Shown: piece by piece, positions 1 to 64,000 of the stretch | Numbering within the stretch: the first letter of the stretch is position 1 | Layout of the letters: the number at the start of each line of letters is the position of its first letter | Assembly: GCA_030653545.1 (NCBI GenBank) | Contig: JAURZE010000013.1 | Span: 62,001-126,000, forward strand | Origin: Nitrospira sp. | GTDB lineage: Bacteria > Nitrospirota > Nitrospiria > Nitrospirales > Nitrospiraceae | DNA length: 64,000 bases | Reading direction: 5' to 3' | The notes under the pieces: model-generated | Seen by the model: the letters and a program-made list of their open reading frames with translations, nothing else | What the model was told of the DNA's origin: nothing | Database searches by the model: none | Program-made: the position numbers and the translations under genes

Positions 1-37
1 CCCTGCATACCTACAGACACGTGAACGAGGCGGCCGA

Positions 38-829
38 TTAATAGAGATACTTTCTCCGAATTTTCTGGAGCGCCGCCGTAATCCGCCGAACGATTTTGGG
101 AGGCGCAGGCTCCAGCACCGATTGAAACCGCCCGTTCTTACTCCCCTGTTCGACAATCGGAGGCTCGAGCCAATAAAGATCGATGCCGCATTCCCGGTCA
201 ATCTGCTCAAACAAATTATCGATCGGCAAGGGGATTCCATGGGCTTCGATCCACTCGATGCGCTGGCGAGCTTCGTGGCTCCCGAGCACATAGGCCTCTC
301 CCAATCGCCCGCGAGTGGACTTGTACAAATGCCGGCCCGGGACCTTCAGGCGCCGAGGCGTATAGAGATTCCCTCCGCTGCCGATGAACAGCACATGCGG
401 AGAAGCGATGGACGAAGATTCTTGGAGCGCCGCCTGGAGCCGAGGAACAAATTGCGTAGCGAGGAGCGCATCATCCTCCAGGATCAGCGCACGCTGCCAT
501 TGGCGTTCGACAACGAGGCGCAACGCCTGGAGATGCTTGAGCGCACAGGACCGCTGCCCGGGACTGAGCAGTTCGTCCTTAAAGTATCGCGCGGTAATCG
601 CGGCGTCCAAATCGGCAACATCATAGGAATGGATGAACTCGTAGGCCAACCCGAGCGGCTGCAGTTGCCGTTCGATGCTCGTCCGGCGATCGACGAAATC
701 CCTCGGATTGATGACGAGAATGCCGTCAATCGGCAACGATGCTGGCTCATCACGATCTAGAGAATCCATCAAGGTTCCGGAGACCATCCTCCATCCTGCC
801 CACGTCAACTCGAATGACCCGCGAGACAC
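38..829 (-). CDS. Glycosyltransferase family 25 (LPS biosynthesis type)
   Basis: This 263-residue protein resembles family 25 glycosyltransferases, which add sugars to LPS or other glycans using nucleotide sugars in the cytoplasm. The fold begins near residue 36 with a hydrophobic strand and NPRDFVDRR. The family's ILEDDA acidic motif is at 116-121, followed by PIDNLFE at about 202-208 and EPPIVEQGS at 222-230. The first 20 residues look non-native. The GTG at 829 has a GGAG five bases upstream, but ATGs at 787 and 769 are also plausible starts. It is the last complete gene of the left polysaccharide cluster and lies about 60 bases after the DegT gene. Donor and acceptor sugars cannot be read from the sequence. 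Confidence 0.8.
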   Translation of the reverse strand: MSRGSFELTWAGWRMVSGTLMDSLDRDEPASLPIDGILVINPRDFVDRRTSIERQLQPLGLAYEFIHSYDVADLDAAITARYFKDELLSPGQRSCALKHLQALRLVVERQWQRALILEDDALLATQFVPRLQAALQESSSIASPHVLFIGSGGNLYTPRRLKVPGRHLYKSTRGRLGEAYVLGSHEARQRIEWIEAHGIPLPIDNLFEQIDRECGIDLYWLEPPIVEQGSKNGRFQSVLEPAPPKIVRRITAALQKIRRKYLY

Positions 830-888
830 TCCCTCTCCAGGCCGGCATCACCGAACGTCTCGCTACTCTGCCCCAAGGACGCGCAGAC

Positions 889-2019
889 CTACTTACGCTC
901 CCGTGCCAGCCGGATCTGCTCAGTGAGGCAAACCGCCACCTGCTCGACCTGTTCCACGGTGATCGCGGAATGAAACGGCAAAGCGATGGTTCGATCGCTC
1001 GTATGTTCGGTGATGGGAAAATCACCGGCCTTAAACCCGAACGTATTCCGATAGTGCTGCTGTAAGTGGATCGGGGCAAAATAGTTATTGCATCCGATTC
1101 CCTGGTCCTTCAGCCCGCGTAGGATGGAATCTCGATCCTCCCGTGAAAACCGATCGGCCAACCGGACCACGTAGACAAACCAACTCATCCGGCCTTGTGC
1201 CGGCCCTTGCGGCATGATGAGCCCCTCTAACTTTTCCAACCTGTTGCCGTACAGTTCGGCGACTGCCGCTCGTTTGGACAAGAGTTCCTCCAACCGGGAC
1301 AGCTGGGCAATGCCGAGCGCGCACTGAATATCGCTGAGCCGATAATTGAATCCCAATCTGGCATGTTCCAGCCAGGCCTGCCCTTCGTCTCGGCCCTGGT
1401 TGCGCATGCTCTTGCAGAGGGCTGCGAGGTCATCGCGATTGGTCAAAATCATCCCGCCCTCGCCGGTGGTCATCTGCTTGTTCGGATAGAAGGCAAAGCA
1501 ACCCGCCTCGCCGAATGTTCCTGCCCTTCTGCCGAACGCCTCAGCCCCGATCGCCTCACAAGAATCTTCGATCACCAGCAGGCCTTTGCGTTTCGCAATG
1601 GCTTCAATACGATCCCATTCCGCACAACGGCCGAAGACATCGACGCCCAGAATGGCCTTGGTCCGCGGCGTGATCGCCGCCTCAATCTTCGCAGGGTCAA
1701 TGTTGTAGCTCTCCGGGTCGATATCGACAAACACCGGCCGAGCCCCTTCCATCAGGATGCAGTTGGCCGAGGCGATAAAACTAAACGGCGTGGTGATCAC
1801 CTCATCACCCTGGCCGATGCCGAGCGCGCGGATGATCAAGTGCAAGGCGCTCGTTCCGCTGTTCACGGCAATCGCGTGCTTCACGCCGACATACTGCGCC
1901 ATCGCGCGCTCGAATTCCGGCAGCTTCGGCCCTAAACTCAGAAACGTCGATTCCATGACATCCAGCACGGCTTTCCGTTCAACCCACGTCAGATCGGGCT
2001 GAGAGAGCGGGATTTTCAT
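889..2019 (-). CDS. DegT/DnrJ/EryC1 sugar aminotransferase (PglE/PseC-like)
   Basis: This is a PLP-dependent aminotransferase of the DegT family, probably converting a UDP-4-keto-6-deoxy-N-acetylhexosamine to the 4-amino sugar. With the ATG at 2019 it has 376 residues, normal for the family. An open frame continues upstream, but it runs into the acetyltransferase gene and has no family character. Visible motifs are NSGTSALH at 53-60, the cofactor aspartate in EDSCEAIG (151-158) and the Schiff-base lysine K181 in FYPNKQMTTGEGGM. It is followed upstream by a PglD-like acetyltransferase and a PglC-like transferase, the gene set used for bacillosamine-type initiating sugars. No dedicated PglF dehydratase is in the window. 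The family is sure, the exact substrate inferred. Confidence 0.9.
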   Translation of the reverse strand: MKIPLSQPDLTWVERKAVLDVMESTFLSLGPKLPEFERAMAQYVGVKHAIAVNSGTSALHLIIRALGIGQGDEVITTPFSFIASANCILMEGARPVFVDIDPESYNIDPAKIEAAITPRTKAILGVDVFGRCAEWDRIEAIAKRKGLLVIEDSCEAIGAEAFGRRAGTFGEAGCFAFYPNKQMTTGEGGMILTNRDDLAALCKSMRNQGRDEGQAWLEHARLGFNYRLSDIQCALGIAQLSRLEELLSKRAAVAELYGNRLEKLEGLIMPQGPAQGRMSWFVYVVRLADRFSREDRDSILRGLKDQGIGCNNYFAPIHLQQHYRNTFGFKAGDFPITEHTSDRTIALPFHSAITVEQVEQVAVCLTEQIRLARERK

Positions 2020-2023
2020 TCCA

Positions 2024-2683
2024 TCAGAACCCAAGGGCCACCTCATTCTGTTTGATGATTCTGGCAGGATTGCCGACGGCCACGATCTTGTCAGGCAAAT
2101 TCTCCCGCACCACCGCTCCTGCCCCAACGACACAATGTTTCCCCACGGAGATATTGGGCAGCACCACCGCGCCAATGCCCAGATGGGACGCCTCTCCAAT
2201 AGACACACGACCGGCCAGGTGGACGCCCGGGGACAGATGCACATGGGCCGCGATCCGACAATCGTGATCGATAGTGGCTCCGGTATTCACAATCACGTTC
2301 TCGGCGATTTCAGCATCCACATTGACGACAACACCGGCCACCACCAAGGTTCCCGCTCCAATCTTGACTCGGCTGCCAATGACGGCTGAGGGATGAATCG
2401 CCGAAATATGCCTAAACCCCATCCGCTCGACCTCTTCATACACAAGCTTCCGACGATAATTATCGCCTAAGGCCACGATAACACCCTCGATGCCCGCTCC
2501 GCTCATTCCGGCCAGGTCATCTTTGTTTCCGAGTACAGAGTAGCCGCCTCGGACCGCTCCTTTCAGTTCCACGCTATCATCGACAAGTCCCACGATCTGA
2601 TAGATCCCCATCTGCTCCAGGACATCCAGCACAACTTTCGCGTGTCCGCCTGCCCCGAATACGATGACCCGTTTCTTATTCAC
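2024..2683 (-). CDS. NeuD/PglD-family sugar O/N-acetyltransferase
   Basis: This 219-residue protein has a PglD-type N-terminal Rossmann-like domain (VIVFGAGGHAKVVLDVL, residues 6-22). A C-terminal left-handed beta-helix of hexapeptide repeats spans about residues 95-210. The His in TIDHDC (H140) matches the catalytic histidine of PglD/NeuD enzymes, which transfer acetyl from acetyl-CoA to an amino or hydroxyl group of a nucleotide sugar. Its start overlaps the stop of the upstream sugar transferase by four bases and its stop lies four bases before the DegT start, so the three are translationally coupled. The pairing suggests N-acetylation of the UDP-amino sugar made by the DegT enzyme, as in the PglE-PglD step. 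Confidence 0.88.
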   Translation of the reverse strand: MNKKRVIVFGAGGHAKVVLDVLEQMGIYQIVGLVDDSVELKGAVRGGYSVLGNKDDLAGMSGAGIEGVIVALGDNYRRKLVYEEVERMGFRHISAIHPSAVIGSRVKIGAGTLVVAGVVVNVDAEIAENVIVNTGATIDHDCRIAAHVHLSPGVHLAGRVSIGEASHLGIGAVVLPNISVGKHCVVGAGAVVRENLPDKIVAVGNPARIIKQNEVALGF

Positions 2684-3306
2684 GGCTGCCTCGGAGAACC
2701 GAAATCATCATTGACGCCCCCGGCGCCGTACAACCCCTCGCGACGGAGAAACACCCCGATAGTACGCCACAAGATCCGGAGATCAAGCCAGAGCGAGAAG
2801 TGATCTACATACCAGACATCCAGCTCGATGCGTTGAGGCCACGGCAGAGCGTTCCGGCCGTTCACTTGGGCCCAACCGGTTATCCCTGGTTTCATCTCCA
2901 ACCGCCGCCGCTGAAACGGGGTGTACTGCGCGACCTGATAGTCCAACGTCGGCCTCGGCCCGACGAGACTCATGTCGCCTTTCAGCACATTCAACACTTG
3001 CGGCAACTCGTCCAGGCTCCAATTTCTCAGCCATCCGCCCACCCAGGTGATCCGATCATCCGACTTCCCGACAGTCGTACCAAGCCCGAGGCGAACCGCA
3101 TCGCGCACCATCGTGCGGAATTTATACAGCCGAAAGACTTTCCCGTCCTTCCCGACTCGATCCTGGATAAACAACGCCGGCCACCCGTTGCTGACGAGAA
3201 TGAGGAGTGACAGCCCGATGAAGAATGGAGAAAGCAGGAGGAGCAGCACAGTCGCCGCCGCACGATCGCATCCGTGCTTCAGAATCAGCTGCGCGTCCCG
3301 ACTCAC
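2680..3306 (-). CDS. Phosphoglycosyl transferase (PglC/WbaP C-terminal type)
   Basis: This monotopic initiating sugar-phosphate transferase moves a phospho-sugar from a UDP-sugar to undecaprenyl phosphate at the inner membrane. The 208 residues match the minimal PglC size, without the extra membrane domain of WbaP. A hydrophobic re-entrant segment is at about 18-38, followed by FRLYKFRTM (58-66). The catalytic Asp-Glu dyad is in SLDELPQVLNVLKGDMSL (D99, E100), then VGPRP and KPGITGWAQVNGRN (139-152). Placement directly upstream of the PglD- and PglE-like genes argues that the initiating sugar is a diacetamido sugar. It overlaps the neighbouring GT4 gene by four bases, so it is part of the same operon. 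Confidence 0.92.
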   Translation of the reverse strand: MSRDAQLILKHGCDRAAATVLLLLLSPFFIGLSLLILVSNGWPALFIQDRVGKDGKVFRLYKFRTMVRDAVRLGLGTTVGKSDDRITWVGGWLRNWSLDELPQVLNVLKGDMSLVGPRPTLDYQVAQYTPFQRRRLEMKPGITGWAQVNGRNALPWPQRIELDVWYVDHFSLWLDLRILWRTIGVFLRREGLYGAGGVNDDFGSPRQP

Positions 3307-4481
3307 AGGACCAATCCTTTTTGCGCCAGCAGACGCCGATAGTGCCCTTCGATCAACTCACACATCCGTGACTGACTAAACAGTTGCTCGACGCGGCGGC
3401 GGCCGGCGGCCCCGAATGTGCGCCGTTTGGATTCATCGCGCAGCAACTCCAGGGCACGAGCCGCGAACACCTGGGGGTCATCGGCTGGAGCCAGATAGCC
3501 GGTCACACCATCCTCCAAAACTTCGGCGATGGGCCCGATATCGCTTCCGACTGTGGCCTTCCCCATGGCCATCGCTTCGGCAAACACCACGCCGAATCCC
3601 TCGCGTCTCGTCGGCAACACAAACAGATCCATGGCCTCCATTAACTCAGGAATATCTGTTCGATGACCGGCAAAGACCAGGTCCGGTCCGAGTCCAATCG
3701 ACTTGGCCATCTGCTCAAGACCGTGGCGGAGCGGCCCCTCCCCGACGATCAGGAATTTCACATCCGCACGTTCAGCACGAATGATGGCGGCCATCCGAAG
3801 AAAACATTCCAGCCCCTTGTCGGGAACTAACCGCGCCACCGTCCCGACCACCAGAGCCTGTCTTCCCAAACCAAGCGTGTCACGGAGAGTACCAGGTCCG
3901 CCAAGAGAAGGCGAGAATCGCGTCAGGTCCACGCCCATCGGCACCGTCACGATTCGGCTCGCGTCCTGAACGATCCGCTGTCGCACCCCATCCATTCTCA
4001 CACTTTCGGTGTCCACCATTAAGAGATCCGTCCAGCCGGCCACCCATCGTTCGATCCAGATATATGCCCACTTGACCGGCCGCGGCAGATAGGCGTGAAA
4101 GGGAAATGCATGGGCCGTATGGATGATAACGGGGACACCCGCCAGCCGAGCGGCCAGCCGTCCAACAATGCCGGCCTTAGATGTCTGCGTATGAATGACA
4201 TCCGGCTTGAATTCGCGGATCACCTGGCGCAGTCGCCGAACCGCCAGAAGGTCTTGGAACGGCCGAATCGTTCGTGGGATCGACACTGAAAATACCTGGC
4301 ACCCTTCGATGTCCCGAATGCCCGAGGAGACCGGACCATCCGCCGCCGACTCCTGAGAGCATGCGACAGCCGCCTCGTAGCCACGTCTAGATAAGTACCG
4401 TAGGACCGGCGCAATGAACGTCTGTGCCGTCAGGAAGATCGTACACACGTGCAGAACACGAATCGGTCGATTCCCCCCCAT
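3303..4481 (-). CDS. Glycosyltransferase family 4
   Basis: A GT-B retaining glycosyltransferase of 392 residues when started at the ATG at 4481; the frame is open further upstream, but the family's N-terminal strand (PIRVLHVCTIF) begins right after this ATG. The N-terminal acceptor domain contains PDVIHTQTSKAGIVGRLA. The C-terminal donor domain has GTVARLVPDKGLE at about 213-225 and the E-x7-E motif in REGFGVVFAEAMAMGKATV (E294, E302). It lies between the initiating PglC-like transferase and a YdcF-like gene, so it probably adds the second sugar of the repeat unit. Sugar specificity is not evident. Confidence 0.9.
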   Translation of the reverse strand: MGGNRPIRVLHVCTIFLTAQTFIAPVLRYLSRRGYEAAVACSQESAADGPVSSGIRDIEGCQVFSVSIPRTIRPFQDLLAVRRLRQVIREFKPDVIHTQTSKAGIVGRLAARLAGVPVIIHTAHAFPFHAYLPRPVKWAYIWIERWVAGWTDLLMVDTESVRMDGVRQRIVQDASRIVTVPMGVDLTRFSPSLGGPGTLRDTLGLGRQALVVGTVARLVPDKGLECFLRMAAIIRAERADVKFLIVGEGPLRHGLEQMAKSIGLGPDLVFAGHRTDIPELMEAMDLFVLPTRREGFGVVFAEAMAMGKATVGSDIGPIAEVLEDGVTGYLAPADDPQVFAARALELLRDESKRRTFGAAGRRRVEQLFSQSRMCELIEGHYRRLLAQKGLVL

Positions 4482-4530
4482 CAGGATTCCGCCCCTCGTC
4501 GATCGCCGTTCGAATACCAATACGGGGCCA

Positions 4531-5166
4531 TCAAAACTCCGTGTAGACCCAAAAGAGCAGCCACTTAGCCGTCTCAAGGACCACCTGCCTGGCGGAATCT
4601 CGATCCTTCCACCACTGGTCGACCACAAATCCGTCGTACGGCGACCCGACCGCATGGATCTCAAGATACGGATGATCTTTGAGGATCGTGCGAAAGATCG
4701 CCTCGGCCCGACGCACATGAAACCGGCTCGTAATCAACAAGAGAGAATGGATGTCCGGGTGTTGAACTAGAAATTCGGCCATAGCCCGCGCCTCTTCAAT
4801 CGTGCTCACAACCCCGTTACCGAATAGCTCGATACAATCGACAGGCACTTCTTTTCGGAGAAGCACTGCACGACTCACCTCTTCTTGGCGGGGATAGGGC
4901 ACATCGAGTGCATCCAACTGCCGCAGAGACCGCTCCCGCTCCGGGCGGGAAAGCCAGACCCTTGGCACGAATCCTTGATGGTACAAGTCGGATGCATAGA
5001 ATGCGCGGCTGAAATCACCGGCCAGAACGATCCCGACATCCGCCTGTTTGGGCGGAGTCTCGACCACCAGGAGGGATGCGGCATAGACGAAGCAGAACGT
5101 CGCAAGCACAACGCCCGCTAGGCAAACTGCCGAAACAATGAGACTGAGCTTTCTTTGGGTCCGCAC
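4531..5166 (-). CDS. YdcF/DUF218-family membrane protein
   Basis: This 211-residue protein has a single N-terminal transmembrane segment (about residues 8-30) followed by a DUF218/YdcF domain with the typical strand ADVGIVLAGD at 42-51. Its C-terminal half includes LLITSRFHVRRAEAIFR, the usual Ser-Arg-His region of the family. Members such as SanA and ElyC act at the envelope, often around undecaprenyl-linked glycan metabolism, but the biochemical reaction is unsettled. The start is a GTG at 5166 without a clear ribosome site. It sits inside the polysaccharide cluster, 49 bases before the GT4 gene, and a role in polysaccharide assembly is inferred from that position only. Confidence 0.8.
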   Translation of the reverse strand: MRTQRKLSLIVSAVCLAGVVLATFCFVYAASLLVVETPPKQADVGIVLAGDFSRAFYASDLYHQGFVPRVWLSRPERERSLRQLDALDVPYPRQEEVSRAVLLRKEVPVDCIELFGNGVVSTIEEARAMAEFLVQHPDIHSLLLITSRFHVRRAEAIFRTILKDHPYLEIHAVGSPYDGFVVDQWWKDRDSARQVVLETAKWLLFWVYTEF

Positions 5167-5357
5167 AAATAGGTCGGCGTGATTACACGTTTCCTAACAC
5201 ACGCACCTGCATCCCTGGTTCACCCCCCGTTAGCGCAAACCTGAGGAATGAGATCGTACAGTTGGAGCAAGAGAAGCACCTACGACTGGAGGCCCAACAC
5301 TCAAGCCTCTAAATGGGATCGTGCAGACATACAAGCCGCGAATAGAAGGGCTCCCGA

Positions 5358-6329
5358 TTATAGCCGACCCACCGATCGATACCATTGCACCGTCAGATCT
5401 AGCCCCCTCTCATACCCATATGGGAATGGCACCCCAAGCTCAGTAAGGAGCCTCTCTCCACTGAAGATGGTTTCGCTGGAGAGAGCGCGAACACGAGACA
5501 ACGTCAACGGCACCGATACTCCAACGATGCGATTGAGGATCTCGCCGAGCGCTCCAAGACCATAGGCCACCCATAGCGGGAGCCGACGCCTGGGAGTCGG
5601 TACACCCAGGACATGGGCCATTGCTCTTACGAATTCAGACATCGGGACGGGATCCGCCGCAATATAGACCGCAGGCCCGCTGACTGGAATTTCTGAGAGC
5701 CTCAATAACGATTCCACTACATCTCCGACATAAATATAATTTGCCGCACCGTTCTTCCCGAAGAACACAAACCTTCCCCGACGTACGACTCGCAACCAAC
5801 CTAACAGACTGTCTCCTTCCCCCTCTTTCCGATCCCCAAAGACAATGGTAGGGCGGAGTATCACTCCCTCGATCTGCCCCGATCGTGCATACTCTTGAAC
5901 GATTCGCTCACCTTCAAGCTTGGTTTGTTCATAGAGCGACTCGGGTTGACAGGGGGTGCCTTCGGTCACAACCCCTGCTCCCCTTGCTCCGATGACTCCG
6001 ACACTGCTTAAATGAACAACGCGCCTCACACCCGTATGTGCGGCCTGCTCCATCAAGCCTCGCACAGCCTCGGCGTTGATGGCTCTCATCAAGGAGAAGT
6101 CACGAAGCTCAGCTGCCAGGTTATAAATGAGGCCGACGCCCTTAGTCGCGGCGGCCTGAACCCTCAGCTCTGTCAGACTGCCGACCACTACCTCGACCAG
6201 ACCTCGCCACTCTACCGGCAGCCGGCTCGGGTCACGCGTCACCACCCTGATCGATACGTGCCGCTCAAGGAGTTTCGGTATGAGATGACGCCCGATAAAA
6301 CCTGAGGCACCCGTTACTAAGACGACCAT
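5358..6329 (-). CDS. NAD-dependent epimerase/dehydratase (extended SDR)
   Basis: An extended short-chain dehydrogenase of 323 residues acting on nucleotide sugars or a related substrate. The Rossmann motif VTGASGFIGRHL is at 5-16. The catalytic Ser lies in HLSSVGVIG near 106-114 and the YxxxK pair is Y133/K137 in SLYEQTK. The C-terminal substrate domain is shorter and more hydrophobic than in GalE, resembling the UDP-glucose 4-epimerase-like and NDUFA9-like reductase group, so the reaction could be epimerisation or reduction. It is separated from YdcF by 191 bases of non-coding sequence and from the upstream GT4 by nine bases. Confidence 0.82.
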   Translation of the reverse strand: MVVLVTGASGFIGRHLIPKLLERHVSIRVVTRDPSRLPVEWRGLVEVVVGSLTELRVQAAATKGVGLIYNLAAELRDFSLMRAINAEAVRGLMEQAAHTGVRRVVHLSSVGVIGARGAGVVTEGTPCQPESLYEQTKLEGERIVQEYARSGQIEGVILRPTIVFGDRKEGEGDSLLGWLRVVRRGRFVFFGKNGAANYIYVGDVVESLLRLSEIPVSGPAVYIAADPVPMSEFVRAMAHVLGVPTPRRRLPLWVAYGLGALGEILNRIVGVSVPLTLSRVRALSSETIFSGERLLTELGVPFPYGYERGLDLTVQWYRSVGRL

Positions 6330-6338
6330 GGCCGAATC

Positions 6339-7529
6339 TCAGGCATGTTTTCCTGCATTGCGGCGAGTCCGAAGTTTTTCTTCAATGAGTCCGGACATGG
6401 TTTCCATAATTGTCGTCCATGCGTTCTTCCCCGCCACACAGCGGTAATGTGCTTGCCTTTCCGGAGCATTGCCTTCGACAGCCTCCCGCAATGCCAGGGC
6501 AAATGTTGGGGCATCCCCTGCCAGGCGCAAGACTCCGTCAAACTCTTGATTGTAATCCACTAACTCGGGGAGCGGAGTGGCCACAACGGGCTTGCCCAGT
6601 GCCAGATATTCGTTGAGCTTGGCCGGATAGGTAGTTTCCGTATAGGCGTCACGGACATAGGGGATGATACACACATCGAAATATTGAACGTATCGGGGTA
6701 CTTCCCCATGGGGCTTCTGTCCCAGGAATCGCACGTTGGGAAGGCCCCGAAGAACCTCGACATCCCGCACAATCGGCCCCACGAGTACAAATTGGAAATC
6801 GGGCAGCGATGCGGCTACGGCCCGAATCAGTTCCAGATCAACCCACTCGTGAAGCGCGCCGACATACCCGATGATAGGTCCGTTGATACCCTGAAGATCG
6901 TCAGGCTTTTCAGACCTTCGTGCGGCCTCAAATAGCTCAAGGCTGACGCCCGCCCGAAACAAATACGCAGACGAATTGTGCCGACTGGCCTGCACCCGCA
7001 ATCGCCCGCTATTGGCCAAAACCAAGTCGCATCCTTTCAACATGGCATCGTTCGCTTCGATGAAGGCCGGATGCGGACGGACAGCTTCGGCTGAAGACAT
7101 GATCTGATAAATCGTGAGGCTCTCTTTCGCGCGGCGCATCACATCGGCATTGAGAGGAGATGGAAAGTAGAACCAGAAGATGACATCCAGGTCAATCCGC
7201 TTCCCCAGCCATCCAGTTATTTTCCGGAATAAGATCCAGCGATTGATAGAACGGGCAACGCGGGAGTAGGGGAACGGAAGCACCAGCGGGGAGTAAATCG
7301 TGAGTTCAGGAGGTAATGCAGAGGACCGCTGCACGCCGGCAACTTTCCCCCTCACCCGCTCCCAGATTCGCCGCCAGTCCGACACTCGCATTGTGCGAGT
7401 CCCGGTCGGCTGCACATACAGCACTCGATTGCCGGCCTTGGCCAACCGAAGCATGATTTCCTGCGTAGGCTGCCAGGTAAAATCCCACTCACATCCGGCA
7501 AGACAAACAATTGAGCGTTTCTGCAACAC
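6339..7529 (-). CDS. Glycosyltransferase (GT4-like, GT-B fold)
   Basis: This 396-residue protein has the GT-B layout of exopolysaccharide glycosyltransferases. The N-terminal half begins RSIVCLAGCEWDFTWQPTQ, a pattern seen in GT4-like enzymes that start with a Trp-rich segment, and continues to DLVLANSGRLRVQASR. The donor half begins at IIGYVGALHEWVDLELI. The C-terminal sugar-binding region is NEYLALGKPVVATPLPE, where the usual E-x7-E is partly degenerate. It lies between the epimerase and a large uncharacterised protein, with three-base and nine-base spacers, so it is transcribed with both. Membership of a glycosyltransferase family is clear but the substrate is unknown. Confidence 0.82.
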   Translation of the reverse strand: MLQKRSIVCLAGCEWDFTWQPTQEIMLRLAKAGNRVLYVQPTGTRTMRVSDWRRIWERVRGKVAGVQRSSALPPELTIYSPLVLPFPYSRVARSINRWILFRKITGWLGKRIDLDVIFWFYFPSPLNADVMRRAKESLTIYQIMSSAEAVRPHPAFIEANDAMLKGCDLVLANSGRLRVQASRHNSSAYLFRAGVSLELFEAARRSEKPDDLQGINGPIIGYVGALHEWVDLELIRAVAASLPDFQFVLVGPIVRDVEVLRGLPNVRFLGQKPHGEVPRYVQYFDVCIIPYVRDAYTETTYPAKLNEYLALGKPVVATPLPELVDYNQEFDGVLRLAGDAPTFALALREAVEGNAPERQAHYRCVAGKNAWTTIMETMSGLIEEKLRTRRNAGKHA

Positions 7530-7532
7530 TGT

Positions 7533-9374
7533 TCAGATCTCTTGAAAGACTTGTAACCGTTCGTCCGTGACCGCTGCCAAATAGGCTTCAGCATACTCAC
7601 GCCCACGATGCTGCCGCGAAGTAAATTCCGCCTCTCCGAGCATCTGGATATCGGATAGTACGGGCAACAAATCCGACGGACGCTTGGCGATCCATTTGAA
7701 TTCCATCCAGCCTTCCATAGGATCAGAATTGAGAATGTCCCCAAGATCCATATAAACCGCTGGGATGCCGGCTCTTACCGTCTCGATCCCAATAGTGGAA
7801 GACGCATACAGTACGACATCTGCCCACTCTAGATCTTGCTCGACAGAGCCGGCCGATACTTCAAAAGGGAAAGTGACCGCGCTATCAAGCACTTCAAGCG
7901 CCTGCTCCAGACGCAAAGTCGGATGTGGCCGAATTCTTACGGTGATTCCGCCTAGACCTTCATTCAGCTTGGGCTCCAACGCCTCTTGCAAATACAGTAA
8001 CGTATTAATGTATTCCAATTGGCTTGTAGCCAGCGCAATCAGCAGCCGGCAAACACACTCCTTACGACGAGCCTTCAAAGGACGAGCACAAGCAGGCGAC
8101 GACTGGCGGAGGGCACACCCGAGCTTTAACAGCTGGGGAGGGTGCCCCCCTTGCTGCTCCAACCAGCTCATCGTTACCGCACCCATCGTAATGACCCTGT
8201 CCGGTAGCGGCATTTTCTCCCGCTCGTCATTGTTCAGCATGAAATTCAAATGGCTTCCCGTAATAGACGCATGATTGTAGCCAATCATTTGGGTGAGAGG
8301 AGACCCTCGACGCGCTCCCAGAAGAAGCATTTTTTCCCAGGCACGGTTTTCATACGGGTAGAAACATCTGACAGGCCGTAAGAGGCACGCCCACCTTTCT
8401 GCACTCTTGAACGCCAACAGACTTCTGAACACATCCCCGCTCGAATGGGCTTGCTGAATGGCCGACCGAAGCAATCCTGTGAGAGTGACCCCTTGCAGCA
8501 TGAGCCGCCCTTTTTCCCATTCGCGATCGCTTTGCCACCATTGCCCCAAGGCGTCCCACCCGCAACGCAGGATTTGTCCCACGCTAAGCAGCGCTTCACA
8601 GGCGATTGTCTTGAAACAGGCCTTCCTCCTGAACAGCTCAGTCAATCGGCGCGAGAGCCCTTGAATCTGCCCCACCACCACGACTGGAACATTCCACGCG
8701 CAGAGCTGCTCGGCGAGGCGACCAAAATAGCTGTCCCGAAATTCACCTTCCGGGGAAAAAGAATGCGGATGCACGAGCGTAACCATGACGACTAGATCGG
8801 CACGATGAAGCAGAGCGGAAGGATCGAGGCCGCGTACAGTCAGTCTGAACCACAGGGCACGCATCGTCAGCAGCACGATTGCAACCGGCCCTATTCCCAT
8901 GAAGCGTTTCTGCAAACCCTGAAACGACTTGACCTTATTAATGACGGGAATCTGCTGGGCCGCTCCCCAGCGGGACACCTCGCCGGCTACACAGACATTC
9001 TCTGTGACCACAATAAGGCCGGCAGTTGCAGTACTCGCCAACTCGGCAATCAGGAGAAACTCAAACGCATCGCGACAAAGACTCGTTGAAATCGGATTCT
9101 TCGTAGTAAACGGCATCGCCCACCACTTAGCCGATCCGCCTTGCGCATTGAGACCTCCAAGCGCTTCCACGTAAGCCGATCGAAAGGCGGCGGACCGCTC
9201 ACGAAACAGCTCCATCCTGGACAGTTCCTTCGCATAGCTGCCGTGCTTGAGTGCGGCTCGGATAGCACGAGACTGCTTGCTCTCATGCAGAATAAGAAAC
9301 TGTAGGGAGGGTCTCTCGGCCGGCAGGGACGCATTCAGCGAGGCGAGATCGGAACACAACAAGACAAATTTCAT
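7533..9374 (-). CDS. Uncharacterised surface-carbohydrate biosynthesis protein
   Basis: A 613-residue cytosolic protein that I do not recognise with certainty. The C-terminal part (about residues 430-560) contains ITVRIRPHPTLRLEQ followed by ADVVLYASSTIGIETVRAG, the pattern of a GT-B donor domain in which a His-Pro loop and a Ser-Ser-Thr loop bind a nucleotide. The N-terminal half has mixed alpha/beta character without a signal peptide. Such long proteins occur in O-antigen clusters and are annotated as surface carbohydrate biosynthesis proteins; a link to that group is tentative. It overlaps the upstream kdsD-like gene by four bases and precedes a GT4 gene by three. A glycosyltransferase role is the best guess. 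Confidence 0.6.
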   Translation of the reverse strand: MKFVLLCSDLASLNASLPAERPSLQFLILHESKQSRAIRAALKHGSYAKELSRMELFRERSAAFRSAYVEALGGLNAQGGSAKWWAMPFTTKNPISTSLCRDAFEFLLIAELASTATAGLIVVTENVCVAGEVSRWGAAQQIPVINKVKSFQGLQKRFMGIGPVAIVLLTMRALWFRLTVRGLDPSALLHRADLVVMVTLVHPHSFSPEGEFRDSYFGRLAEQLCAWNVPVVVVGQIQGLSRRLTELFRRKACFKTIACEALLSVGQILRCGWDALGQWWQSDREWEKGRLMLQGVTLTGLLRSAIQQAHSSGDVFRSLLAFKSAERWACLLRPVRCFYPYENRAWEKMLLLGARRGSPLTQMIGYNHASITGSHLNFMLNNDEREKMPLPDRVITMGAVTMSWLEQQGGHPPQLLKLGCALRQSSPACARPLKARRKECVCRLLIALATSQLEYINTLLYLQEALEPKLNEGLGGITVRIRPHPTLRLEQALEVLDSAVTFPFEVSAGSVEQDLEWADVVLYASSTIGIETVRAGIPAVYMDLGDILNSDPMEGWMEFKWIAKRPSDLLPVLSDIQMLGEAEFTSRQHRGREYAEAYLAAVTDERLQVFQEI

Positions 9375-10336
9375 AACCCCTTGGCGACAAGATCATGCAA
9401 ATGGATCATGCCGATGACCTCCTCTTGGCGATTCAGCACCGGCAGGACAAGAAACGGCTTATCCCTATTCTCCATGATCTCAAGCGCCCGTATAGCCTTC
9501 TCATCCTCATAGACAAAGGTCGGCGTCTTGTTCATCAGATCTGAAATAGACATCGCAAAAACATTGCCCCATTTCTCGAGGGCTCTGCGGATATCATAAT
9601 CGGTTACAAGGCCCAGCAGCCGCCGGTCTGCACCGACCACAGATACAGCACCTGCCCGTTTGTTAGTGATTTCAAACAACATCTCTTTGACGCTCACCGT
9701 CGACTCAATAACGGGATTGGCGTCCCCCGCACGCATCACATCTTTCACATCGAGCAACAGCCTTTTCCCAAGTTGACCGCCGGGATGATAAAGCGCAAAA
9801 TTCTCCGGCTGAAAATTTCGCAACTTCATCAAGGTGATCGCTAGCGCGTCTCCTACGACAAGCGCCGCGGTAGTACTGCACGTCGGCGCCATATTGAGCG
9901 GGCAAGCCTCTTCATCAATCGGAGTAATGAGAACAATTTCGGCATTCTTTGCAACCATCGACCCCTGCTTTGCCGTAATGGCGATCAACCTCGCCCCAAT
10001 TTTCCGTATGCTTGGCAACAAAGCGATCAGCTCATCACTCTCTCCTGACTTACTAATAGCGATCACAATATCGTCCTTGTGGACAATTCCGATATCACCA
10101 TGCATTCCTTCGGCCGGATGGAGAAAGGTGGCCGGTGTCCCTGTAGATACCATCGTCGACGCAATCTTTTGCGCAATAAGGCCTGATTTTCCGATGCCCG
10201 TGAGAACGACTTTCCCATGGGATTCAAATATCAAATGAACCGCTTTCTCATATCCATCCCCGACAGACTTTCGCAGCCGATCCACGGTAAGGCCTTCGAG
10301 CTCAATAACTCTGCTGATCTCTTTCAGAATGTCCAT
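9371..10336 (-). CDS. kdsD: D-arabinose-5-phosphate isomerase (KdsD/KpsF family)
   Basis: This enzyme interconverts ribulose-5-phosphate and arabinose-5-phosphate, the first step towards Kdo for LPS core or capsule. The 321 residues show a SIS sugar-isomerase domain (about 38-170) with VVLTGIGKSGLIAQKIAST at 43-61, the active-site segment HPAEGMHGDIG (73-83) and ISKSGESDEL. Two C-terminal CBS domains span about 205-320. Size and domain order match KdsD, KpsF and GutQ. A GGGGAG ribosome site lies six bases before the ATG. It heads the left polysaccharide cluster, while Kdo use is encoded by waaA at 40.8-42.1 kb, so it may serve LPS or a Kdo-containing capsule. Confidence 0.93.
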   Translation of the reverse strand: MDILKEISRVIELEGLTVDRLRKSVGDGYEKAVHLIFESHGKVVLTGIGKSGLIAQKIASTMVSTGTPATFLHPAEGMHGDIGIVHKDDIVIAISKSGESDELIALLPSIRKIGARLIAITAKQGSMVAKNAEIVLITPIDEEACPLNMAPTCSTTAALVVGDALAITLMKLRNFQPENFALYHPGGQLGKRLLLDVKDVMRAGDANPVIESTVSVKEMLFEITNKRAGAVSVVGADRRLLGLVTDYDIRRALEKWGNVFAMSISDLMNKTPTFVYEDEKAIRALEIMENRDKPFLVLPVLNRQEEVIGMIHLHDLVAKGL

Positions 10337-10430
10337 CCTTCGACTCCCCTTTGATACCTGTGATAACCTGTAGGGCCTACGCCACGCTGATAGGCATGCT
10401 GCCTGTCGGAATCTATCCGGAACCGTTCAG

Positions 10431-11438
10431 TCAATATTTTGAGTAGAAATTTCCATCACCACGACTCCAATGCGATTTGTATCGCCACAACATGCCTATC
10501 GCATCTTTACACCATCTGAAAAAGTCTCTAGTTGAATGAATATGCCCCCACGGCCTGCTCAAAATGGCACTCCGATCATGCACGTACTGGAGTATCCTCT
10601 CAGAGTCCACCATGGATGAGATTTGTGGGCTTGAGCTGATTTCCAGAGCAAAGTCGTGCAGATCGTACAAGATGCTAATGAGTATAAGGGCCTCTGCTTG
10701 ACGCGCGTCTCTCGGGATCCACGACGTTTGAGGGTCTAGTGGGTCTCTCAGATATAGAGCATCACCGAATATTAGCTGCCCAGCACTGACGCACGGACGA
10801 AGTTCGTAGTCTCGCCTTACCCATTCAGCACGCCTGAGCTTGAAGAGGGTAAAGCCGCAGTTAGATAGAAACAAGTCCACATCTCGAAATAGTGGCTGCG
10901 ATTCGTACAATTTCGCAAACTCCACCTCTACCTCAACTGCTACCACATGACGTAGCAGCGTCTCTCTTGCTCCCTCAAGAATAGCCAACTCAGAGCCCTG
11001 CGTATCAATTTTGATGAAGTCGATATTGTTCGGCAAACATTCACGGGACTCCTTCAAGAGTCCATCAAAATCTCTCACAGGGATGTGTATTGTATCCCGC
11101 ACATCAAAACGCGTGGCATCAGGAAATCGATCGAGCAAGGGCCGATTGGGACGATACACGGAACTAACACCCCCTGACCTGCAAAGGTGTAGCTCTTGGT
11201 TTCCCTCTTTGCGTCCAAGACCGAAGGGGAAACACTTAAGCGAGCGATATCCGACGCCTGACCGAAACCGCTGATTAAGTCGTTCACACTCTTCGGGATC
11301 GGGTTCGAACCCGACTGCTTCGACGAGAGAAGCTATCTCATCAAACATGGGATGTATTCCACCCCTTGAACCGACATCGACAACACCGAGCCCTCTTTCC
11401 TGGAGAGACTTGAAGGCACCTTGTATCTTTGACTGCAA
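10431..11438 (-). CDS. FkbM-family SAM-dependent methyltransferase
   Basis: This protein probably O-methylates a glycan or related metabolite with S-adenosylmethionine. The SAM-binding motif is VVDVGSRGGIHP, the acidic loop VGFEPDPEEC follows, and the family signature FIKIDTQGSELAILEGA lies about 110 residues later. The frame opens at a TTG at 11468, but a strong AGGAGG lies inside it. That site sits nine bases before a second TTG at 11438, so the true start is probably 11438 (335 residues). The C-terminal 100 residues are family-specific and unassigned. It is the last gene of the nonulosonic acid locus, separated from the next by a 285-base spacer that holds a 12-bp inverted repeat. Confidence 0.85.
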   Translation of the reverse strand: MQSKIQGAFKSLQERGLGVVDVGSRGGIHPMFDEIASLVEAVGFEPDPEECERLNQRFRSGVGYRSLKCFPFGLGRKEGNQELHLCRSGGVSSVYRPNRPLLDRFPDATRFDVRDTIHIPVRDFDGLLKESRECLPNNIDFIKIDTQGSELAILEGARETLLRHVVAVEVEVEFAKLYESQPLFRDVDLFLSNCGFTLFKLRRAEWVRRDYELRPCVSAGQLIFGDALYLRDPLDPQTSWIPRDARQAEALILISILYDLHDFALEISSSPQISSMVDSERILQYVHDRSAILSRPWGHIHSTRDFFRWCKDAIGMLWRYKSHWSRGDGNFYSKY

Positions 11439-11447
11439 AGCTATGAG

Positions 11448-11453
11448 CCTCCT
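11448..11453 (-). promoter_or_regulatory. Ribosome binding site deciding the FkbM start
   Basis: On the minus strand this is AGGAGG, a full anti-Shine-Dalgarno match, nine bases before a TTG codon. It lies inside the longest open frame, which favours the internal TTG at 11438 over the TTG at 11468. Confidence 0.6.
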
Positions 11454-11479
11454 CAGGAATAAAACCAACTGACACGCCG

Positions 11480-11550
11480 CGCTTTCCCTCTATACCTCCG
11501 ACTACACCAAGGTTTCATCAAACTGCTCAAGCACAAAAAGAGGGAAAGCG
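11480..11550. repeat. 12-bp perfect inverted repeat with 47-nt spacer
   Basis: The arm CGCTTTCCCTCT at 11480-11491 is exactly complementary to AGAGGGAAAGCG at 11539-11550. It lies in the 285-base spacer (11469-11753) upstream of the FkbM gene. The spacing is long for an intrinsic terminator and there is no good uridine tract after the right arm. It could be an mRNA leader structure, a protein-binding site or the trace of a small mobile element. Nothing else in the spacer is recognisable. Confidence 0.7.
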
Positions 11551-11753
11551 GAGAATCAATTACCGAACAACGTAAGCGATAGTCTGGATCAACATCCTCG
11601 AACATTGCTTTGCATATTCCCACGGCACTCGATCAGACTACCTCGGCTTTCTACTTACTTGCAAAATAAGAGGTGCTTAGCCTCAGTGTTGACAGACACC
11701 GTCTGCCTTTGATTCATCTTCACTGAAATCACCCATCAGAGCAGTCTAGCCCT

Positions 11754-13295
11754 TTATCCATCGCGCACACATTTTTCCTTACAAGCTCTGCGAATAAATT
11801 CTCCCAAGGCATCACCTCCAGAAACGTGGCATATACCCTCATCATCCTCTATAGGACAAAGAGAACCGGTCGAATCGTACCATGCAGTTGGACGCCCCCT
11901 GGCAATCCCTACGTACGCCGGCGAGGAAAAAGGGGCAGCGATTACCGCATCGCAGCTATCAATGAGATCATACAAATTGGTCGTTGGCGGGAGAATGCTG
12001 ATTTGGTTCGTCTTCGCCAATTCCCTCACAACACTCAAGTAACTCTCCGCATGGATTGCCCCATGAATACGCTTATGCTTCAGAACGATTTCAATCTTCC
12101 GTCCCAACTCACTCTCAAGCCTCCGCGAAATTTCGACGACATCGCTGATGAATTTGGTCATCGTCTGATTCGTATAGTAACTGCGGACTAGTCCCAGGAG
12201 ACGCTCCGTAGCCCTATCTATAGGAGTGACGTCAAATACCGCTACTTTAAATAAACGCTGACTTCTCTGCATAGAAGAGCTCGGCAAATGCCACAATATC
12301 GGACCGATCACCTTAAATTCTGATTCCGAACCAAGGCCAACAAGAAATCGCTTGAATGCACATGTCCAGACCCATTGCGTGTCGGCTTTGACGAAACGAA
12401 GATTAGGGATTGGGGCAATTACCGGGTCGTCCGCATATACAACCGGATAGTTATTCTGGGAATACCAAACTAGATGCAGACGATGCTTTCGATGCGGCAA
12501 TGCCCACATCCACAATGCCTGCGAGAAGTAGTTTGAGTTTGTAAGCACAATGTTCTGTAAGGCTCCGACACGGCTAAGCGACTCCGCAATGGCATGGTAG
12601 GCCGCATCCCTACCCAACAGAATCAACCCAGGGGAGCAGATGACTGCGCTCACAAATGACCACATAGCGACAAGGTGATTCCGAAGCGCACGCACCCACT
12701 CTCGCACTGGAAGCCCCCGCCAGCCTAGCGCGAGAAAAAGCGGAAACCGGCCATACCGTACTCGACTTGGGCAAGTCCCTCTGATTGGCTGAGTCGCCTG
12801 TACAGCCATTTTGTCATAGTTCGTCAGCGGCTCGACGTTCCCGTTACAACAGAAATCAAGGAACCGGTGATCGCTACCCTCGACCGTCAAATCAGCCATC
12901 CCCACACCATAAAGCAAAGTGAATCTGGAATGGCTCTGATGAAATCGCAACGAAAGCAACACCGCTACAAGCGCATGCGTCCAATGCACAATATATTCGA
13001 GCAGAGCGCGAACGAACAAACTCGGCGAAACTCGAATTTGTCGGTTAGATATAAACCTCAGCCCACCACAGTCAATCGTGCTGTCATCGCTCGGGAATGA
13101 ACCCGTTGCCTGAAACTCTTCCGCGCTAATTTTCGTATACCGAAACACGCCGAGCTCAGTGCAGCGCTGAAGAAATCGCCACGCCACGTCTTTTTTTGAA
13201 TACCCGCAGAAACCGAACACCCAAGATTCTGCCAGCGGAGCAATGCCATCCAGCCGCCTTGAAAGTGCGGCATAGCTGTATGCGGTACTAGCCAT
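11754..13295 (-). CDS. Putative polysaccharide biosynthesis protein (PFTS-motif-like)
   Basis: This 513-residue protein is not firmly recognised. Near the C-terminus, AVIAAPFSSPAYVGIARG (PFSS at about 455-458) resembles the PFTS motif of a group of polysaccharide biosynthesis proteins with a GT-B-like C-terminal half. Upstream of it, IEIVLKHKRIHG and ISILPPTTNLYDLIDSCD fit the His/Lys loop and nucleotide-binding strands of such a fold. There is no signal peptide. The ATG directly abuts the stop of the GNAT gene, so the two are co-translated. A transferase acting on the nonulosonic acid or its acceptor is the most economical guess, based mainly on context. Confidence 0.55.
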   Translation of the reverse strand: MASTAYSYAALSRRLDGIAPLAESWVFGFCGYSKKDVAWRFLQRCTELGVFRYTKISAEEFQATGSFPSDDSTIDCGGLRFISNRQIRVSPSLFVRALLEYIVHWTHALVAVLLSLRFHQSHSRFTLLYGVGMADLTVEGSDHRFLDFCCNGNVEPLTNYDKMAVQATQPIRGTCPSRVRYGRFPLFLALGWRGLPVREWVRALRNHLVAMWSFVSAVICSPGLILLGRDAAYHAIAESLSRVGALQNIVLTNSNYFSQALWMWALPHRKHRLHLVWYSQNNYPVVYADDPVIAPIPNLRFVKADTQWVWTCAFKRFLVGLGSESEFKVIGPILWHLPSSSMQRSQRLFKVAVFDVTPIDRATERLLGLVRSYYTNQTMTKFISDVVEISRRLESELGRKIEIVLKHKRIHGAIHAESYLSVVRELAKTNQISILPPTTNLYDLIDSCDAVIAAPFSSPAYVGIARGRPTAWYDSTGSLCPIEDDEGICHVSGGDALGEFIRRACKEKCVRDG

Positions 13296-14441
13296 TCAGA
13301 TCTGATCAACCAAGGGAATATTAAAGGATACGGAGGGATCGAAAATTAGAGGCCTGCCTGCAGAAGAAATATGCGCCACACCGAGTAGGCGTGCTACCGA
13401 GGCAAAGCTCTCGATAGAACATTGCGGATGGACACTCGCCTTCTCTCCATCCCACATCAGACGAACGCCATCGACATCTTCCGTTCCTGGAGCAATGTTT
13501 TTTGAGCGCGCAAGCTGTTCAATGCGACATACCGCTGCGTCTACCAATTGCACCGGATCGACTACTTTTACCATGTGCCCCCCGAAGGGACACTCCCGCG
13601 TGGTCAACGTCACATCAAATCCTTCCAGCGCGCGAACCGCAGGATGCGTCGGCGAAATATACACAGTCAGCAATTTCCCTGCCGCCGACCTTGCCAGCAG
13701 GGCCAACGCCATTCGAGCGCTCGAGATGCCATCACTACTTATTTCGTGAATATTCCCGCTCTCGTCATGAATTGCATATGCAATGATAGCTCTATCGTTT
13801 TCGATGACGCTCACGGTGACGCGAAGATACTCCGATTCTTCCATGACATATTTCCATGTCTGCCAATCGCGCGAACAATGCCCGAAAGAATCTTCGTAGG
13901 CCAGATCATATAAGGCGCTGCACACACGAATGTCATCAATAGAAACTCGCCGCAAGCGAAGACCTGCAGTGTTTACATCGGCAAACACTGCTGACTCCAC
14001 TGTAAGCTTGTTGTATTGGGAGAGGCCCCAGAAGCCGAACTTATTGTAGAAGCGGTCGACGGCTCGCCGGGCAATGACCAACGCGATGGCAGCACCTCTC
14101 TTACTGCATGCCTGAAGAGCCGCTCCAATCAAGATCCTGGAGTAGCCTTGACCGCGCAGACTTTCGTCTATACAGACTGAAGAAAGAAATGTCCCTCGAA
14201 TAGATGCCGGGCCGCGAGGGAACATCCGGTCAATTAAGAAAGCCGCACCAATGACACCTTGCCTACCAAGGGATACGACAATCGCCGGATCCTTCCCTGC
14301 GCCGGGATGCTCAAGAATGTGGGCGCGCTTTCGCTCGAGATTTTGACCAGTGCCATCAGCTAGAGAGGCAAACGCTCTTCCGGCCAATGCGATAGCAAGA
14401 TTCAACTCCTCTTGGTCACGCGCCGGTCCTGCATATAGCAT
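13296..14441 (-). CDS. GNAT-family N-acyltransferase
   Basis: A 381-residue acyl-CoA transferase. The N-terminal half is a GNAT domain. The core strand FLSSVCIDESLRGQGYSRIL (residues 85-104) has the pyrophosphate-binding RGQGYS loop, and RFYNKFGFWGLSQY later matches the typical Y..GF motif. The C-terminal 200 residues contain a second, more degenerate GNAT-like half, so the protein may be a tandem GNAT. AGGAG lies ten bases upstream of the ATG. Because no standard PseH acetyltransferase is visible in the locus, this gene is one candidate for acylating the 4-amino sugar precursor. The other is the FemAB-like gene nearby. Acyl donor and acceptor are unknown. Confidence 0.75.
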   Translation of the reverse strand: MLYAGPARDQEELNLAIALAGRAFASLADGTGQNLERKRAHILEHPGAGKDPAIVVSLGRQGVIGAAFLIDRMFPRGPASIRGTFLSSVCIDESLRGQGYSRILIGAALQACSKRGAAIALVIARRAVDRFYNKFGFWGLSQYNKLTVESAVFADVNTAGLRLRRVSIDDIRVCSALYDLAYEDSFGHCSRDWQTWKYVMEESEYLRVTVSVIENDRAIIAYAIHDESGNIHEISSDGISSARMALALLARSAAGKLLTVYISPTHPAVRALEGFDVTLTTRECPFGGHMVKVVDPVQLVDAAVCRIEQLARSKNIAPGTEDVDGVRLMWDGEKASVHPQCSIESFASVARLLGVAHISSAGRPLIFDPSVSFNIPLVDQI

Positions 14442-14454
14442 GTCTGGACAACTC

Positions 14455-15417
14455 CTAACTACGAGCCATGTGCTTGGCTATCCTGGCTAGTACTCGGCGC
14501 AACCAGGCAAGTGATACATCCTGATGAATCGGGATCGGCAACACCTTCACTAAGGTGTGCTTCCCATTTTCCTCCACCTTTTCCATCGTGCGCATTCCCG
14601 CAGTCAGACCGAGTTCATCCACAAGCTCAGGTCCTACATCAACCAGAGCAGGCACGGCACAAGGCAATCGCTCCGCAGAACGTGATAACCAGGATGGCGC
14701 CACCGACCAGGCCAGCTCAATCTTCTGTTGTCTATCAGCCACGATGGCCGGCCATTCGCCCAAGGCTGCTATAACTTCTCCCATCTGTAGGCGGCTGCCC
14801 CTCCCACAGACTCCTTCACCACCTTGCCACCATGCGTGAAGAATCGGCGACTTGCTGCCAAGAAGGCGAAGAACCCACTGCATCGTAGCTCCTCGACGAG
14901 CATCCCGCACATACCTCAATCGATCGGCAACCTCAGGGCTTTTGCACCACAGGACCCCCCCACCCATCGTTCCCAGTATTTTTGGAAGTGACCAAATCTC
15001 GAAAGCTCCCCCTCGGGGGAATAGCTTACACCCGGGAACGACAAGAGTGTCAGCACAGTCCTCAATGTCATCGGCCTGAAGCTCATGGCTCTGCACATAC
15101 CCCCACTGGTGAAAACAAATCCTTACTCGAGCCTTTGCGGTCACACTGCCTGTCGATGGTGTGGCAATCCGAGAAACGGCGTCCAGCACGCAGTGACTCG
15201 CATATGGAAACACATGTACGCTGTCGGCACGGCCCAACCCGCTGCCTATGAGGGCAAGCACTATTGCCGACCGACCGGAAGAACACAGGACAGGATGCCC
15301 GCCATAGAACATGGAGGCGAGCCTAGCTTCAACCGATGTAGCTGAATCCAGTCGGAATGAGCGGGTGATAGCACGGACGGCACTGCCCTGCGGCCAAAGA
15401 AAATGGCTCTCGCTCAA
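14455..15417 (-). CDS. Divergent DegT-like PLP fold protein
   Basis: This 320-residue protein looks like a shortened, diverged member of the DegT/aspartate aminotransferase fold. CSSGRSAIVLALIGSG (45-60) fits the cofactor-phosphate segment NSGTSALHL. EDCADT (119-124) fits the pyridine-binding aspartate region. WSLPKILGTMGGGVLW (142-157) fits the lysine motif with K146 conserved. The protein is about 55 residues shorter than ordinary sugar aminotransferases and its C-terminal third does not align by eye. It may be an aminotransferase with an unusual substrate or a repurposed fold. Its start overlaps the stop of the FemAB-like gene by four bases, and the GNAT gene follows 13 bases downstream. 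Confidence 0.6.
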   Translation of the reverse strand: MSESHFLWPQGSAVRAITRSFRLDSATSVEARLASMFYGGHPVLCSSGRSAIVLALIGSGLGRADSVHVFPYASHCVLDAVSRIATPSTGSVTAKARVRICFHQWGYVQSHELQADDIEDCADTLVVPGCKLFPRGGAFEIWSLPKILGTMGGGVLWCKSPEVADRLRYVRDARRGATMQWVLRLLGSKSPILHAWWQGGEGVCGRGSRLQMGEVIAALGEWPAIVADRQQKIELAWSVAPSWLSRSAERLPCAVPALVDVGPELVDELGLTAGMRTMEKVEENGKHTLVKVLPIPIHQDVSLAWLRRVLARIAKHMARS

Positions 15418-16466
15418 GATGCGCAGGACCCCGCCGAAGTAGAAACGGACCGCCCAACTTCACGCTTCGACAAACGAATATCCAAATATGCCTTTGTTGC
15501 TCCCCCGAATGCCCGCTTAAAGAAACTGATACTCAACTCTTTTGCGGTCGGTTGCCGGCTGCCGGTCGACGGAAACATCTGCTCACCCATCTCGAAACAT
15601 TTGATTCCAATCTTCTTTGCGTGCAGCATTGCAGTCCATATCACGGCATGTGACAAAGGCTTATCAAATAACTCTCGACGGGAAGCGCTGACTCCGTAAA
15701 AGCAATGGGCCGCTGAGTGGGGGAACAGCGCGGCAGTTACGAGTCGCCCTTCAAGCCATCCAAGCCCGCAAAAGGCCTCATTGGCAACAATCATGGCATG
15801 CTGCATCTCCCAACTTCGGCGAGAGCGCGTTTCTCGTCCCGCCGCATCCAGATGGAGCAACCTGAATGCCTCTACATGCTCAACAGAAATGTTGTCACTG
15901 CCCATTATGGTTAACTCAAGATTCTTCACGCCCCAGTTGACTCCCCACTTGAACGCCTTCGTCATAGACCGATGAAGCTCGTCATCTGACCAGCTCAAAT
16001 CTATGACTTGGGTGAATCCAGGGATAACCTGCGCGCCCAGATCAAGCAGGACGCGACTCGGATATGACAGCTCCCCTTGGTCGAGCAGGTCTCGATACGA
16101 CACGAGATCTGGACATTCGGGAGAATCCAGGAGACGAAGCAATTCTCCTTTTACTAATTTATGAGCCCCTGCACGAAACGCCGACACATTCTCAGCACTT
16201 TCAAGGTAGCACACAGGAAGACCGCAGCACGAAAGCTCGCTGTCTCCACCTTCGGTCTTACGCAAGAACATTCGCATGCCAGCCACAGGTTTCCCCCCCT
16301 CTAAGACCATAAAAGAGTGGTCGACCTGCGCATCGTGGCCGACATACTCCCGATAGTATGCCAAATTGGCCTCGCCATAGAGGGCAAGACGCTGTTGGGA
16401 GCATGCGGATGCGAGGGAGTGCCAACATGGGAGAAAACGAGGATCACCAGCCCGAAGAACATCCAT
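15414..16466 (-). CDS. FemAB-like aminoacyl/acyl transferase (GNAT superfamily)
   Basis: A 350-residue protein when started at the ATG at 16466, which lies four bases after the pseF stop; the longer open frame would run into pseF. The C-terminal half shows the FemAB pattern: AFCGLGWLEGRLVTAALF, HCFYGVSASRRE and then FDKPLSHAVIWTAMLHAKKIG before CFEMGEQ. Family members transfer amino acids from aminoacyl-tRNA, or other acyl groups, to amines, and they also occur in exopolysaccharide clusters. In this locus it could attach an amino acid or acyl group to a nonulosonic acid amine. The exact reaction is inference. Confidence 0.7.
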   Translation of the reverse strand: MDVLRAGDPRFLPCWHSLASACSQQRLALYGEANLAYYREYVGHDAQVDHSFMVLEGGKPVAGMRMFLRKTEGGDSELSCCGLPVCYLESAENVSAFRAGAHKLVKGELLRLLDSPECPDLVSYRDLLDQGELSYPSRVLLDLGAQVIPGFTQVIDLSWSDDELHRSMTKAFKWGVNWGVKNLELTIMGSDNISVEHVEAFRLLHLDAAGRETRSRRSWEMQHAMIVANEAFCGLGWLEGRLVTAALFPHSAAHCFYGVSASRRELFDKPLSHAVIWTAMLHAKKIGIKCFEMGEQMFPSTGSRQPTAKELSISFFKRAFGGATKAYLDIRLSKREVGRSVSTSAGSCAS

Positions 16467-16470
16467 GGCG

Positions 16471-17181
16471 CTAGGTTTCTTTTGACTGTCGTATCCCGCG
16501 ATAGACAGCCTCGGCCAATGTCCAATCTTCTTGCGTATCGATGTCAATCGCCTTGTACTTCGGCAAGATCTGCCCGATAAAGCCTACATCACTGCCAGCA
16601 CCTTCTGCACCGAGAACAAGATCAGCAGGATAGGCGACAAATGTTCCCGCATCGAAGTACTTCTTCTCTAAGTCCTGGGAACGCACCATGAACATTCCCG
16701 GCTGTACCGGCTTCAATCGACCGTCCTCTTGCCGGCGGAATGCCCATTCGATTGGTGCCTGATATTCGCTGATCGCTAACAACGGCTCGCGTCCGCCCGC
16801 CTGAATGAACAGCTTCTCCGCCTCGACCAAGTCCTTGCTGTCGACCAGCGGCGAACAGGCCATCAACAGCCAGACCTGGCTAAATGTTCGACCACGCCGT
16901 GCATACTCTCCGGCGACATATTTCAGCACCGGCATGATCGGCGTGTGATCATCCGCTAGCTCCTTTGGTCGGGGAAAATCGGGCTCAAACCCAAGCCCAG
17001 CAATCACATCTCTGATTACCTGACTGTCGGTAGAGACATGGATGACATCAAATAGGCCGCTGGCACGGGCCGCATTTAAGATATATGCAATTATCGGCTT
17101 GCCACAAAACTCGCGCACATTCTTGTTCGGTAGGCGCTTCGACCCCCCTCGTGCAGGGACGATAGCAAGACGCCTAATCAT
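16471..17181 (-). CDS. pseF: CMP-nonulosonate (pseudaminate) cytidylyltransferase
   Basis: The enzyme activates a nonulosonic acid with CTP to the CMP-sugar. Its 236 residues are normal for PseF and NeuA. The nucleotide-binding N-terminus IVPARGGSKRLPNKNVREF (7-25) is diagnostic, followed by HVSTDSQVIRDVI and LLMACSPLVDSKDL. The C-terminus GFIGQILPKYKAIDIDTQED is the usual PseF ending. Family resemblance alone does not separate pseudaminate from legionaminate or sialate enzymes, but PseB, PseC, PseG and PseI in the same locus favour pseudaminate. Its ATG overlaps the methyltransferase stop by four bases, so it is in the same operon. Confidence 0.88.
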   Translation of the reverse strand: MIRRLAIVPARGGSKRLPNKNVREFCGKPIIAYILNAARASGLFDVIHVSTDSQVIRDVIAGLGFEPDFPRPKELADDHTPIMPVLKYVAGEYARRGRTFSQVWLLMACSPLVDSKDLVEAEKLFIQAGGREPLLAISEYQAPIEWAFRRQEDGRLKPVQPGMFMVRSQDLEKKYFDAGTFVAYPADLVLGAEGAGSDVGFIGQILPKYKAIDIDTQEDWTLAEAVYRGIRQSKET

Positions 17182-18110
17182 TTTTCCAACCTGGGGATTG
17201 GGCCTACCCTATTTTCATCAGATGGTCGGAGAAATGCAGCAAGGTTTCGCCCAAACCCTAGCCTGGCAAGCGCCGACCAGAACCGAACCCCGTCTTCTAC
17301 TGGTCTCTCGTGAATCAGATTCTCAATTTGAATCCGGGCCTTGTGTGCTGCCTTTCCCACCGATTTGTCCCGAACATAATTTGATCCATGGTGGAATAAG
17401 AACCAGTCGATTGGAAAATTCGCCAATATCTCCTCGCATCCCCAGCCAGTGATCTGCGCGGTGTTTACCAAGCTATCATGGTCGAAATAGTTTAAGTGGT
17501 CAGGCGGAGAGACCCAGAAAGCATTATCGATATGCCCATGTGTCATCGCAGCGAGCTGCGTGATGGAACAGTCATTCGGCACCGACACTACAGCCATACC
17601 ATTCACTGCAACCAGTCTGTGCAAGGCCTGCAGAAGATCAATGGGATCGAGAACATGCTCAAGAACATTCTCCAACCACACGACATCGTAGACTTTCCCC
17701 GCCGCCAGTTCCTCCCTTAAGGACTCATAGATATCGCCCACAACGAGATGATCAAGACATTCTGGATGCTTAGATTGAACACCGGCGATACTAAAGTCCA
17801 ACCCCTTGACCGACCAACCCCGAGAACGGAAAAAAGACAACGCATGGCCTTCCCCGCAACCCACATCAAGCAAAGATCTTGTGCCCGCTGATGGGAGAAG
17901 ACACTTTTGAAGGACATGCCAATACTCTTCTAGCTTGCCTTGAATATGCAGCATTTCATCCTTGCTGTACTCCAGTGCCCCGCCTTTACCCTCCTGGTAA
18001 TACTTTTTCGAATAATACTGCTGCAACTCCTGGGGAGTTGGCTTGTCGCCTATCTCCCAAAACCCGTAGCGCGTTTTAGTCAGTCTTTGATCCACAGCCC
18101 GTCCCTTCAT
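17178..18110 (-). CDS. Class I SAM-dependent methyltransferase
   Basis: A 310-residue methyltransferase. The glycine-rich SAM motif is RSLLDVGCGEGHALSFF (79-94), with motif II near VKGLDFSIAG and a motif-IV-like YDVVWLENVLEHVLDPIDLL that places it in the Methyltransf_11/23 group. About 75 residues precede the SAM domain and contain YYSKKYYQEG, a tyrosine-rich segment common in methyltransferases of sugar clusters. It lies between the PhyH gene (33-base gap) and pseF (four-base overlap), so it probably methylates the nonulosonic acid or its acyl substituent. No zinc-ribbon of the C-methyltransferase type is present. Confidence 0.8.
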   Translation of the reverse strand: MKGRAVDQRLTKTRYGFWEIGDKPTPQELQQYYSKKYYQEGKGGALEYSKDEMLHIQGKLEEYWHVLQKCLLPSAGTRSLLDVGCGEGHALSFFRSRGWSVKGLDFSIAGVQSKHPECLDHLVVGDIYESLREELAAGKVYDVVWLENVLEHVLDPIDLLQALHRLVAVNGMAVVSVPNDCSITQLAAMTHGHIDNAFWVSPPDHLNYFDHDSLVNTAQITGWGCEEILANFPIDWFLFHHGSNYVRDKSVGKAAHKARIQIENLIHERPVEDGVRFWSALARLGFGRNLAAFLRPSDENRVGPIPRLEK

Positions 18111-18143
18111 ACTTTAGCTTAGTAGGGTCACTGCGCAGTAAGC

Positions 18144-19001
18144 CTAAAACCCGTAATCCTTTATTGAAGACTTGAGAACATCATATCCACATTTGGTATT
18201 AACACGCTCAAGGGGACTAATAGGCGGTATGGAACAGAACCCCAGCAACTGCTTCTGTTCATTGGAGCACGCCTGATAAATACTGTCGTTCATTCCTCGA
18301 ACTATATCCATCGAAGGCTTTATCCACCACATACCCAATGTGGCCACCAGCGCCCATCGAGATCGCCTTGAGACATTCTCAAGAGTCCCATGCCAAAGGC
18401 GGCTATCCCAGCAAATCAGGTCTCCAGCCTTCCCCACCAGCGGATAGATCTTTTGAAGGTCCCTGTCCGTATACGAACCAGACTTGTGTGATCCCGGCAC
18501 TACGACCGTACAACCATTACCCTCATCAGAGTCCTCCAATAAGACTACAAACTGCATCATGATTGTGCGACTCCCAACAAACGGAATATGGGAGTCAATG
18601 TGCAGATCAAGCTTGCCTCCGCTCGATCTGGCGTTGTAATACAGCAACACATAATTGGGGACTTCGGGTGGCAGAAAGCGATAATACGGATCATTCAACT
18701 TCTCTAACGCAATAGCGCGTATCAGTGGAGTCACTAAGATATCCAGGAATAGGCGGTCGAGATTGTGCAAACTATATAAAATCTTGTCGTCCTTGTCGCG
18801 AGCAGGCGTCCCCGTATACTCAACTTTCGCTTTTAGGTTTGCTGCCGCATAGTACTGATTCGTCTTCGCCAGCAACGTGTTGATTGTTCCTTGGTTCAGG
18901 AAGTTTCTAACACAGCAGTAACCGTAGCACTCCAATTCCTTCAGTGCCTGATCATGCTCTGCAAGACTTACCTCTCTCGACAAAGTTTCAGGAGTGATCA
19001 T
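18144..19001 (-). CDS. Phytanoyl-CoA dioxygenase (PhyH) family hydroxylase
   Basis: A non-heme iron, 2-oxoglutarate-dependent oxygenase of 285 residues, typical length for the family. The facial triad is visible: H134 and D136 in LDLHIDSHIP and H204 in WDSRLWHGTLENVS. An arginine about ten residues further (SRRSRW) probably binds 2-oxoglutarate. It would hydroxylate an aliphatic carbon. The ATG overlaps the stop of the RraA-like gene by four bases, and a methyltransferase follows downstream. Hydroxylation followed by methylation of a small acyl precursor or of the sugar is plausible but inferred. Base composition here looks more AT-rich than in the LPS operon. Confidence 0.82.
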   Translation of the reverse strand: MITPETLSREVSLAEHDQALKELECYGYCCVRNFLNQGTINTLLAKTNQYYAAANLKAKVEYTGTPARDKDDKILYSLHNLDRLFLDILVTPLIRAIALEKLNDPYYRFLPPEVPNYVLLYYNARSSGGKLDLHIDSHIPFVGSRTIMMQFVVLLEDSDEGNGCTVVVPGSHKSGSYTDRDLQKIYPLVGKAGDLICWDSRLWHGTLENVSRRSRWALVATLGMWWIKPSMDIVRGMNDSIYQACSNEQKQLLGFCSIPPISPLERVNTKCGYDVLKSSIKDYGF

Positions 19002-19732
19002 TTCTCTATCTCCCCTTCTTTCCCCTCTCTGCCGTCAAGCGACTTTTCGAGCTCTTTCAGCTGCTCAACATGAACGCTCGAGAGAAGCCCTTGCTCCGTG
19101 AGATAGGCCCTGTCACAGACAATCTTTTTCGTATCCCACTTGAGCGTATCAAGACAAAACAACCAGATGTCCTCTTGCATCTCAATCCGCCGCAGGCGAT
19201 TGAGCATCTCTTCTGTCAGCAAGCTCCGGCCGATGACCGTGACTCCCCCGTCGTCACAGACGGCAAGCCCACCTTCGTAAGATTGCCGGAGTTGCCCCTC
19301 GAGCTCTACCGGATACGGAGCAGCCAGCGTGTTATAACAACCCAAAGGGCTAACCCCTTCCGCCCACACAGCATACCCCTCGCGCCGAAGACGTGCAGTA
19401 TCGCGGACCAACCCTTTTACAACAACAGCCGCCGCACCTTTGTATAAGAGCAAATATTTGCAAACCAGATCACCGATAATTGCCCGGCCCTCGCAGTTAT
19501 GCGCAAAAATGATAACGACTTCACCCTTTTCCACCAGCCGTATCTGATCGTGAACCGAAAAGTTTGAGTTATTAGCCGTGAAGACAGTCCGCACTGGCCC
19601 CACACGAAACTGATTCAAGTTGATCGGGAGGACCTTCGGAAGCACACCTGCTTTCCCAAGGGCATCGGCAACCTCGGTTGTCGATACACGATTGGCAAGA
19701 CAAAACTCTTGTATCTGATCTCGGTATGTCAT
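18998..19732 (-). CDS. RraA/LigK-like aldolase-fold protein
   Basis: This 244-residue protein belongs to the RraA-like superfamily, which includes pyruvate-releasing class II aldolases (4-hydroxy-4-methyl-2-oxoglutarate and 4-carboxy-4-hydroxy-2-oxoadipate aldolases) and RNase E inhibitors. AIIGDLVCKYLL (84-95) and VVVKGLVRDTARL (103-115) give the G-X22-R-D core (R110, D111), and WAEGVSPLGC (123-132) is the usual next strand. The acidic residue expected three positions after the Asp is an arginine (R114), so aldolase activity is uncertain. An acidic, lysine-rich tail (about 215-244) is not part of the core. It overlaps phyH and follows a methyltransferase after 31 bases. Confidence 0.78.
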   Translation of the reverse strand: MTYRDQIQEFCLANRVSTTEVADALGKAGVLPKVLPINLNQFRVGPVRTVFTANNSNFSVHDQIRLVEKGEVVIIFAHNCEGRAIIGDLVCKYLLLYKGAAAVVVKGLVRDTARLRREGYAVWAEGVSPLGCYNTLAAPYPVELEGQLRQSYEGGLAVCDDGGVTVIGRSLLTEEMLNRLRRIEMQEDIWLFCLDTLKWDTKKIVCDRAYLTEQGLLSSVHVEQLKELEKSLDGREGKEGEIEK

Positions 19733-19763
19733 GAAACCCCCGTTTTATTTCCCGGCAGGAGAA

Positions 19764-20387
19764 TCACACTGACTTTAGGAGCTGCACCGTAAACTCATAG
19801 AGGGGATAATCGTGGATGAGATTTACATAGCGAGTAATCTGCCTCGCCTTGGAAAAAATCATCTCCGGCTGATAGTGTTGATTCTTATCGAGTTCATAAT
19901 CAACATACTTTGTCAGGAAGTTTAGAGAGGCAGCCTTTCGCGACAAGGCGTACATGCGCTCCATTGTGCCGTAGGCATACTCCTCGACTCCGACAGCCTT
20001 GAAGGATAACGCTCCGGACAACACCGCGATGTCAACAGGAGGGAGCGTGACTGAATGAATGTCGCCTACATAGAAGTCCCTTCCGGTTCCACCATACTTT
20101 GCAGCTGCTTCTCCAATCAGTTTCTCAGCAATATCCACCCCGATATATCGAAAGTCACCTCCTGTATGCCGCTCCAAGTAGGGGATCAACCCACCTAGCC
20201 CGCAGCCGACGTCAAGAATCGTTCTCCCCTTTGGATCAAGCCCCCTAAACAAAACATCGAATCGCAGATATTGCGAACTCTCATTTCCCCAACCAACCGT
20301 CTTAACATTGCTCCCATATTCGTCGAAACGGGCATTGTACAGACTAGCCACTTTCGAAAGATCGAGACTCTGCTCAGAATCCTTCAC
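19764..20387 (-). CDS. Class I SAM-dependent methyltransferase
   Basis: A small methyltransferase of 207 residues. The SAM-binding motif TILDVGCGLGGLIPYLE lies at 56-72, the acidic end of strand two is in YIGVDIAEKLIGEA, and GRDFYVGDIHSVTLP gives the motif-III region. The segment DIAVLSGALSF is the post-motif strand. The C-terminus (LIHDYPLYEFTVQLLK) is typical of small-molecule methyltransferases. Its ATG overlaps the amidohydrolase stop by four bases, so the two proteins are made together. It is the second methyltransferase in the same operon, which suggests two methylations or alternative acceptors. The substrate is unknown. Confidence 0.8.
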   Translation of the reverse strand: MKDSEQSLDLSKVASLYNARFDEYGSNVKTVGWGNESSQYLRFDVLFRGLDPKGRTILDVGCGLGGLIPYLERHTGGDFRYIGVDIAEKLIGEAAAKYGGTGRDFYVGDIHSVTLPPVDIAVLSGALSFKAVGVEEYAYGTMERMYALSRKAASLNFLTKYVDYELDKNQHYQPEMIFSKARQITRYVNLIHDYPLYEFTVQLLKSV

Positions 20388-21154
20388 AAATCATCCCATC
20401 CAAAAAAATCTCGTGCGTTGAGGCCCAAGATCTTCGTCATGACTTCTTCGGACAACCCTTGGCTCTGCATGAACTGACGGGACAACTCCAGCGTAACAGC
20501 GACGGATCTATCTGGATAGTCAGAGCCATAGAATATTCGGTCGAACTTCATGCTTCGCATCGCATAAATCATGTCACCAGGGATGGAACTCATCTGGTAA
20601 TACAGCAGCGAGTAGGAGATATCGAAATATACATTCGGCAGACGCTTGGCCAACATCATGAAATCCATCACATGATGTCCTCCCATGTGCGCCCAGATGA
20701 TGCGAGTCCCTGGGCACTGCTTTGCCAGAGACGCATATCTTAGCGGAGAAAATCCCTGCATCAGGTGCGTGCCATCCGGGAAGGCATCGATAAGGACAGG
20801 TACGTTCATCTCACCAGCAGCCTTTACAAGTCGCACCGTTTGGTCGTCATCGACGCCAAATCGTTGAAGGCGCGGGTGGAGCTTTAACCCAATGTACCCC
20901 AACCCCTCTATTCCCTCACGCAGAGACCGCTCTGGGTCGGCCCCATGAGGATGAACGTTAATGAACGCTCGAATTCTCGGGAACTTCGAAATTGCCTCCG
21001 CTACCTCGGCTGCAGACCAAGGCTGAATCTCGAGATGCAACACGAGAGCGCGATCTACGGCTGCCTCTTCAAGTTGACGATTCAATTCTCTAACGGCACC
21101 TATCGCCGTGCCGTCAACCTTCTCGTCAAGATGAAGATGCGCATCGATAATCAT
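20384..21154 (-). CDS. Amidohydrolase-2 family metal-dependent hydrolase/decarboxylase
   Basis: A 256-residue TIM-barrel metalloenzyme of the amidohydrolase-2 group. Visible metal-site residues are H6 and H8 in DAHLHLD, H93 in GLKLHPRLQ, H156 in IIWAHMGGHH and D212 in FYGSDYP. Relatives include 2-pyrone-4,6-dicarboxylate lactonase, 4-oxalomesaconate hydratase and acroleic-type decarboxylases, so it may hydrolyse a lactone, hydrate, or decarboxylate. It overlaps both neighbours by four bases (ATP-grasp upstream, methyltransferase downstream). Together with the LigK/RraA-like protein it recalls the LigI/LigJ-LigK pairing of aromatic catabolism, here inside a surface-sugar operon. Confidence 0.78.
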   Translation of the reverse strand: MIIDAHLHLDEKVDGTAIGAVRELNRQLEEAAVDRALVLHLEIQPWSAAEVAEAISKFPRIRAFINVHPHGADPERSLREGIEGLGYIGLKLHPRLQRFGVDDDQTVRLVKAAGEMNVPVLIDAFPDGTHLMQGFSPLRYASLAKQCPGTRIIWAHMGGHHVMDFMMLAKRLPNVYFDISYSLLYYQMSSIPGDMIYAMRSMKFDRIFYGSDYPDRSVAVTLELSRQFMQSQGLSEEVMTKILGLNARDFFGWDDL

Positions 21155-22362
21155 GAGACGACCTCTATATCAAAATGGATAAGAGATTCTGCATTATCCG
21201 CAAGCTCCCTGGCTAACTGAGGCGTTGATGCATGACTGAGAATGTAGCCCAGACGATCGCCATCTACCGTAGCGTGATGAAATCGATCACCAACCTTGGC
21301 AAATGCGTCTGCTTCAACCCCCTCCAGCATATTGGCGGATTCGAATCCTGTAATTTTTCGCAGCACACCGGGCTGGGAAGGAAAGAATCGCAAGACAGCC
21401 GCCTTCTTGCACTTGGCTATGGCGCTGACTTCTTCTCCTACCGCCTGCAAAGCCGTTAACCGCGCGATATTCACACCGCTCACCGCAGGTACGAGTCCGT
21501 CGAAAACCATGAATCCTCCACCACGACCGGCGACTTCAACTATCCCGACGCTACCATCTTTCATTAAGATTGCCTCCGCGTGACCTGGTCCATCCAGATA
21601 GCCAAGAGCCCGGTATGCTGCCACAACCGTTTCTGCGATACGCGCGACGACACCGGCCGGGCGATCAGGTGTAGCAAGTTCGCGTGCAACCGTTCCTCGG
21701 GTGCCCTCAACTTTCTTCTTTTCTGTTACAGCCAAGACATGGATGTTGCCATTTTCAGCAAAGACTTCCACAGTAAACTCAGTCCCATCCATATAGGACT
21801 CCATCAGGACCTTCCCGGATTTCGAGTACTGAAACGCCCTGCTCACAGCATCAGATAGGTCGTCCGCTGAAGACTCCAGTTTTGTCACCCCTCGACTTCC
21901 AGAAGAGTCCGCTGGCTTAAGAATCAACGGGAAGCCGAATACTGGGATAGCAGCCAAAACATCCTCGGCCCGCCTAAAGAGCCGCCATCTTGGTCCAGGC
22001 ACTCCCTTTTCAGTCCAGATTTGCCTTTGAACTGCTTTATCAAGAAGACGGAGCACGAGATCTGTACGAGGCCCAGGAAGACTCAACTCCTCGCGTAATC
22101 GAGCCGCAAGCATCATCCCAGCCTCCGAGACAATGCTCACCGCCCCTCGAATATTTTTGCCGAGACCTTTTACTCTCTGAATGATGGCCTCATGGTCGCT
22201 TAGATCCATATTTAAAATCTGATCCGCCTCCTTAAACCCTTCCGCATTCGGATCGGCATCAAGCGCAAGCACTTTCAAACCGGCTGCACGAGCCTCCTGA
22301 ATCCCATGCTTCTGCCACTTGCCTGCGGTCACTGCGATGAGCCAGCTCTCGTGATTGTTCAC
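21151..22362 (-). CDS. ATP-grasp carboxylate-amine ligase
   Basis: A 403-residue ATP-grasp enzyme, probably joining a carboxylate to an amine through an acyl phosphate. The pre-ATP-grasp N-terminal domain (about 1-110) starts WLIAVTAGKWQKHGIQEARA. The ATP-binding segment FPLILKPADSSGSRGVTKL lies near 145-163. The Mg-binding residues are in GPGHAEAILMKDG and GIVEVAGRGGGFMVFDGL. This pattern fits the L-amino-acid-ligase and biotin-carboxylase-like group. It sits between the amidohydrolase and pseG with four-base overlaps at both ends. That placement makes it the best candidate for coupling an acyl group to the amine of a nonulosonic acid or its precursor. Confidence 0.8.
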   Translation of the reverse strand: MNNHESWLIAVTAGKWQKHGIQEARAAGLKVLALDADPNAEGFKEADQILNMDLSDHEAIIQRVKGLGKNIRGAVSIVSEAGMMLAARLREELSLPGPRTDLVLRLLDKAVQRQIWTEKGVPGPRWRLFRRAEDVLAAIPVFGFPLILKPADSSGSRGVTKLESSADDLSDAVSRAFQYSKSGKVLMESYMDGTEFTVEVFAENGNIHVLAVTEKKKVEGTRGTVARELATPDRPAGVVARIAETVVAAYRALGYLDGPGHAEAILMKDGSVGIVEVAGRGGGFMVFDGLVPAVSGVNIARLTALQAVGEEVSAIAKCKKAAVLRFFPSQPGVLRKITGFESANMLEGVEADAFAKVGDRFHHATVDGDRLGYILSHASTPQLARELADNAESLIHFDIEVVS

Positions 22363-23231
22363 AGCAAACCTCGAATGATCGACGACACTCTCTCCACGCC
22401 CCGGCCATCAACTAATTCCAGACCACATTCTGAGACCACCCTAACTTCTTCTGGAGCGAAACCGCGAAGCTGTTCAAGCCCGATCCCGAGAACAGCCCCA
22501 TGCGTTTCGGCAAAACGAGCGATCTTCAACTCCTCACTCGTCTGCGGCAATACGAACGCCGCCTTCCCCACGCAAAGCGCCTCAAACAAACAGCCGCCCC
22601 CGTTTGTGACCGCCCAATCACAAGAAGCCAGAAGTTGTGGAAGCTCAGGCGGATTGACGAGAACGCGATACCCGGCATCCGCCACAATGGCTTTCGCCAA
22701 AGGTCCCTGAACGAGGGTGACGTCGAGGCCTTCATCCCTGAGTCGCCGCGCAGCTTCTGGTCCTTGCCCAAGAAGGTCGCCTCCACCAATGACAACGAGC
22801 ACACGCCTGGCCCGTCCGGTAGGCGGAGTACGATGGAGTGCAGCTATTTCCTCACGCACGAGGATATATTGAAATCCGACATACGCTTGCCGGGTGGCGC
22901 GTACCTCTCCGTGAGGATAAACCGCAATATTAATATTCGGAATCGTTTCACCAAACCAATCAAGCGCCACAGTTGTCTGTCCACCTTCATGCGCTGTACG
23001 AATTTGGTCATCTATTCCCACATGAGAGTCAAATACCACCACCCTTGCAGGAACTCCCAAATACTTCGGCGTTGGTAACATCCGGCTCGCGGACTCGGAA
23101 AGCCCGGAAACACGAACACCAATTCCCTCTTTTTCCAAGCGAGCTGCCAGCGCAGAGGACCGCCGTATGTGCCCCCAGCCGACCTTTTCATTGCCATCAC
23201 AGAAAATCTCTGCCACGGGGCATTGGGTCAT
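22359..23231 (-). CDS. pseG: UDP-2,4-diacetamido-2,4,6-trideoxy-altropyranose hydrolase (PseG)
   Basis: PseG removes UDP from UDP-2,4-diacetamido-2,4,6-trideoxy-beta-L-altropyranose in the fourth step of pseudaminate synthesis. This GT-B-like protein has 290 residues. The catalytic glycine-histidine motif VGWGHIRRSSALA is at 17-29 with H21 in the base position. VLVVIGGGD (144-152) starts the C-terminal domain, and VTNGGGCLFEALCVGKAAFVLP is the UDP-binding region. It is slightly divergent from Campylobacter and Helicobacter enzymes, so a related altro- or gluco-configured sugar is possible. The four-base overlap with pseI and with the ATP-grasp gene indicates coordinated expression. Confidence 0.82.
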   Translation of the reverse strand: MTQCPVAEIFCDGNEKVGWGHIRRSSALAARLEKEGIGVRVSGLSESASRMLPTPKYLGVPARVVVFDSHVGIDDQIRTAHEGGQTTVALDWFGETIPNINIAVYPHGEVRATRQAYVGFQYILVREEIAALHRTPPTGRARRVLVVIGGGDLLGQGPEAARRLRDEGLDVTLVQGPLAKAIVADAGYRVLVNPPELPQLLASCDWAVTNGGGCLFEALCVGKAAFVLPQTSEELKIARFAETHGAVLGIGLEQLRGFAPEEVRVVSECGLELVDGRGVERVSSIIRGLL

Positions 23232-24277
23232 TCCACCACATCCCAGCTGAGACGATCGCCTAGCTGCAGATCGCGCAGGACCCTACGACCCAGGAGATCT
23301 TTGTAGTGCTTCGGATGCAAGCCGAAGGATGGTCGCACTGACTTGATATTAGACTGCGTAAGGCGTTCTCCTGCCCTAATGGCTGCCGAGACATAGAGAG
23401 AACGCCGGCCACGAAGACTTTGCAAGGCAGACGGCGCGATCTCATAACTAACGCGCCCAAGTGCCTTCTCGACGAGGCGAACCTCTCTGACCAAACGCGA
23501 GAACTCGCCTTCCCCAGAAGAAAAAAACGAATCGACCGTCTCTATTCCGTCATCAAGGGTGAAATGCTTTTCGATAAAGTGGGCTCCAAGAGCGACCGAT
23601 GCCACCGCTGCGGCAATACCCACGGTGTGATCCGATAGCCCGGGAACCACACCAAAGCGAGTCGCCATATCCGAAATCGTCCGCAAATTAGACTCCTCTG
23701 GAGGGGCGGGATAAGCCGTCGTGCATTTCAGCACGACAATCTCATGGGCACCAGCCGCACGAAGAGTTGCCAAGGCAAGTTCGATATCAGCTAGTGTCGC
23801 GATGCCTGTGGAGATGATGACCGGCTTCCCGGTCCGAGCAACTTTCTCAAGGAGGGGGAGGTGGGTGATTTCAGGAGATGCGATCTTATAGGCTGGAGCC
23901 TGCAGCTGCTCTAGTAGGTCGATTGCTGACTCATCAAACGGGCTCGAAAACACCTCCAAACCTATCCCTCTAGCCTCACGAAAAATCGCCTCATGCCACC
24001 CCCAGGGAGTGTGAGCCTTATCGTACAGGTCCCATAGGGTTGAATGGTTAGCCCAAGGGTTCTCTGCCGGAATAGAAAAGTCGTCACGGTCACACTTGAG
24101 TGTAATGGTGTCTGCGGTATAGGTCTGCAGCTTGATCGCGTCCGCACCAGCACGTTTGGCCGCATGGACAATGGCAATGCCACGCTCAAGACTTCCGCCA
24201 TGATTACCGGACATTTCGGCGACAATAAAAGTCGGATGCCCGGGGCCCAGAGTGTGCTTACCAATGCGTATTTGCAT
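23228..24277 (-). CDS. pseI: Pseudaminic acid synthase (NeuB family)
   Basis: The enzyme condenses a 2,4-diacetamido-trideoxyhexose with phosphoenolpyruvate to the nine-carbon nonulosonic acid. With the ATG at 24277 it has 349 residues, the standard PseI length; the longer frame would overlap the aminotransferase stop. FIVAEMSGNHGGSLERG begins the TIM barrel. KIASPEITHLPLLEKVA, SDHTVGIAAAVASVALGA and FIEKHFTLD are conserved NeuB-family segments. A C-terminal SAF (antifreeze-like) domain spans about 290-349. The M-S-G-N-H variant at the N-terminus is more PseI-like than NeuB-like. It lies ten bases downstream of the class III aminotransferase gene. Confidence 0.92.
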   Translation of the reverse strand: MQIRIGKHTLGPGHPTFIVAEMSGNHGGSLERGIAIVHAAKRAGADAIKLQTYTADTITLKCDRDDFSIPAENPWANHSTLWDLYDKAHTPWGWHEAIFREARGIGLEVFSSPFDESAIDLLEQLQAPAYKIASPEITHLPLLEKVARTGKPVIISTGIATLADIELALATLRAAGAHEIVVLKCTTAYPAPPEESNLRTISDMATRFGVVPGLSDHTVGIAAAVASVALGAHFIEKHFTLDDGIETVDSFFSSGEGEFSRLVREVRLVEKALGRVSYEIAPSALQSLRGRRSLYVSAAIRAGERLTQSNIKSVRPSFGLHPKHYKDLLGRRVLRDLQLGDRLSWDVVE

Positions 24278-24287
24278 GCCTAATATT

Positions 24288-25613
24288 CTAGTTGAGTTTG
24301 CGAAAGACTGGCTTGACAACTTTGCCTTTGAGCGCAGCCCTCATCCCCGCCCCCTCGGCTGATTTCTTCATGACGTCGAGAGCATCGCGGACGCACTCTA
24401 CGGCAAATTCGATGGTTTCTCTCCTATGCGCATAGGAAGGAACCACGTAGGGCATCAATAGGCCACGCGCGATCGTTTCCTGCAAAAACAGTGTGCGCGC
24501 CAGCATCGAAACCTGCCCGGTTTCATCCCTAAACGCGAACCCCGGCTTTACACTATATCCAACAATGTCGATATATCGCTCAGCGCCGACATCTTTTGCC
24601 GCGGCACGCACACCATCCATCAGCGCCTTACCCGTTTCCCAAAAATGCGCTACGATATTGTGCCGACGGATCTCGTTGATACAGGCGATGGCCGCCGCAA
24701 GACAGTGCGTCTCCCCACCGTGAGTCGTAGAGAGTAAAAATACTCGTTCTTGGTCATGATCAATTCCACCGATGCGCATAAATTCGCGCTGCCCCACAAG
24801 CGCACTTACCGAGAAGCCATTCGCCATTCCCTTGCCAAAAGCACTCAGATGAGGCGTCACTCCCACCATTTCCTGGGCTCCACCCAGAGCAAACCGAAAG
24901 CCGGAAACTATTTCATCAAAAATCAAGAGCGCACCGTTCTTCTCACAAAGCGCCTTGAGGTTTTCAAGAAACCCTTCTTTAGGCGCCTCCAGAGAGACGG
25001 GCTCGAGAATAAAACAGGCGATCTGCCCAGGGTACTCATCAAAAAGCTTTTGACAGCTCCCAAGATCGTTGTAATTAAATTTAAGTGTGAGTGCCTGTAT
25101 CTCCACCGGAATACCCCGAGGGATCACCGTTGAACCGATGAACCAATCGTGGATTGCGTTAAATGCGTCGGATGAACACCGTGCAATATATTTCCGCTCC
25201 GTGTAGGCACGAGCAAGTTTGACCGCGGCAGTCACTGCATCAGACCCATTTTTCCCAAACTTGACCATCTCAGCGGATGGGATAATTTCGACAAGAAGCT
25301 CTGCGAGCTCCCCTTCAATCACTGACGGACGACAGAAATTCACTCCCCGTGTGAGCTCTTTACGGACTGCATCAAGAACGGGCTCGTACGCGTGACCAAG
25401 AATAACTGTGCCAAGTGACATAGCCAAATCGACGAATTCGTTCCCATCAACATCCCATAGAGCACAACCCAATCCCCGATCAATGATCCTGGGGGCATTT
25501 TCCGGGAACTGATCATCGCCTTTACTATATGTATGCGCCCCTCCTGGTATCAGAAGACGTGCTCTATCAGCACAAATCTTCGTCCGCTCATACTTCAAAG
25601 TCTTCTTTTTCAT
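24288..25613 (-). CDS. Glutamate-1-semialdehyde aminomutase-like class III aminotransferase
   Basis: A 441-residue PLP enzyme of class III, close in layout to glutamate-1-semialdehyde 2,1-aminomutase. LLIPGGAHTYSKG (20-32) is the characteristic N-terminal glycine-rich loop. VKFGKNGSDAVTAAVKLAR follows. LLIFDEIVSGFRF contains the cofactor aspartate D233 and LSAFGKGMANGF contains the Schiff-base lysine K261. Its location at the head of the pseI-pseG-ligase run argues against a haem role and for amination or amine migration on a sugar-linked acyl precursor. A 400-base non-coding stretch precedes it, so a separate promoter is possible although none could be identified convincingly. Confidence 0.85.
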   Translation of the reverse strand: MKKKTLKYERTKICADRARLLIPGGAHTYSKGDDQFPENAPRIIDRGLGCALWDVDGNEFVDLAMSLGTVILGHAYEPVLDAVRKELTRGVNFCRPSVIEGELAELLVEIIPSAEMVKFGKNGSDAVTAAVKLARAYTERKYIARCSSDAFNAIHDWFIGSTVIPRGIPVEIQALTLKFNYNDLGSCQKLFDEYPGQIACFILEPVSLEAPKEGFLENLKALCEKNGALLIFDEIVSGFRFALGGAQEMVGVTPHLSAFGKGMANGFSVSALVGQREFMRIGGIDHDQERVFLLSTTHGGETHCLAAAIACINEIRRHNIVAHFWETGKALMDGVRAAAKDVGAERYIDIVGYSVKPGFAFRDETGQVSMLARTLFLQETIARGLLMPYVVPSYAHRRETIEFAVECVRDALDVMKKSAEGAGMRAALKGKVVKPVFRKLN

Positions 25614-26013
25614 AGCTCAATATCCGCTTCAGGAGAATTGCCGAACGACAGCTGCCCTTCCAAGATGTTTTCAGACACAAACAGAAATACGCTTACGCGA
25701 TACCACAACTTCAGAGCACGCCACAACCATAACCATCGATTGGGCAATCACACTCACAGAAACAACTGCGCGCTTAAGCTCATCCCAGGCACAAAGAGAA
25801 ACGACACAAAATTCGCAAGACATTGCTAACCCCGAAAGCAGAAAAGACCAATGGAGGCTACATCGAAAACAAATCACGATTGGAACCATTCACTTGGAAC
25901 AACCAACGCATCTCCTGCAAACGGATCCACATAAAGAGACTAAGGTAAATTGTAGCCCCCTATATACCAACCTGAGCTCACATCTAAATACTTAAGCATC
26001 GATAGCGTAGCTC
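25614..26013. other. 400-bp non-coding spacer
   Basis: This stretch separates the aldo/keto reductase stop from the class III aminotransferase start. It looks AT-richer than the flanking LPS region. The open frames in it lack ribosome sites and protein character. On the minus strand a TACAAT hexamer is present at 25949-25954, but no acceptable -35 box stands at the right distance. No terminator hairpin, repeat or RNA gene was recognised. Confidence 0.6.
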
Positions 26014-26913
26014 TCACCGTCGTTCCCAACGGGCAGGATTCAGTAGATCCGAGTCGCTCACATGCAAACTCGACGGCAATGGCGGCAATGTTCCCTCAGC
26101 ACACAAAATGATTTCCTGAAGCTGAGCCTTACTGTCAGCACCAACCACCACCTTCGCAATCTCAGAAAACGATAGAATGTGCCGCAGACAACCCTGCACG
26201 GGCGTAAGCTGATGATCAACCAGCCAGTGGTCCCAAGTCTCCAACAGTTTCTGCCAACGGGTAAAAAACGTTGGCCGCTGAGCGGCTGGCATTAACAGCA
26301 GGCCTTGCAAAAAAATGGAGCGCACATGAACTTCAACCCCCTGCCCATACAGACGCGCCAGCCACCCTGTATCAACTATCCGACGATCCAGCACATTGAA
26401 GGGCGTCTGAACTAGGTCAAATGTATAGCCATCGCATAGCGACTCCAGCTCATCCGGCGCGTAGATCGAAATCCCTATCTTCTCCACCAAACCTTGCGAT
26501 TTAAGATCGCCCAGCGCATAGTAAAGCGCTTGCCCTAATTTGCCCAACAGCTGCTCAGGGCAATGCAACAGCAAGCCGTACAAACGGCTGGCGTGTAAAC
26601 GGGAAAGGGATGCGTGTACCTGCTGCCTAACCCATACAGAAATATCCCTACAACCATCGGGGACTGCAGGTAGTTTTGTGACTAACTTAAACGCTTGAGT
26701 TCCCACTTCCCCCAAACAGGCTTCACTCTCGCCATAGGCAATTGCGGTATCAAGCGTATCAATCCCATTGGCCGCAGCCAATTGCAGCATAGCTTTTGCC
26801 TCGGGCCGGGCAACTTGCCCGGTCCGATTAGCAACCCCATAGGGCAGTCCGAATTGGACCGTACCCAAAGCCAGCCTTGAAACCACCGATTCGCTATGCA
26901 TCAATCCATTCAA
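26014..26913 (-). CDS. Aldo/keto reductase
   Basis: An NADPH-dependent reductase of 299 residues with an aldo/keto reductase TIM barrel. The N-terminal ALGTVQFGLPYGVANRTG and DTLDTAIAYGESEACLGEV give the active-site Asp-Tyr pair (in DTAIAYG). KLVTKLPAVPD holds the catalytic lysine and LYGLLLHCPEQLL the histidine strand. Homologues occur in flagellar and nonulosonic-acid glycosylation clusters, where they probably reduce a keto sugar or an acyl precursor. It is flanked on both sides by spacers of 300-400 bases, so it may form its own transcription unit within the locus. The substrate is unknown. Confidence 0.85.
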   Translation of the reverse strand: MNGLMHSESVVSRLALGTVQFGLPYGVANRTGQVARPEAKAMLQLAAANGIDTLDTAIAYGESEACLGEVGTQAFKLVTKLPAVPDGCRDISVWVRQQVHASLSRLHASRLYGLLLHCPEQLLGKLGQALYYALGDLKSQGLVEKIGISIYAPDELESLCDGYTFDLVQTPFNVLDRRIVDTGWLARLYGQGVEVHVRSIFLQGLLLMPAAQRPTFFTRWQKLLETWDHWLVDHQLTPVQGCLRHILSFSEIAKVVVGADSKAQLQEIILCAEGTLPPLPSSLHVSDSDLLNPARWERR

Positions 26914-27226
26914 ATTGTCTGCAAATGATGATGTTGAGTAAAATCAAAAGCCTGGGAAGACCGAATAATTCTCGGTTGAACATCCTTCAAAATCCGCCAC
27001 ATTCCAATGGTCGCACTCTTGCCTTCCGATGGATCGTTAGCCAAATTACTCTGATCAAAAATACATGTGGGAGGAGCTGTGCCGTTTCATGGCAACGCCA
27101 ACAGTGCTATGGATGGGAAGCCGGAAGGATAATCTTAAATGTCTATCAAGGGAGATCCCTGAAGAGCTAAATGCCACTTACAAATAGCGACCTACCCCCT
27201 GCTTAACTCCCATCGATGAACGTAAA
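26914..27226. other. 313-bp non-coding spacer
   Basis: The region between the radical SAM gene and the aldo/keto reductase shows no supported gene. A 97-codon plus-strand frame crosses it from inside the reductase gene but has no ribosome site and no recognisable domain. No promoter, terminator or repeat stands out. A decayed gene cannot be excluded. Confidence 0.55.
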
Positions 27227-28363
27227 TCATGCCCCTTCACCAATTAACCCCTGCTTATACTTCGCGTTGATATTCTCCGGATCAATTTCCTTGTCGCCCA
27301 CAAGATCGTATAGATCCGTATTCGAAAGTCGCACGGCAACTTCAGGAGGCAAGTTATGCCTGTTGGTATAGACGAGGGCATCAGCATGTGGAAGCAACTG
27401 ATCGCACTGATCGCAGTATGGGAATAGCCGGAAATTGTTCGTGCGGTGAGCCCACCGGAGAAACCGATACTTTTCACCATTAAGAATGTCAAGAACCGGC
27501 TGTTCGAACGCATTCCCGAGCACAATCTGATTGTTATAGTCATAGCAACAGGGAATCACTTCCCCGTCCCATTGGATTTGAAGGGGACCGTTTTCTGGCC
27601 GGCCACATGTCGCCTTCAGCTCAACAGCTTGATGTCGCTCACGATAGGATCGACCGTCACCGAAGTTATGGGGCTTCCACATTTCGATGGCATCGGCACG
27701 CGGTTCCCAGTAAGCACGAAACGCATCGACATCAGACTCGTTCTCCTTCATCACTAGATAGGAGAGCTCTAACTTTGGTTTCTTTAAACCTCTCTGAGAT
27801 CGTTCCTCCAAGAATCCCAACAAATTGTTCGTTGCGACATGAAAGTCAAGTCTCTCCATTACGACGTTGTATGTCTCTGGACTCATACCGTAAAAACTGA
27901 CACGCATTTCATCCAAGCCCGATTCGATCAAGCTCTTGGCCCGGGCGGGTGTAATCAGCGACCCATTCGTAATGATGTAGGTATTGAGATTCTTTGCTTT
28001 CGCGTATGAAATTTTCTGTTCAAGCGTCTTGTCAATTAAGGGTTCTCCAAAACCGGTCAATACAATCTTTTTTGCTCCAAGCGAAACAACTTCATCAATG
28101 CTGCGCTTATACTTCCCCAAGTCCATAATACCGTGAGGACGGGCATCCTCATGCTGCTCTCGAGGACACATGATGCAGATCGCATTGCAATGGTCGGTCA
28201 CTTCATAGCGCACCTCTTGGTGTCGCAACGCCGTGAACGGCTGGTCCTCCTTAGCCTCTTTTTCTAAAACCCTTCGGTCATATCCGCTCCATGCGACACT
28301 TCCATCCTCTAGAAGATCGCCTTGCCCGAACATCCTCAATTTATCTGAGCCGTTACCGGCCAT
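27227..28363 (-). CDS. Radical SAM/SPASM domain protein
   Basis: A 378-residue radical SAM enzyme. The iron-sulphur motif CNAICIMC gives C59, C63 and C66 (CX3CX2C). The SAM-binding glycine-rich strand KIVLTGFGEPLID follows. The C-terminal SPASM/twitch region contains CGRPENG, VIPCCYDYNN and YCDQCDQL, so auxiliary iron-sulphur clusters are expected. GNAFEQPVLDILNGEKYRFLR is the usual segment between them. AGGGAGGA seven bases before the ATG at 28363 fixes the start over a longer frame. In glycan loci such proteins carry out epimerisation, dehydrogenation or amine chemistry, and the reaction here is unknown. It is followed by a 313-base spacer. Confidence 0.85.
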   Translation of the reverse strand: MAGNGSDKLRMFGQGDLLEDGSVAWSGYDRRVLEKEAKEDQPFTALRHQEVRYEVTDHCNAICIMCPREQHEDARPHGIMDLGKYKRSIDEVVSLGAKKIVLTGFGEPLIDKTLEQKISYAKAKNLNTYIITNGSLITPARAKSLIESGLDEMRVSFYGMSPETYNVVMERLDFHVATNNLLGFLEERSQRGLKKPKLELSYLVMKENESDVDAFRAYWEPRADAIEMWKPHNFGDGRSYRERHQAVELKATCGRPENGPLQIQWDGEVIPCCYDYNNQIVLGNAFEQPVLDILNGEKYRFLRWAHRTNNFRLFPYCDQCDQLLPHADALVYTNRHNLPPEVAVRLSNTDLYDLVGDKEIDPENINAKYKQGLIGEGA

Positions 28364-28370
28364 CGGATTA

Positions 28371-28378
28371 TCCTCCCT
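28371..28378 (-). promoter_or_regulatory. Ribosome binding site of the radical SAM gene
   Basis: The minus strand reads AGGGAGGA seven bases before the ATG at 28363, between the stop of the upstream transferase-like gene and this start. It supports the shorter 378-residue protein. Confidence 0.7.
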
Positions 28379-29453
28379 ATTGATGTGATGCTGACACACA
28401 CCGATTTATTATCGATGCGATTGCAGGAGCACTCGGCGGCTTCAAACCGTAGCGATCGTCAAATCGTCGCCGAATTTCAGAACGCCCAACGTCATCAAAC
28501 AACGCGGCTTCCAGCCTCTCATAAATCGAGTCGGACGAACGAAGCAAGAACGCACAGTTTTCACTCGCCCATGGCACTATGTCGTATCCCTTATGGCTCC
28601 GTAGATAAGTCATCCCGAGATCGTCGAACAATACAAACAGGGCTGGGGTCCCCAGATAGCTTGCCTCGACTCCCACTGAAGAGAATTGGGTAAGGACAAG
28701 ATCAGCGGCACAACACAAGCCCCTCGTTTCTATCCATGAAGTCACATCACGCCACGATCTTAATTGAGAAAGCAACGGCGTGTAGGCTCCAGCACTATAC
28801 AGCTCATCTCGTGGATGGGCCTTGAATATAAATTTGACTTCAAGGGCTTTGAGACTCGAAAGCATCCGTTCCAAGGTCAGAAAGGAATTTTCACCGTCTG
28901 GCTGTCCTGCCCAAAGTATTACTGAACCATCTCCGAGATCGAGGCTCGCGCGTGTCGTTTCGCGGAGGTGATCTCGTTCGACCAAACGCAGATGATCGTA
29001 CCGGGGATTACCCAAGCGGTGAATTCTGTCGACCTCTACACCACGAGACTCATATACCTGCTCCAAACTGTTGCGTTCGACGAACAGCCCATCCAGTCGC
29101 GTGCGAGTACGAGCACTGTAGTTGCCGGGAAAGTCTTCTACGACAAACACCGGGACCCCGCACTCTGTGGCAGCCTCTTTCACTAAGTCCTCAAGATTCC
29201 CGTCAGAAAGCCCATCCGACGTTCCGCACAGAATCGCCCGCACATCCTTATCGCGCATGAACCCTTGTAGATCACCGTGCGCACACACCACACCATCATG
29301 CGTCCAATAGGAGAGCTCCTCCTGTTGACGTGATCGGAGAGAGGGGCCCTCTGCTAAAAAAAAGCATTGCATCGAATCAAGCTCGCGCTCAAGCGGCGCA
29401 AGCGAAAGATAGGGCCCTAAATGGACTGCCGCAAATAACAAACCAGGCTTCAT
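28377..29453 (-). CDS. Putative GT-B glycosyl/glycerophospho-transferase-like protein
   Basis: A 358-residue protein of no certain family. The N-terminal half has Rossmann-like strands (ILCGTSDGLSDGN, VPVFVVEDFPGNYSAR). The second half contains SVILWAGQPDGENSFLTLER and KFIFKAHPRDELYSAG, followed by LVLTQFSSVGVEASYLGTPALFVL. The Lys-x-His-Pro-Arg-Asp and Gln-Phe-Ser-Ser-Val-Gly pattern is that of GT-B enzymes such as CDP-glycerophosphotransferases and polysialyltransferase-like proteins. It lies between an ABC exporter (six bases) and a radical SAM gene (13 bases). A role in transferring the nonulosonic acid or a linker is a guess. Confidence 0.6.
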   Translation of the reverse strand: MKPGLLFAAVHLGPYLSLAPLERELDSMQCFFLAEGPSLRSRQQEELSYWTHDGVVCAHGDLQGFMRDKDVRAILCGTSDGLSDGNLEDLVKEAATECGVPVFVVEDFPGNYSARTRTRLDGLFVERNSLEQVYESRGVEVDRIHRLGNPRYDHLRLVERDHLRETTRASLDLGDGSVILWAGQPDGENSFLTLERMLSSLKALEVKFIFKAHPRDELYSAGAYTPLLSQLRSWRDVTSWIETRGLCCAADLVLTQFSSVGVEASYLGTPALFVLFDDLGMTYLRSHKGYDIVPWASENCAFLLRSSDSIYERLEAALFDDVGRSEIRRRFDDRYGLKPPSAPAIASIINRCVSASHQ

Positions 29454-29459
29454 CGACTT

Positions 29460-31238
29460 CTAGGCGAGAGATGATGCCATTAAAAGGCTATAGCGCCCCC
29501 TACTTGACATCAACTCATCATGGGTTCCAATTTCGATAATACGACCACCCTCCATAACGATGATGCGGTCTGCGTTTCGGACCGTTGAAACACGATGTGC
29601 GATAACAATCATGGTATAGCCATTCTTAAGCTCGTCCATTGCCCGTTGGATCATTGCTTCAGAGACTTCATCCAGTGCGCTGGTCGCCTCATCAAAGATC
29701 AAGATCTGAGGACGGCGAACCAACGCTCGTGCGATCGCAATACGCTGGCGCTGTCCTCCCGACAAGGCCATCCCTCTTGCACCCACCACGGTTTCATATC
29801 CCTGCGGTAAATCTCGGATGAACTCGTCTACGTGAGCTGCACGACCGGCCGCCTCGACATCGGCATCTGAGCAGCCGGCATGACCAAATCTAATATTCTC
29901 AGCTATCGTGTCATTTATAAGAAATGCCTCTTGGCTTACATATCCCACCGTCATCAACCACTCTTTGGAGTCATAGGTAGAAAACTCTTCCCCATCAAGA
30001 AAGAGTCGCCCTTCTGTCGGGGCATAAAGACACAACAACAGGTTCATGAGAGTCGTCTTGCCTGATCCAGACTGCCCTACAATGGCGGTGGTTGTGCCTC
30101 GCTGAATGGCCAACGTGACTTGCCGAAGCGCATAGTCCGACCGGTTGGGATAACGGAACGAAACGTTGTCAAACGCGAGGCTGTCGGCAAAACACACCGG
30201 CTTTCTACCAGACGTGTTCTGTTCCGGGAACTCCTCTTGGAGTGCACGATAGAGCAATTCAACATCGGAAGACTGGCTCGCAAGGCGCAGCTTGTAAGCG
30301 CTCATGAGGCTCAGGGCACGTATCATACGATAGACCGCATATGAATATACCGCCATGACGGGAAAGGCGGCGGTGCTTCCGGACTGCCCCATCCCATGTT
30401 GAACGCCGGCCAAAACCCCAATAAGAAGGAAGAAAACCCATTCGATCGCCACGCCAGGCACCGATTGCCAGAGTCCATCCCTTACATATAGGATCCGTAA
30501 GAAGTCTCCCTCTTTCCTGTAGGAATCCAGCCATCGGCTCCCGTTTCCCCCGGTCATGATTTCCTTGATCCCGGCAAGATACTCCGATACCACGCCGATC
30601 TCTCTTGTTAACGCACTTGTGCGCTGACGGCCGACTACATGAGAGACACGCTTTGCCATATGCCGGAGAGCCAGATAGAGAAGCCCTCCGATCACCATCA
30701 GCCCCCCCGTTAATTGCCAGCTGATAGTAACCAGGAGTGCGCATATGGCCAGGATTATGACGCCCTGTGACACGAGTGATGAAAGGAGCAGGAGTGTGAG
30801 CCCAAGACTTTGGGGCGCCGAGGTTAGCCGATAACTCAACTCCTCGTGACGATGATCGAAAAAATACTGATACGGCGCCCTGAGCAAACGAAGAAATAAA
30901 TCTTGCTTCACCTCACACACAACCTGTGCGCTTCCAGCAGCAGTAAGATAATCACGACAAAGCGTTGTCACAGCCTTGAGGGTTACCAATGCAACTAGTA
31001 AAAACACCGCCCCTAAAACAGGGTCGGACACTGGGGAGACTGTCAAAGCAGCGTGCAGCGCCGAAAGCACCCGTCCACCTGAGTCAGTTGGCTTGGAACC
31101 AAGCACCTCCGCAACGAGAGGGAACAGCGCTCCGACGCTCAAAGCCTCAAGCAATGCCGAAGCCACAAGGGCACAGACCAACCACGCGTAGACCCCTTGG
31201 TGTCGCTTGAGAAAAAACCGTATCGCTACTGACATCAT
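29460..31238 (-). CDS. ABC exporter, fused permease and ATPase (glycan flippase type)
   Basis: A half-transporter of 592 residues with about six transmembrane segments in residues 15-320 and an ATPase domain from 350. Walker A is GQSGSGKTT (388-396), the signature LSGGQRQRIAIARAL and Walker B ILIFDEATSALD follow, then the H-loop IVIAHRVSTVR. The arrangement fits PglK/MsbA-type flippases that move lipid-linked oligosaccharides across the inner membrane. A true MsbA-like gene exists at 43-44.7 kb, so this copy probably serves the nonulosonic-acid glycan. The transferase-like gene follows after six bases. Confidence 0.88.
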   Translation of the reverse strand: MMSVAIRFFLKRHQGVYAWLVCALVASALLEALSVGALFPLVAEVLGSKPTDSGGRVLSALHAALTVSPVSDPVLGAVFLLVALVTLKAVTTLCRDYLTAAGSAQVVCEVKQDLFLRLLRAPYQYFFDHRHEELSYRLTSAPQSLGLTLLLLSSLVSQGVIILAICALLVTISWQLTGGLMVIGGLLYLALRHMAKRVSHVVGRQRTSALTREIGVVSEYLAGIKEIMTGGNGSRWLDSYRKEGDFLRILYVRDGLWQSVPGVAIEWVFFLLIGVLAGVQHGMGQSGSTAAFPVMAVYSYAVYRMIRALSLMSAYKLRLASQSSDVELLYRALQEEFPEQNTSGRKPVCFADSLAFDNVSFRYPNRSDYALRQVTLAIQRGTTTAIVGQSGSGKTTLMNLLLCLYAPTEGRLFLDGEEFSTYDSKEWLMTVGYVSQEAFLINDTIAENIRFGHAGCSDADVEAAGRAAHVDEFIRDLPQGYETVVGARGMALSGGQRQRIAIARALVRRPQILIFDEATSALDEVSEAMIQRAMDELKNGYTMIVIAHRVSTVRNADRIIVMEGGRIIEIGTHDELMSSRGRYSLLMASSLA

Positions 31239-31368
31239 TCACCCATTTCGCCCAGCCCCCAGACACTCCAAAGGGCAAGACATATCAGAACAGATTCGGC
31301 GGGATCCGTACCAGCGCAGGAGTGGACTTGAGAAGGAGGCACGGATTGAACGATACCAAGAACTGAGT

Positions 31369-32547
31369 TCAGTATAGCAACTCGTTCAAAAGGGAGACCA
31401 CCGTATCCTGCTGTCTTTCTGTAAGGTCATAGAACAACGGAAGGCTCAAGGCCTGGTGGTAGTAGGACTGGGCATTCGGATAGCGATCCGGGCAGAAACC
31501 TAGACGGCGATAATACGGGTGTGCCGGGACCGGCATGTAATGCACCTGACAGACGACCCCTCTCTCTCGAAGCCGCGTCATGAATTCGGCCCGGCTTATC
31601 CCTGCGGCGGCAAAATCAATCCGCACCGCATACAAATGGTGGGCGCTCCGGTCCCGTTGGCCGAGCTGGATCGGTTGAATCCGTTTAGAGCCTGCGAAAG
31701 CTTCGTCGTAGCGATCCACTAGCTGCCGACGCCGAGCAACAAACTTATCAAGTTTAGCTAATTGTGTAGTCCCCAACGCGCATTGAATATCTGTGATCCG
31801 ATAATTAAAGCTCAACTCCTGCATCTCATAGTACCAAGGGTTGGGCCGTCCATCTGTGAACGCCGCGTCCCGGTCCAAGAACTCATCCGAGCCCTTATTG
31901 ATGCCGTGACTGCGAAGACGTAACAGCCTCCTGTACACCTGCTCATCATTCGTCGTGACCATTCCGCCTTCACCGGTGGTGATCGATTTCACAGGATGGA
32001 AGGAGAACGTAGTCATAAGCGAGTACGCGCAGGACCCAACCATTCTCCCATCTGAGTAGCGCGAACCAAGAGCATGAGCTGCATCCTCAATGATTACCGC
32101 CCCTGCCTTGACTGCGGCCGCGCCTATTGCAGCCATGTCACAAGGGAGCCCTGCGAAATGCACGGGAATGATGACCTTCGCATCAGGATTCTGATTGAGC
32201 GTATGCACCAATCCAGATGGGGAGAGATTGATTGTTTCAGGATCCACATCGGAGAATACCGGCCGCGCACCGACATACAACGCAGCATTGGCACTCGCCA
32301 CAAAAGTAATGGGAGAGGTGACCACCGCAGAAGAAGAACCGACATCAGCCGCGATCGCCGCAAGATGCAGCGCAGCCGTGCCGTTGGAAACCGCAACGGC
32401 ATAGCGAACTCCTACATATGTAGCGATGGCCTGTTCAAACTCAGCGACTTTAGGCCCTTGAGTGAGGGCCCCACTCCGAAGACATTCCACCACCGCCTGA
32501 ATATCGGCGTCATCAATGTGTTGCCGGCCGTACGAGATCATGTCCAT
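31369..32547 (-). CDS. pseC: UDP-4-amino-4,6-dideoxy-N-acetyl-altrosamine transaminase
   Basis: PseC aminates the 4-keto sugar formed by PseB, using glutamate and PLP. The 392 residues include VSNGTAALHL (53-62), IIEDAAHALG with the cofactor aspartate at about 155, and the lysine motif FSFHPVKSITTGEGGMV with K187. SFNYRITDIQCALG is the dimer-interface segment typical of PseC and related DegT enzymes. The start lies directly after the pseB stop with only two bases between, a coupling seen in pseudaminate operons. A second, differing DegT aminotransferase lies at 0.9-2.0 kb, so two amino-sugar routes coexist. A 130-base spacer separates it from the downstream ABC exporter. Confidence 0.92.
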   Translation of the reverse strand: MDMISYGRQHIDDADIQAVVECLRSGALTQGPKVAEFEQAIATYVGVRYAVAVSNGTAALHLAAIAADVGSSSAVVTSPITFVASANAALYVGARPVFSDVDPETINLSPSGLVHTLNQNPDAKVIIPVHFAGLPCDMAAIGAAAVKAGAVIIEDAAHALGSRYSDGRMVGSCAYSLMTTFSFHPVKSITTGEGGMVTTNDEQVYRRLLRLRSHGINKGSDEFLDRDAAFTDGRPNPWYYEMQELSFNYRITDIQCALGTTQLAKLDKFVARRRQLVDRYDEAFAGSKRIQPIQLGQRDRSAHHLYAVRIDFAAAGISRAEFMTRLRERGVVCQVHYMPVPAHPYYRRLGFCPDRYPNAQSYYHQALSLPLFYDLTERQQDTVVSLLNELLY

Positions 32548-32549
32548 CG

Positions 32550-33548
32550 CTAGGGCAACCCCGGCTTCTGTTGATATTCCCTAATCCAGGCCTGCAGGGA
32601 GGAGACGGGCATCCATTCTGGATTTGTGTCGGAGGTGTACATGAACCCTTCCGGCACCTTTCGACCATCTTTGATGCGCCTGGGATCATCGCACCAGGCA
32701 TTCAGCGCAGGCAAGATTTTGTAATAGCTCGAGTATTCATATGTGGAAAATGAATCCTCAGAACTGATCATCTGCTCGTGCAGCTTCTCTCCAGGGCGGA
32801 TACCGATGATGTCGAACTTCGCCTCCGGTGCAACTGCCTTTGCAATGTCCGTAATCGTCATGGAAGGGATTTTCCTGACATAAATTTCCCCTCCCACCAT
32901 ATCCTCGAACGCATGCCAAACCAACTCGACGGCCTGCTCGAGTGAGATCATGAACCGCGTCATCCGAACATCGGTGATCGGCAACCTCCCAGTTTCAGCG
33001 AGCGACATGAAAAACGGGATGACCGATCCGCGCGAGCCCATCACGTTTCCATACCTGACCACGGCAAAGCGTGTGCTCTGCATACCAGAATAGGCATTGC
33101 TGGCAACGAATAATTTATCCGATGCCAGCTTGGACGCTCCGTACAAATTCGCCGGGCTGCTGGCCTTGTCGGTGGAAAGCGCAATGACGCCTTTGACTTT
33201 CTGATTGATGCAAGCATCGATCACATTCATTGCGCCATCGATGTTGGTCTTGATGCATTCAAACGGATTGTACTCGGCCGTCGGAACAATTTTCGTCGCA
33301 GCGGCGTGCACAACGTAGTCGACCCCGCTGAAGGCACGATGCAGGCGATCTTTGTCTCGAACGTCACCGATAAAGAAGCGCACTCTTCGATCATGCTGAA
33401 ACAACTTGGCCATTTCCCATTGCTTCATCTCGTCGCGGGACAAGATCACAAGACGGGAAGGGTTAAACTTGGCCAAAGTCATGGGAACGAAGGTATGGCC
33501 GAATGATCCTGTGCCACCGGTAATGAGAATAGATGCCCCTGTTAACAT
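32550..33548 (-). CDS. pseB: UDP-N-acetylglucosamine 4,6-dehydratase (inverting)
   Basis: PseB is the first enzyme of pseudaminate synthesis, a soluble extended SDR that dehydrates UDP-GlcNAc with C5 inversion. The ATG at 33548 has GAGG seven bases upstream and gives 332 residues, the normal length. The longer frame would enter the next gene. ILITGGTGSFGHTF (7-20) binds NADP. LSTDKASSP (124-132) carries the Asp-Lys catalytic pair and NLYGASK (134-140) the Tyr/Lys. VVRYGNVMGSRGSVIPFF is the family's substrate region. It is much shorter than membrane PglF dehydratases, which fixes the PseB type. It feeds pseC directly downstream. Confidence 0.94.
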   Translation of the reverse strand: MLTGASILITGGTGSFGHTFVPMTLAKFNPSRLVILSRDEMKQWEMAKLFQHDRRVRFFIGDVRDKDRLHRAFSGVDYVVHAAATKIVPTAEYNPFECIKTNIDGAMNVIDACINQKVKGVIALSTDKASSPANLYGASKLASDKLFVASNAYSGMQSTRFAVVRYGNVMGSRGSVIPFFMSLAETGRLPITDVRMTRFMISLEQAVELVWHAFEDMVGGEIYVRKIPSMTITDIAKAVAPEAKFDIIGIRPGEKLHEQMISSEDSFSTYEYSSYYKILPALNAWCDDPRRIKDGRKVPEGFMYTSDTNPEWMPVSSLQAWIREYQQKPGLP

Positions 33549-33558
33549 AGACGTTCCT

Positions 33559-34485
33559 CTATCCGTCAATTGATTCAAGGATCTCCGAGCGACGCCCCTC
33601 TTCTTCCTGTGCCTGCAGCTCCCGTAGATACTCGTGAATCGTCCCTAGCCCATGTCCGAGCACCTGTTGCAACTTACTGCTATCCAGAGACATATCCCGA
33701 GGACGCGGGGCCAACAACGTAGCGAGGGAAAGTTGTCCGCGATCGATCAAATTGGTCGGCAGGCTGAAATGATCCGACACCCTCAGTCCAAACTCGTACT
33801 TCGAAAGCCGAGTTGCTCCGACCACATTGAAGATGCCCGAGGCGCCCTTCTCGACTAACTCATGCGCGGCCAATGCCAATCGATCAGCCAAAATAGGGGT
33901 GAAATAGACATCATCAAAGAGAGTGAGCGGTTTGCCGGCGCGAAGGTTATAAATCAACCAATCGCTGAACGACTGCCGATACCGATGCCCCCAGCCAAAA
34001 AAGTTAGTTCGCAAGATCAGACTCTTCGGATATGCGGCTTGGACCCACTCCTCTGCCAGCGCCTTTGATCGGCCATATTCGTTGATCGGCTGCACTGGTT
34101 CTTGCTCGGAGTAGCAGGATCTCTCCCCGGCGAACAAGTGATCTGTGGAAATATGAACCAACGCTAGGCTCTTCTTTTCGGTTGCCTCGCCAATATTGCG
34201 TGCGATAACGGCATTCGCCTGCCTGGCCAAATCACGGCTCTCTTCACAGCGATCAACACTCGTCAACCCGGCAGTGTGCACCACAAGATCCGGAGAAAGG
34301 GAATCAAGTTGGCGCCCTAGCTGCGTAGGATCCTGAAGGTTGAGGCTACAAGCGTTCGTTCCTGCGAGCTGAACGGTATGCTGATGCATCCCGAGGACCA
34401 CTTCCCATCGATTGCGCATCGCACAAGCCCAGTTGAGCGCAAGCAGACCACTACCTCCTGTCAACAATAATCTTGGCTTCTTCAT
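33559..34485 (-). CDS. RmlD-like sugar-nucleotide reductase (SDR)
   Basis: A 308-residue SDR resembling dTDP-4-dehydrorhamnose reductase. The dinucleotide loop is LLLTGGSGLLALN (7-19), with a Leu-Leu-Ala in place of the usual Phe-Leu-Gly. VVHTAGLTSVDRCEE, HISTDHLFAG (111-120) and the Tyr/Lys pair in EYGRSKAL (Y137, K141) follow the RmlD pattern. SGIFNVVGATRLSKYEFG is the family's C-terminal strand. It lies ten bases upstream of pseB. It could reduce a 4-keto sugar to make a second deoxysugar for the glycan. A true rhamnose role is unlikely because no RmlA/B/C genes are nearby. Confidence 0.82.
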   Translation of the reverse strand: MKKPRLLLTGGSGLLALNWACAMRNRWEVVLGMHQHTVQLAGTNACSLNLQDPTQLGRQLDSLSPDLVVHTAGLTSVDRCEESRDLARQANAVIARNIGEATEKKSLALVHISTDHLFAGERSCYSEQEPVQPINEYGRSKALAEEWVQAAYPKSLILRTNFFGWGHRYRQSFSDWLIYNLRAGKPLTLFDDVYFTPILADRLALAAHELVEKGASGIFNVVGATRLSKYEFGLRVSDHFSLPTNLIDRGQLSLATLLAPRPRDMSLDSSKLQQVLGHGLGTIHEYLRELQAQEEEGRRSEILESIDG

Positions 34486-34592
34486 ATTCTAGTCAAGCGC
34501 GGCCACACCATACTTGCATGCAAATGGCGCCGAGGCATGTTCGATTCAGCCGACCTGAGCCTCAAATGATTCTTCATGGCATTCCTGATTTC

Positions 34593-35099
34593 TTACGCCG
34601 GCACCACGTCTTGCACATCGATCTCCACCCCTACCGCCTGCTGAATCAAGCGAACACCAATCACCAACCGATGCCGCTTCTCTTTCCTGAGCAACATTCC
34701 ATGCACACCCTTGAGTGGCCCTCGCACCACCTCCACCATCATGCCTTCATGGAGATATGGATGGGGATCATATGGCAGGACACTGGTCATGAGAGTCTTC
34801 AATGCTTCAATCTCTTCATCTGGAATCGGCTCGGGACGGTTTCCGCTTCCCACAACTTCGACCACGCCCGCAACCTTTTGCACAGGAAGCTTATTGTGCT
34901 GCGAAAACCGCACGAAGCAATAGCCTGAAAACAGCGGAACTTCGATCTCCTTCTTGCGATCCTTCCACTGACTAAGTCGTTTCACTGTCGGTAGCAACGG
35001 CTCAATCCCTTGTTTCTCCAACTGATCTCGCACCAGCTTTTCATGGCGCGACCTGGTACGAAGTGCGTACCACTGGGATTTCGGCGCCGACTCAGACAC
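34593..35099 (-). CDS. NusG-like specialised transcription antiterminator (UpxY/RfaH type)
   Basis: A 168-residue NusG paralog with an NGN domain (about 9-110; WYALRTRSRHEKLVRDQLEKQ at the start, VPLFSGYCFVRF as core) and a C-terminal KOW domain (about 113-165; MVEVVRGPLKGVHGMLL). Specialised paralogs of this size sit at the head of long surface-polysaccharide operons and let RNA polymerase read through terminators. Here it stands directly upstream of the pse locus, with the same orientation and right after a probable intrinsic terminator (35129-35160). The start is a GTG at 35099 preceded by AGGG. It is not the housekeeping NusG, since no secE or L11 genes surround it. Confidence 0.88.
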   Translation of the reverse strand: MSESAPKSQWYALRTRSRHEKLVRDQLEKQGIEPLLPTVKRLSQWKDRKKEIEVPLFSGYCFVRFSQHNKLPVQKVAGVVEVVGSGNRPEPIPDEEIEALKTLMTSVLPYDPHPYLHEGMMVEVVRGPLKGVHGMLLRKEKRHRLVIGVRLIQQAVGVEIDVQDVVPA

Positions 35100-35128
35100 A
35101 GCTTCGCCCTCTCACTTACAGTGAACAC

Positions 35129-35160
35129 AAAAAACTACCTGAGGGTACGGTCTACTCAGG
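35129..35160 (-). terminator. Probable intrinsic terminator ahead of the NusG-like gene
   Basis: On the minus strand the sequence reads CCTGAG, an 11-base loop, CTCAGG, then TAG and six T residues. The stem's first arm covers the stop codon of the winged-helix gene. The stem is short (6 bp), so strength is uncertain. It falls between the first gene of the unit and the NusG paralog, where attenuation would control everything downstream. Confidence 0.5.
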
Positions 35161-35743
35161 CCGTGGGGCCGAGCGCGAGCACCTTGCCATTCGGAACCTG
35201 GTACTGCACCAGCATTTCTCCGTGTTCATGCGACCGATCGAGATCGGCGAGCACCACGGCATCAAACTCCCACTCTTTCAAGACACTCGGATGCGAGACG
35301 GGATACGAGAGAAACGTCCCAGCTGTCTCGTCGCTGACAAACCCTACTAACTCCATGTCCATCTCCCGCAACGAGAGGTAGGCCATTTCGGCAAATTCGC
35401 TGGTCCCAAAGATCACAATCCGCCGACCTCCCACCACAGTGACCCGCGACAGAACATCGCGCAGCCGGGCGCGCATATCCCGATAGTGCGACAGGGAGTA
35501 CTGCATGTAGAGGTAGGTAAGCCGGGACTTCTCGGCAAATCCTTGAGGCGTCAGCAGATAACGAATCCGGTGAGATGGGATGGTCGTGACTTTGACGTAT
35601 CCCTTTCTCGCAAGCCGCTTGAGATACAGATTCGTGAGACCAAGTGCCACACCTAATTTAATAGCGAGGGACCGTTGCGTAATCGCACCGTCCCGCTCTA
35701 ACTCCGTGAGCAAAATGAGGTCTCGTTGTCCCTGAAGATTCAT
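35156..35743 (-). CDS. Winged-helix regulator fused to a Rossmann-like domain
   Basis: A 195-residue protein. The N-terminal 75 residues form a winged helix-turn-helix (ILLTELERDGAITQRSLAIKLGVALGL, then a wing before RIRYLLTPQG). The C-terminal part starts RRIVIFGTSEFAEMAYLSL and continues MELVGFVSDETAG and FDAVVLADLD. That second part is a Rossmann-like CoA/nucleotide-sugar sensing domain similar to the N-terminus of PglD. The ATG at 35743 is preferred because a promoter-like pair overlaps the earlier TTG. This combination is seen at the head of exopolysaccharide operons next to NusG paralogs. It may sense a sugar nucleotide or CoA ester and control the locus. The ligand is unknown. Confidence 0.75.
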   Translation of the reverse strand: MNLQGQRDLILLTELERDGAITQRSLAIKLGVALGLTNLYLKRLARKGYVKVTTIPSHRIRYLLTPQGFAEKSRLTYLYMQYSLSHYRDMRARLRDVLSRVTVVGGRRIVIFGTSEFAEMAYLSLREMDMELVGFVSDETAGTFLSYPVSHPSVLKEWEFDAVVLADLDRSHEHGEMLVQYQVPNGKVLALGPTA

Positions 35744-35776
35744 CTCATTTAGAGGCTCCACTAAAAAACGTTCAGG

Positions 35777-35805
35777 ATATGAACACAATTAGGAGAGGGA
35801 GTCAA
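35777..35805 (-). promoter_or_regulatory. Possible sigma-70 promoter of the nonulosonate locus
   Basis: On the minus strand TTGACT (35800-35805) is followed after 17 bases by TCATAT (35777-35782). The -35 box is good and the -10 box poor (3 of 6). It would start transcription about 25 bases before the winged-helix gene, placing the whole 35.7-10.4 kb unit under one entry point. Confidence 0.4.
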
Positions 35806-35870
35806 GAAAGAATTCCACAATAGGTAGGGATATCAACGATCTAGGGGAAGATTGGCCAAGTCGGCGGCGA

Positions 35871-36890
35871 CTAGATATGGTGAATCGTTAACGGCTGGGC
35901 GGATCGAACCACGGCACCGAGTCGAGCGGCGATATCCTCAACGGAAAATCGATCGAGACAATCCCAATACGCGCAGGCCTCGCCGATACATTTTTCACAG
36001 GTCGGCACATCCGGACGAAGCAGCACGCCCCGACCCAAAGGCTTCCAACGCGTCGGTGAATTGTTTTGGCGCGGATCAAACAGACTCACCGTGGGTACAT
36101 GCAACGCGGCAGCGAGATGGGCTGGGCCGGTTGCGCCAGATACCACTACATGAGCAGCCCCGATCACCGCCATTAACTCCCGAATGGCGAGTTGCCCCAT
36201 GAGATTGTTGATCTCGGGGTGGAGGACGATATCGTCCAACGCCTCGCTCTGGAATTGATCGCGTTCGACCTGGCTGCCAGTCAACACCACCGCATACCCT
36301 TGCTGCGCCAACGTTTTGGCAAGATCCCGATAATGCGCTGGTCGCCAATGCCTGGCCGACACACCACCGGGATGGATGACGACTCGCGGCAATGCAGCGC
36401 CGCCCCATCGTCGACCCCCATCGGCTCGCTCCACCTCGGTGAGTTGAAGCGCAGGCGCCGCCACCGGTAACGGCGTCAGCCGCAGCCCCTTGAGCATCTC
36501 CACATTGCAGTCCGACTCATGCTTCTGAAAACTGCTTCGGTGTTCATAGATCCAGCGATTCGCCAACACGCTCTGCCATCGAAAGCCAGTGGCCACGCGA
36601 AGCGGAATGCCGGCCCGCCACGCCGCCCACATCAAGCGCCGAAACGGCTTGAGAAAAATGACCGCATCGATCCCGCCGGAAAAAGCTTGCATCATGTCGG
36701 GTATCGACGCCTGCAAGGAAACCGTTCGCACATAATCGATATCGGAATGGTGCTCCAAGATCGGCGCCGCCACGGGATTCGCCAGCACCCCGATGCGAAC
36801 TCCGGGTATCAATTGTCGCAATTGCGTCGCAACAGGAAGCGAGAGCACCAAATCCCCGATCCCGTCGGGACGCACGATCAGTACATTCAT
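35871..36890 (-). CDS. Glycosyltransferase family 9 (heptosyltransferase-like)
   Basis: A 339-residue GT9 enzyme. VLIVRPDGIGDLVLSLPVAT opens the acceptor domain with the conserved Gly-Asp. PRVVIHPGGVSARHWR starts the donor domain. VVSGATGPAHLAAALHVPTV is the nucleotide-heptose loop, where Ser-Gly-Ala-Thr-Gly-Pro replaces the more common Asn-Asp-Ser-Gly-Pro. A cysteine-rich end (CEKCIGEACAYWDCLD) is family-typical. Its ATG overlaps the upstream GT9 stop by four bases, so it is the last gene of the LPS operon. It probably adds a third heptose or other core sugar. Confidence 0.88.
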   Translation of the reverse strand: MNVLIVRPDGIGDLVLSLPVATQLRQLIPGVRIGVLANPVAAPILEHHSDIDYVRTVSLQASIPDMMQAFSGGIDAVIFLKPFRRLMWAAWRAGIPLRVATGFRWQSVLANRWIYEHRSSFQKHESDCNVEMLKGLRLTPLPVAAPALQLTEVERADGGRRWGGAALPRVVIHPGGVSARHWRPAHYRDLAKTLAQQGYAVVLTGSQVERDQFQSEALDDIVLHPEINNLMGQLAIRELMAVIGAAHVVVSGATGPAHLAAALHVPTVSLFDPRQNNSPTRWKPLGRGVLLRPDVPTCEKCIGEACAYWDCLDRFSVEDIAARLGAVVRSAQPLTIHHI

Positions 36891-37924
36891 CGTGACACCG
36901 CACGGCAGGACTGTTGAGACACAACAGCCGCCACGACCTGTTCAGGAGTGATTGATTCGAGACATTCCATCGGCACCGCATTGCGGCAGACGCGACTGAA
37001 GCAGGGACGACAAGGCAGATCATGAGTCAAGACGGTATGCCCTGCTCCGTAAGGACCGGTACGCACCGCACTGGTTGGCCCGAAGATCGACACCACCGGC
37101 CTCCCCACTGCCGCGGCCACATGCATCGGCCCTGAATCGTTCGTGATCAATATGCAGGCTTTCGACAACAAAGCAGGCAACAATCCAATCGGGGTCTCGC
37201 CGGTCAGATCGACCACCGGACAGGCCGTCAGACTCCGCATGAGACCGCTTGCCTCCCGTTCGTCGGGCCCGCCGATCACCACCAGCGGTCCGATGCCGCG
37301 CGCCGCCAATTGAGTCGCCACGGCGGCAAACGAGGCGGCCGGCCAGCGTTTCGTCTGCCAGCGCGCTGAAACATTCATGGCCACCCACGGCGCATCCAGA
37401 TCGATTCCCTTACGCCTGAACAGCTCCCGCAGCGCCGTCACATCTTGAGACAGCAATCGAAACCGAAATTGCGGCTCGTTCTCCACAGGCGCACCGACAG
37501 CCGCCGCAATCAGCAGATACCGATCCACCGCGTGCATCTCAGGCGTCGGCACAGCCACACGGTGCGAATACAGCCACGGACTCCCTTCGCGCCCGTGAGC
37601 AAATCCCACTCGTTGAGCGCATCCGGTCATCCGGCCCACGAGCGCACTGCGCAAGAGTCCTTGCAGATCGACAACCAGATCAAACCGCTGGGCCCGTAGT
37701 GCCATGGCTTGACCAACCCACGACCCCAGACTGGGATCGACCGCCCACACGGCATCGACGCCTTCGATTCGCTGCACGATCTCAGCCCATTGGCGCTTCA
37801 CCAACCAGGTCAGATGCGCTGACGGCCAGCGCTGTTTGAACGCGGCCACCACCGGCATCGCATGGACGATATCGCCCAGCGAGCTCGGCTTGATCAGAAG
37901 AATCCGTTGAGGCTCAGCCGTCAT
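36887..37924 (-). CDS. waaC: LPS heptosyltransferase I-like (GT9)
   Basis: A 345-residue GT9 protein that best fits heptosyltransferase I, which adds the first heptose to Kdo. The start ILLIKPSSLGDIVHAMPVV matches the WaaC pattern (LGDIVH). The middle contains DLVVDLQGLLRSALVGRMTG, a signature of the WaaC group, and the donor domain has WVAMNVSARWQTKRWP. ILITNDSGPMHVAAAVGRPV and CRPCFSRVCRN close the ADP-heptose site. It follows the WaaF-GmhB fusion after 61 bases and overlaps a third GT9 gene. WaaC is assigned from the N-terminal and middle motifs; the order of action is not proven. Confidence 0.82.
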   Translation of the reverse strand: MTAEPQRILLIKPSSLGDIVHAMPVVAAFKQRWPSAHLTWLVKRQWAEIVQRIEGVDAVWAVDPSLGSWVGQAMALRAQRFDLVVDLQGLLRSALVGRMTGCAQRVGFAHGREGSPWLYSHRVAVPTPEMHAVDRYLLIAAAVGAPVENEPQFRFRLLSQDVTALRELFRRKGIDLDAPWVAMNVSARWQTKRWPAASFAAVATQLAARGIGPLVVIGGPDEREASGLMRSLTACPVVDLTGETPIGLLPALLSKACILITNDSGPMHVAAAVGRPVVSIFGPTSAVRTGPYGAGHTVLTHDLPCRPCFSRVCRNAVPMECLESITPEQVVAAVVSQQSCRAVSR

Positions 37925-37985
37925 CGACGCACCGCGTGGCTAGCGGGACATGCGAGACCGGCGTGCCGCGCACAATCCATAAATC

Positions 37986-39719
37986 TCACGAGTGTTGCCC
38001 CTCTCGCGTTTCCAGCTCGTCTTGCCCTTTCCCGCTCTTCGCTGCATCGGCCAAAATCCACGTCACAGCCTCATCCAGCGACGATGCGACCACTGCCGCA
38101 TCATTGCCGGACTCGGACGGGGCCCCTGCTCCATGCTCGCTGGTTGTCACCCACACGCGCTTCACACCCACCCGTTTGGCCAACTCCATATCTTTGGCAT
38201 GGTCCCCGATGAGATAGGATCGGGACAGATCGATCCCCAGTTCACGCACCGCCTGGTCAACCATCCCCGTCTCAGGCTTCCGGCAGCGACAACGATCGTC
38301 CGGATGATGCGGACACACATAGATCGCATCCAATGATGCCCCGGCGTCATGCAACAATCGACGAAGCTTCGCATGAATTGCATCAAGGCTAGCGGAAGAA
38401 AATAACCCGCGGCCGACTCCCGATTGATTCGTCACCACCACCAGTCGAGCGCCCGCGCGCGTCAGTCTGGCGAGCGCCGCGGCAACACCGGGAAACAATT
38501 CGAACTGGTCAGGGGACCCGATGTACCCGGGATCCGGATTCAGCGTCCCGTCACGATCCAAGAAGACGGTAACACCAGCAAGACAGACTGCCAGGGCTGC
38601 AGGCTGACAGACGTCCGAAGCCTGGCCATCAGACGAATCATTTGTCAGATTGGACCTCGTCTGCTTGTCAGCTTGTAATTGTTTCACTGCTGCCTGCGTG
38701 ACCATCTCCACCGTCACCCCGGTCATACAGCGATGATCAATGGGGCACTCCCGCAACAGACAGGGCGCGCAATCGACCGGCTGCCGGACAATCGACGCCT
38801 CCTGCCTGTATGGCGCCGTGGTTTTCCAATCGGTGGGACCGAACACGGCCACCACCGGCACCGCAAACGCCGCCGCCAGGTGCATCGGCCCGGTATCGTT
38901 GGTCAGTAAAATACTGCAGCGTTTGGTCGCCGCCATCAGTTCCCGAATATTCGTCCGCCCCGACAGCACGGCTGACCGTACCGTGAGGCGATCTGCCACC
39001 GAATGGCCCAACACCTCTTCGCCCTTCGCCCCGAGAATCACCACGGAGACCGGCCGCCCCCGTTGCTGTTCGATCTGGCGACAGACCCGCAGCGCAGCCT
39101 CCGCATATCGTTCCGGTAGCCATCGCTTCGCGCCGCCGTAGGTTGAACCAGGATTCACGCCGACAACCAGATCGTCCGGCCCTATGCCAAGATCCCTCAA
39201 CCGTTCATCCATCGCACGCGTTTCGTTCTCCGAGACCGCCAACGCTGGGACAGACGGCAAACCGTTCACACCGAGCGGTTTCAACAGGTCCCAATAGTAG
39301 TGGACTTGATGCACGAGCGTGGCGCGGTCTGGCCGCGCGACGGGATCGGTCAGCAAAAACGCGCGGCCGTCGGTGACATACCCGTAACGGCGGCGGATAC
39401 CGGCAAGCCACGTGATCAGCGCCGCTTCAAAGGCATTCTGGAACAACACCGCCAGATCAAACTGATGCCGGCGCAGCAGACCCGCCAGCGCCCATTTCCC
39501 TGACAGCCCCGCATGAATCCCTCGATCATCGTAGACCAACCGGCGATCGATGCCCGGATAGGCAATGAACAGCTCGGCAATGGCCGGCTTCGCCAGCAAC
39601 GTGACCTCCGCGCTGGGAAAGCGCGCGCGCAGCCCGCGCAAAGCCGGCTCGCACATCACCGCATCGCCGATCCAATTCGGCGCCCGCACCAGAATTCGCG
39701 AGGGCGATTCGTTACGCAC
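37986..39719 (-). CDS. waaF-gmhB: Fusion of heptosyltransferase II and heptose-bisphosphate phosphatase
   Basis: One 577-residue protein carries two LPS-heptose activities. The N-terminal GT9 domain (about 1-345) starts ILVRAPNWIGDAVMCEPALR, typical of WaaF, and has LLTNDTGPMHLAAAFAVP at 271-288. A 35-residue low-complexity linker follows. The C-terminal HAD phosphatase (about 383-560) has FLDRDGTLNPDPG, VVTNQSGVGRG and the zinc cluster CPHHPDDRCRCRKP, all diagnostic of GmhB. The GTG at 39719, with AGGGAG six bases upstream, is the preferred start; it overlaps lpxK by eight bases. The fusion couples ADP-heptose supply with transfer. In most bacteria these are separate genes. Confidence 0.85.
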   Translation of the reverse strand: MRNESPSRILVRAPNWIGDAVMCEPALRGLRARFPSAEVTLLAKPAIAELFIAYPGIDRRLVYDDRGIHAGLSGKWALAGLLRRHQFDLAVLFQNAFEAALITWLAGIRRRYGYVTDGRAFLLTDPVARPDRATLVHQVHYYWDLLKPLGVNGLPSVPALAVSENETRAMDERLRDLGIGPDDLVVGVNPGSTYGGAKRWLPERYAEAALRVCRQIEQQRGRPVSVVILGAKGEEVLGHSVADRLTVRSAVLSGRTNIRELMAATKRCSILLTNDTGPMHLAAAFAVPVVAVFGPTDWKTTAPYRQEASIVRQPVDCAPCLLRECPIDHRCMTGVTVEMVTQAAVKQLQADKQTRSNLTNDSSDGQASDVCQPAALAVCLAGVTVFLDRDGTLNPDPGYIGSPDQFELFPGVAAALARLTRAGARLVVVTNQSGVGRGLFSSASLDAIHAKLRRLLHDAGASLDAIYVCPHHPDDRCRCRKPETGMVDQAVRELGIDLSRSYLIGDHAKDMELAKRVGVKRVWVTTSEHGAGAPSESGNDAAVVASSLDEAVTWILADAAKSGKGQDELETREGQHS

Positions 39720-40809
39720 GCACGTCTCCCTGGGACTTTGACGCATCCGAGACATCGGACAACAAGCGATGGAGCGCATCCTGCCCGCGCCTGACATCGG
39801 CCCGCAGCCGCACGGCCCACCAGGAATCCTCAGGCCTCAACAGTGGCGCGAGTTTCCCGGCATCCTTTTCGGTCGTGAGCACCATCTCGACGTTAGATCG
39901 TGTTGCCTGAAGACGCAGACGATCAACGTCTTCGCTCCGATACACGTAATGGTCTGCGAACGCGGTCTCGCCACATACCTGTAGCCCATTCTCCATCGCC
40001 AACCGGCGGAAGGACTCGCTGTTGCCGATCCCGCTGACCAGCCAGGCCTTCTTTCCCACACACCAGTCTGCCGCATGCCGCACGCCGGTCGTGACCGACA
40101 CCACTTCGTCCGGCCTGAAGATCACCTCTGCCTGGACCGGGTGTCCTGTCATGGCCGCCTGCAATCGGGCGTGCACGGCGGCCACATCCCGCTCGGAGTC
40201 GGCCCGGGTGATGACGACCGCGTCCGCACGTCCGAGTCCGGCCAACGGCTCACGGAGGCGCCCGGCCGGCAATAAGCCATCCAATCCTGTCGCATCCATC
40301 GCATCAATCAATACCACATCAAGGTCACGGTACAGGGCGCGATGCTGAAAGGCATCGTCGAGCACGATCCAGTCCACCGGCCATCGGTCGAGCAGCCATC
40401 GTCCGACCGTTGCGCGATCCGCCCCGACTGCGACAATGGCCTTGGGACAGCGGTTTGCAATGAGATAGGGCTCATCGCCGGCCTCTGCCGGACCGACCAA
40501 GACTCGCTCCCCGTCCGACACCAATACCTGCGCCGCCGTCGACGTCCGCTTGTAGCCTCGACTCAGCACCGCGACCCGGTGCCCCTGCGCCTGCAGCCAC
40601 TCCGTCAACAGAATCACCATCGGGGTTTTCCCCGTTCCGCCGACCGTCAGGTTTCCGACACTCATCACTCGGCAGGGCAATCGTGCCGGCTTCTGCCATC
40701 CTTGATCATACGCCCACATCCTGGCGCGAACCGCCAGTCCGTACAGAAAGGCTGGGCCGCCCAGCCAGGAACGAATCGGATCGCCGGGACGCAGGAATGC
40801 CACGTTCAC
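39712..40809 (-). CDS. lpxK: Tetraacyldisaccharide 4'-kinase
   Basis: LpxK phosphorylates the 4'-position of the lipid A disaccharide at the inner membrane, giving lipid IVA. The 365 residues include the P-loop VGNLTVGGTGKTPM (51-64), VAVLSRGYKR shortly after and IVLDDAFQHRALYRDLD, the standard catalytic Asp-Asp-x-x-Gln-His region. FLYGLAVRARMWAYDQG near the N-terminus is the amphipathic membrane-contact helix. The start overlaps the waaA stop by four bases. The order waaA-lpxK-waaF fits a lipid A/core operon transcribed from bamA. Confidence 0.95.
   Translation of the reverse strand: MNVAFLRPGDPIRSWLGGPAFLYGLAVRARMWAYDQGWQKPARLPCRVMSVGNLTVGGTGKTPMVILLTEWLQAQGHRVAVLSRGYKRTSTAAQVLVSDGERVLVGPAEAGDEPYLIANRCPKAIVAVGADRATVGRWLLDRWPVDWIVLDDAFQHRALYRDLDVVLIDAMDATGLDGLLPAGRLREPLAGLGRADAVVITRADSERDVAAVHARLQAAMTGHPVQAEVIFRPDEVVSVTTGVRHAADWCVGKKAWLVSGIGNSESFRRLAMENGLQVCGETAFADHYVYRSEDVDRLRLQATRSNVEMVLTTEKDAGKLAPLLRPEDSWWAVRLRADVRRGQDALHRLLSDVSDASKSQGDVRA
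39726..39731 (-). promoter_or_regulatory. Ribosome binding site deciding the waaF-gmhB start
   Basis: AGGGAG on the minus strand, six bases before GTG 39719. It lies inside the end of lpxK and supports a shorter protein than the longest frame, which would begin 78 bases upstream. Confidence 0.6.
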
Positions 40810-42146
40810 GGCCTCGCAATCACCGGCTGCGGTCCAGAACCGACAGACCGGAAAGAAGAAGACTGCGCCTGAGAGATACAGGCTTCGATCAACTCCACAC
40901 TCCGCCGCAACGCCCCCTGATTATCCGACACGGTCCGGCGTGCGGCCGCCCCGACCTGGCGACGGGCCGACGAATCCTCCAGCCACGCGCAAACCGTGCG
41001 CGCAAGATCGTCCGCACCGGATACTCGAACGGCACCGCCGGATTCCAAAAGGAGCGTCGCGATTTCCGCACAGTGGTCCGTATAGGGACCAAAGAGGACC
41101 GGCTTTCCCCAGACGGCCGGCTCCAGCAAATTATGCCCGCCCACGGGAATCAGGGTGCCGCCGACAAAGGCCACTGTCGCCTCATGATAGGCCCGGGCCA
41201 ATTCACCGCGCGTATCGAGAATGATGACTCGCGCCCCGGATCCAACTGATTCAAGCCGGCTCTTGCGCTGCACCGGCAAACCCGCCCCCTGAACCATCGT
41301 CACGACATCGGCGGCCCGCTCGATATGGCGCGGGGCAAGCATGAGAACGGTATGAGGATGGGTGACGACGATCTGCCGATAGGCCGCAACCAGCGCCTCC
41401 TCCTCGCCCGCATGCGTGCTCCCGGCGAGAACGAGTGACTCGCCTTCCCGCAGGCCCAACTCAGTACGCAACGACGTATCGGCCGCCATCATCGGTAGAG
41501 GCTGATCGAACTTGATGTTGCCGGTCCTATGGACCCGTTCGGCGTCGGCCCCCAGGGCCACGATCCGCTGCACATCACGCTCCGACTGCATGAGACAGAG
41601 CGTGAGCGACCGCAGCACCGAGCGATAGAATGAAATGAGCCCGGCGATATGCTGCCGGGCAAACGACCGCGACGACAACCGTCCATTCACCATGACAGTC
41701 GGCACCTGCCGGTCCCGCAAGGTCCATAAGAGATTCGGCCAGAGTTCGGTCTCGACAAACGCATAGAGTACCGGCTGCCACTGTACGATCGCACGGGACA
41801 CGGCCCAGGGAACGTCGAGCGGGGCGTAGCGATGTTCGGCAATCCCGGCCAATCGTTGTTCAACAGCCTCGCGCCCCGTTTCCGTTACCGTCGAGACGAT
41901 CAGCCGGTGATCGGGATGGTTGCGATGCAGTTCTTTCACCAATGGCGTGACCGCCACCACTTCACCCAGCGAGACGGCATGAATCCAGATCAGGGGGCGC
42001 CGCTCACCGGATGGCTCCAGAACCGGCCTGATGCGCAACCCGAACCGGTCGAGCAAACCCCTCCGGCACCGCTTTTTGGCGAGCAGAATGCAAAGGATGA
42101 TCGGCGTAGCCAGTATAAGAAGAATGTTGTAGAGCAGTCGCCACAT
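40806..42146 (-). CDS. waaA: 3-deoxy-D-manno-octulosonic acid (Kdo) transferase
   Basis: WaaA (KdtA) transfers Kdo from CMP-Kdo to lipid IVA at the inner membrane. The 446-residue protein has an N-terminal hydrophobic anchor (LLYNILLILATPIILCILL, 4-22). WIHAVSLGEVVAVTPLVKEL carries the catalytic Glu of GT30 enzymes. GSTHAGEEEALVAAYR and LLEPAVWGKPVLFGPY are conserved C-terminal segments. It starts seven bases after the stop of the frame-corrected DUF374 gene. Whether it adds one or two Kdo residues cannot be judged from sequence. Confidence 0.95.
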   Translation of the reverse strand: MWRLLYNILLILATPIILCILLAKKRCRRGLLDRFGLRIRPVLEPSGERRPLIWIHAVSLGEVVAVTPLVKELHRNHPDHRLIVSTVTETGREAVEQRLAGIAEHRYAPLDVPWAVSRAIVQWQPVLYAFVETELWPNLLWTLRDRQVPTVMVNGRLSSRSFARQHIAGLISFYRSVLRSLTLCLMQSERDVQRIVALGADAERVHRTGNIKFDQPLPMMAADTSLRTELGLREGESLVLAGSTHAGEEEALVAAYRQIVVTHPHTVLMLAPRHIERAADVVTMVQGAGLPVQRKSRLESVGSGARVIILDTRGELARAYHEATVAFVGGTLIPVGGHNLLEPAVWGKPVLFGPYTDHCAEIATLLLESGGAVRVSGADDLARTVCAWLEDSSARRQVGAAARRTVSDNQGALRRSVELIEACISQAQSSSFRSVGSGPQPVIARP

Positions 42147-42153
42147 GGGTTGG

Positions 42154-42845
42154 CTAGGATGCGACCTCCGCTTCAGCCTCAGCCGTCAGCCGGTTTAAGG
42201 TCGATTCCAATTCGACACGAGCGGCCTCAAGCGCGGCGTCATCTGCCTCACGCGACACCCAGATCGGGGTTCCCCAGAGAAAGGCACCGCGTGAAAACGG
42301 ATACGGGACCATGAAGCGATCCCAGCTCGAGAAGAGTTTTTTTTTGAGCAGGCGAAGCCGAGAGGGACAATCGGGAGCCCCGTGGCTTTCGCCAATTGAA
42401 TGACGCCTAACTTGGCCACCTGCCGCGGGCCCTTGGGACCATCCGGCGTCACGACGACATCTTTGCCCGACCGCCCCAGCTTAATGAGCGAGCGCAGCGC
42501 CCCGGCGCCGCCGCGGGTACTCGACCCGCGCACGGCCTCATGACCGAACCGGGCGATGATGCGGGCGATGATTTCTCCGTCGCCATGCTGACTGATCAGC
42601 ACATGCGATCCAGGCCCGCGATACCCGAAGGGAATCATCAGCTGTTGGGCATGCCAGAAGGCCAGAATGATGGACCGCTTCTCTCGATACAACGCATCCA
42701 CCGGCTCATAGCCGCGCTGCTCAAGCCGCATACTTCCCTTGATTCCACGGATGACCAGAGCTCCGAGCGGAGGCAGCAGAGAAAACTTGACCCACTTTTC
42801 GATCTGCTTTTTTATCGGAACTTTTGTGACGTCGTTACTATTCAT
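42154..42845 (-). CDS. DUF374 lysophospholipid acyltransferase-like protein, frameshifted at an A9 tract
   Basis: DUF374 proteins are LpxL/PlsC-related acyltransferases found beside waaA and msbA, thought to act on lipid A. The unbroken frame is 216 residues and stops at 42195. Its last 48 residues, after FACSKK, lose family character. The minus strand has A9 at 42337-42345. With one more A the frame reads SKKKLFSSWDRFMVPYPFSR, the conserved DUF374 C-terminus, and ends at 42154, seven bases before the waaA ATG. The intact part has LAFWHAQQLMIPFGY and VTPDGPKGPRQVAKLG. The shift may be a sequencing error, a recent mutation or RNA polymerase slippage on A9. Confidence 0.8.
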
Positions 42846-42858
42846 CGTCGATCCCCGA

Positions 42859-42981
42859 CAGAATGCTCAAAATGGCTGTTCAGCAAGGCCGCAGCGAGTG
42901 AAGGACCGAGGCGCACCCTCGAGGTACGTTGAGGGTCTGAACGATGCGAGAACGCCACTGACGGACATTTTCAGCATCCTG
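42859..42981. repeat. 123-bp imperfect palindrome with terminal inverted repeats
   Basis: The element lies between the DUF374 start and the msbA stop codon. Its ends, CAGAATGCTCAAAATG (42859-42874) and the complement of CATTTTCAGCATCCTG (42966-42981), match at 14 of 16 positions. An inner inverted repeat, ACCCTC and GAGGGT, surrounds a short loop at about 42915-42936. The right end stops exactly one base before the msbA stop triplet. Size and structure fit a non-autonomous mobile palindromic unit. From memory, similar sequences are common between genes in Nitrospira, which cannot be tested here. Only one copy was seen in the window. Confidence 0.7.
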
Positions 42982-44727
42982 TTACACATTGGTCACATCC
43001 TGGAACTGCATCGCATGCAATCGCTGATAGAGGCCGTTGTGCCGCAAGAGCTCTTCGTGCGTGCCGATCTCAGCAACCCGGCCGCGATCCAATACCACTA
43101 TCCTGGTGGCATTCTGCACGGTCGAGAGCCGATGAGCAATCACCACCGTCGTGCGGTTCTTCATCAAGTTCGCCAACGCCAGCTGCACGATGCGCTCGGA
43201 CTCCGTGTCGAGCGCGGACGTCGCCTCATCCAGAATCAGCAGCGGAGGATCGCGCAAAATCGCCCGGGCAATGGCCACGCGCTGACGCTCTCCACCCGAC
43301 AACTTGACACCCCGTTCGCCGATCGTCGTCTGATAGCCCTCAGGCAGCCGGGAGATAAAGTCATGCGCGTAGGCCTGCTTGGCAGCCTGCTCGATGTCCA
43401 TCGGGCTCGCGCCCGGACGCCCGAAGGCGATATTGCTGGCGACTGTGTCGTCGAACAGCACCACATCCTGCGAAACGATGCCGATCTGCGTGCGCAACGA
43501 CGCGAGGGTATAAGACTCTAACGGAGCGCCATCGAGGAGAATCTGTCCGCTCGTCGGCTGATAAAATCTCGGCAACAGACTCACCAGCGTGGACTTTCCG
43601 CTGCCGCTGCTTCCGACCAACGCCACCATTTCGCCGGCATGGATGGCCAGATCAACTCCCGTCAAGGCCGGCGTCGTCTGCCCGTTGTAGCTGAGCGACA
43701 CCCCGCGCAACTCGATCTGGTCCGAGACCCCCTGACAAACGAGCGTGCCTCGGTCCTGCGCCTGCTCTGTCTCCAGGTCGAGTACTTCGAAGACCCGCTC
43801 CGAGGCGGACAAGGCTTGCTGAATCAAATTGTTCGCCCCGGCCAATTTTCGAATCGGCGTGTAGGCCATGAACATCGCCGTCAGAAACGAAAAGAAGGCG
43901 CCCGGCGTCATACTGCCATGAAGCACCAGATAGCCGCCGTACCAGATAATCACGGCCACGCCGACCACGCCGATCACTTCCATATGGGACGACCCGATCG
44001 ACCACACTTGATTGGCCTTCAGCGTCGTACTCAAGAAGGCCCGATTGCTCAGCTCGAATCGGGCGGCCTCCGCCTCTTCGCGACGGAAGGCCTTGACCAT
44101 CCGGATCCCGGAGAGGGTTTCCTGCACCGTCGAGGACATGTCCCCCATCCGCTCCTGCCCGCTGGTCGCCAATGCCCGCAGGCGCCGACCCATCCGGGAC
44201 ATCGTGAGAACGGCGAGCGGAATGACAATGATCGACAATCCCGCCAGCTGCCAGTTTTGATAGACGATGACGCCGAGCATCACGATAAACGTCAAGGCGT
44301 GCTGAAAAATATCTTTCAGGACATTGGAGACGGCATTCGCCATCAGGCCCACATCGTTGACCACACGGGAGACCAAGCGGCCCGACGTATTGGCGTCATG
44401 ATAGCCGACCGGCAACCGCATCAGATGGAGAAACAGCGCCTGGCGAATGTCGGCGATCACCCGATTGCCGACGTAGTTCATGAGATAGGTCTGTCCGTAG
44501 CTGAAGAAGGCTTTGACGATCGACACCGCCAGGAGCGCAAGCGGGAGCACCACTAAGAGCGACTCGTTCTTCTCGATGAAAATCCCGTCCAGCACCGGCT
44601 TGACCAACCAGGCATAGACGCCGGACAACGCCGCCACCATGCCGGAACAGACAATCGCCGCGACAAACCGGCCCCGATAGGGCCGGACATATTTCAATAA
44701 CCGAAGAAATCGGTCTACGCTCGACAT
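42982..44727 (-). CDS. msbA: Lipid A export ABC transporter, permease/ATPase
   Basis: MsbA flips lipid A-core across the inner membrane. The 581 residues contain six transmembrane segments (about 15-320) and an ATPase domain. Walker A is VGSSGSGKSTL, the signature LSGGERQRVAIARAI, Walker B LLILDEATSALD and the H-loop VVIAHRLSTVQ. Between domains, VFEVLDLETEQAQDRGT resembles the MsbA linker. It overlaps lpxB by 13 bases and is followed by DUF374, waaA and lpxK, the classic lipid A-export neighbourhood. That context separates it from the other exporter at 29.5-31.2 kb. Confidence 0.93.
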   Translation of the reverse strand: MSSVDRFLRLLKYVRPYRGRFVAAIVCSGMVAALSGVYAWLVKPVLDGIFIEKNESLLVVLPLALLAVSIVKAFFSYGQTYLMNYVGNRVIADIRQALFLHLMRLPVGYHDANTSGRLVSRVVNDVGLMANAVSNVLKDIFQHALTFIVMLGVIVYQNWQLAGLSIIVIPLAVLTMSRMGRRLRALATSGQERMGDMSSTVQETLSGIRMVKAFRREEAEAARFELSNRAFLSTTLKANQVWSIGSSHMEVIGVVGVAVIIWYGGYLVLHGSMTPGAFFSFLTAMFMAYTPIRKLAGANNLIQQALSASERVFEVLDLETEQAQDRGTLVCQGVSDQIELRGVSLSYNGQTTPALTGVDLAIHAGEMVALVGSSGSGKSTLVSLLPRFYQPTSGQILLDGAPLESYTLASLRTQIGIVSQDVVLFDDTVASNIAFGRPGASPMDIEQAAKQAYAHDFISRLPEGYQTTIGERGVKLSGGERQRVAIARAILRDPPLLILDEATSALDTESERIVQLALANLMKNRTTVVIAHRLSTVQNATRIVVLDRGRVAEIGTHEELLRHNGLYQRLHAMQFQDVTNV

Positions 44728-45848
44728 GCGTTCAACACCACCTGGGCTGCTCTACGGGAAGCGCCGGGCTCCCCGAGGCTCGCTTTCACCGCCTGTAGAC
44801 TTCGCTTCATCTCATCATACGCGGCAGGGTCATCCAGCAACCGCCGGGCTTCATGATACACCCTTGCGCCCGTGGCTTCATGTTGAATCAACTCCGTCAC
44901 CACCGTCCGCCCGGCGACCAGATTGACCAGACCGATCCACTTCACTCGAATCAGCAACCGGGCCAAACGATAGGTCAACCAGGAATGCGCCTGATAGAGC
45001 AGCACCATCGGCGTTCCGACGACCGCGGCCTGCAGCGTCGCAGTCCCCGACGCCACGAAGAGCAGATCCGCGGCCGCCATGACCTCGCTCGCCTGTTCCG
45101 CGACCACCTTCACCGGGGCCGAGCTTTTCTGCAGCAACGGCTGAATGAGATCATCGGCAATCGTCGAGGCCTGCGCCATGAGAAATTGCGTCGTCGGGTC
45201 GTCGCGCAGCAAACGCTCCGCCGCTTCCAAAAGAATCGGGAGATGCAGGCGCACCTCAGCCGACCGGCTTCCCGGCAAGAGCGCGATGACCCGGCCGCTC
45301 CGCTGCAACCCGAAGTGTTCGCGCAGCTTCGCCTGATCATAGTGCGGAGCCACGGCATCCAGAAGCGGATGGCCGACAAAGGTACAGGGCAAGCCGACCT
45401 TCCGATACAGCTCCGGTTCGAACGGAAGAATCACCATCACCTGATCGACACGCTGTTGAATATATTTCATCCGGCCCGGCCGCCAGGCCCAGATCTGCGG
45501 CGCGATATAATAGATCACCCGCAGCCCGGCCGATTTGGCAAACCAGGCGTAGCGCAGATTGAGCCCGGGATTGTCGATGAAGACCACGGCATCCCACCGC
45601 TCGGACCGGAGCAGCCGGCGCATGGCGGCAAATCGTCGGATGATCGCGCGCAGGGCCGAGAACCCGACGATCCCCATCACATCGAGATGCCCGAACCCTT
45701 CCACCAGCTGCACGCCGGCGGACTTCATGGCCGCCCCGCCGACGCCCACTAATCGGACAGTGGGATCGAGTTCCTGAAGCGCCCGGGCCAGGTTGGCGCC
45801 ATGCAGATCACCGGAAGCCTCTCCGGCTACGATCAAAATCCGCGACAT
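44715..45848 (-). CDS. lpxB: Lipid-A-disaccharide synthase
   Basis: LpxB (GT19) joins UDP-2,3-diacylglucosamine and lipid X to the beta-1,6 disaccharide. The 377 residues start ILIVAGEASGDLHGANLARAL (4-24), the diagnostic N-terminus. GFGHLDVMGIVGFSAL, FIDNPGLNLRYAWFAK and YYIAPQIWAWRPGR are conserved blocks. The UDP-binding end includes LFVASGTATLQAAVVGTPMVLLY. It lies 79 bases after the Gfo/Idh/MocA gene and overlaps msbA. The pair lpxI and lpxB in the same operon provides both substrates for disaccharide formation. Confidence 0.96.
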   Translation of the reverse strand: MSRILIVAGEASGDLHGANLARALQELDPTVRLVGVGGAAMKSAGVQLVEGFGHLDVMGIVGFSALRAIIRRFAAMRRLLRSERWDAVVFIDNPGLNLRYAWFAKSAGLRVIYYIAPQIWAWRPGRMKYIQQRVDQVMVILPFEPELYRKVGLPCTFVGHPLLDAVAPHYDQAKLREHFGLQRSGRVIALLPGSRSAEVRLHLPILLEAAERLLRDDPTTQFLMAQASTIADDLIQPLLQKSSAPVKVVAEQASEVMAAADLLFVASGTATLQAAVVGTPMVLLYQAHSWLTYRLARLLIRVKWIGLVNLVAGRTVVTELIQHEATGARVYHEARRLLDDPAAYDEMKRSLQAVKASLGEPGASRRAAQVVLNACRA

Positions 45849-45927
45849 CGACAGTCTCTCAGGTTGAAGGTCAGGTTACGCTGAACTGTCCGCGCCGGAA
45901 GGACCATTGGACCGACGACGCTGGCCG

Positions 45928-46890
45928 TCACCGTTCGGGCTGGGATTGCACACGCCCCGTATACTCAGCAATCGCAGCGAGAACCAGATGCGCCACATCC
46001 AGTGCCGCGGCCCCGTCCTCACCGGAGACCTCGGGCCGCGTTCCGGTGTGGATGGCCTGCACAAAGGACTCCAGCTGAAGCTTGAGCGGCTCGTCAGCGT
46101 TCCCCTGAAATGTTTCGGTATCGAGTTCAGGCGGTGCACCGGGCACGATGCGACGCCGTGAGATCACCGCCTGCCGGGTTTGAAAATCGATCGAGAGATA
46201 CTGTTCCCGCTGAAACAGCCGCAACCGGCGCATCTTGTTCGTCGACACCCGACTCGCGGTGAGATTCGCCACACAGCCGCCACGGAACTGAATGCGGGCC
46301 TGGGCAATATCGATCGTCGGAGAGAGCACCGCGACGCCGGACGCACGCACCTCTTCGACCGGACCGGGATTGAACGAGAGCACGAGATCCAGGTCATGAA
46401 TCATCAGATCCAACACCACGTCGACATCCGTCCCGCGCGGGCTGTAACTACTCTGTCGATGGCCCTCGATAAAGACCGGGCGCTTAATGTACGTCCGCAT
46501 GGTCCGCATGATGGGATTGAAGCGTTCACTATGACCGACTTGCAACCGGCAACCCTTCGCCTTGGCGAGCGCCACCAGTTCATGCGCCTCGGCCGGCTGC
46601 ACGGCAATCGGCTTCTCGACCAACACGTGTTTGCCGGCTTCGAGACACCGCTTGGCCACGGCATAGTGAGAGGACGTGGGCACGGCCACGCTGACCAGAT
46701 CGACCGCTTTCAATAGTTCTTCGGGGCTGCGGTAGAACTGGGCGGCATGCCGTCCGGCGATTTCTTGCCCGCGCTCAGGACTCTGATCCGTGACGCCGAC
46801 GAGTGTCACGCCGGGGATGGATGCATAGAGGCGCGCATGATGCTGCCCCAAATGTCCGACCCCGATAACGCCTGCCCGCAAATCCTTCAC
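45928..46890 (-). CDS. Gfo/Idh/MocA oxidoreductase of the lipid A operon
   Basis: An NAD(P)-dependent sugar oxidoreductase of 320 residues. The Rossmann loop is AGVIGVGHLGQHHARLY (6-22). VDLVSVAVPTSSHYAVAKRCLE and HVLVEKPIA contain the family's Glu-Lys-Pro. YSPRGTDVDVVLDLMIHDLDL gives the catalytic His/Asp segment. Homologues sit between lpxA and lpxB in several Gram-negative phyla. One studied relative, GnnA, oxidises the 3-OH of UDP-GlcNAc so that a diamino sugar can enter lipid A. Its partner aminotransferase GnnB is not adjacent here, so a GnnA role is possible but open. The start is a GTG. Confidence 0.85.
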   Translation of the reverse strand: MKDLRAGVIGVGHLGQHHARLYASIPGVTLVGVTDQSPERGQEIAGRHAAQFYRSPEELLKAVDLVSVAVPTSSHYAVAKRCLEAGKHVLVEKPIAVQPAEAHELVALAKAKGCRLQVGHSERFNPIMRTMRTYIKRPVFIEGHRQSSYSPRGTDVDVVLDLMIHDLDLVLSFNPGPVEEVRASGVAVLSPTIDIAQARIQFRGGCVANLTASRVSTNKMRRLRLFQREQYLSIDFQTRQAVISRRRIVPGAPPELDTETFQGNADEPLKLQLESFVQAIHTGTRPEVSGEDGAAALDVAHLVLAAIAEYTGRVQSQPER

Positions 46891-46913
46891 TGAGCGAGTA
46901 TCCTCTCGTTCAC

Positions 46914-47762
46914 TTATGTTTTGATCGGTTCAAGATGCTTGATCCCGACCACTGCAATGCCGGCCTGACGCGCCTTCTCCAAGAGCAGGTCCCGATCGAG
47001 CATCACGGTTCGCCCGGCTTCCACGGCTAAGACCGTGGCATTCACCGAGGCCATCACCTCGATCGTTCGCGGCCCGATAGCCGGCAAATCGAATCGGAGA
47101 TCCTGTTGCGGCTTGCACCGTTTTACGACAACCGCGCCCTCTTTCGCCAATTCCCCGCCCCGCTTGATCGCGCCATCGGTCCCTTCGACCGCTTCGACGG
47201 CCACCACGACTTTGTCTTTGATCACGACACATTGTCCGATATCGAGACGCCCCATTTCATAGGCCATTTCCCAGCCGTATCGAATATTCTCCCACTCTTT
47301 TTTGGACGGCTCGCGAGAGGCAAGCGTTCCTTCTTCGACGAGGATGCCTTCAAGACCGAAGGTGGACTCGCAAATCGTAATCCCTTCCCGCTCGATCTCC
47401 GCCGCAATTTCCCTGAGAATGTCGTCGTCCCGCCAGAGCGCGACCCGCGCGAACAAGGCCAGCGCCCGCAGATCCGGCCGCACCGTGGTAAACACATGCG
47501 TCTTTTTGACGCCGCCCAACATGACCACGCGCTTCACGTTATCGCTCTTGAAGGCATTGATCAGCTTGTTCAGCTGCCCGATCTTCACCCAGTGGATGCT
47601 ATCGACATGCTGCTCAAGTTCAGGCTCCGCCTCTCCCACATGGGCGACGGCCGACACAAAGTACCCCAATTTCTTGGCATTGTCGGCAAAGATAATCGGA
47701 AATCGCCCGTTCCCGGCGATCAGTCCGATCCGTTTGTCTTCGGCGGGCATTGAGGTGGTCAC
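46914..47762 (-). CDS. lpxI: UDP-2,3-diacylglucosamine pyrophosphatase LpxI
   Basis: LpxI hydrolyses UDP-2,3-diacylglucosamine to lipid X and UMP, replacing LpxH. The 282 residues begin IGLIAGNGRFPIIFADNAKKLG, the DUF1009 N-terminus. The middle contains VVMLGGVKKTHVFTTVRPDLRA and GLEGILVEEGTLAS. The C-terminal catalytic domain has GQCVVIKDKVVVAVEAVEGTDGAI and LRFDLPAIGPRTIEVMA, with the conserved Asp of LpxI in the latter. The GTG at 47762 overlaps the lpxA stop by four bases. An alternative ATG at 47750 lacks a ribosome site. Confidence 0.93.
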   Translation of the reverse strand: MTTSMPAEDKRIGLIAGNGRFPIIFADNAKKLGYFVSAVAHVGEAEPELEQHVDSIHWVKIGQLNKLINAFKSDNVKRVVMLGGVKKTHVFTTVRPDLRALALFARVALWRDDDILREIAAEIEREGITICESTFGLEGILVEEGTLASREPSKKEWENIRYGWEMAYEMGRLDIGQCVVIKDKVVVAVEAVEGTDGAIKRGGELAKEGAVVVKRCKPQQDLRFDLPAIGPRTIEVMASVNATVLAVEAGRTVMLDRDLLLEKARQAGIAVVGIKHLEPIKT

Positions 47763-48574
47763 GCGGATTCATCCTCATCGCCCTGGTCCTTCCCGATCGA
47801 ACGGGAAATTCCACGCTTGGTGGCTTCCATGAAGGTCAGGATCTGGGCGACATCCGCCTGATCCTTGAACTCCGCCCTAGCCAGCTTGATCGCTTCGGCG
47901 GATCGATGGCCCTCGCGGAACAGGAGGTCGTAGGCCTTCTTCAACACTGAGATCCGCTCGCCGGAAAATCCGTGACGGCGCAACCCGATCGAGTTCAATC
48001 CGTAGAGTTTGGATCGATACCCGCCGGCGGCCCGCGTAAACGGCGGCACATCCTGGACGACGCCGCAACAGCCTCCCACCATGGCATAGGCTCCGATGCG
48101 CACGAACTGATGCACGCCCGTCAACCCGCCGATGATGGCATGATCGCCGATGGTGATATGTCCCGCCAGGCTGGCGGCATTCGCCAGAATCAGGTGATTC
48201 CCCAACCGGCAATCGTGGGCGACATGCACATAGGCCATCAGGAAATTTTTACTGCCGACGGAGGTGAGCCCTCCGCCTTGCACCGTGGCCCGATTGACCG
48301 TGACATATTCCCGCAGAATATTGTCGTCGCCGATGACCACCTTCGTCGGTTCACCTTTGTAGCCCAAGTGCTGGGGCGGGCCGCCGATGGACGAGAAGGG
48401 ATGCACTTCGTTCCGCTCGCCGATCTCGGTCCACCCGTCGACCGTCACGTGGGAGAGCAGCTTGGTGCCCTTCCCGATCGAGACATGCTCGCCGATCAGA
48501 CAGAACGGTCCGACAACGACATCGTCCGCCAATTTCGCACCCGGATGAACTATTGCTGTCGCATGAATCTGCAC
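47759..48574 (-). CDS. lpxA: UDP-N-acetylglucosamine O-acyltransferase
   Basis: LpxA adds a 3-hydroxyacyl chain from ACP to UDP-GlcNAc, the first lipid A step. The left-handed beta-helix repeats run from residue 3 to about 190, followed by a helical C-terminal domain. The catalytic histidine is in YVHVAHDCRLGNHLILAN (H120 in this numbering, the partner of E. coli H125). FSSIGGPPQHLGYKGE is strongly conserved in LpxA. The GTG at 48574 has GGAGG six bases upstream and gives 271 residues. The frame extends to a TTG at 48589 that includes this ribosome site, so the GTG is preferred. It follows fabZ by 24 bases. Confidence 0.95.
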   Translation of the reverse strand: MQIHATAIVHPGAKLADDVVVGPFCLIGEHVSIGKGTKLLSHVTVDGWTEIGERNEVHPFSSIGGPPQHLGYKGEPTKVVIGDDNILREYVTVNRATVQGGGLTSVGSKNFLMAYVHVAHDCRLGNHLILANAASLAGHITIGDHAIIGGLTGVHQFVRIGAYAMVGGCCGVVQDVPPFTRAAGGYRSKLYGLNSIGLRRHGFSGERISVLKKAYDLLFREGHRSAEAIKLARAEFKDQADVAQILTFMEATKRGISRSIGKDQGDEDESA

Positions 48575-48580
48575 GCCAGA

Positions 48581-48585
48581 CCTCC
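48581..48585 (-). promoter_or_regulatory. Ribosome binding site deciding the lpxA start
   Basis: GGAGG on the minus strand, six bases before GTG 48574. It falls inside the longer frame that begins with TTG 48589 and so excludes that start. Confidence 0.7.
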
Positions 48586-48598
48586 GCAAATGGCCCCG

Positions 48599-49054
48599 TT
48601 ATGGTCGCGACTCTGTCTTGTCTTCTGTCACCATGGCCGTCACTTCCGCTTCACACACCACATCATCTTCGACATAGGCCTTGGCCTGCATCTTCCAGAA
48701 AGGCGCCCGCTTCTTGACGACATCGACCTCAAACCGCAGGCGATCGCCGGGCACCACCGGTTTCCGGAACTTTGCGCTATCGATGCCGGTCAGGTACACG
48801 ACCGGCCGACCGGTGACCTGCACGGACTTAAAGGCCAGCACGCCGCCGACCTGCGCCATCGCTTCCAGTATGAGCACGCCCGGCATCACCGGCCGCCCGG
48901 GGAAATGGCCCTGAAAAAATGGCTCGTTGATCGTCACATTCTTAATCGCCACAATTCGACGGTCGGGATCCAACTCCAGCACCCGATCAACCAACAGGAA
49001 CGGATACCGGTGCGGGAGTAATGCTTGAATCTCTGCCTGTTCCATCACTGCCAT
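48599..49054 (-). CDS. fabZ: 3-hydroxyacyl-ACP dehydratase FabZ
   Basis: FabZ dehydrates 3-hydroxyacyl-ACP in fatty acid elongation and balances the pool used by LpxA. The 151 residues form one hot-dog fold. LLPHRYPFLLVDRVLEL is at 12-28. GHFPGRPVMPGVLILEAMAQ at 49-68 holds the catalytic H50 and E64. The ATG at 49054 has a GAGGAGG ribosome site seven bases upstream and is preferred over an in-frame start 27 bases earlier. It lies between an ompH-like gene and lpxA. In many bacteria lpxD sits just before fabZ, but no lpxD is present here. Confidence 0.95.
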   Translation of the reverse strand: MAVMEQAEIQALLPHRYPFLLVDRVLELDPDRRIVAIKNVTINEPFFQGHFPGRPVMPGVLILEAMAQVGGVLAFKSVQVTGRPVVYLTGIDSAKFRKPVVPGDRLRFEVDVVKKRAPFWKMQAKAYVEDDVVCEAEVTAMVTEDKTESRP

Positions 49055-49061
49055 GCCGTTG

Positions 49062-49068
49062 CCTCCTC
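49062..49068 (-). promoter_or_regulatory. Ribosome binding site deciding the fabZ start
   Basis: GAGGAGG on the minus strand, seven bases before ATG 49054. It is the strongest Shine-Dalgarno match in the lipid A operon. Confidence 0.75.
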
Positions 49069-49096
49069 TGTTCCCCGTCACGTCACCCTACCGCCG

Positions 49097-49639
49097 CTAC
49101 TTATTCTGGCTATCGAACTCCTTCACGACACGATCCGTCACGTCCAGCGCGGGCTGATAGTACAACACAATCCGCACCATCGCATCGCTCCCCTTGTCGA
49201 GAATAGCCTGATAGCCGTCTTTTTGCGCCACCGCTTGTGCGGCCGCCGCAATCTTCTTGGCATACTCCGTCACCATCTCGCGTTGTTTCTGCTGCACTTC
49301 CCGATTAAAGTCAGCCAGACGGCGCTGATAGGCCTCCAGCTTCGTCCGGAATTGTTCCTGTTTTTCCTGCTTTGCCTGCTCGCTCAACTTGCTGTTGGGA
49401 TCCTGGAGGGACTGCTCCATATCCTTCAATTCCTGGTCGTCCGCATTCACGATTTTCTGCCGGGTCAGCGAATAGCTCTTCATTTCCTCCAGCGCCCGCT
49501 TGCCGGCTTTGGATTGTTCCATCACCGCCTGCTGATCCATCACCCCGACCTTAAACGTCTCCGCCGCGACGGCCGCATGGGCGAACCACAGGCTCGCCGC
49601 CAGCACTCCGAACATCCCGATCACGCGCTGTCGTTTCAT
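49097..49639 (-). CDS. OmpH/Skp-family periplasmic chaperone
   Basis: A Skp-like chaperone for outer-membrane proteins in the periplasm. With the ATG at 49639 it has 180 residues. An ATG nine bases earlier lies too close to the AGGAGG site. A signal peptide covers about residues 1-25 (RVIGMFGVLAASLWFAHAAVA). The mature protein starts with a beta strand (FKVGVMDQQAVMEQS) and then has a long charged coiled coil (about 50-140) rich in Lys, Glu and Gln. It ends with strands like AILDKGSDAMVRIVLYY, the trimerisation part of OmpH. It is the second of two ompH-like genes after bamA, 42 bases before fabZ. Confidence 0.88.
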   Translation of the reverse strand: MKRQRVIGMFGVLAASLWFAHAAVAAETFKVGVMDQQAVMEQSKAGKRALEEMKSYSLTRQKIVNADDQELKDMEQSLQDPNSKLSEQAKQEKQEQFRTKLEAYQRRLADFNREVQQKQREMVTEYAKKIAAAAQAVAQKDGYQAILDKGSDAMVRIVLYYQPALDVTDRVVKEFDSQNK

Positions 49640-49657
49640 ATAATCCATCTCCTCCTG

Positions 49658-50215
49658 CTAGGGATAGTCCCGATTGAACTCTTCAATCACCTGATTCGAA
49701 ATATCGAGCGTGTCCTCGCGATAGAGCGTCACTCCGCCCTTGCTGCTGTCCACGACAATCTGCAAGCCCAGCCGCTTTGCAACCTTGCCGACCACCGTCT
49801 CGATCTTGTCGCGAAATCCGTCCATCACATCTTTTTGCTTCTCCTGCACTTCCCGATTCAGCTCCGTGACCTTTTGCTGATACTCCTGCATGCGCCGACG
49901 AAACGCTTCTTCCCGATCACGTTTGGCCGCGGGACTCAGGACGCTGGCCTGCTTCACGAAATCCTCTTCCAGCCGACGCAATTCCTTTTCATCGAGCTCG
50001 ATCAGGGTCTGTCGATTCTTGGAAAAGGCCGTGAGGTTGTCCTTGGCCTTTTTCCCCGCGTTGGTATCGGACAGAATTCGGGCCGGATCCAATACCCCGA
50101 TCTTCCCCTCGACTTTCGCGCCAGCACCCGCTCCCGCACATCCACTCACGGCAAGGAATACGACGGTGAGAAACGCCGCACAGATATTCCCCCACTGATT
50201 CCTCATCGCGATCAT
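49658..50215 (-). CDS. OmpH/Skp-family protein, predicted lipoprotein
   Basis: A second Skp-like protein, about 185 residues from the ATG at 50215; the frame opens to 50245 next to the bamA stop. After a hydrophobic segment the sequence LAVSGCAGAGAG contains a V-S-G-C lipobox, so the mature protein is probably lipid-anchored rather than soluble. IGVLDPARILSDTNAGKK begins the OmpH domain, then a long coiled coil (about 55-135), and IVVDSSKGGVTLYREDTLDIS closes it. It lies directly downstream of bamA and 18 bases before the other ompH-like gene. The two paralogs differ in anchoring and may divide the chaperone work. Confidence 0.85.
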   Translation of the reverse strand: MIAMRNQWGNICAAFLTVVFLAVSGCAGAGAGAKVEGKIGVLDPARILSDTNAGKKAKDNLTAFSKNRQTLIELDEKELRRLEEDFVKQASVLSPAAKRDREEAFRRRMQEYQQKVTELNREVQEKQKDVMDGFRDKIETVVGKVAKRLGLQIVVDSSKGGVTLYREDTLDISNQVIEEFNRDYP

Positions 50216-50245
50216 TCTTGTCACACAGTCCCTTCCATCACCCAC

Positions 50246-52657
50246 TTAGAATAGTGACCCGATCGTAAATTCAAACACCCCGGTCCGCTCTCCTGGCTGC
50301 GGAGCGAGATTGAGTCCGTAGGCGACACGCAACGGTCCAAACGGAGAGATCCAGCGGCCTTCAATGCCGGCAGCCTTCCGCAGGTTCAGCGAGAATTTCT
50401 CATTGTCATCGAAACCCTTCCCATAATCGAAGAAGATCACGCCGTTGAGTTTCGCATCGGCTGAAATCGTAAAGATATAGTCAAAGTTGAATATCAACTC
50501 CTTTGACGCTCCGATGATCGAATAGATATTCGGGACCACGGGGCCGGCTCGTCCGAACACAAATCCGCGCATGGTATTGATACCGCCGACGAAAAACCGC
50601 TCGGTCAGCGGAATCGGCTTCCCCCCAATACCTTCAATTGCTCCGACACGCGCCCGGACTGAGAATCGCGTATCGAACGGCAGCGGGGTGTACTTGCTCA
50701 CATCGAGCGTGTACTTCACAAAATTATTGGAGCCACCCAGCATCGGCGTGCCGTAGTCGACGCCGCCGCCGACCCGCCAGCCGGTCCGGGGATCGAGGTA
50801 ATAGTCCCGGGTATCCCGGAACATCGTCGTCCGGAATCCCGTCGTCGTCTGGTTGCCGAGCTGCCGGCAAATGAGCGGCAAGAGATCCGGACAGAGCCCT
50901 TCCTGAGGATCGGAAAAGTTCAACTGTTCAGCCACAAGACTGATGCTTCCGGTCACATACTCGGACAGCCACCGCCCGAACGTGACGCTGGCGCCTGACT
51001 TCTCTTCGAAATAGGAAATATAGTTCGTCATGCTGCGATAAATATCGAGCTGGACCGATGTCAGACTGTCATTCAAATAGGGATTGCGGAAGGTGATGAG
51101 GCCGAGGGTCCGTTGCTGTCCGAGCTGGCCACGGATGCGGCCCATATAGCCGTTGCCGCCGAGATTCCCTTCGGTGATATCCGCAATGGCCACGAGCTTG
51201 TCCAGCGTGCTGAATCCGCCGCCGATACTGAACTGGCCGGTGGGCTTCTCCTTGACCCGCACATTCAGATCGACCTTGTCGGCCTCGACTTGCGCCGGAA
51301 GAATTTCAACCGTCTCGAAAAAGTTCAGGTTATTCAGGCGCTGGAAGCTCCGCTTCAGCGAGGGCGTGTCGATGACATCCTGCTCGTCGACGCGGATTTC
51401 CCGTCGAATCACGTTGTCGCGGGTCTTGTCGTTCCCGTTGATATTGATCTGCCGGATTCGCATCATCTCGCCTTCCTTGATGCTGAGAATGATGCTGGCG
51501 GTGCGCTCTTCATTGTTCGGATTCACATTCGGCACGACATCGGCAAACGCATAGCCCTTGCTGCCGTACATGTCCGTGAGGCGGGTGATTTCGTCGCGAA
51601 TTTTGGCCCGCTGAAAGATCTCGCCGTCCTTGATTTTCAGTTTGTCGCGAAGCTCCGCTTCCTCGAAAACGGTGTACCCCCGAAAGCCGACCTCCGCGAC
51701 CGTAAAGGGTTCTCCCTCCGATACGTTGTAAGTGATGATGAACCACTTCTTGTCTTCCGTCAGCTCCACCGTGGGCAATCCGACCTGCACATTCAGATAC
51801 CCCTTATTCAGCAGGATTTCCTTCACCCGTTCGACGTCGTTCGCCAGCTCATCATGTTTCAGAATACCGGCATCCGATAGGAACGAGGGCAACTTCAATT
51901 GCGTGAAGAGCCCGTACCAGGGAATCCACTCGCGCGTGGCCGTGACCTTGAAGGCTTCCTCTTTCGTCGCCGCGCGCATGCCTTCAAAGACGACAGCCTT
52001 CACCCGCGCCTTGTCCCCTTCCTTCACAAAGAAAGTCAGACGCTTGCGGTCTTCGTCCAAGGTTTGCACGACCGGGATCACCTGCGCGTTGTAATAGCCG
52101 TCTTCCTGGTAGGCCAGGCGGATTTTCTCAGCGCTTTCTTTGGCCTGCTGCTGATCCAGAAAAGACTGGCTCTTGATCGTGGTCTTCTCTTTGAGCTTAT
52201 CGTCGCTCAAATTTTCATTACCGTCGTACACGATCTCGGTAATGAAGGGCTTCTCCCGCACGACAAAGACGACCGCCGTGCCTCCTTCACCCGCTTCCGT
52301 CTCGACCTGCACATCCTCAAAAAACCCCGTATCGTACAGAATTTTGACTTGTCCACGGACCGTTTCCGGCTGGTACGGATCACCGACCTTGAGGGTCAGG
52401 CGCCCGGCGATCGCCGGCAGCTCGATCCGCTTATTTCCACGGATCTCGATGGTCTTGACCTTAATGCCGGCAATCTGAGCGACCACATCCCCCACCACCA
52501 GGCAAGAAAGGATGAGCACCAGCATCACGACACACCATTGGAGCTTGCCATACCCGCTCAACAACACAAACCCAGATCCCCCTACCATAATAGTGTAGAC
52601 GGCCACGATGTCCTGCGACCCCACCCGAAACACCCGCAAGGCCTGAGCCGAAGTCAT
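50246..52657 (-). CDS. bamA: Outer membrane protein assembly factor BamA
   Basis: BamA inserts beta-barrel proteins into the outer membrane. The frame of 803 residues has a hydrophobic signal segment at about 40-60 (VVMLVLILSCLVVGDVVA), so the true start may be the ATG at 52588 or later; no clear ribosome site decides. Five POTRA domains follow (about 64-440), each with the usual beta-alpha-alpha-beta-beta pattern, e.g. VKTIEIRGNKRIELPAI and RIRQININGNDKTRDNVI. The 16-strand barrel covers about 460-803, with the RGF lid-loop motif at 697-699 and a C-terminal aromatic signal ending in Phe. It opens the lipid A operon from a strong promoter at 52776-52804. Confidence 0.94.
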   Translation of the reverse strand: MTSAQALRVFRVGSQDIVAVYTIMVGGSGFVLLSGYGKLQWCVVMLVLILSCLVVGDVVAQIAGIKVKTIEIRGNKRIELPAIAGRLTLKVGDPYQPETVRGQVKILYDTGFFEDVQVETEAGEGGTAVVFVVREKPFITEIVYDGNENLSDDKLKEKTTIKSQSFLDQQQAKESAEKIRLAYQEDGYYNAQVIPVVQTLDEDRKRLTFFVKEGDKARVKAVVFEGMRAATKEEAFKVTATREWIPWYGLFTQLKLPSFLSDAGILKHDELANDVERVKEILLNKGYLNVQVGLPTVELTEDKKWFIITYNVSEGEPFTVAEVGFRGYTVFEEAELRDKLKIKDGEIFQRAKIRDEITRLTDMYGSKGYAFADVVPNVNPNNEERTASIILSIKEGEMMRIRQININGNDKTRDNVIRREIRVDEQDVIDTPSLKRSFQRLNNLNFFETVEILPAQVEADKVDLNVRVKEKPTGQFSIGGGFSTLDKLVAIADITEGNLGGNGYMGRIRGQLGQQRTLGLITFRNPYLNDSLTSVQLDIYRSMTNYISYFEEKSGASVTFGRWLSEYVTGSISLVAEQLNFSDPQEGLCPDLLPLICRQLGNQTTTGFRTTMFRDTRDYYLDPRTGWRVGGGVDYGTPMLGGSNNFVKYTLDVSKYTPLPFDTRFSVRARVGAIEGIGGKPIPLTERFFVGGINTMRGFVFGRAGPVVPNIYSIIGASKELIFNFDYIFTISADAKLNGVIFFDYGKGFDDNEKFSLNLRKAAGIEGRWISPFGPLRVAYGLNLAPQPGERTGVFEFTIGSLF

Positions 52658-52775
52658 GTCACTCGGCCGATCCTATTCTGAGGAAGCACCGTCGCGGCGC
52701 TCCTCTCGGTTAAGAGAACGCCCCTCACTCGCTGTGCAGTGAAAGCAGATGCGACCCGTGGCGCAAAACTCTCGG

Positions 52776-52804
52776 ATTATATTGAGCCCTTTCCATGATG
52801 TAAA
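52776..52804 (-). promoter_or_regulatory. Sigma-70 promoter of the bamA-lipid A operon
   Basis: On the minus strand TTTACA (52799-52804), a 17-base spacer and TATAAT (52776-52781) form a near-consensus promoter. Transcription would start near 52769, leaving a leader of at least 110 bases before bamA. It faces the galU promoter. Confidence 0.75.
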
Positions 52805-52861
52805 GGAGTATGGAGCCACCGCAACCGCCGCGTAAATCGGCCGAGAAAGATTGCCCATTTC

Positions 52862-52890
52862 TTGACTTCACTTCACCCATCACATACTAT
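52862..52890 (+). promoter_or_regulatory. Sigma-70 promoter of galU, probably leaderless
   Basis: TTGACT (52862-52867), a 17-base spacer and TACTAT (52885-52890) form a good promoter. The start point would fall at about 52897, next to the galU ATG at 52898. No ribosome site precedes that ATG, which fits a leaderless mRNA. Confidence 0.65.
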
Positions 52891-52897
52891 CCCTCCG

Positions 52898-53794
52898 ATG
52901 TCATCGCACACCGTCAGAAAAGCCATTATCCCTGCGGCAGGCCTCGGCACTCGTTTCCTTCCCGCCACAAAAGCTTCCCCGAAAGAGATGTTGCCGCTGG
53001 TCGACAAACCGTTGATCCAATACACGGTTGAAGAAGCCGTCGCCTCCGGCATCGAAGATATCATCGTCATCACGGGCCGGGGCAAACGCGCCATCGAAGA
53101 TCACTTCGACCGCTCCGTCGAACTGGAAGAAAATCTTAAAGGGACCGGCAAGTCCCAGATGCTTAACCAGATCCGCCAGATTTCGAACCTCGCGAATTTT
53201 TGCTATGTCCGTCAGTCGGAAGCGTTGGGATTGGGGCATGCCGTTCTCTGCGCGCAGCATCTGATCGGCGACGAACCCTTCGCGGTCATCCTCGGGGATG
53301 AAATCATCGACGCCCAGGTCCCGGCACTCGCCCAACTCATCCACATATACAAGAAACGCCATGGGGCCGTCCTGGGCGTACAAGAAGTCCCGAAACAAGA
53401 TGTGGGCCGCTACGGGATTGTCACGCCGACGAAGCTTGGGAAAGGCCTGCATCGCGTGGACGACCTGGTCGAGAAACCGTCACCGGCCGAGGCGCCGTCC
53501 AATCTCGCGGTCATTGGCCGCTATATCCTTCCGCCGGAGATTTTCCCGATCCTACGAAAGACACGCCCGGGGAAAAACGGAGAGATCCAATTGACCGATG
53601 CCTTGAAAGAACTGGCAAAAAAAATGCCCATGTATGCCCATGAAGTGGTGGGACACCGCCACGATGCGGGAGACAAGTTGGGATTCTTAATTGCAACGGT
53701 AGAGTTTGCGCTCAAGAACCCCTCCCTCGGGCCTGACTTTCACGAATACCTCTCAAACAGAATGCGTCCGGCCACAGGCACTCGTCGTACCTGA
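52898..53794 (+). CDS. galU: UTP-glucose-1-phosphate uridylyltransferase
   Basis: GalU makes UDP-glucose from glucose-1-phosphate and UTP for surface polysaccharides. The 298 residues begin with [20 protein letters not shown] (8-27 from this start), the nucleotide-binding signature, continuing [14 protein letters not shown]. Further conserved blocks are [29 protein letters not shown] and [19 protein letters not shown] near the C-terminus is also typical. The frame opens at a TTG in the -35 box, so the ATG at 52898 is the start. It is transcribed away from bamA and is followed by lon after 79 bases. Confidence 0.94.
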
Positions 53795-53873
53795 TCGCAG
53801 GACCACAACCGCCGCAACGCCGGGTGGATCACCGCTCGCTTGGAACACCAACGCAGAAAAGGGCAGATGCTCC

Positions 53874-56381
53874 ATGACTGACTCGATTGAACAAGATCTT
53901 CAGCCCCCGCAGAACGTAGAAGTCCCGGACCAGCTGCCGCTCTTGCCCGTTCGCGACATTGTCGTCTTCCCGTATATGGTGTTACCGCTGTTTGTCGGAC
54001 GCGAGATGTCCATCAAGGCCATCGAAGCAGCCCTGGCCGGCAATCGCATGATCTTCCTGGCCACCCAGAAGGCGCTCGACGTCGAGAATCCAAAGCCCGA
54101 AGACATTCATGCTATCGGTACCGTCGGCATCATCATGCGCATGCTCAAGCTGCCCGATGAACGGATCAAGATTCTCGTGCAAGGCATCGCCAAAGCCAAG
54201 GTCACGAATTACATTCAATCCGACCCCTACTACTCCGTGCGCATCGACAAGATGCCCGACACCAAGATCACGGCCACGACGTTGGAATCCGAGGCCGTCA
54301 TGCGAACGGTCAAGGAGCAGATCGAACGGATCGTCAGCCTGGGCAAAGTCCTGATTCCCGACGTCATGGTCGTCATCGAAAATCTGGAAGAGCCCGGACG
54401 CCTGGCCGACATGGTGGCGTCAAACCTCGGCCTCAAAGTCGATGTCACGCAAAGCGTCCTGGAGCTTCCGGACCCCATCCAACGGCTCCGACGGGTCAGC
54501 GACATTCTCGGCAAAGAAATCGAAGTCCTCTCGATGCAGCAAAAGATTCAGGCCCAGGCCAAGGGCGAGATGGACAAAACCCAGCGGGAATACTTCCTGC
54601 GCGAACAGCTCAAAGCGATCCAAAAAGAACTGGGGGAACTCGACGAGCGGGCGGAAGAAGTGACGGAGTTCCGGAAACGGATCGCCGAGGCCAAGATGCC
54701 GGAAAAGGTCTTGAAAGAAGCGGAGAAGCAGCTGAAGCGGCTGGAAAAGATGCATCCGGATACCGCCGAGTCCGCCACGGTCCGCACGTATCTCGAATGG
54801 ATGGTCGAGCTCCCCTGGTCGAAACGGTCCAAAGACAACCTCGACCTCAAAGCCGCCGCCCGGGTGCTCAATGAGGATCACTACGATCTCGAAAAAGTGA
54901 AAGAGCGCATACTCGAATACCTGGCCGTCCGGAAACTCAAAGAGAAAATGAAAGGGCCGATTCTCTGCTTCGTCGGCCCTCCGGGTGTCGGAAAAACATC
55001 GCTGGGAAAATCCATCGCCAAAGCCTTGGGACGGGAATTCGTCCGCATCAGCCTCGGCGGCGTGCGCGACGAAGCCGAAATCCGCGGCCATCGCCGCACC
55101 TATGTCGGCGCGCTGCCCGGCCGCCTGATTCAAGGGATGAAGCAGGCCGGAACAGCTAACCCCGTCTTCATGCTCGACGAAGTCGACAAAGTCGGCATGG
55201 ACTTTCGAGGAGATCCTTCAGCCGCGCTGCTCGAAGTGTTGGACCCCGAGCAGAACAACGCATTTACCGACCACTATCTCGCCGTGCCATTTGACCTGAC
55301 TGAGGTCATGTTCATTACCACGGCGAATCTGATCGATCCGATTCTTCCGGCCCTGCGCGACCGGATGGAGATCATTGAAATTCCCGGGTACACCGAAGAA
55401 GAAAAGCTGGGCATCGCGCAAACCTACTTGATTCCCCGGCAGCTGACTGAACACGGCATCACCACCAAGCATGTGAAGGTGAGCGACCCCGCGCTTCGGC
55501 AGATCATCACCAACTATACGCGTGAGGCCGGTGTCCGAAATCTGGAACGCGAAATCGCCAACGTGATGCGAAAGGTCGCCAAGAAAGTCGCCGAAGGGAA
55601 AGGCCAGGGATTCCCCGTCAACCCGGCAAACCTGCACAAATACTTGGGCGTCCCCAAATATGTCCCGGAAGCCGAACTCGAAAAAGATGAAATCGGTGTC
55701 GCCACCGGATTGGCCTGGACCGAGTCGGGCGGCGATGTCCTCTATATCGAAGCCACGGCGATGAAGGGGAAGGGCCATCTGACACTCACCGGACATCTCG
55801 GCGACGTGATGAAGGAATCTGCCCAGGCCGCCCTCAGCTATGTGCGGTCACGTGAAAAAACCCTCAATCTCAATCCGGACATGTTCAGCAAGCAGGATCT
55901 CCACATCCATGTCCCGGCCGGAGCCATCCCCAAAGACGGACCCTCCGCCGGCATTACCATGGCCACCGCGATTGCCTCGGCGCTGTCGGGCATTCCTGTC
56001 CGGCGAGATCTGGCCATGACCGGTGAAATTACCTTGCGTGGCCGCGTCATGGCCATCGGGGGACTCAAAGAGAAGATTCTCGCGGCCAAGCGGGCCATGC
56101 TCACGACCGTGATCCTCCCGCGCCGGAATAAGAAAGACTTGGAAGAAATCCCCAAACACATCCTAAAGGGCATCCAGCTGCACTTTGCCGACACCATGGA
56201 CGATGTCATGAAGGTAGCCCTGCGCCGAAAGCCGAAGGCCACGGCAGCGCCCAAGAAGAATTCCACCCCGTCGGCGGCCGCACGGAGTAAACCCTCGCGG
56301 ACACAGAAGAGCCGAAGAACCGCCGGAGGGGGAGCCACACGGGCCACCATCATGGCCTTGCCCGCTCACCTCCGGCCATAA
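53874..56381 (+). CDS. lon: ATP-dependent protease Lon
   Basis: Lon degrades misfolded and regulatory proteins in the cytoplasm. The ATG at 53874 gives 835 residues; an open frame upstream overlaps galU and is not Lon-like. The N-terminal substrate domain starts [20 protein letters not shown]. The AAA domain has Walker A GPPGVGKT at 368-375 and the sequence [19 protein letters not shown]. The protease domain has the catalytic dyad in KDGPSAG (S691) and GGLKEK (K734). A 50-residue Lys/Arg/Ala-rich tail follows the usual end, which is unusual for Lon. thiL starts 11 bases after the stop, so co-transcription is likely. Confidence 0.95.
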
Positions 56382-56392
56382 CGTTGGCACCT

Positions 56393-57439
56393 ATGGCCCG
56401 CCGCAAGGCCACACAGCCCATCCAGGAATTTCCGCTCATCCGGCAACTCCAACGCCGGTTTGAACGGAAAAGTCCGTCCGTAATCACAGGTATTGGAGAC
56501 GATGCGGCTGTCGTTTCGATCGCCACGACCGATTGGGTAATCCTCACGACTGACCTATTGGCGGAAGGAATCCATTTCGACTTAGCCACGGCCTCCCTCG
56601 GCGCAGTCGGCTATAAAGCCGCCATGGCCAATCTGAGTGATGTCGCCGCCATGGGCGCCTCTCCGCGGTTTCTCTTGGTCTCCGTTGCGATTCCAAGCTC
56701 TCTCAGAACAACCGACGTCCTTGCCCTTTACGAAGGACTCATGAAGGCCTGTCGGCCATACAAAGTCCGGTTGGTTGGAGGCGATACCTCAGCATCGCAA
56801 CATGGACTCTTCCTCAGCATCACGCTCCTTGGGACAACGGAGAAAAAGAAAGTCTTGCTGCGGAAAGGAGCACGAATCGGGGATAGCCTCTACGTCACCG
56901 GGACTCTCGGAGACTCCCTCGCCGGACTTCAACTGCTCTCGAACTCACAGGCACAAGAGATGGGGGCCCCTCGCCTCCGCTCTGCAGACCGGACGTTCTT
57001 GATCAACCGGCACCGGTGTCCGACTGCTCGCGTGCGGGAAGGGCAGTGGCTCAATCAGACAGGCATCGTCACCTCGGCGCTTGATGTCTCCGATGGCTTA
57101 TCCGGCGACTTACGGCATATCTGCAATGCTAGTCATGTAGGGGCAGAAGTTGACCTTTCGCGCCTTCCGCTTTCTCCAGCCTGCCAAGCCTATGCAGCCT
57201 CAACTAAGCAAGATCCTATCGTACTTGCCCTGGCCGGCGGCGAGGATTATGAACTCCTGTTCACTATTCCTGAAGCTCATCGGACTAAGCTCGAACGCGC
57301 CGCGAGCCAGCGTAATTTTCCGGTCACCAGGATTGGGCACATTTGCGCTGCGTCGTTGGGCATTCATCGACGATTGAAAGACGGCCGAAGGGACCCACTA
57401 CCCGTTTTGAGTTACGAGCATTTTCGGACCCCGAACTGA
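56393..57439 (+). CDS. thiL: Thiamine-monophosphate kinase
   Basis: ThiL phosphorylates thiamine monophosphate to the active diphosphate cofactor. The 348 residues start MARRKATQPIQEFPLIRQLQ. GIGDDAAVVSI near 30-40 is the nucleotide/Mg motif of the PurM-like fold. LVGGDTSAS, SALDVSDGLSGDLRHI and ALAGGEDYELLFTI are the other conserved ThiL blocks. The ATG at 56393 is preferred to a TTG nine bases earlier. It lies between lon and a DUF2062 gene, a small plus-strand operon without other thiamine genes. Confidence 0.93.
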   Translation: MARRKATQPIQEFPLIRQLQRRFERKSPSVITGIGDDAAVVSIATTDWVILTTDLLAEGIHFDLATASLGAVGYKAAMANLSDVAAMGASPRFLLVSVAIPSSLRTTDVLALYEGLMKACRPYKVRLVGGDTSASQHGLFLSITLLGTTEKKKVLLRKGARIGDSLYVTGTLGDSLAGLQLLSNSQAQEMGAPRLRSADRTFLINRHRCPTARVREGQWLNQTGIVTSALDVSDGLSGDLRHICNASHVGAEVDLSRLPLSPACQAYAASTKQDPIVLALAGGEDYELLFTIPEAHRTKLERAASQRNFPVTRIGHICAASLGIHRRLKDGRRDPLPVLSYEHFRTPN

Positions 57440-57455
57440 GGAACCGTCAATCCCT

Positions 57456-57929
57456 ATGGCATCATTTCGAGCGCATCTTAGACAGGTGTTACACCTGCAG
57501 GAGTCCCCCCGAAGGACCGCGACAGCCTTTGCAATCGGCACAGCCATCGCGTTCTGTCCGTTCTATGGATTTCATACGCTTCTCGCAATCGGATGCACCT
57601 GGGCCTTCCGCTTGAACTTTATCGCGGTTATGGCCGGGAACTTTATCAACAACCCGTGGACGCTTATTCCAATTCTAGGGGCTACGTATTGGACGGGTGC
57701 TCGCCTGCTCGGGCGAGCAGAAACGCCTTCCTTCGATTGGCATGATCTGAGCTTCTCGGGAATCTACGATCAAGTCTTGCCCTACGCCATCCCCTTTCTA
57801 CTTGGGGGAACCGTATTGAGCGTAGCCGCTACAGCTCTTGCCTATCCCGTCGCTCTATACCTCATTAGTAAACATCGTCAACCTGCGCCTCCCCCTGCGC
57901 CATTGCCGCCCCGGGATCCGCTAGGCTAA
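57456..57929 (+). CDS. DUF2062 membrane protein
   Basis: A 157-residue integral membrane protein of the DUF2062 family. The central block has TAFAIGTAIAFCPFYGFHTLL and AVMAGNFINNPWTLIPILGA, with the conserved N-N-P-W segment. A further hydrophobic helix is at about 110-135 (LPYAIPFLLGGTVLSVAATA). The C-terminus is proline-rich and probably cytoplasmic (QPAPPPAPLPPRDP). Family function is unknown. Some members are fused to glycosyltransferases. It lies 16 bases after thiL and 14 before the HD gene, so it shares their transcript. Confidence 0.85.
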   Translation: MASFRAHLRQVLHLQESPRRTATAFAIGTAIAFCPFYGFHTLLAIGCTWAFRLNFIAVMAGNFINNPWTLIPILGATYWTGARLLGRAETPSFDWHDLSFSGIYDQVLPYAIPFLLGGTVLSVAATALAYPVALYLISKHRQPAPPPAPLPPRDPLG

Positions 57930-57943
57930 GATGCAGATCACGT

Positions 57944-59365
57944 ATGCAACAGGTTGACGAACCCATCAACGCCCCCTATGACGGCTCCGCCCTCATCGCC
58001 GATCCGATCCACAAGTATGTGTCGTTCACAGTTCCCTATGCGATCCCTGATCCACAGGAGCGCACAGAAAAGGATCTGATCGATTCACCCTGGGTCCAAC
58101 GGCTCCGCTATATTTATCAGCTCCAGAGTGCGCGCTGGGTCTATCCCTCGGCAGAACATACGCGGTTCGTCCATTCTCTCGGCACCATGCACGTGGCCGG
58201 AAGGTTCGCCCGGCATCTGTACCCCTATCTCAAGAAAGTCGTGAAGGACGTCCCTTCGGCCAACTATGTCGAGGAACTGCTGCGAGTGACCGCACTAGTC
58301 CATGACATCGGCCACGGTCCCTTTTGCCACTTCTTCGACGACAACTATCTCCACGGATTTCATCTCACCCACGAAAAGCTCGGACAGATCATTGTCCGCG
58401 AACATCTCGGCTCCACTATTCGGAGAATCCGGCGCAGCCCGTCAGGGCCTTTTGACAAAGGGGAAGAACTGAACCCCGATCAGATCGCCCATCTGATCCT
58501 GAAGGAAAAGGGGAAGGACAATTCCAAGATCCCGCGCTGGCTCGACATGCTGCAACCGGTCATCTCAGGCAGCTATACCGGCGATAATCTGGACTATGTG
58601 CTCCGCGACTCGTACATGTGCGGCGTAGCCGTGGGTCCTGTCGATCTGACGCGTCTGATTCACTACACCATCATCACCGACAAAGGATTCACTATCCACA
58701 AGACCGGACTTCCGGCCTTGCAAATGTTCCTAAACACCAGGATGTACCTCTATTCCAACGTGTATTTTCACCGCACGACGAGAGCCATCGACATCCACCT
58801 GCGGGACATTTTCGGGGACACGATGAAACTCCTGTTCCCGAACGATCCGCGCAAAAAGATGGAAGACTATCTGAGACTCACCGACTGGTCGCTGTTGGAG
58901 GAAGTACGCCAATGGACCAAATCCCGCCAGAAGGCGCGCCGTCAGCTCGGTCAGGAATGGGCGCGCATCCTGGATCGCGATGTGAAGTGGAAGATGGCCT
59001 ATAGCACGGCATTGAAGGAGAAGGGGCAGGAACGGGGCATGGCATTCCCGAGTCACGAGCAATTCGCGTTGCAAATTGCGAAGGAGCTGCCCAAAGAACT
59101 GAGGAAGGTGGAGTTTCGGGTCGATATGGCCCCGCTCGACCCACGGCCGGATCCGAAAGATCGCCGAGGGAATCCGCTCTATGTCTATGACCCCGGGACC
59201 AGACAGGTTTCAGCCGACCCGCTGGAAGAATTTCTCGATTTGCTTCCGACCCGCCTGATTCAGTTCAGAGTCTACGGGCTGGATCACCGCCATGACGCAG
59301 CCTTATCGCGCGCCACAGCCACTGTCCTCAACAAGACTCCCTCCAGCCTTGAATCAAATTATTAG
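57944..59365 (+). CDS. HD-domain phosphohydrolase (dGTPase/SAMHD1-like)
   Basis: A 473-residue metal-dependent phosphohydrolase. The HD core is visible as H77 in TRFVHSLGTMH and H120/D121 plus H124 in LVHDIGHGPFCHFFDD. The remaining Asp lies in SYTGDNLDYVLRDSYM. The order resembles SAMHD1/dGTP triphosphohydrolases rather than response-regulator HD-GYP proteins. The C-terminal 150 residues are family-specific and include basic stretches. The substrate may be a dNTP or another nucleotide. It ends the plus-strand run. A 14-bp palindrome (59411-59424) follows the stop but has no T tract. Confidence 0.85.
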   Translation: MQQVDEPINAPYDGSALIADPIHKYVSFTVPYAIPDPQERTEKDLIDSPWVQRLRYIYQLQSARWVYPSAEHTRFVHSLGTMHVAGRFARHLYPYLKKVVKDVPSANYVEELLRVTALVHDIGHGPFCHFFDDNYLHGFHLTHEKLGQIIVREHLGSTIRRIRRSPSGPFDKGEELNPDQIAHLILKEKGKDNSKIPRWLDMLQPVISGSYTGDNLDYVLRDSYMCGVAVGPVDLTRLIHYTIITDKGFTIHKTGLPALQMFLNTRMYLYSNVYFHRTTRAIDIHLRDIFGDTMKLLFPNDPRKKMEDYLRLTDWSLLEEVRQWTKSRQKARRQLGQEWARILDRDVKWKMAYSTALKEKGQERGMAFPSHEQFALQIAKELPKELRKVEFRVDMAPLDPRPDPKDRRGNPLYVYDPGTRQVSADPLEEFLDLLPTRLIQFRVYGLDHRHDAALSRATATVLNKTPSSLESNY

Positions 59366-59440
59366 TGGGATTCTCGCCGATCGACTGCCGGACACGCTTT
59401 CGTTATCGACCGCTCGATCGAGCGCACACAGACAAAATGT

Positions 59441-60211
59441 TTAGGCCGGAATCTTCAGCGGCAGGCCCTTCAGCAGATGCGTCTTCTTGGTCCGCATCAT
59501 CTCGCGCTGCTCATCGGAGGGGAAATGCGGTCCTCGTCTATTGGTCGGGAAGCGCGTTTCGAACCGCTCGACCAGCTCAAGAGCCTCGGCCGCTTCTCCG
59601 GCTCTGATCAACAACTGAGTGAGCCGAAGATAGGCCGGCACCAATAGCATGAGGTGACGAATTTCTTTGGCCTGATCGACGACAAAACGATACCCCGAGA
59701 CCGCCACATCTGGATTCACCTTTTCATAGCACATGGCCTCAATGATGTGGATCCCCAGACGGTCCGTATCCGCGCTGATGCTGCGTTCCCACTGTCCATT
59801 CACCATGGCGCGCATTTCTTCAGGGGATAGTTGGATGCTTTTCCCGCTTCTGAGATTCGCCCGCAATCGCTCTAACACGCCCCTGGCCTCAAGCCATCCT
59901 CCGTACAAACCTACGAGGACGCTGGCACAAGGCATCGCCCGTTTACATTTTCCGTCCAGTGGAGAGAATGACCGCTTCGCGACTTGAGACGATGAAAACA
60001 CGCGCCCGTTCGCATCTGAACAAACGTCGCAGATATGATCATCATCGGCCGTCACATAGAAATACATGCGAATTCCTGACCGGTCGAAGATATCAACCGC
60101 CAGAATTCGGCCGGCCATGATCTGCATCTTGTAGTACTGCCAGATGACCAAGAGCGCCAGGACAGCCACCAAGTAGAGCGTAACATCGGGTATTTCGATC
60201 CCTGCCAACAT
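59441..60211 (-). CDS. Membrane-anchored protein with cysteine motif, unknown function
   Basis: I do not recognise this 256-residue protein. Residues 8-26 form one transmembrane segment (DVTLYLVAVLALLVIWQYY), so the rest is probably cytoplasmic or periplasmic. The next part contains DDDHICDVCSDANGRVFS (C61, C64), followed by C89 and C95 in KCKRAMPC. The D-x-x-x-C-x-x-C-x-x-x-x-G-x-x-F pattern resembles the metal motif at the C-terminus of phage head-morphogenesis (MuF/gp7) proteins. The second half (about 120-256) is helical and may be a repeat-like domain. GAGGAGG lies four bases before the ATG. It is convergent with the HD gene and divergent from the small secreted protein gene. Confidence 0.7.
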   Translation of the reverse strand: MLAGIEIPDVTLYLVAVLALLVIWQYYKMQIMAGRILAVDIFDRSGIRMYFYVTADDDHICDVCSDANGRVFSSSQVAKRSFSPLDGKCKRAMPCASVLVGLYGGWLEARGVLERLRANLRSGKSIQLSPEEMRAMVNGQWERSISADTDRLGIHIIEAMCYEKVNPDVAVSGYRFVVDQAKEIRHLMLLVPAYLRLTQLLIRAGEAAEALELVERFETRFPTNRRGPHFPSDEQREMMRTKKTHLLKGLPLKIPA

Positions 60212-60462
60212 CGTGCCTCCTCATGCAACAACACTATAGTGGGCTCACGATAGCACTGGTCCCCCTCAGCACCTAGGGGATTCTCTTTTCCAAGCAGTCC
60301 GGACATTGTCCTATTGCGGGGCTCTCCCCTCCATCTAGCCCCTGAACAGCCGTCCAAGCATTCCTTATGGATTCATGAATTTTCTACTCCCCTAGTCGAA
60401 GGGAGAAGATAATATGGAGAGGCTTATGACTTGATTGGCGCTGAATGATTGGAGGAATCCCC

Positions 60463-60828
60463 ATGCGATTCGACTACAGAACCGCCTTGATGACCTGTGG
60501 ATTGATTGGACTGTTGGCATTCCCCTGTACCGCTCAAATGGGAACGGGAGAAGCCGCTAAAATTTTGAACAGCATGCCTTCCGACCTTTTGGCAAAGGTG
60601 CAAGCTCTCGCCCAATACCTTCAACAAGGCATCAAAGAAGGCAAACTTTCAGAGGCAGAGGTTCAACAAGGCATGATGTCCGGGCATCTGGGGGAAAAGC
60701 TCAAGAACCTGAATCCACAGGCAGGCCAACTCCTTGATGAAATCAGCGATGCCATGAAGAACGGCCAAGGCCCGGGTGAAGCGGCGCTCATGCCGCTGCT
60801 TGGGGGATTAGGAATCTCGCCGAACTAA
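60463..60828 (+). CDS. Small secreted protein, unknown
   Basis: A 121-residue protein with an N-terminal signal peptide (RTALMTCGLIGLLAFPCTAQ, cleavage expected near residue 24). The mature part is short and helical, with KAQALAQYLQQGIKEGKL-like amphipathic stretches and many Gln, Gly and Met residues. No domain is recognised. GGAGG seven bases before the ATG at 60463 fixes the start; a longer frame exists but lacks support. It lies in a 251-base intergenic region after the divergent cysteine-motif gene and is convergent with the M23 peptidase. Secretion is the only firm prediction. Confidence 0.7.
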   Translation: MRFDYRTALMTCGLIGLLAFPCTAQMGTGEAAKILNSMPSDLLAKVQALAQYLQQGIKEGKLSEAEVQQGMMSGHLGEKLKNLNPQAGQLLDEISDAMKNGQGPGEAALMPLLGGLGISPN

Positions 60829-60883
60829 TCTGCAAGAGACTGAGCCAAACCGCGGCAGCCATAATCCCTCATTCACAAAACTG

Positions 60884-61879
60884 CTAGGGAGCCGGTGCGC
60901 CCACCCCGGACGTCGGATCAGTCACCGGCACGGGTACTGCCGACTGCACCATGCCCTTAAACGGAAGCTCCAGCAACGCATAGGGATTCACGCGAGCCCC
61001 GTTGAGCTTTACGCCCCAGTGCAAATGCGGACCGGTTGCCCGGCCGGTCGCACCGACTTTGCCTACAGCCTGCCCGGCTTTTACCAGATCGCCTTCTTTG
61101 ACCGACACCTCTGAGAGATGGAAATACATGGAGTAGAACCCAAGACCGTGATCCACATAGACGCCTTTGCCTGAGAAGATGTGATCGACGGTCAACCGCA
61201 CCACCCCATCGTTCGTCGCAAGTACGTCCGTCCCCATGGGTGCGCCGATGTCTTCCCCATTGTGGGGATTCCTGGCCTGGCCGTTCATGATTCTCACACT
61301 ACCGAAAATCCCCGTCCGTTTTCCCCCGACCGGTTCTAAGAAGCCACTCTGCCAGAGCTTCAATCGCGAATCCTCGGCCAACGCTGCCTTCACCTGCTCT
61401 TGCTCGGCTTTCCATCGGGCCAGCGCTTTCTCGTCCAGATCCACTTTCTCTTTCGGTAACTTCAAATGCTCGACACGAAACTTTTCTTTGACCACCAGCA
61501 CGTTCATGCTGACATGCTTCGTCTGATCGCCAATCTTGATGTCCACAGCCAATTCATGCGTCCCTGGCTCATCCTGCATGTCGAGGCCCAGCAATCCAAC
61601 GTACCCCGGAGCTTCGCCGCTTCGTGGGTCCGGAAAAAGCGAGATCGTCCGGCCCATGAACGTTCCCCGGACTTCAGCCTGGGGATCGTCGCCAGGCACT
61701 TTCACCAGCACGATCTGTCCTTGCTTCCCGCTGTATTGTCCGTCCGCCCCCTTCGGTGCTGGCATCGACCCTGGAACCAGTTCAATGGGGAAAATGCTCG
61801 CAACGAGGACAATCGCCGTGAGAATCATGCGATCGAATTGCGAGGCGCGCTGCTGGACGGCTTGGATCATGGTATTCAT
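60884..61879 (-). CDS. M23-family peptidoglycan endopeptidase
   Basis: A 331-residue LytM-type zinc endopeptidase, probably cleaving peptidoglycan cross-links in the periplasm. An N-terminal hydrophobic segment (about 17-33) acts as signal or anchor. Residues 40-190 form beta-rich domains containing GLDMQDEPGTHELAVDI, a linker seen in M23 proteins. The catalytic zinc ligands are H206 and D210 in NPHNGEDIG and H287 in HLHWGV; H285 is the general base. VYVDHGLGFYSMYFHLSEV is the conserved middle strand. Its ATG overlaps the pafA stop by four bases, so it is translated together with the proteasome genes. Confidence 0.88.
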   Translation of the reverse strand: MNTMIQAVQQRASQFDRMILTAIVLVASIFPIELVPGSMPAPKGADGQYSGKQGQIVLVKVPGDDPQAEVRGTFMGRTISLFPDPRSGEAPGYVGLLGLDMQDEPGTHELAVDIKIGDQTKHVSMNVLVVKEKFRVEHLKLPKEKVDLDEKALARWKAEQEQVKAALAEDSRLKLWQSGFLEPVGGKRTGIFGSVRIMNGQARNPHNGEDIGAPMGTDVLATNDGVVRLTVDHIFSGKGVYVDHGLGFYSMYFHLSEVSVKEGDLVKAGQAVGKVGATGRATGPHLHWGVKLNGARVNPYALLELPFKGMVQSAVPVPVTDPTSGVGAPAP

Positions 61880-63252
61880 CGAGAAAACCTCGTTCCTGAC
61901 ACTTGTGAGACTAGTTCTTCGACCCGACGATTCGTGGCGCTAAACGGATCCATGCAGAGAATCGTCTCTTCCCAGTACCCGTTTAATTTGAGATAGGTCC
62001 AGTCCACGGTATACGACCGGTTCTTGGCCCTGGCAAATCGAATAAAGTCGCCCCGCACCTTGGCTCGCGTGGTTTGCGGCGGCGTCGACATCGCCCGTTG
62101 CACCGCCTCTTCCTCCACGACCCGCTCGATGAGCCCCTTGGACTCCATCAGATAATATAATCCCCGCGTTCGTTTCACATCATGGAATTGTAAATCCAGC
62201 AGATACACACGGGGATCGTCCCACCCGCAGCCTTTTTTATCGACATACGACTGAATGAGGTGCTTCTTGGTCACCCAGTCCACCTGATGGACCAGTTGCA
62301 TCGGATCATCTTCCAACCGATCCAGCAACGTCGCCCATTTATGAAACACATCGTCGTGGACGGGATCATGCTCGCGCTGCGCCAAATACTGCTCCGCGCG
62401 CTCAAGATAGACCCGCTGTATTTCAATGGCGGTCATTTGGCGTCCATCGTCCAGCTTCACCTTCTTCTTCAAGGTCGGGTCTCGTGAAATCTCCCGAATT
62501 GCTTTGACCGGATCTTCCAACTCCATCCCCTGCACGGCGTATCCGTCTTCGATCATCGACAGCACCAATGCCGCCGTCCCCACCTTCACATAGGTGACAA
62601 ACTCCGACATGTTGGAGTCCCCGACGATAATATGCAGCCGACGGTAGCGCTCCGCATCGGCATGCGGTTCATCCCGGGTATTGATGATGCTGCGAGACGA
62701 GGTGGTGGAAGAGGACGTTTTCTCGTGAATATGCTGGGCGCGCTGAGAGATGAAGTACTGGGGCTTACCGGACACCTTCAGTACCTTTCCCGCTCCACCA
62801 TAAATCTGTCGGGTCACGAAGAAGGGAATCAGTTGCTCCGTGACCTTCCAGAAGTCCACGTCGCGCCGCATCAGAAAGTTTTCATGACACCCGTACGTAT
62901 TCCCGAGGGAATCCGTGTTGTTCTTAAAGATGTAGATCTCGCCGGACAGTCCTTCTTCACGCAATCGTTCTTCTGCCGCGGGAAGACAGGCTTCCAGCAA
63001 CCGCTCCCCGGCTTTATCGTGAATGACGAGATCGAGAATATTGTCGCACTCGGGCGTGGAGTATTCGGGGTGACAACCGGTGTCCTGGTAGAACCGGGCG
63101 CCATTGACGAGGAATGCGTTGGAGGGCCAGCTGTTGGGAATCAGACCTTCAAAAATGTAGCCGAGGACTTTCTCCATCGGCAGATAGATCCGTCCGTTCG
63201 GCGAGAAGATCAGGCCGTACTCGTTTTCCAGGCCGAAGATCCGCTGCTTCAT
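61876..63252 (-). CDS. pafA: Pup/UBact protein ligase (PafA family)
   Basis: This carboxylate-amine ligase joins a small ubiquitin-like tag (Pup or UBact) to lysines of proteins destined for the proteasome. The ATG at 63252 gives 458 residues. RIFGLENEYG (4-13, E9) starts the ATP site. GARFYQDTGCHPEYSTPECD holds the catalytic D57. GEIYIFKNNTDSLGNTYGCHEN, SRSIINTRDEPHADAE and HIIVGDSNMSE are nearly invariant PafA segments. There is no Dop loop near residue 45, so this is the ligase rather than the deamidase. It lies 83 bases downstream of prcA. The tag gene is not in the window and is probably just to the right. Confidence 0.93.
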   Translation of the reverse strand: MKQRIFGLENEYGLIFSPNGRIYLPMEKVLGYIFEGLIPNSWPSNAFLVNGARFYQDTGCHPEYSTPECDNILDLVIHDKAGERLLEACLPAAEERLREEGLSGEIYIFKNNTDSLGNTYGCHENFLMRRDVDFWKVTEQLIPFFVTRQIYGGAGKVLKVSGKPQYFISQRAQHIHEKTSSSTTSSRSIINTRDEPHADAERYRRLHIIVGDSNMSEFVTYVKVGTAALVLSMIEDGYAVQGMELEDPVKAIREISRDPTLKKKVKLDDGRQMTAIEIQRVYLERAEQYLAQREHDPVHDDVFHKWATLLDRLEDDPMQLVHQVDWVTKKHLIQSYVDKKGCGWDDPRVYLLDLQFHDVKRTRGLYYLMESKGLIERVVEEEAVQRAMSTPPQTTRAKVRGDFIRFARAKNRSYTVDWTYLKLNGYWEETILCMDPFSATNRRVEELVSQVSGTRFSR

Positions 63253-63335
63253 AGAACCGGGGGATATCATGGAGGGTTACAACACAATACACGGCCAATG
63301 ATGGATCTTCAACTTCCACATCCAGCACGAACGCT

Positions 63336-64000
63336 TCAGACTGTCAGGAGTTGCTGAACTTCACCCGGCGTGAGCCGCCTAAATTTGCGGCCGGTGCGCG
63401 CCCGTTCGAGCACGGCGACTTCCAATCCCTCTGGGTTGAGCTTCTGATTGGCCGTCTGCTCCAGCGCAGAGACGCAGAAGCCGAGCGCGGCTTTGAGAGC
63501 CGGAGGAGGACCGGTCACCTTGTCCTTCATCGCCGCCAACACCGCCTCCGATCGTCCACCGATGACGGCAACGGCCTTCTCATCGATGATGCTGCCGTCG
63601 AAGGAAATGCGGTAAATTTCATTCGCCTGGCTGTTCAACCCTACCTGGACCACGAGAATCTCCACCTCAAGCGGCTTCATTTCCTGGCTGAAGATGGTGC
63701 CAAGGCTTTGCGAATAGCCGTTGGCCAGCGAGCGCGCCGTGACATCCTCCCGGCTGTACATGAACCCCTTCAGATCCGCATGACGAATGCCGGCCTTTCG
63801 GAGATTCTCAAACTCGCTGTACTTCCCGGCCCCGGCAAACGCGATACAGTCATACACCTCGGAGATTTTATGGAGCGACGCACTGGGGTTATCCGCGGTG
63901 AACAACACTCCGTCCGCATATTCCATGGCGATACTTGAGCGGCCCTTCGCGATGCCTTTCTTGGCATACTCCGCCTTGTCCTGCATCATCTGCTCGGGAG
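63336..64000 (-). CDS. prcA: Proteasome alpha subunit (5' end beyond window)
   Basis: The alpha subunit builds the outer rings of the 20S proteasome and contacts the ATPase. The readable part covers about 221 residues and continues past the window edge, where the frame reads P-E-Q before Met-Met, as in actinobacterial PrcA. EYAKKGIAKGRSSIAMEYADG, AGAGKYSEFENLRKAGIRHAD, VTARSLANGYSQSLGTIF and YRISFDGSIIDE match PrcA throughout. The C-terminal part LEVAVLERARTGRKFRRLTPGEV is also typical. Alpha subunits lack the catalytic N-terminal threonine, which would be on PrcB, expected outside the window on the right. Confidence 0.93.
   Translation of the reverse strand, partial: PEQMMQDKAEYAKKGIAKGRSSIAMEYADGVLFTADNPSASLHKISEVYDCIAFAGAGKYSEFENLRKAGIRHADLKGFMYSREDVTARSLANGYSQSLGTIFSQEMKPLEVEILVVQVGLNSQANEIYRISFDGSIIDEKAVAVIGGRSEAVLAAMKDKVTGPPPALKAALGFCVSALEQTANQKLNPEGLEVAVLERARTGRKFRRLTPGEVQQLLTV

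Follow-up and report, generated by a model that had tools for sequence, protein, structure and literature searches.

A probable N-acylation cassette co-inherited with PseG in a Nitrospira pseudaminate locus

Described systems and the layout of the locus

Nonulosonic acids owe much of their character to N-acyl groups, and in the textbook pseudaminate pathway only acetate is added at the free amine; to our knowledge, only a few acyl-adding routes for these sugars are known. The locus analysed here lies in a 64,000-nucleotide stretch of Nitrospira sp. DNA (the window) and has PseB, PseC, PseI and a PseF-like protein in common with the canonical PseB-C-H-G-I-F pathway, but no PseH was found in it, its PseG belongs to a clade of its own, and PseG is followed by four to five additional genes. 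In A. baumannii, psaDE, psaGH and psaIJ are gene pairs that substitute for one another with psaABC and psaF unchanged, and the 7-N-acyl group differs accordingly (PMC9676051). The likeness to the present locus is the joint exchange of a PseG-type nucleotidase and an acyl-transfer gene, although the A. baumannii enzymes are of the acetyltransferase type, whereas here an ATP-grasp ligase is accompanied by putative acid-making or tailoring genes. The sfmABCDE flagellin modification operon of Shewanella oneidensis (PMC3765264) is likewise nonulosonate-linked, with an ATP-grasp_4 protein (SfmE, likened by description), a methyltransferase and a PseI-like domain; it differs in that SfmA is PseI-like, SfmB is a TPP enzyme and SfmC is a reductase, and no amidohydrolase, RraA or PhyH protein is described for it. 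Finally, Leg5GluNMe7Ac of C. botulinum is an aminoacylated, methylated nonulosonate (PMC13317340) with a methylated amino acid on an amine and a methyltransferase in its locus, but it is a legionaminate rather than a pseudaminate, and the text of that paper mentions neither an ATP-grasp protein nor an amidohydrolase. Full-text literature searches on pseudaminate and the module protein families, which reached few subscription journals, found no description of the present gene set.

Profile matches confirmed the presence of every family named in an earlier sequence-only reading of this DNA, in the following arrangement:

16471..17181, minus strand: pseF-like CMP-transferase; 190.6 bits, just below the cut-off of 205.7
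17178..18110, minus strand: methyltransferase 2 (Methyltransf_23), just outside the interval 18144-25613
18144..19001, minus strand: PhyH-type Fe(II)/2-oxoglutarate dioxygenase, occasional module member; 62-63% to L009
18998..19732, minus strand: RraA/HMG-aldolase-like protein, frequent module member; metal/enolate residues and C-terminal extension conserved
19764..20387, minus strand: MT1, class I SAM methyltransferase, core of the module
20384..21154, minus strand: amidohydrolase-2 (PF04909), atypical metal site His6, His8, Asp123, His156, Asp212
21151..22362, minus strand: ATP-grasp carboxylate-amine ligase with LAL_C2 domain, proposed PseH role
22359..23231, minus strand: module-type pseG, UDP-sugar hydrolase, separate clade; TIGR03590 51 bits, below cut-off
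23228..24319, minus strand: pseI, pseudaminic acid synthase; TIGR03586 456 bits, over cut-off; likely start ATG at 24277
24288..25613, minus strand: class III aminotransferase (PRK06209, GSA-aminomutase-like), outside the core module
26014..26913, minus strand: aldo/keto reductase, often found in ordinary Pse loci of the phylum
31369..32547, minus strand: pseC, UDP-4-keto-sugar aminotransferase supplying the free 4-amine; TIGR03588 489 bits, over cut-off
32550..33578, minus strand: pseB, UDP-GlcNAc 4,6-dehydratase (inverting); TIGR03589 513 bits, over cut-off
33559..34485, minus strand: RmlD-like SDR reductase, possible extra component; adjoins pseB/pseC in 5/6 relative loci covering the region

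The minus-strand order is class III aminotransferase–pseI–pseG–ATP-grasp–amidohydrolase-2–methyltransferase–RraA-like–PhyH–methyltransferase 2–pseF. Most of the extra genes do lie between pseI/pseG and pseF, as first read, but the aminotransferase sits upstream of pseI, and only MT1 of the two methyltransferases falls inside the interval in which both had been placed. Four-base overlaps had been noted at most junctions and occur at five of the seven in that interval (pseI/pseG, pseG/ATP-grasp, ATP-grasp/amidohydrolase, amidohydrolase/MT1 and RraA/PhyH), with a 31-base gap at MT1/RraA. A 32-base overlap of the aminotransferase with pseI, the sole copy in the host genome, arises only if pseI starts at the first TTG; the ATG, which leaves a short gap, lies closer to where the PseI family match begins.

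By all signs, the product of the locus is a CMP-nonulosonate, with PseB, PseC and PseI all over curated cut-offs and PseF a near miss. No protein passed the curated PseH cut-off in any of nine carriers of the module, including the host genome (G000, 99.9% complete), a weakly informative result. Among 17 further genomes of the phylum with PseI, only three pass this cut-off, and absence of PseH was therefore rejected as sole proof of its replacement. Alternatives seen in these control genomes are PseG-PseH fusions, a formyltransferase with PIG-L, and an SDR with an ATP-grasp protein. Within the window, the amine could be acetylated by a NeuD/PglD-type acetyltransferase (2024-2683) or by a GNAT protein (13296-14441).

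Co-inheritance of the module with PseG

The core of the module is present in eight MAGs from Bacteroidota, Betaproteobacteria, Magnetococcales and Planktomarina, and the order PseG–ATP-grasp–amidohydrolase–MT1 is kept in seven of them as far as contigs reach, L006 being rearranged. In these relative loci the module stands directly behind pseG, and usually pseI too, with overlapping genes. Because this gene order recurs in unrelated genomes, the association of the families is far beyond chance. All relatives with the module are MAGs; plasmids yielded only distant relatives of RraA, the amidohydrolase, MT1 and the ATP-grasp protein, and no ATP-grasp relative was found in the viral contigs searched. 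The module is a defined, rare gene set that is shared horizontally.

The sequence-only reading had made its case depend on the families recurring with pseI/pseG elsewhere, and this expectation was borne out for the core, and partly for RraA (four of the eight MAGs) and PhyH (one). The loci of L002, L007 and L008 lack RraA. The aminomutase-like class III aminotransferase, which had been counted among the module genes, was rejected as a member, since six of 17 ordinary, module-free Pse loci in the phylum carry it and distant module loci either lack it or have a protein only 30-41% identical. Methyltransferase 2 had no homologue in the module loci examined and a 36% relative in one ordinary locus.

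PseG follows the module. The host protein scores 51.3 bits against a TIGR03590 cut-off of 153.55, and all nine module PseGs are weak matches (best E 6e-18), compared to 248-324 bits for four conventional PseGs of the phylum. The module PseGs form one clade (support 100/100) apart from the conventional PseGs of their own phylum and of Bacteroidota. In addition, PseG divergence correlates with that of the ATP-grasp protein (r 0.87), amidohydrolase (0.84), MT1 (0.92) and RraA (0.85), whereas PseC divergence does not follow the module (r 0.03 to 0.28). PseC is the only clean negative control for this co-variation, and PseB and PseI are not equal controls, as these two proteins and the aminotransferase also resemble their L002/L003/L005 counterparts; a larger block than the cassette is therefore shared in that group. 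With PseG co-varying with the module and not with PseC, and set apart in its own clade, the locus shows the exchange of PseG and a putative acyl-transfer gene against a constant pathway. In L063 and L064, a PseH GNAT domain is joined in one protein with conventional PseG, and the ATP-grasp gene here, with its 4-base overlap with pseG, holds the place of that domain. As the co-inherited PseG works on a UDP-sugar before the nonulosonate forms, the module would act at the UDP-sugar stage.

The ATP-grasp protein is conserved across nine genomes and matches PF13535 and PF18603 (LAL_C2) over cut-offs. Its nearest characterised solved relatives by profile are the L-amino acid ligase BL00235 (E 1e-37) and BacD (E 1e-17), likewise ATP-grasp enzymes with LAL_C2, but the acceptor expected for it is an amino sugar, not a free amino acid. 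Relatives with LAL_C2 occur in capsule loci beside DegT aminotransferases. We propose that this ligase takes the role of PseH. An extra small-molecule module with an ATP-grasp protein acylating a nonulosonic-acid amine, as previously suggested from the letters alone, is supported by co-occurrence with pseI/pseG in the eight core carriers and by the co-evolution of PseG.

Amidohydrolase and RraA-like active sites

The amidohydrolase has the amidohydrolase-2 fold (PF04909, E 8e-27), and its model (pLDDT 90.7) aligns to 3irs_A with a VIA-align Z of 26.1 and an rmsd of 2.6 over 240 residues. Asp123 is invariant in eight sequences at a position on strand beta-5 where homologues and 3cjp have His, a His-to-Asp change that replaces the beta-5 metal His of the mononuclear PF04909 site. 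Assignment of a subtype by fold was rejected for this enzyme, as for MT1, owing to many equal neighbours: 2-pyrone-4,6-dicarboxylate hydrolases are among the top-ranked relatives alongside many other activities, and LigJ was not seen in the relative lists. Because of this spread and of the unusual metal site, a LigI/LigJ assignment, following the resemblance first noted, is unsupported. A small Rieske neighbour is the marker used to find the AibH2/PtmU3/SfbO dinuclear oxygenases (PMC10811679); the genes scanned between 10431 and 34485 include no Rieske family, and an oxygenase of this kind, whose ligand set is unprovable from sequence, was rejected.

For the RraA-like protein, the proposed likeness to LigK held in part. 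Arg110 and Asp111, invariant in five sequences, align to Arg123 and Asp124 of LigK (PDB 3noj), the enolate and metal residues (PMC5065237), and equivalents of Asn71, His75 and Gly101 are also kept, so that by alignment most aldolase active-site residues are retained. Lys147, in contrast, is replaced by an invariant Asn134; in LigK, Lys147 and a second residue are the proposed binding partners of the C5-carboxylate of CHA, and changing Lys147 to Ala reduces kcat more than 1000-fold (PMC5065237). Further differences are Glu199 to Gln (alignment), a TIGR02798 (LigK equivalog) score of 39.4 against a cut-off of 304.5 bits, a conserved C-terminal extension and no aromatic-catabolism neighbours.

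Proposed pathway and competing explanations

The PseG–ATP-grasp–amidohydrolase–MT1(–RraA(–PhyH)) block probably serves as an exchangeable cassette for N-acylation, in which the ligase would replace PseH and act before PseG. We infer an entry point between PseC and PseG and the following reactions. PseB and PseC would yield UDP-4-amino-4,6-dideoxy-L-AltNAc, and the ATP-grasp ligase would activate the carboxylate of a small acid as an acyl phosphate and join it to the sugar 4-amine, in place of PseH and acetate from acetyl-CoA. The acid would most likely be an amino or hydroxy acid with a 2-oxo acid as its source ("branched", in the sequence-only reading, is a guess). Its making or decoration would involve the amidohydrolase-fold enzyme, aldol chemistry of 2-oxo acids by the RraA-like protein, methylation by MT1 and hydroxylation by PhyH. 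The cognate PseG would then remove UDP, PseI would condense the sugar with PEP, and PseF would give CMP-Pse5Ac7X. With PseG specialised alongside a module that probably builds a small acid and joins it with ATP to a sugar amine, the acyl group becomes a concrete question of one ligase, one enzymatically makeable acceptor and one mass, and the locus gives a lead, open to experiment, towards a surface sugar not yet described. Also of interest are an amidohydrolase metal site that awaits study and an RraA relative that seems to have been taken over for biosynthesis. More tentatively, and on balance doubtfully, the cassette may make a new acid by RraA aldol chemistry and a new reaction of the amidohydrolase fold at its Asp-for-His site (possibly that of an undescribed oxygenase or lyase); once hydroxylated, methylated and joined by the ATP-grasp ligase to the precursor of pseudaminate, this acid would give a nonulosonic acid without chemical precedent.

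The module might instead act later, the amidohydrolase freeing the N5 or N7 amine of Pse or CMP-Pse and the ATP-grasp ligase re-acylating it with a tailored acid. PF04909 is a broad hydrolase/lyase family (PMC10811679), and PIG-L deacetylases paired with formyltransferases beside pseI in other loci of the phylum indicate that remove-and-replace schemes exist; however, sugar N-deacylation is not among the PF04909 activities listed in that paper, and the co-inheritance of a distinct PseG points to the UDP-sugar stage, making later action unlikely. That same co-variation of PseG, together with the recurrent position of the module directly behind pseG, argues against decoration of another amino sugar within the same surface glycan, with plain pseudaminate made alongside through NeuD-like or GNAT acetylation. 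The two acetyltransferase-type genes in the window would suit such a scheme, as would the distant homologues of MT1 beside WbqC and dTDP-4-amino-sugar genes and those of the ATP-grasp protein in non-Pse capsule loci, but we regard it as quite improbable. It is very unlikely that the RraA-like protein acts not on the acyl precursor but on the nonulosonate itself, a 3-deoxy-2-oxo-4-hydroxy acid, for instance in C4 epimerisation by retro-aldol and aldol steps. In favour are the retained residues of a class II pyruvate aldolase, the matching 4-hydroxy-2-oxo unit of nonulosonates and the existence of a C4 epimer, 4-epilegionaminic acid (PMC3210612), but the C-C bond is already made by PseI, and RraA, which is missing from three of the module loci yet co-varies with the amidohydrolase, MT1 and PseG, behaves as a tailoring gene.

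Gene content of the locus

The interval 18144-25613 contains eight genes, all on the minus strand, with 4-base overlaps at five of the seven junctions. The sequence-only reading had named the gene families correctly, but its positions for the aminotransferase and the second methyltransferase were wrong.

Genes of the interval and associated pseudaminate (Pse) genes
24288-25613, minus: class III aminotransferase (family match)
23228-24319, minus: pseI (passes curated cut-off)
22359-23231, minus: pseG (51 bits, far under the curated cut-off of 153.6)
21151-22362, minus: ATP-grasp (family match)
20384-21154, minus: amidohydrolase-2 (family match)
19764-20387, minus: methyltransferase MT1 (family match)
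18998-19732, minus: RraA-like (family match)
18144-19001, minus: PhyH (family match)
17178-18110: methyltransferase 2, after PhyH
16471-17181: pseF-like, after methyltransferase 2 (slightly below curated cut-off)
31369-33578: pseB and pseC, upstream of the interval (both pass curated cut-offs)

The best account of the module (PseG, ATP-grasp, amidohydrolase and MT1, with RraA and PhyH in some loci) is an N-acylation cassette that would take the place of the canonical N-acetyltransferase PseH and bring its own PseG. The gene layout, the recurrence and co-inheritance of the module, the PseG clade and the active-site residues are observations; we infer both the site at which the cassette acts and the reaction of each enzyme.

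Recurrence and co-inheritance of the module

Searching ~85,000 genomes for relatives of the ATP-grasp protein by exact peptide patterns, an approach that undercounts, yielded eight at 43-63% identity, all in metagenome-assembled genomes: Bacteroidota L002, L003, L005 and L009, betaproteobacterium L004, Magnetococcales L006 and L007, and Planktomarina L008. As far as contigs extend (that of L005 stops within the amidohydrolase gene), seven of the eight have the genes arranged as PseG–ATP-grasp–amidohydrolase–MT1, and L006 has the same genes in a different arrangement. RraA is present in L003, L004, L006 and L009, and PhyH in L009 only, in the same order as in the window. Samples of the relevant taxa (296, 395, 48, 296 and 346 genomes) gave amidohydrolase family matches at E <1e-40 in known carriers only, and the 58 further genomes from the window's genus and order yielded no RraA. 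No description of the gene set was found in the full-text literature searched. We regard the locus as a variant of established pseudaminate loci rather than as a system of a new kind.

Pairwise identities among carriers (5 to 9 loci per correlation) show that PseG varies with ATP-grasp (r 0.87), amidohydrolase (0.84), MT1 (0.92) and RraA (0.85), whereas PseC does not co-vary with PseG, ATP-grasp, amidohydrolase or MT1 (0.03-0.28). PseC of the window shares 53% identity with a protein from its own phylum and ~48% with those of L002, L003 and L005. The ATP-grasp proteins of L006 and L007 are each other's closest (65%), as are their PseGs (48%), but their PseBs (52%) and PseCs (50%) are not. As the window also resembles L002, L003 and L005 closely in PseB, PseI and the aminotransferase, and these loci resemble one another, a larger block is common to that group. 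The class III aminotransferase is ordinary in Pse loci, occurring in 6 of 17 conventional (module-free, PseI-positive) loci of the phylum.

PseG and the point of entry

The PseH step falls between PseC and PseG. The window's genome, at 99.9% completeness, and the eight other carriers yielded no PseH above cut-off; this absence alone is a weak argument, since the cut-off is passed by just 3 of the 17 conventional genomes. Conventional genomes fill the slot otherwise, with a GNAT domain fused to PseG, or with a formyltransferase and PIG-L deacetylase or an SDR, PylC-like ATP-grasp and HAD protein; the latter two sets precede pseI in conventional loci of the phylum (L061:10040-11411, L069:6347-8276).

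PseG is the stronger argument for the point of entry. Module PseGs group in a single clade (support 100/100), whether they are compared with 10 conventional PseGs from the window's phylum or with a set of 13 from Bacteroidota and four from that phylum. All nine match the curated profile TIGR03590 weakly, versus 248-324 bits for four conventional PseGs of the phylum. PseG follows immediately upon acylation and, alone among the old pathway enzymes, has specialised together with the module, which is what a change of the acyl group ahead of PseG would predict. There is precedent for PseG changing together with acylation genes in Acinetobacter, where psaDE (nucleotidase and acetyltransferase; 7-N-acetyl), psaGH (7-N-(R)-3-hydroxybutanoyl) and psaIJ are swapped as pairs while psaABC and psaF stay constant (PMC9676051). 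However, the NeuD-like (2024-2683) and GNAT (13296-14441) proteins of the window could yet acetylate the amine.

At 889-3306 lie a DegT aminotransferase, a NeuD/PglD-type acetyltransferase and an EPS-type initiating sugar transferase, which may together supply a first sugar resembling bacillosamine. Following pseF, at 13296-16547, a FemAB-like protein (TIGR04421, below cut-off), a PLP-dependent protein (TIGR04422, 321 bits, over cut-off) and a double-GNAT protein, a trio also present in module loci L009 and L002, may form a second amino-sugar decoration unit.

Predicted chemistry and neighbouring genes

The ATP-grasp protein carries a LAL_C2 domain, and its nearest characterised solved relatives are the L-amino acid ligases BL00235 and BacD; relatives at ~30% identity adjoin DegT aminotransferases in capsule loci. 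MT1 has a class I methyltransferase fold; on plasmids, rhizobial ones among them, its homologues occur close to WbqC and amino-sugar genes. The nearest solved relatives of PhyH are small-molecule 2OG oxygenases. Leg5GluNMe7Ac of C. botulinum is a known case in which the amine of a nonulosonate bears a methylated amino acid (PMC13317340).

Aligned with HMG/CHA aldolase 3noj, the RraA-like protein keeps Arg123, Asp124, Asn71, His75 and Gly101, and has Asn in place of Lys147. In the aldolase, Arg123 stabilises the enolate, Asp124 and Glu199 bind the metal, and Asn71 and Lys147 are essential (PMC5065237); 2-oxo-acid chemistry on a different substrate is therefore likely. The amidohydrolase model is good (pLDDT 90.7) and closest to 3irs (Z 26.1) and 3cjp (Z 24.8), a fold comparison that assigned no subtype; invariant Asp123 stands where the beta-5 metal His is expected. 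The family, PF04909, spans carboxylases, hydratases, hydrolases and monooxygenases (PMC10811679).

An RmlD-like SDR (33559-34485) adjoins pseB/pseC, as in L002, L003, L005, L007 and L009, with a single match (29%) among the 17 conventional loci, and may be part of the system. Immediately upstream of the cluster is a UpxY/RfaH-type antiterminator (34593-35099). At 27227-31238, between pseC and an aldo/keto reductase, are a radical SAM/SPASM protein, a glycerophosphotransferase-like protein and an ABC exporter. Downstream of the module in two Bacteroidota (L002:12664-15652, L003:13347-14926) are a second NeuB-like synthase and a nucleotidyltransferase-like gene, with a class I aminotransferase and nitrilase-type amidase additionally in L002. 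At 61876-63270 the window also encodes PafA, the Pup-protein ligase (563 bits, passing its cut-off), which might fit Nitrospira; this gene for proteasome tagging is known mainly from Actinobacteria.
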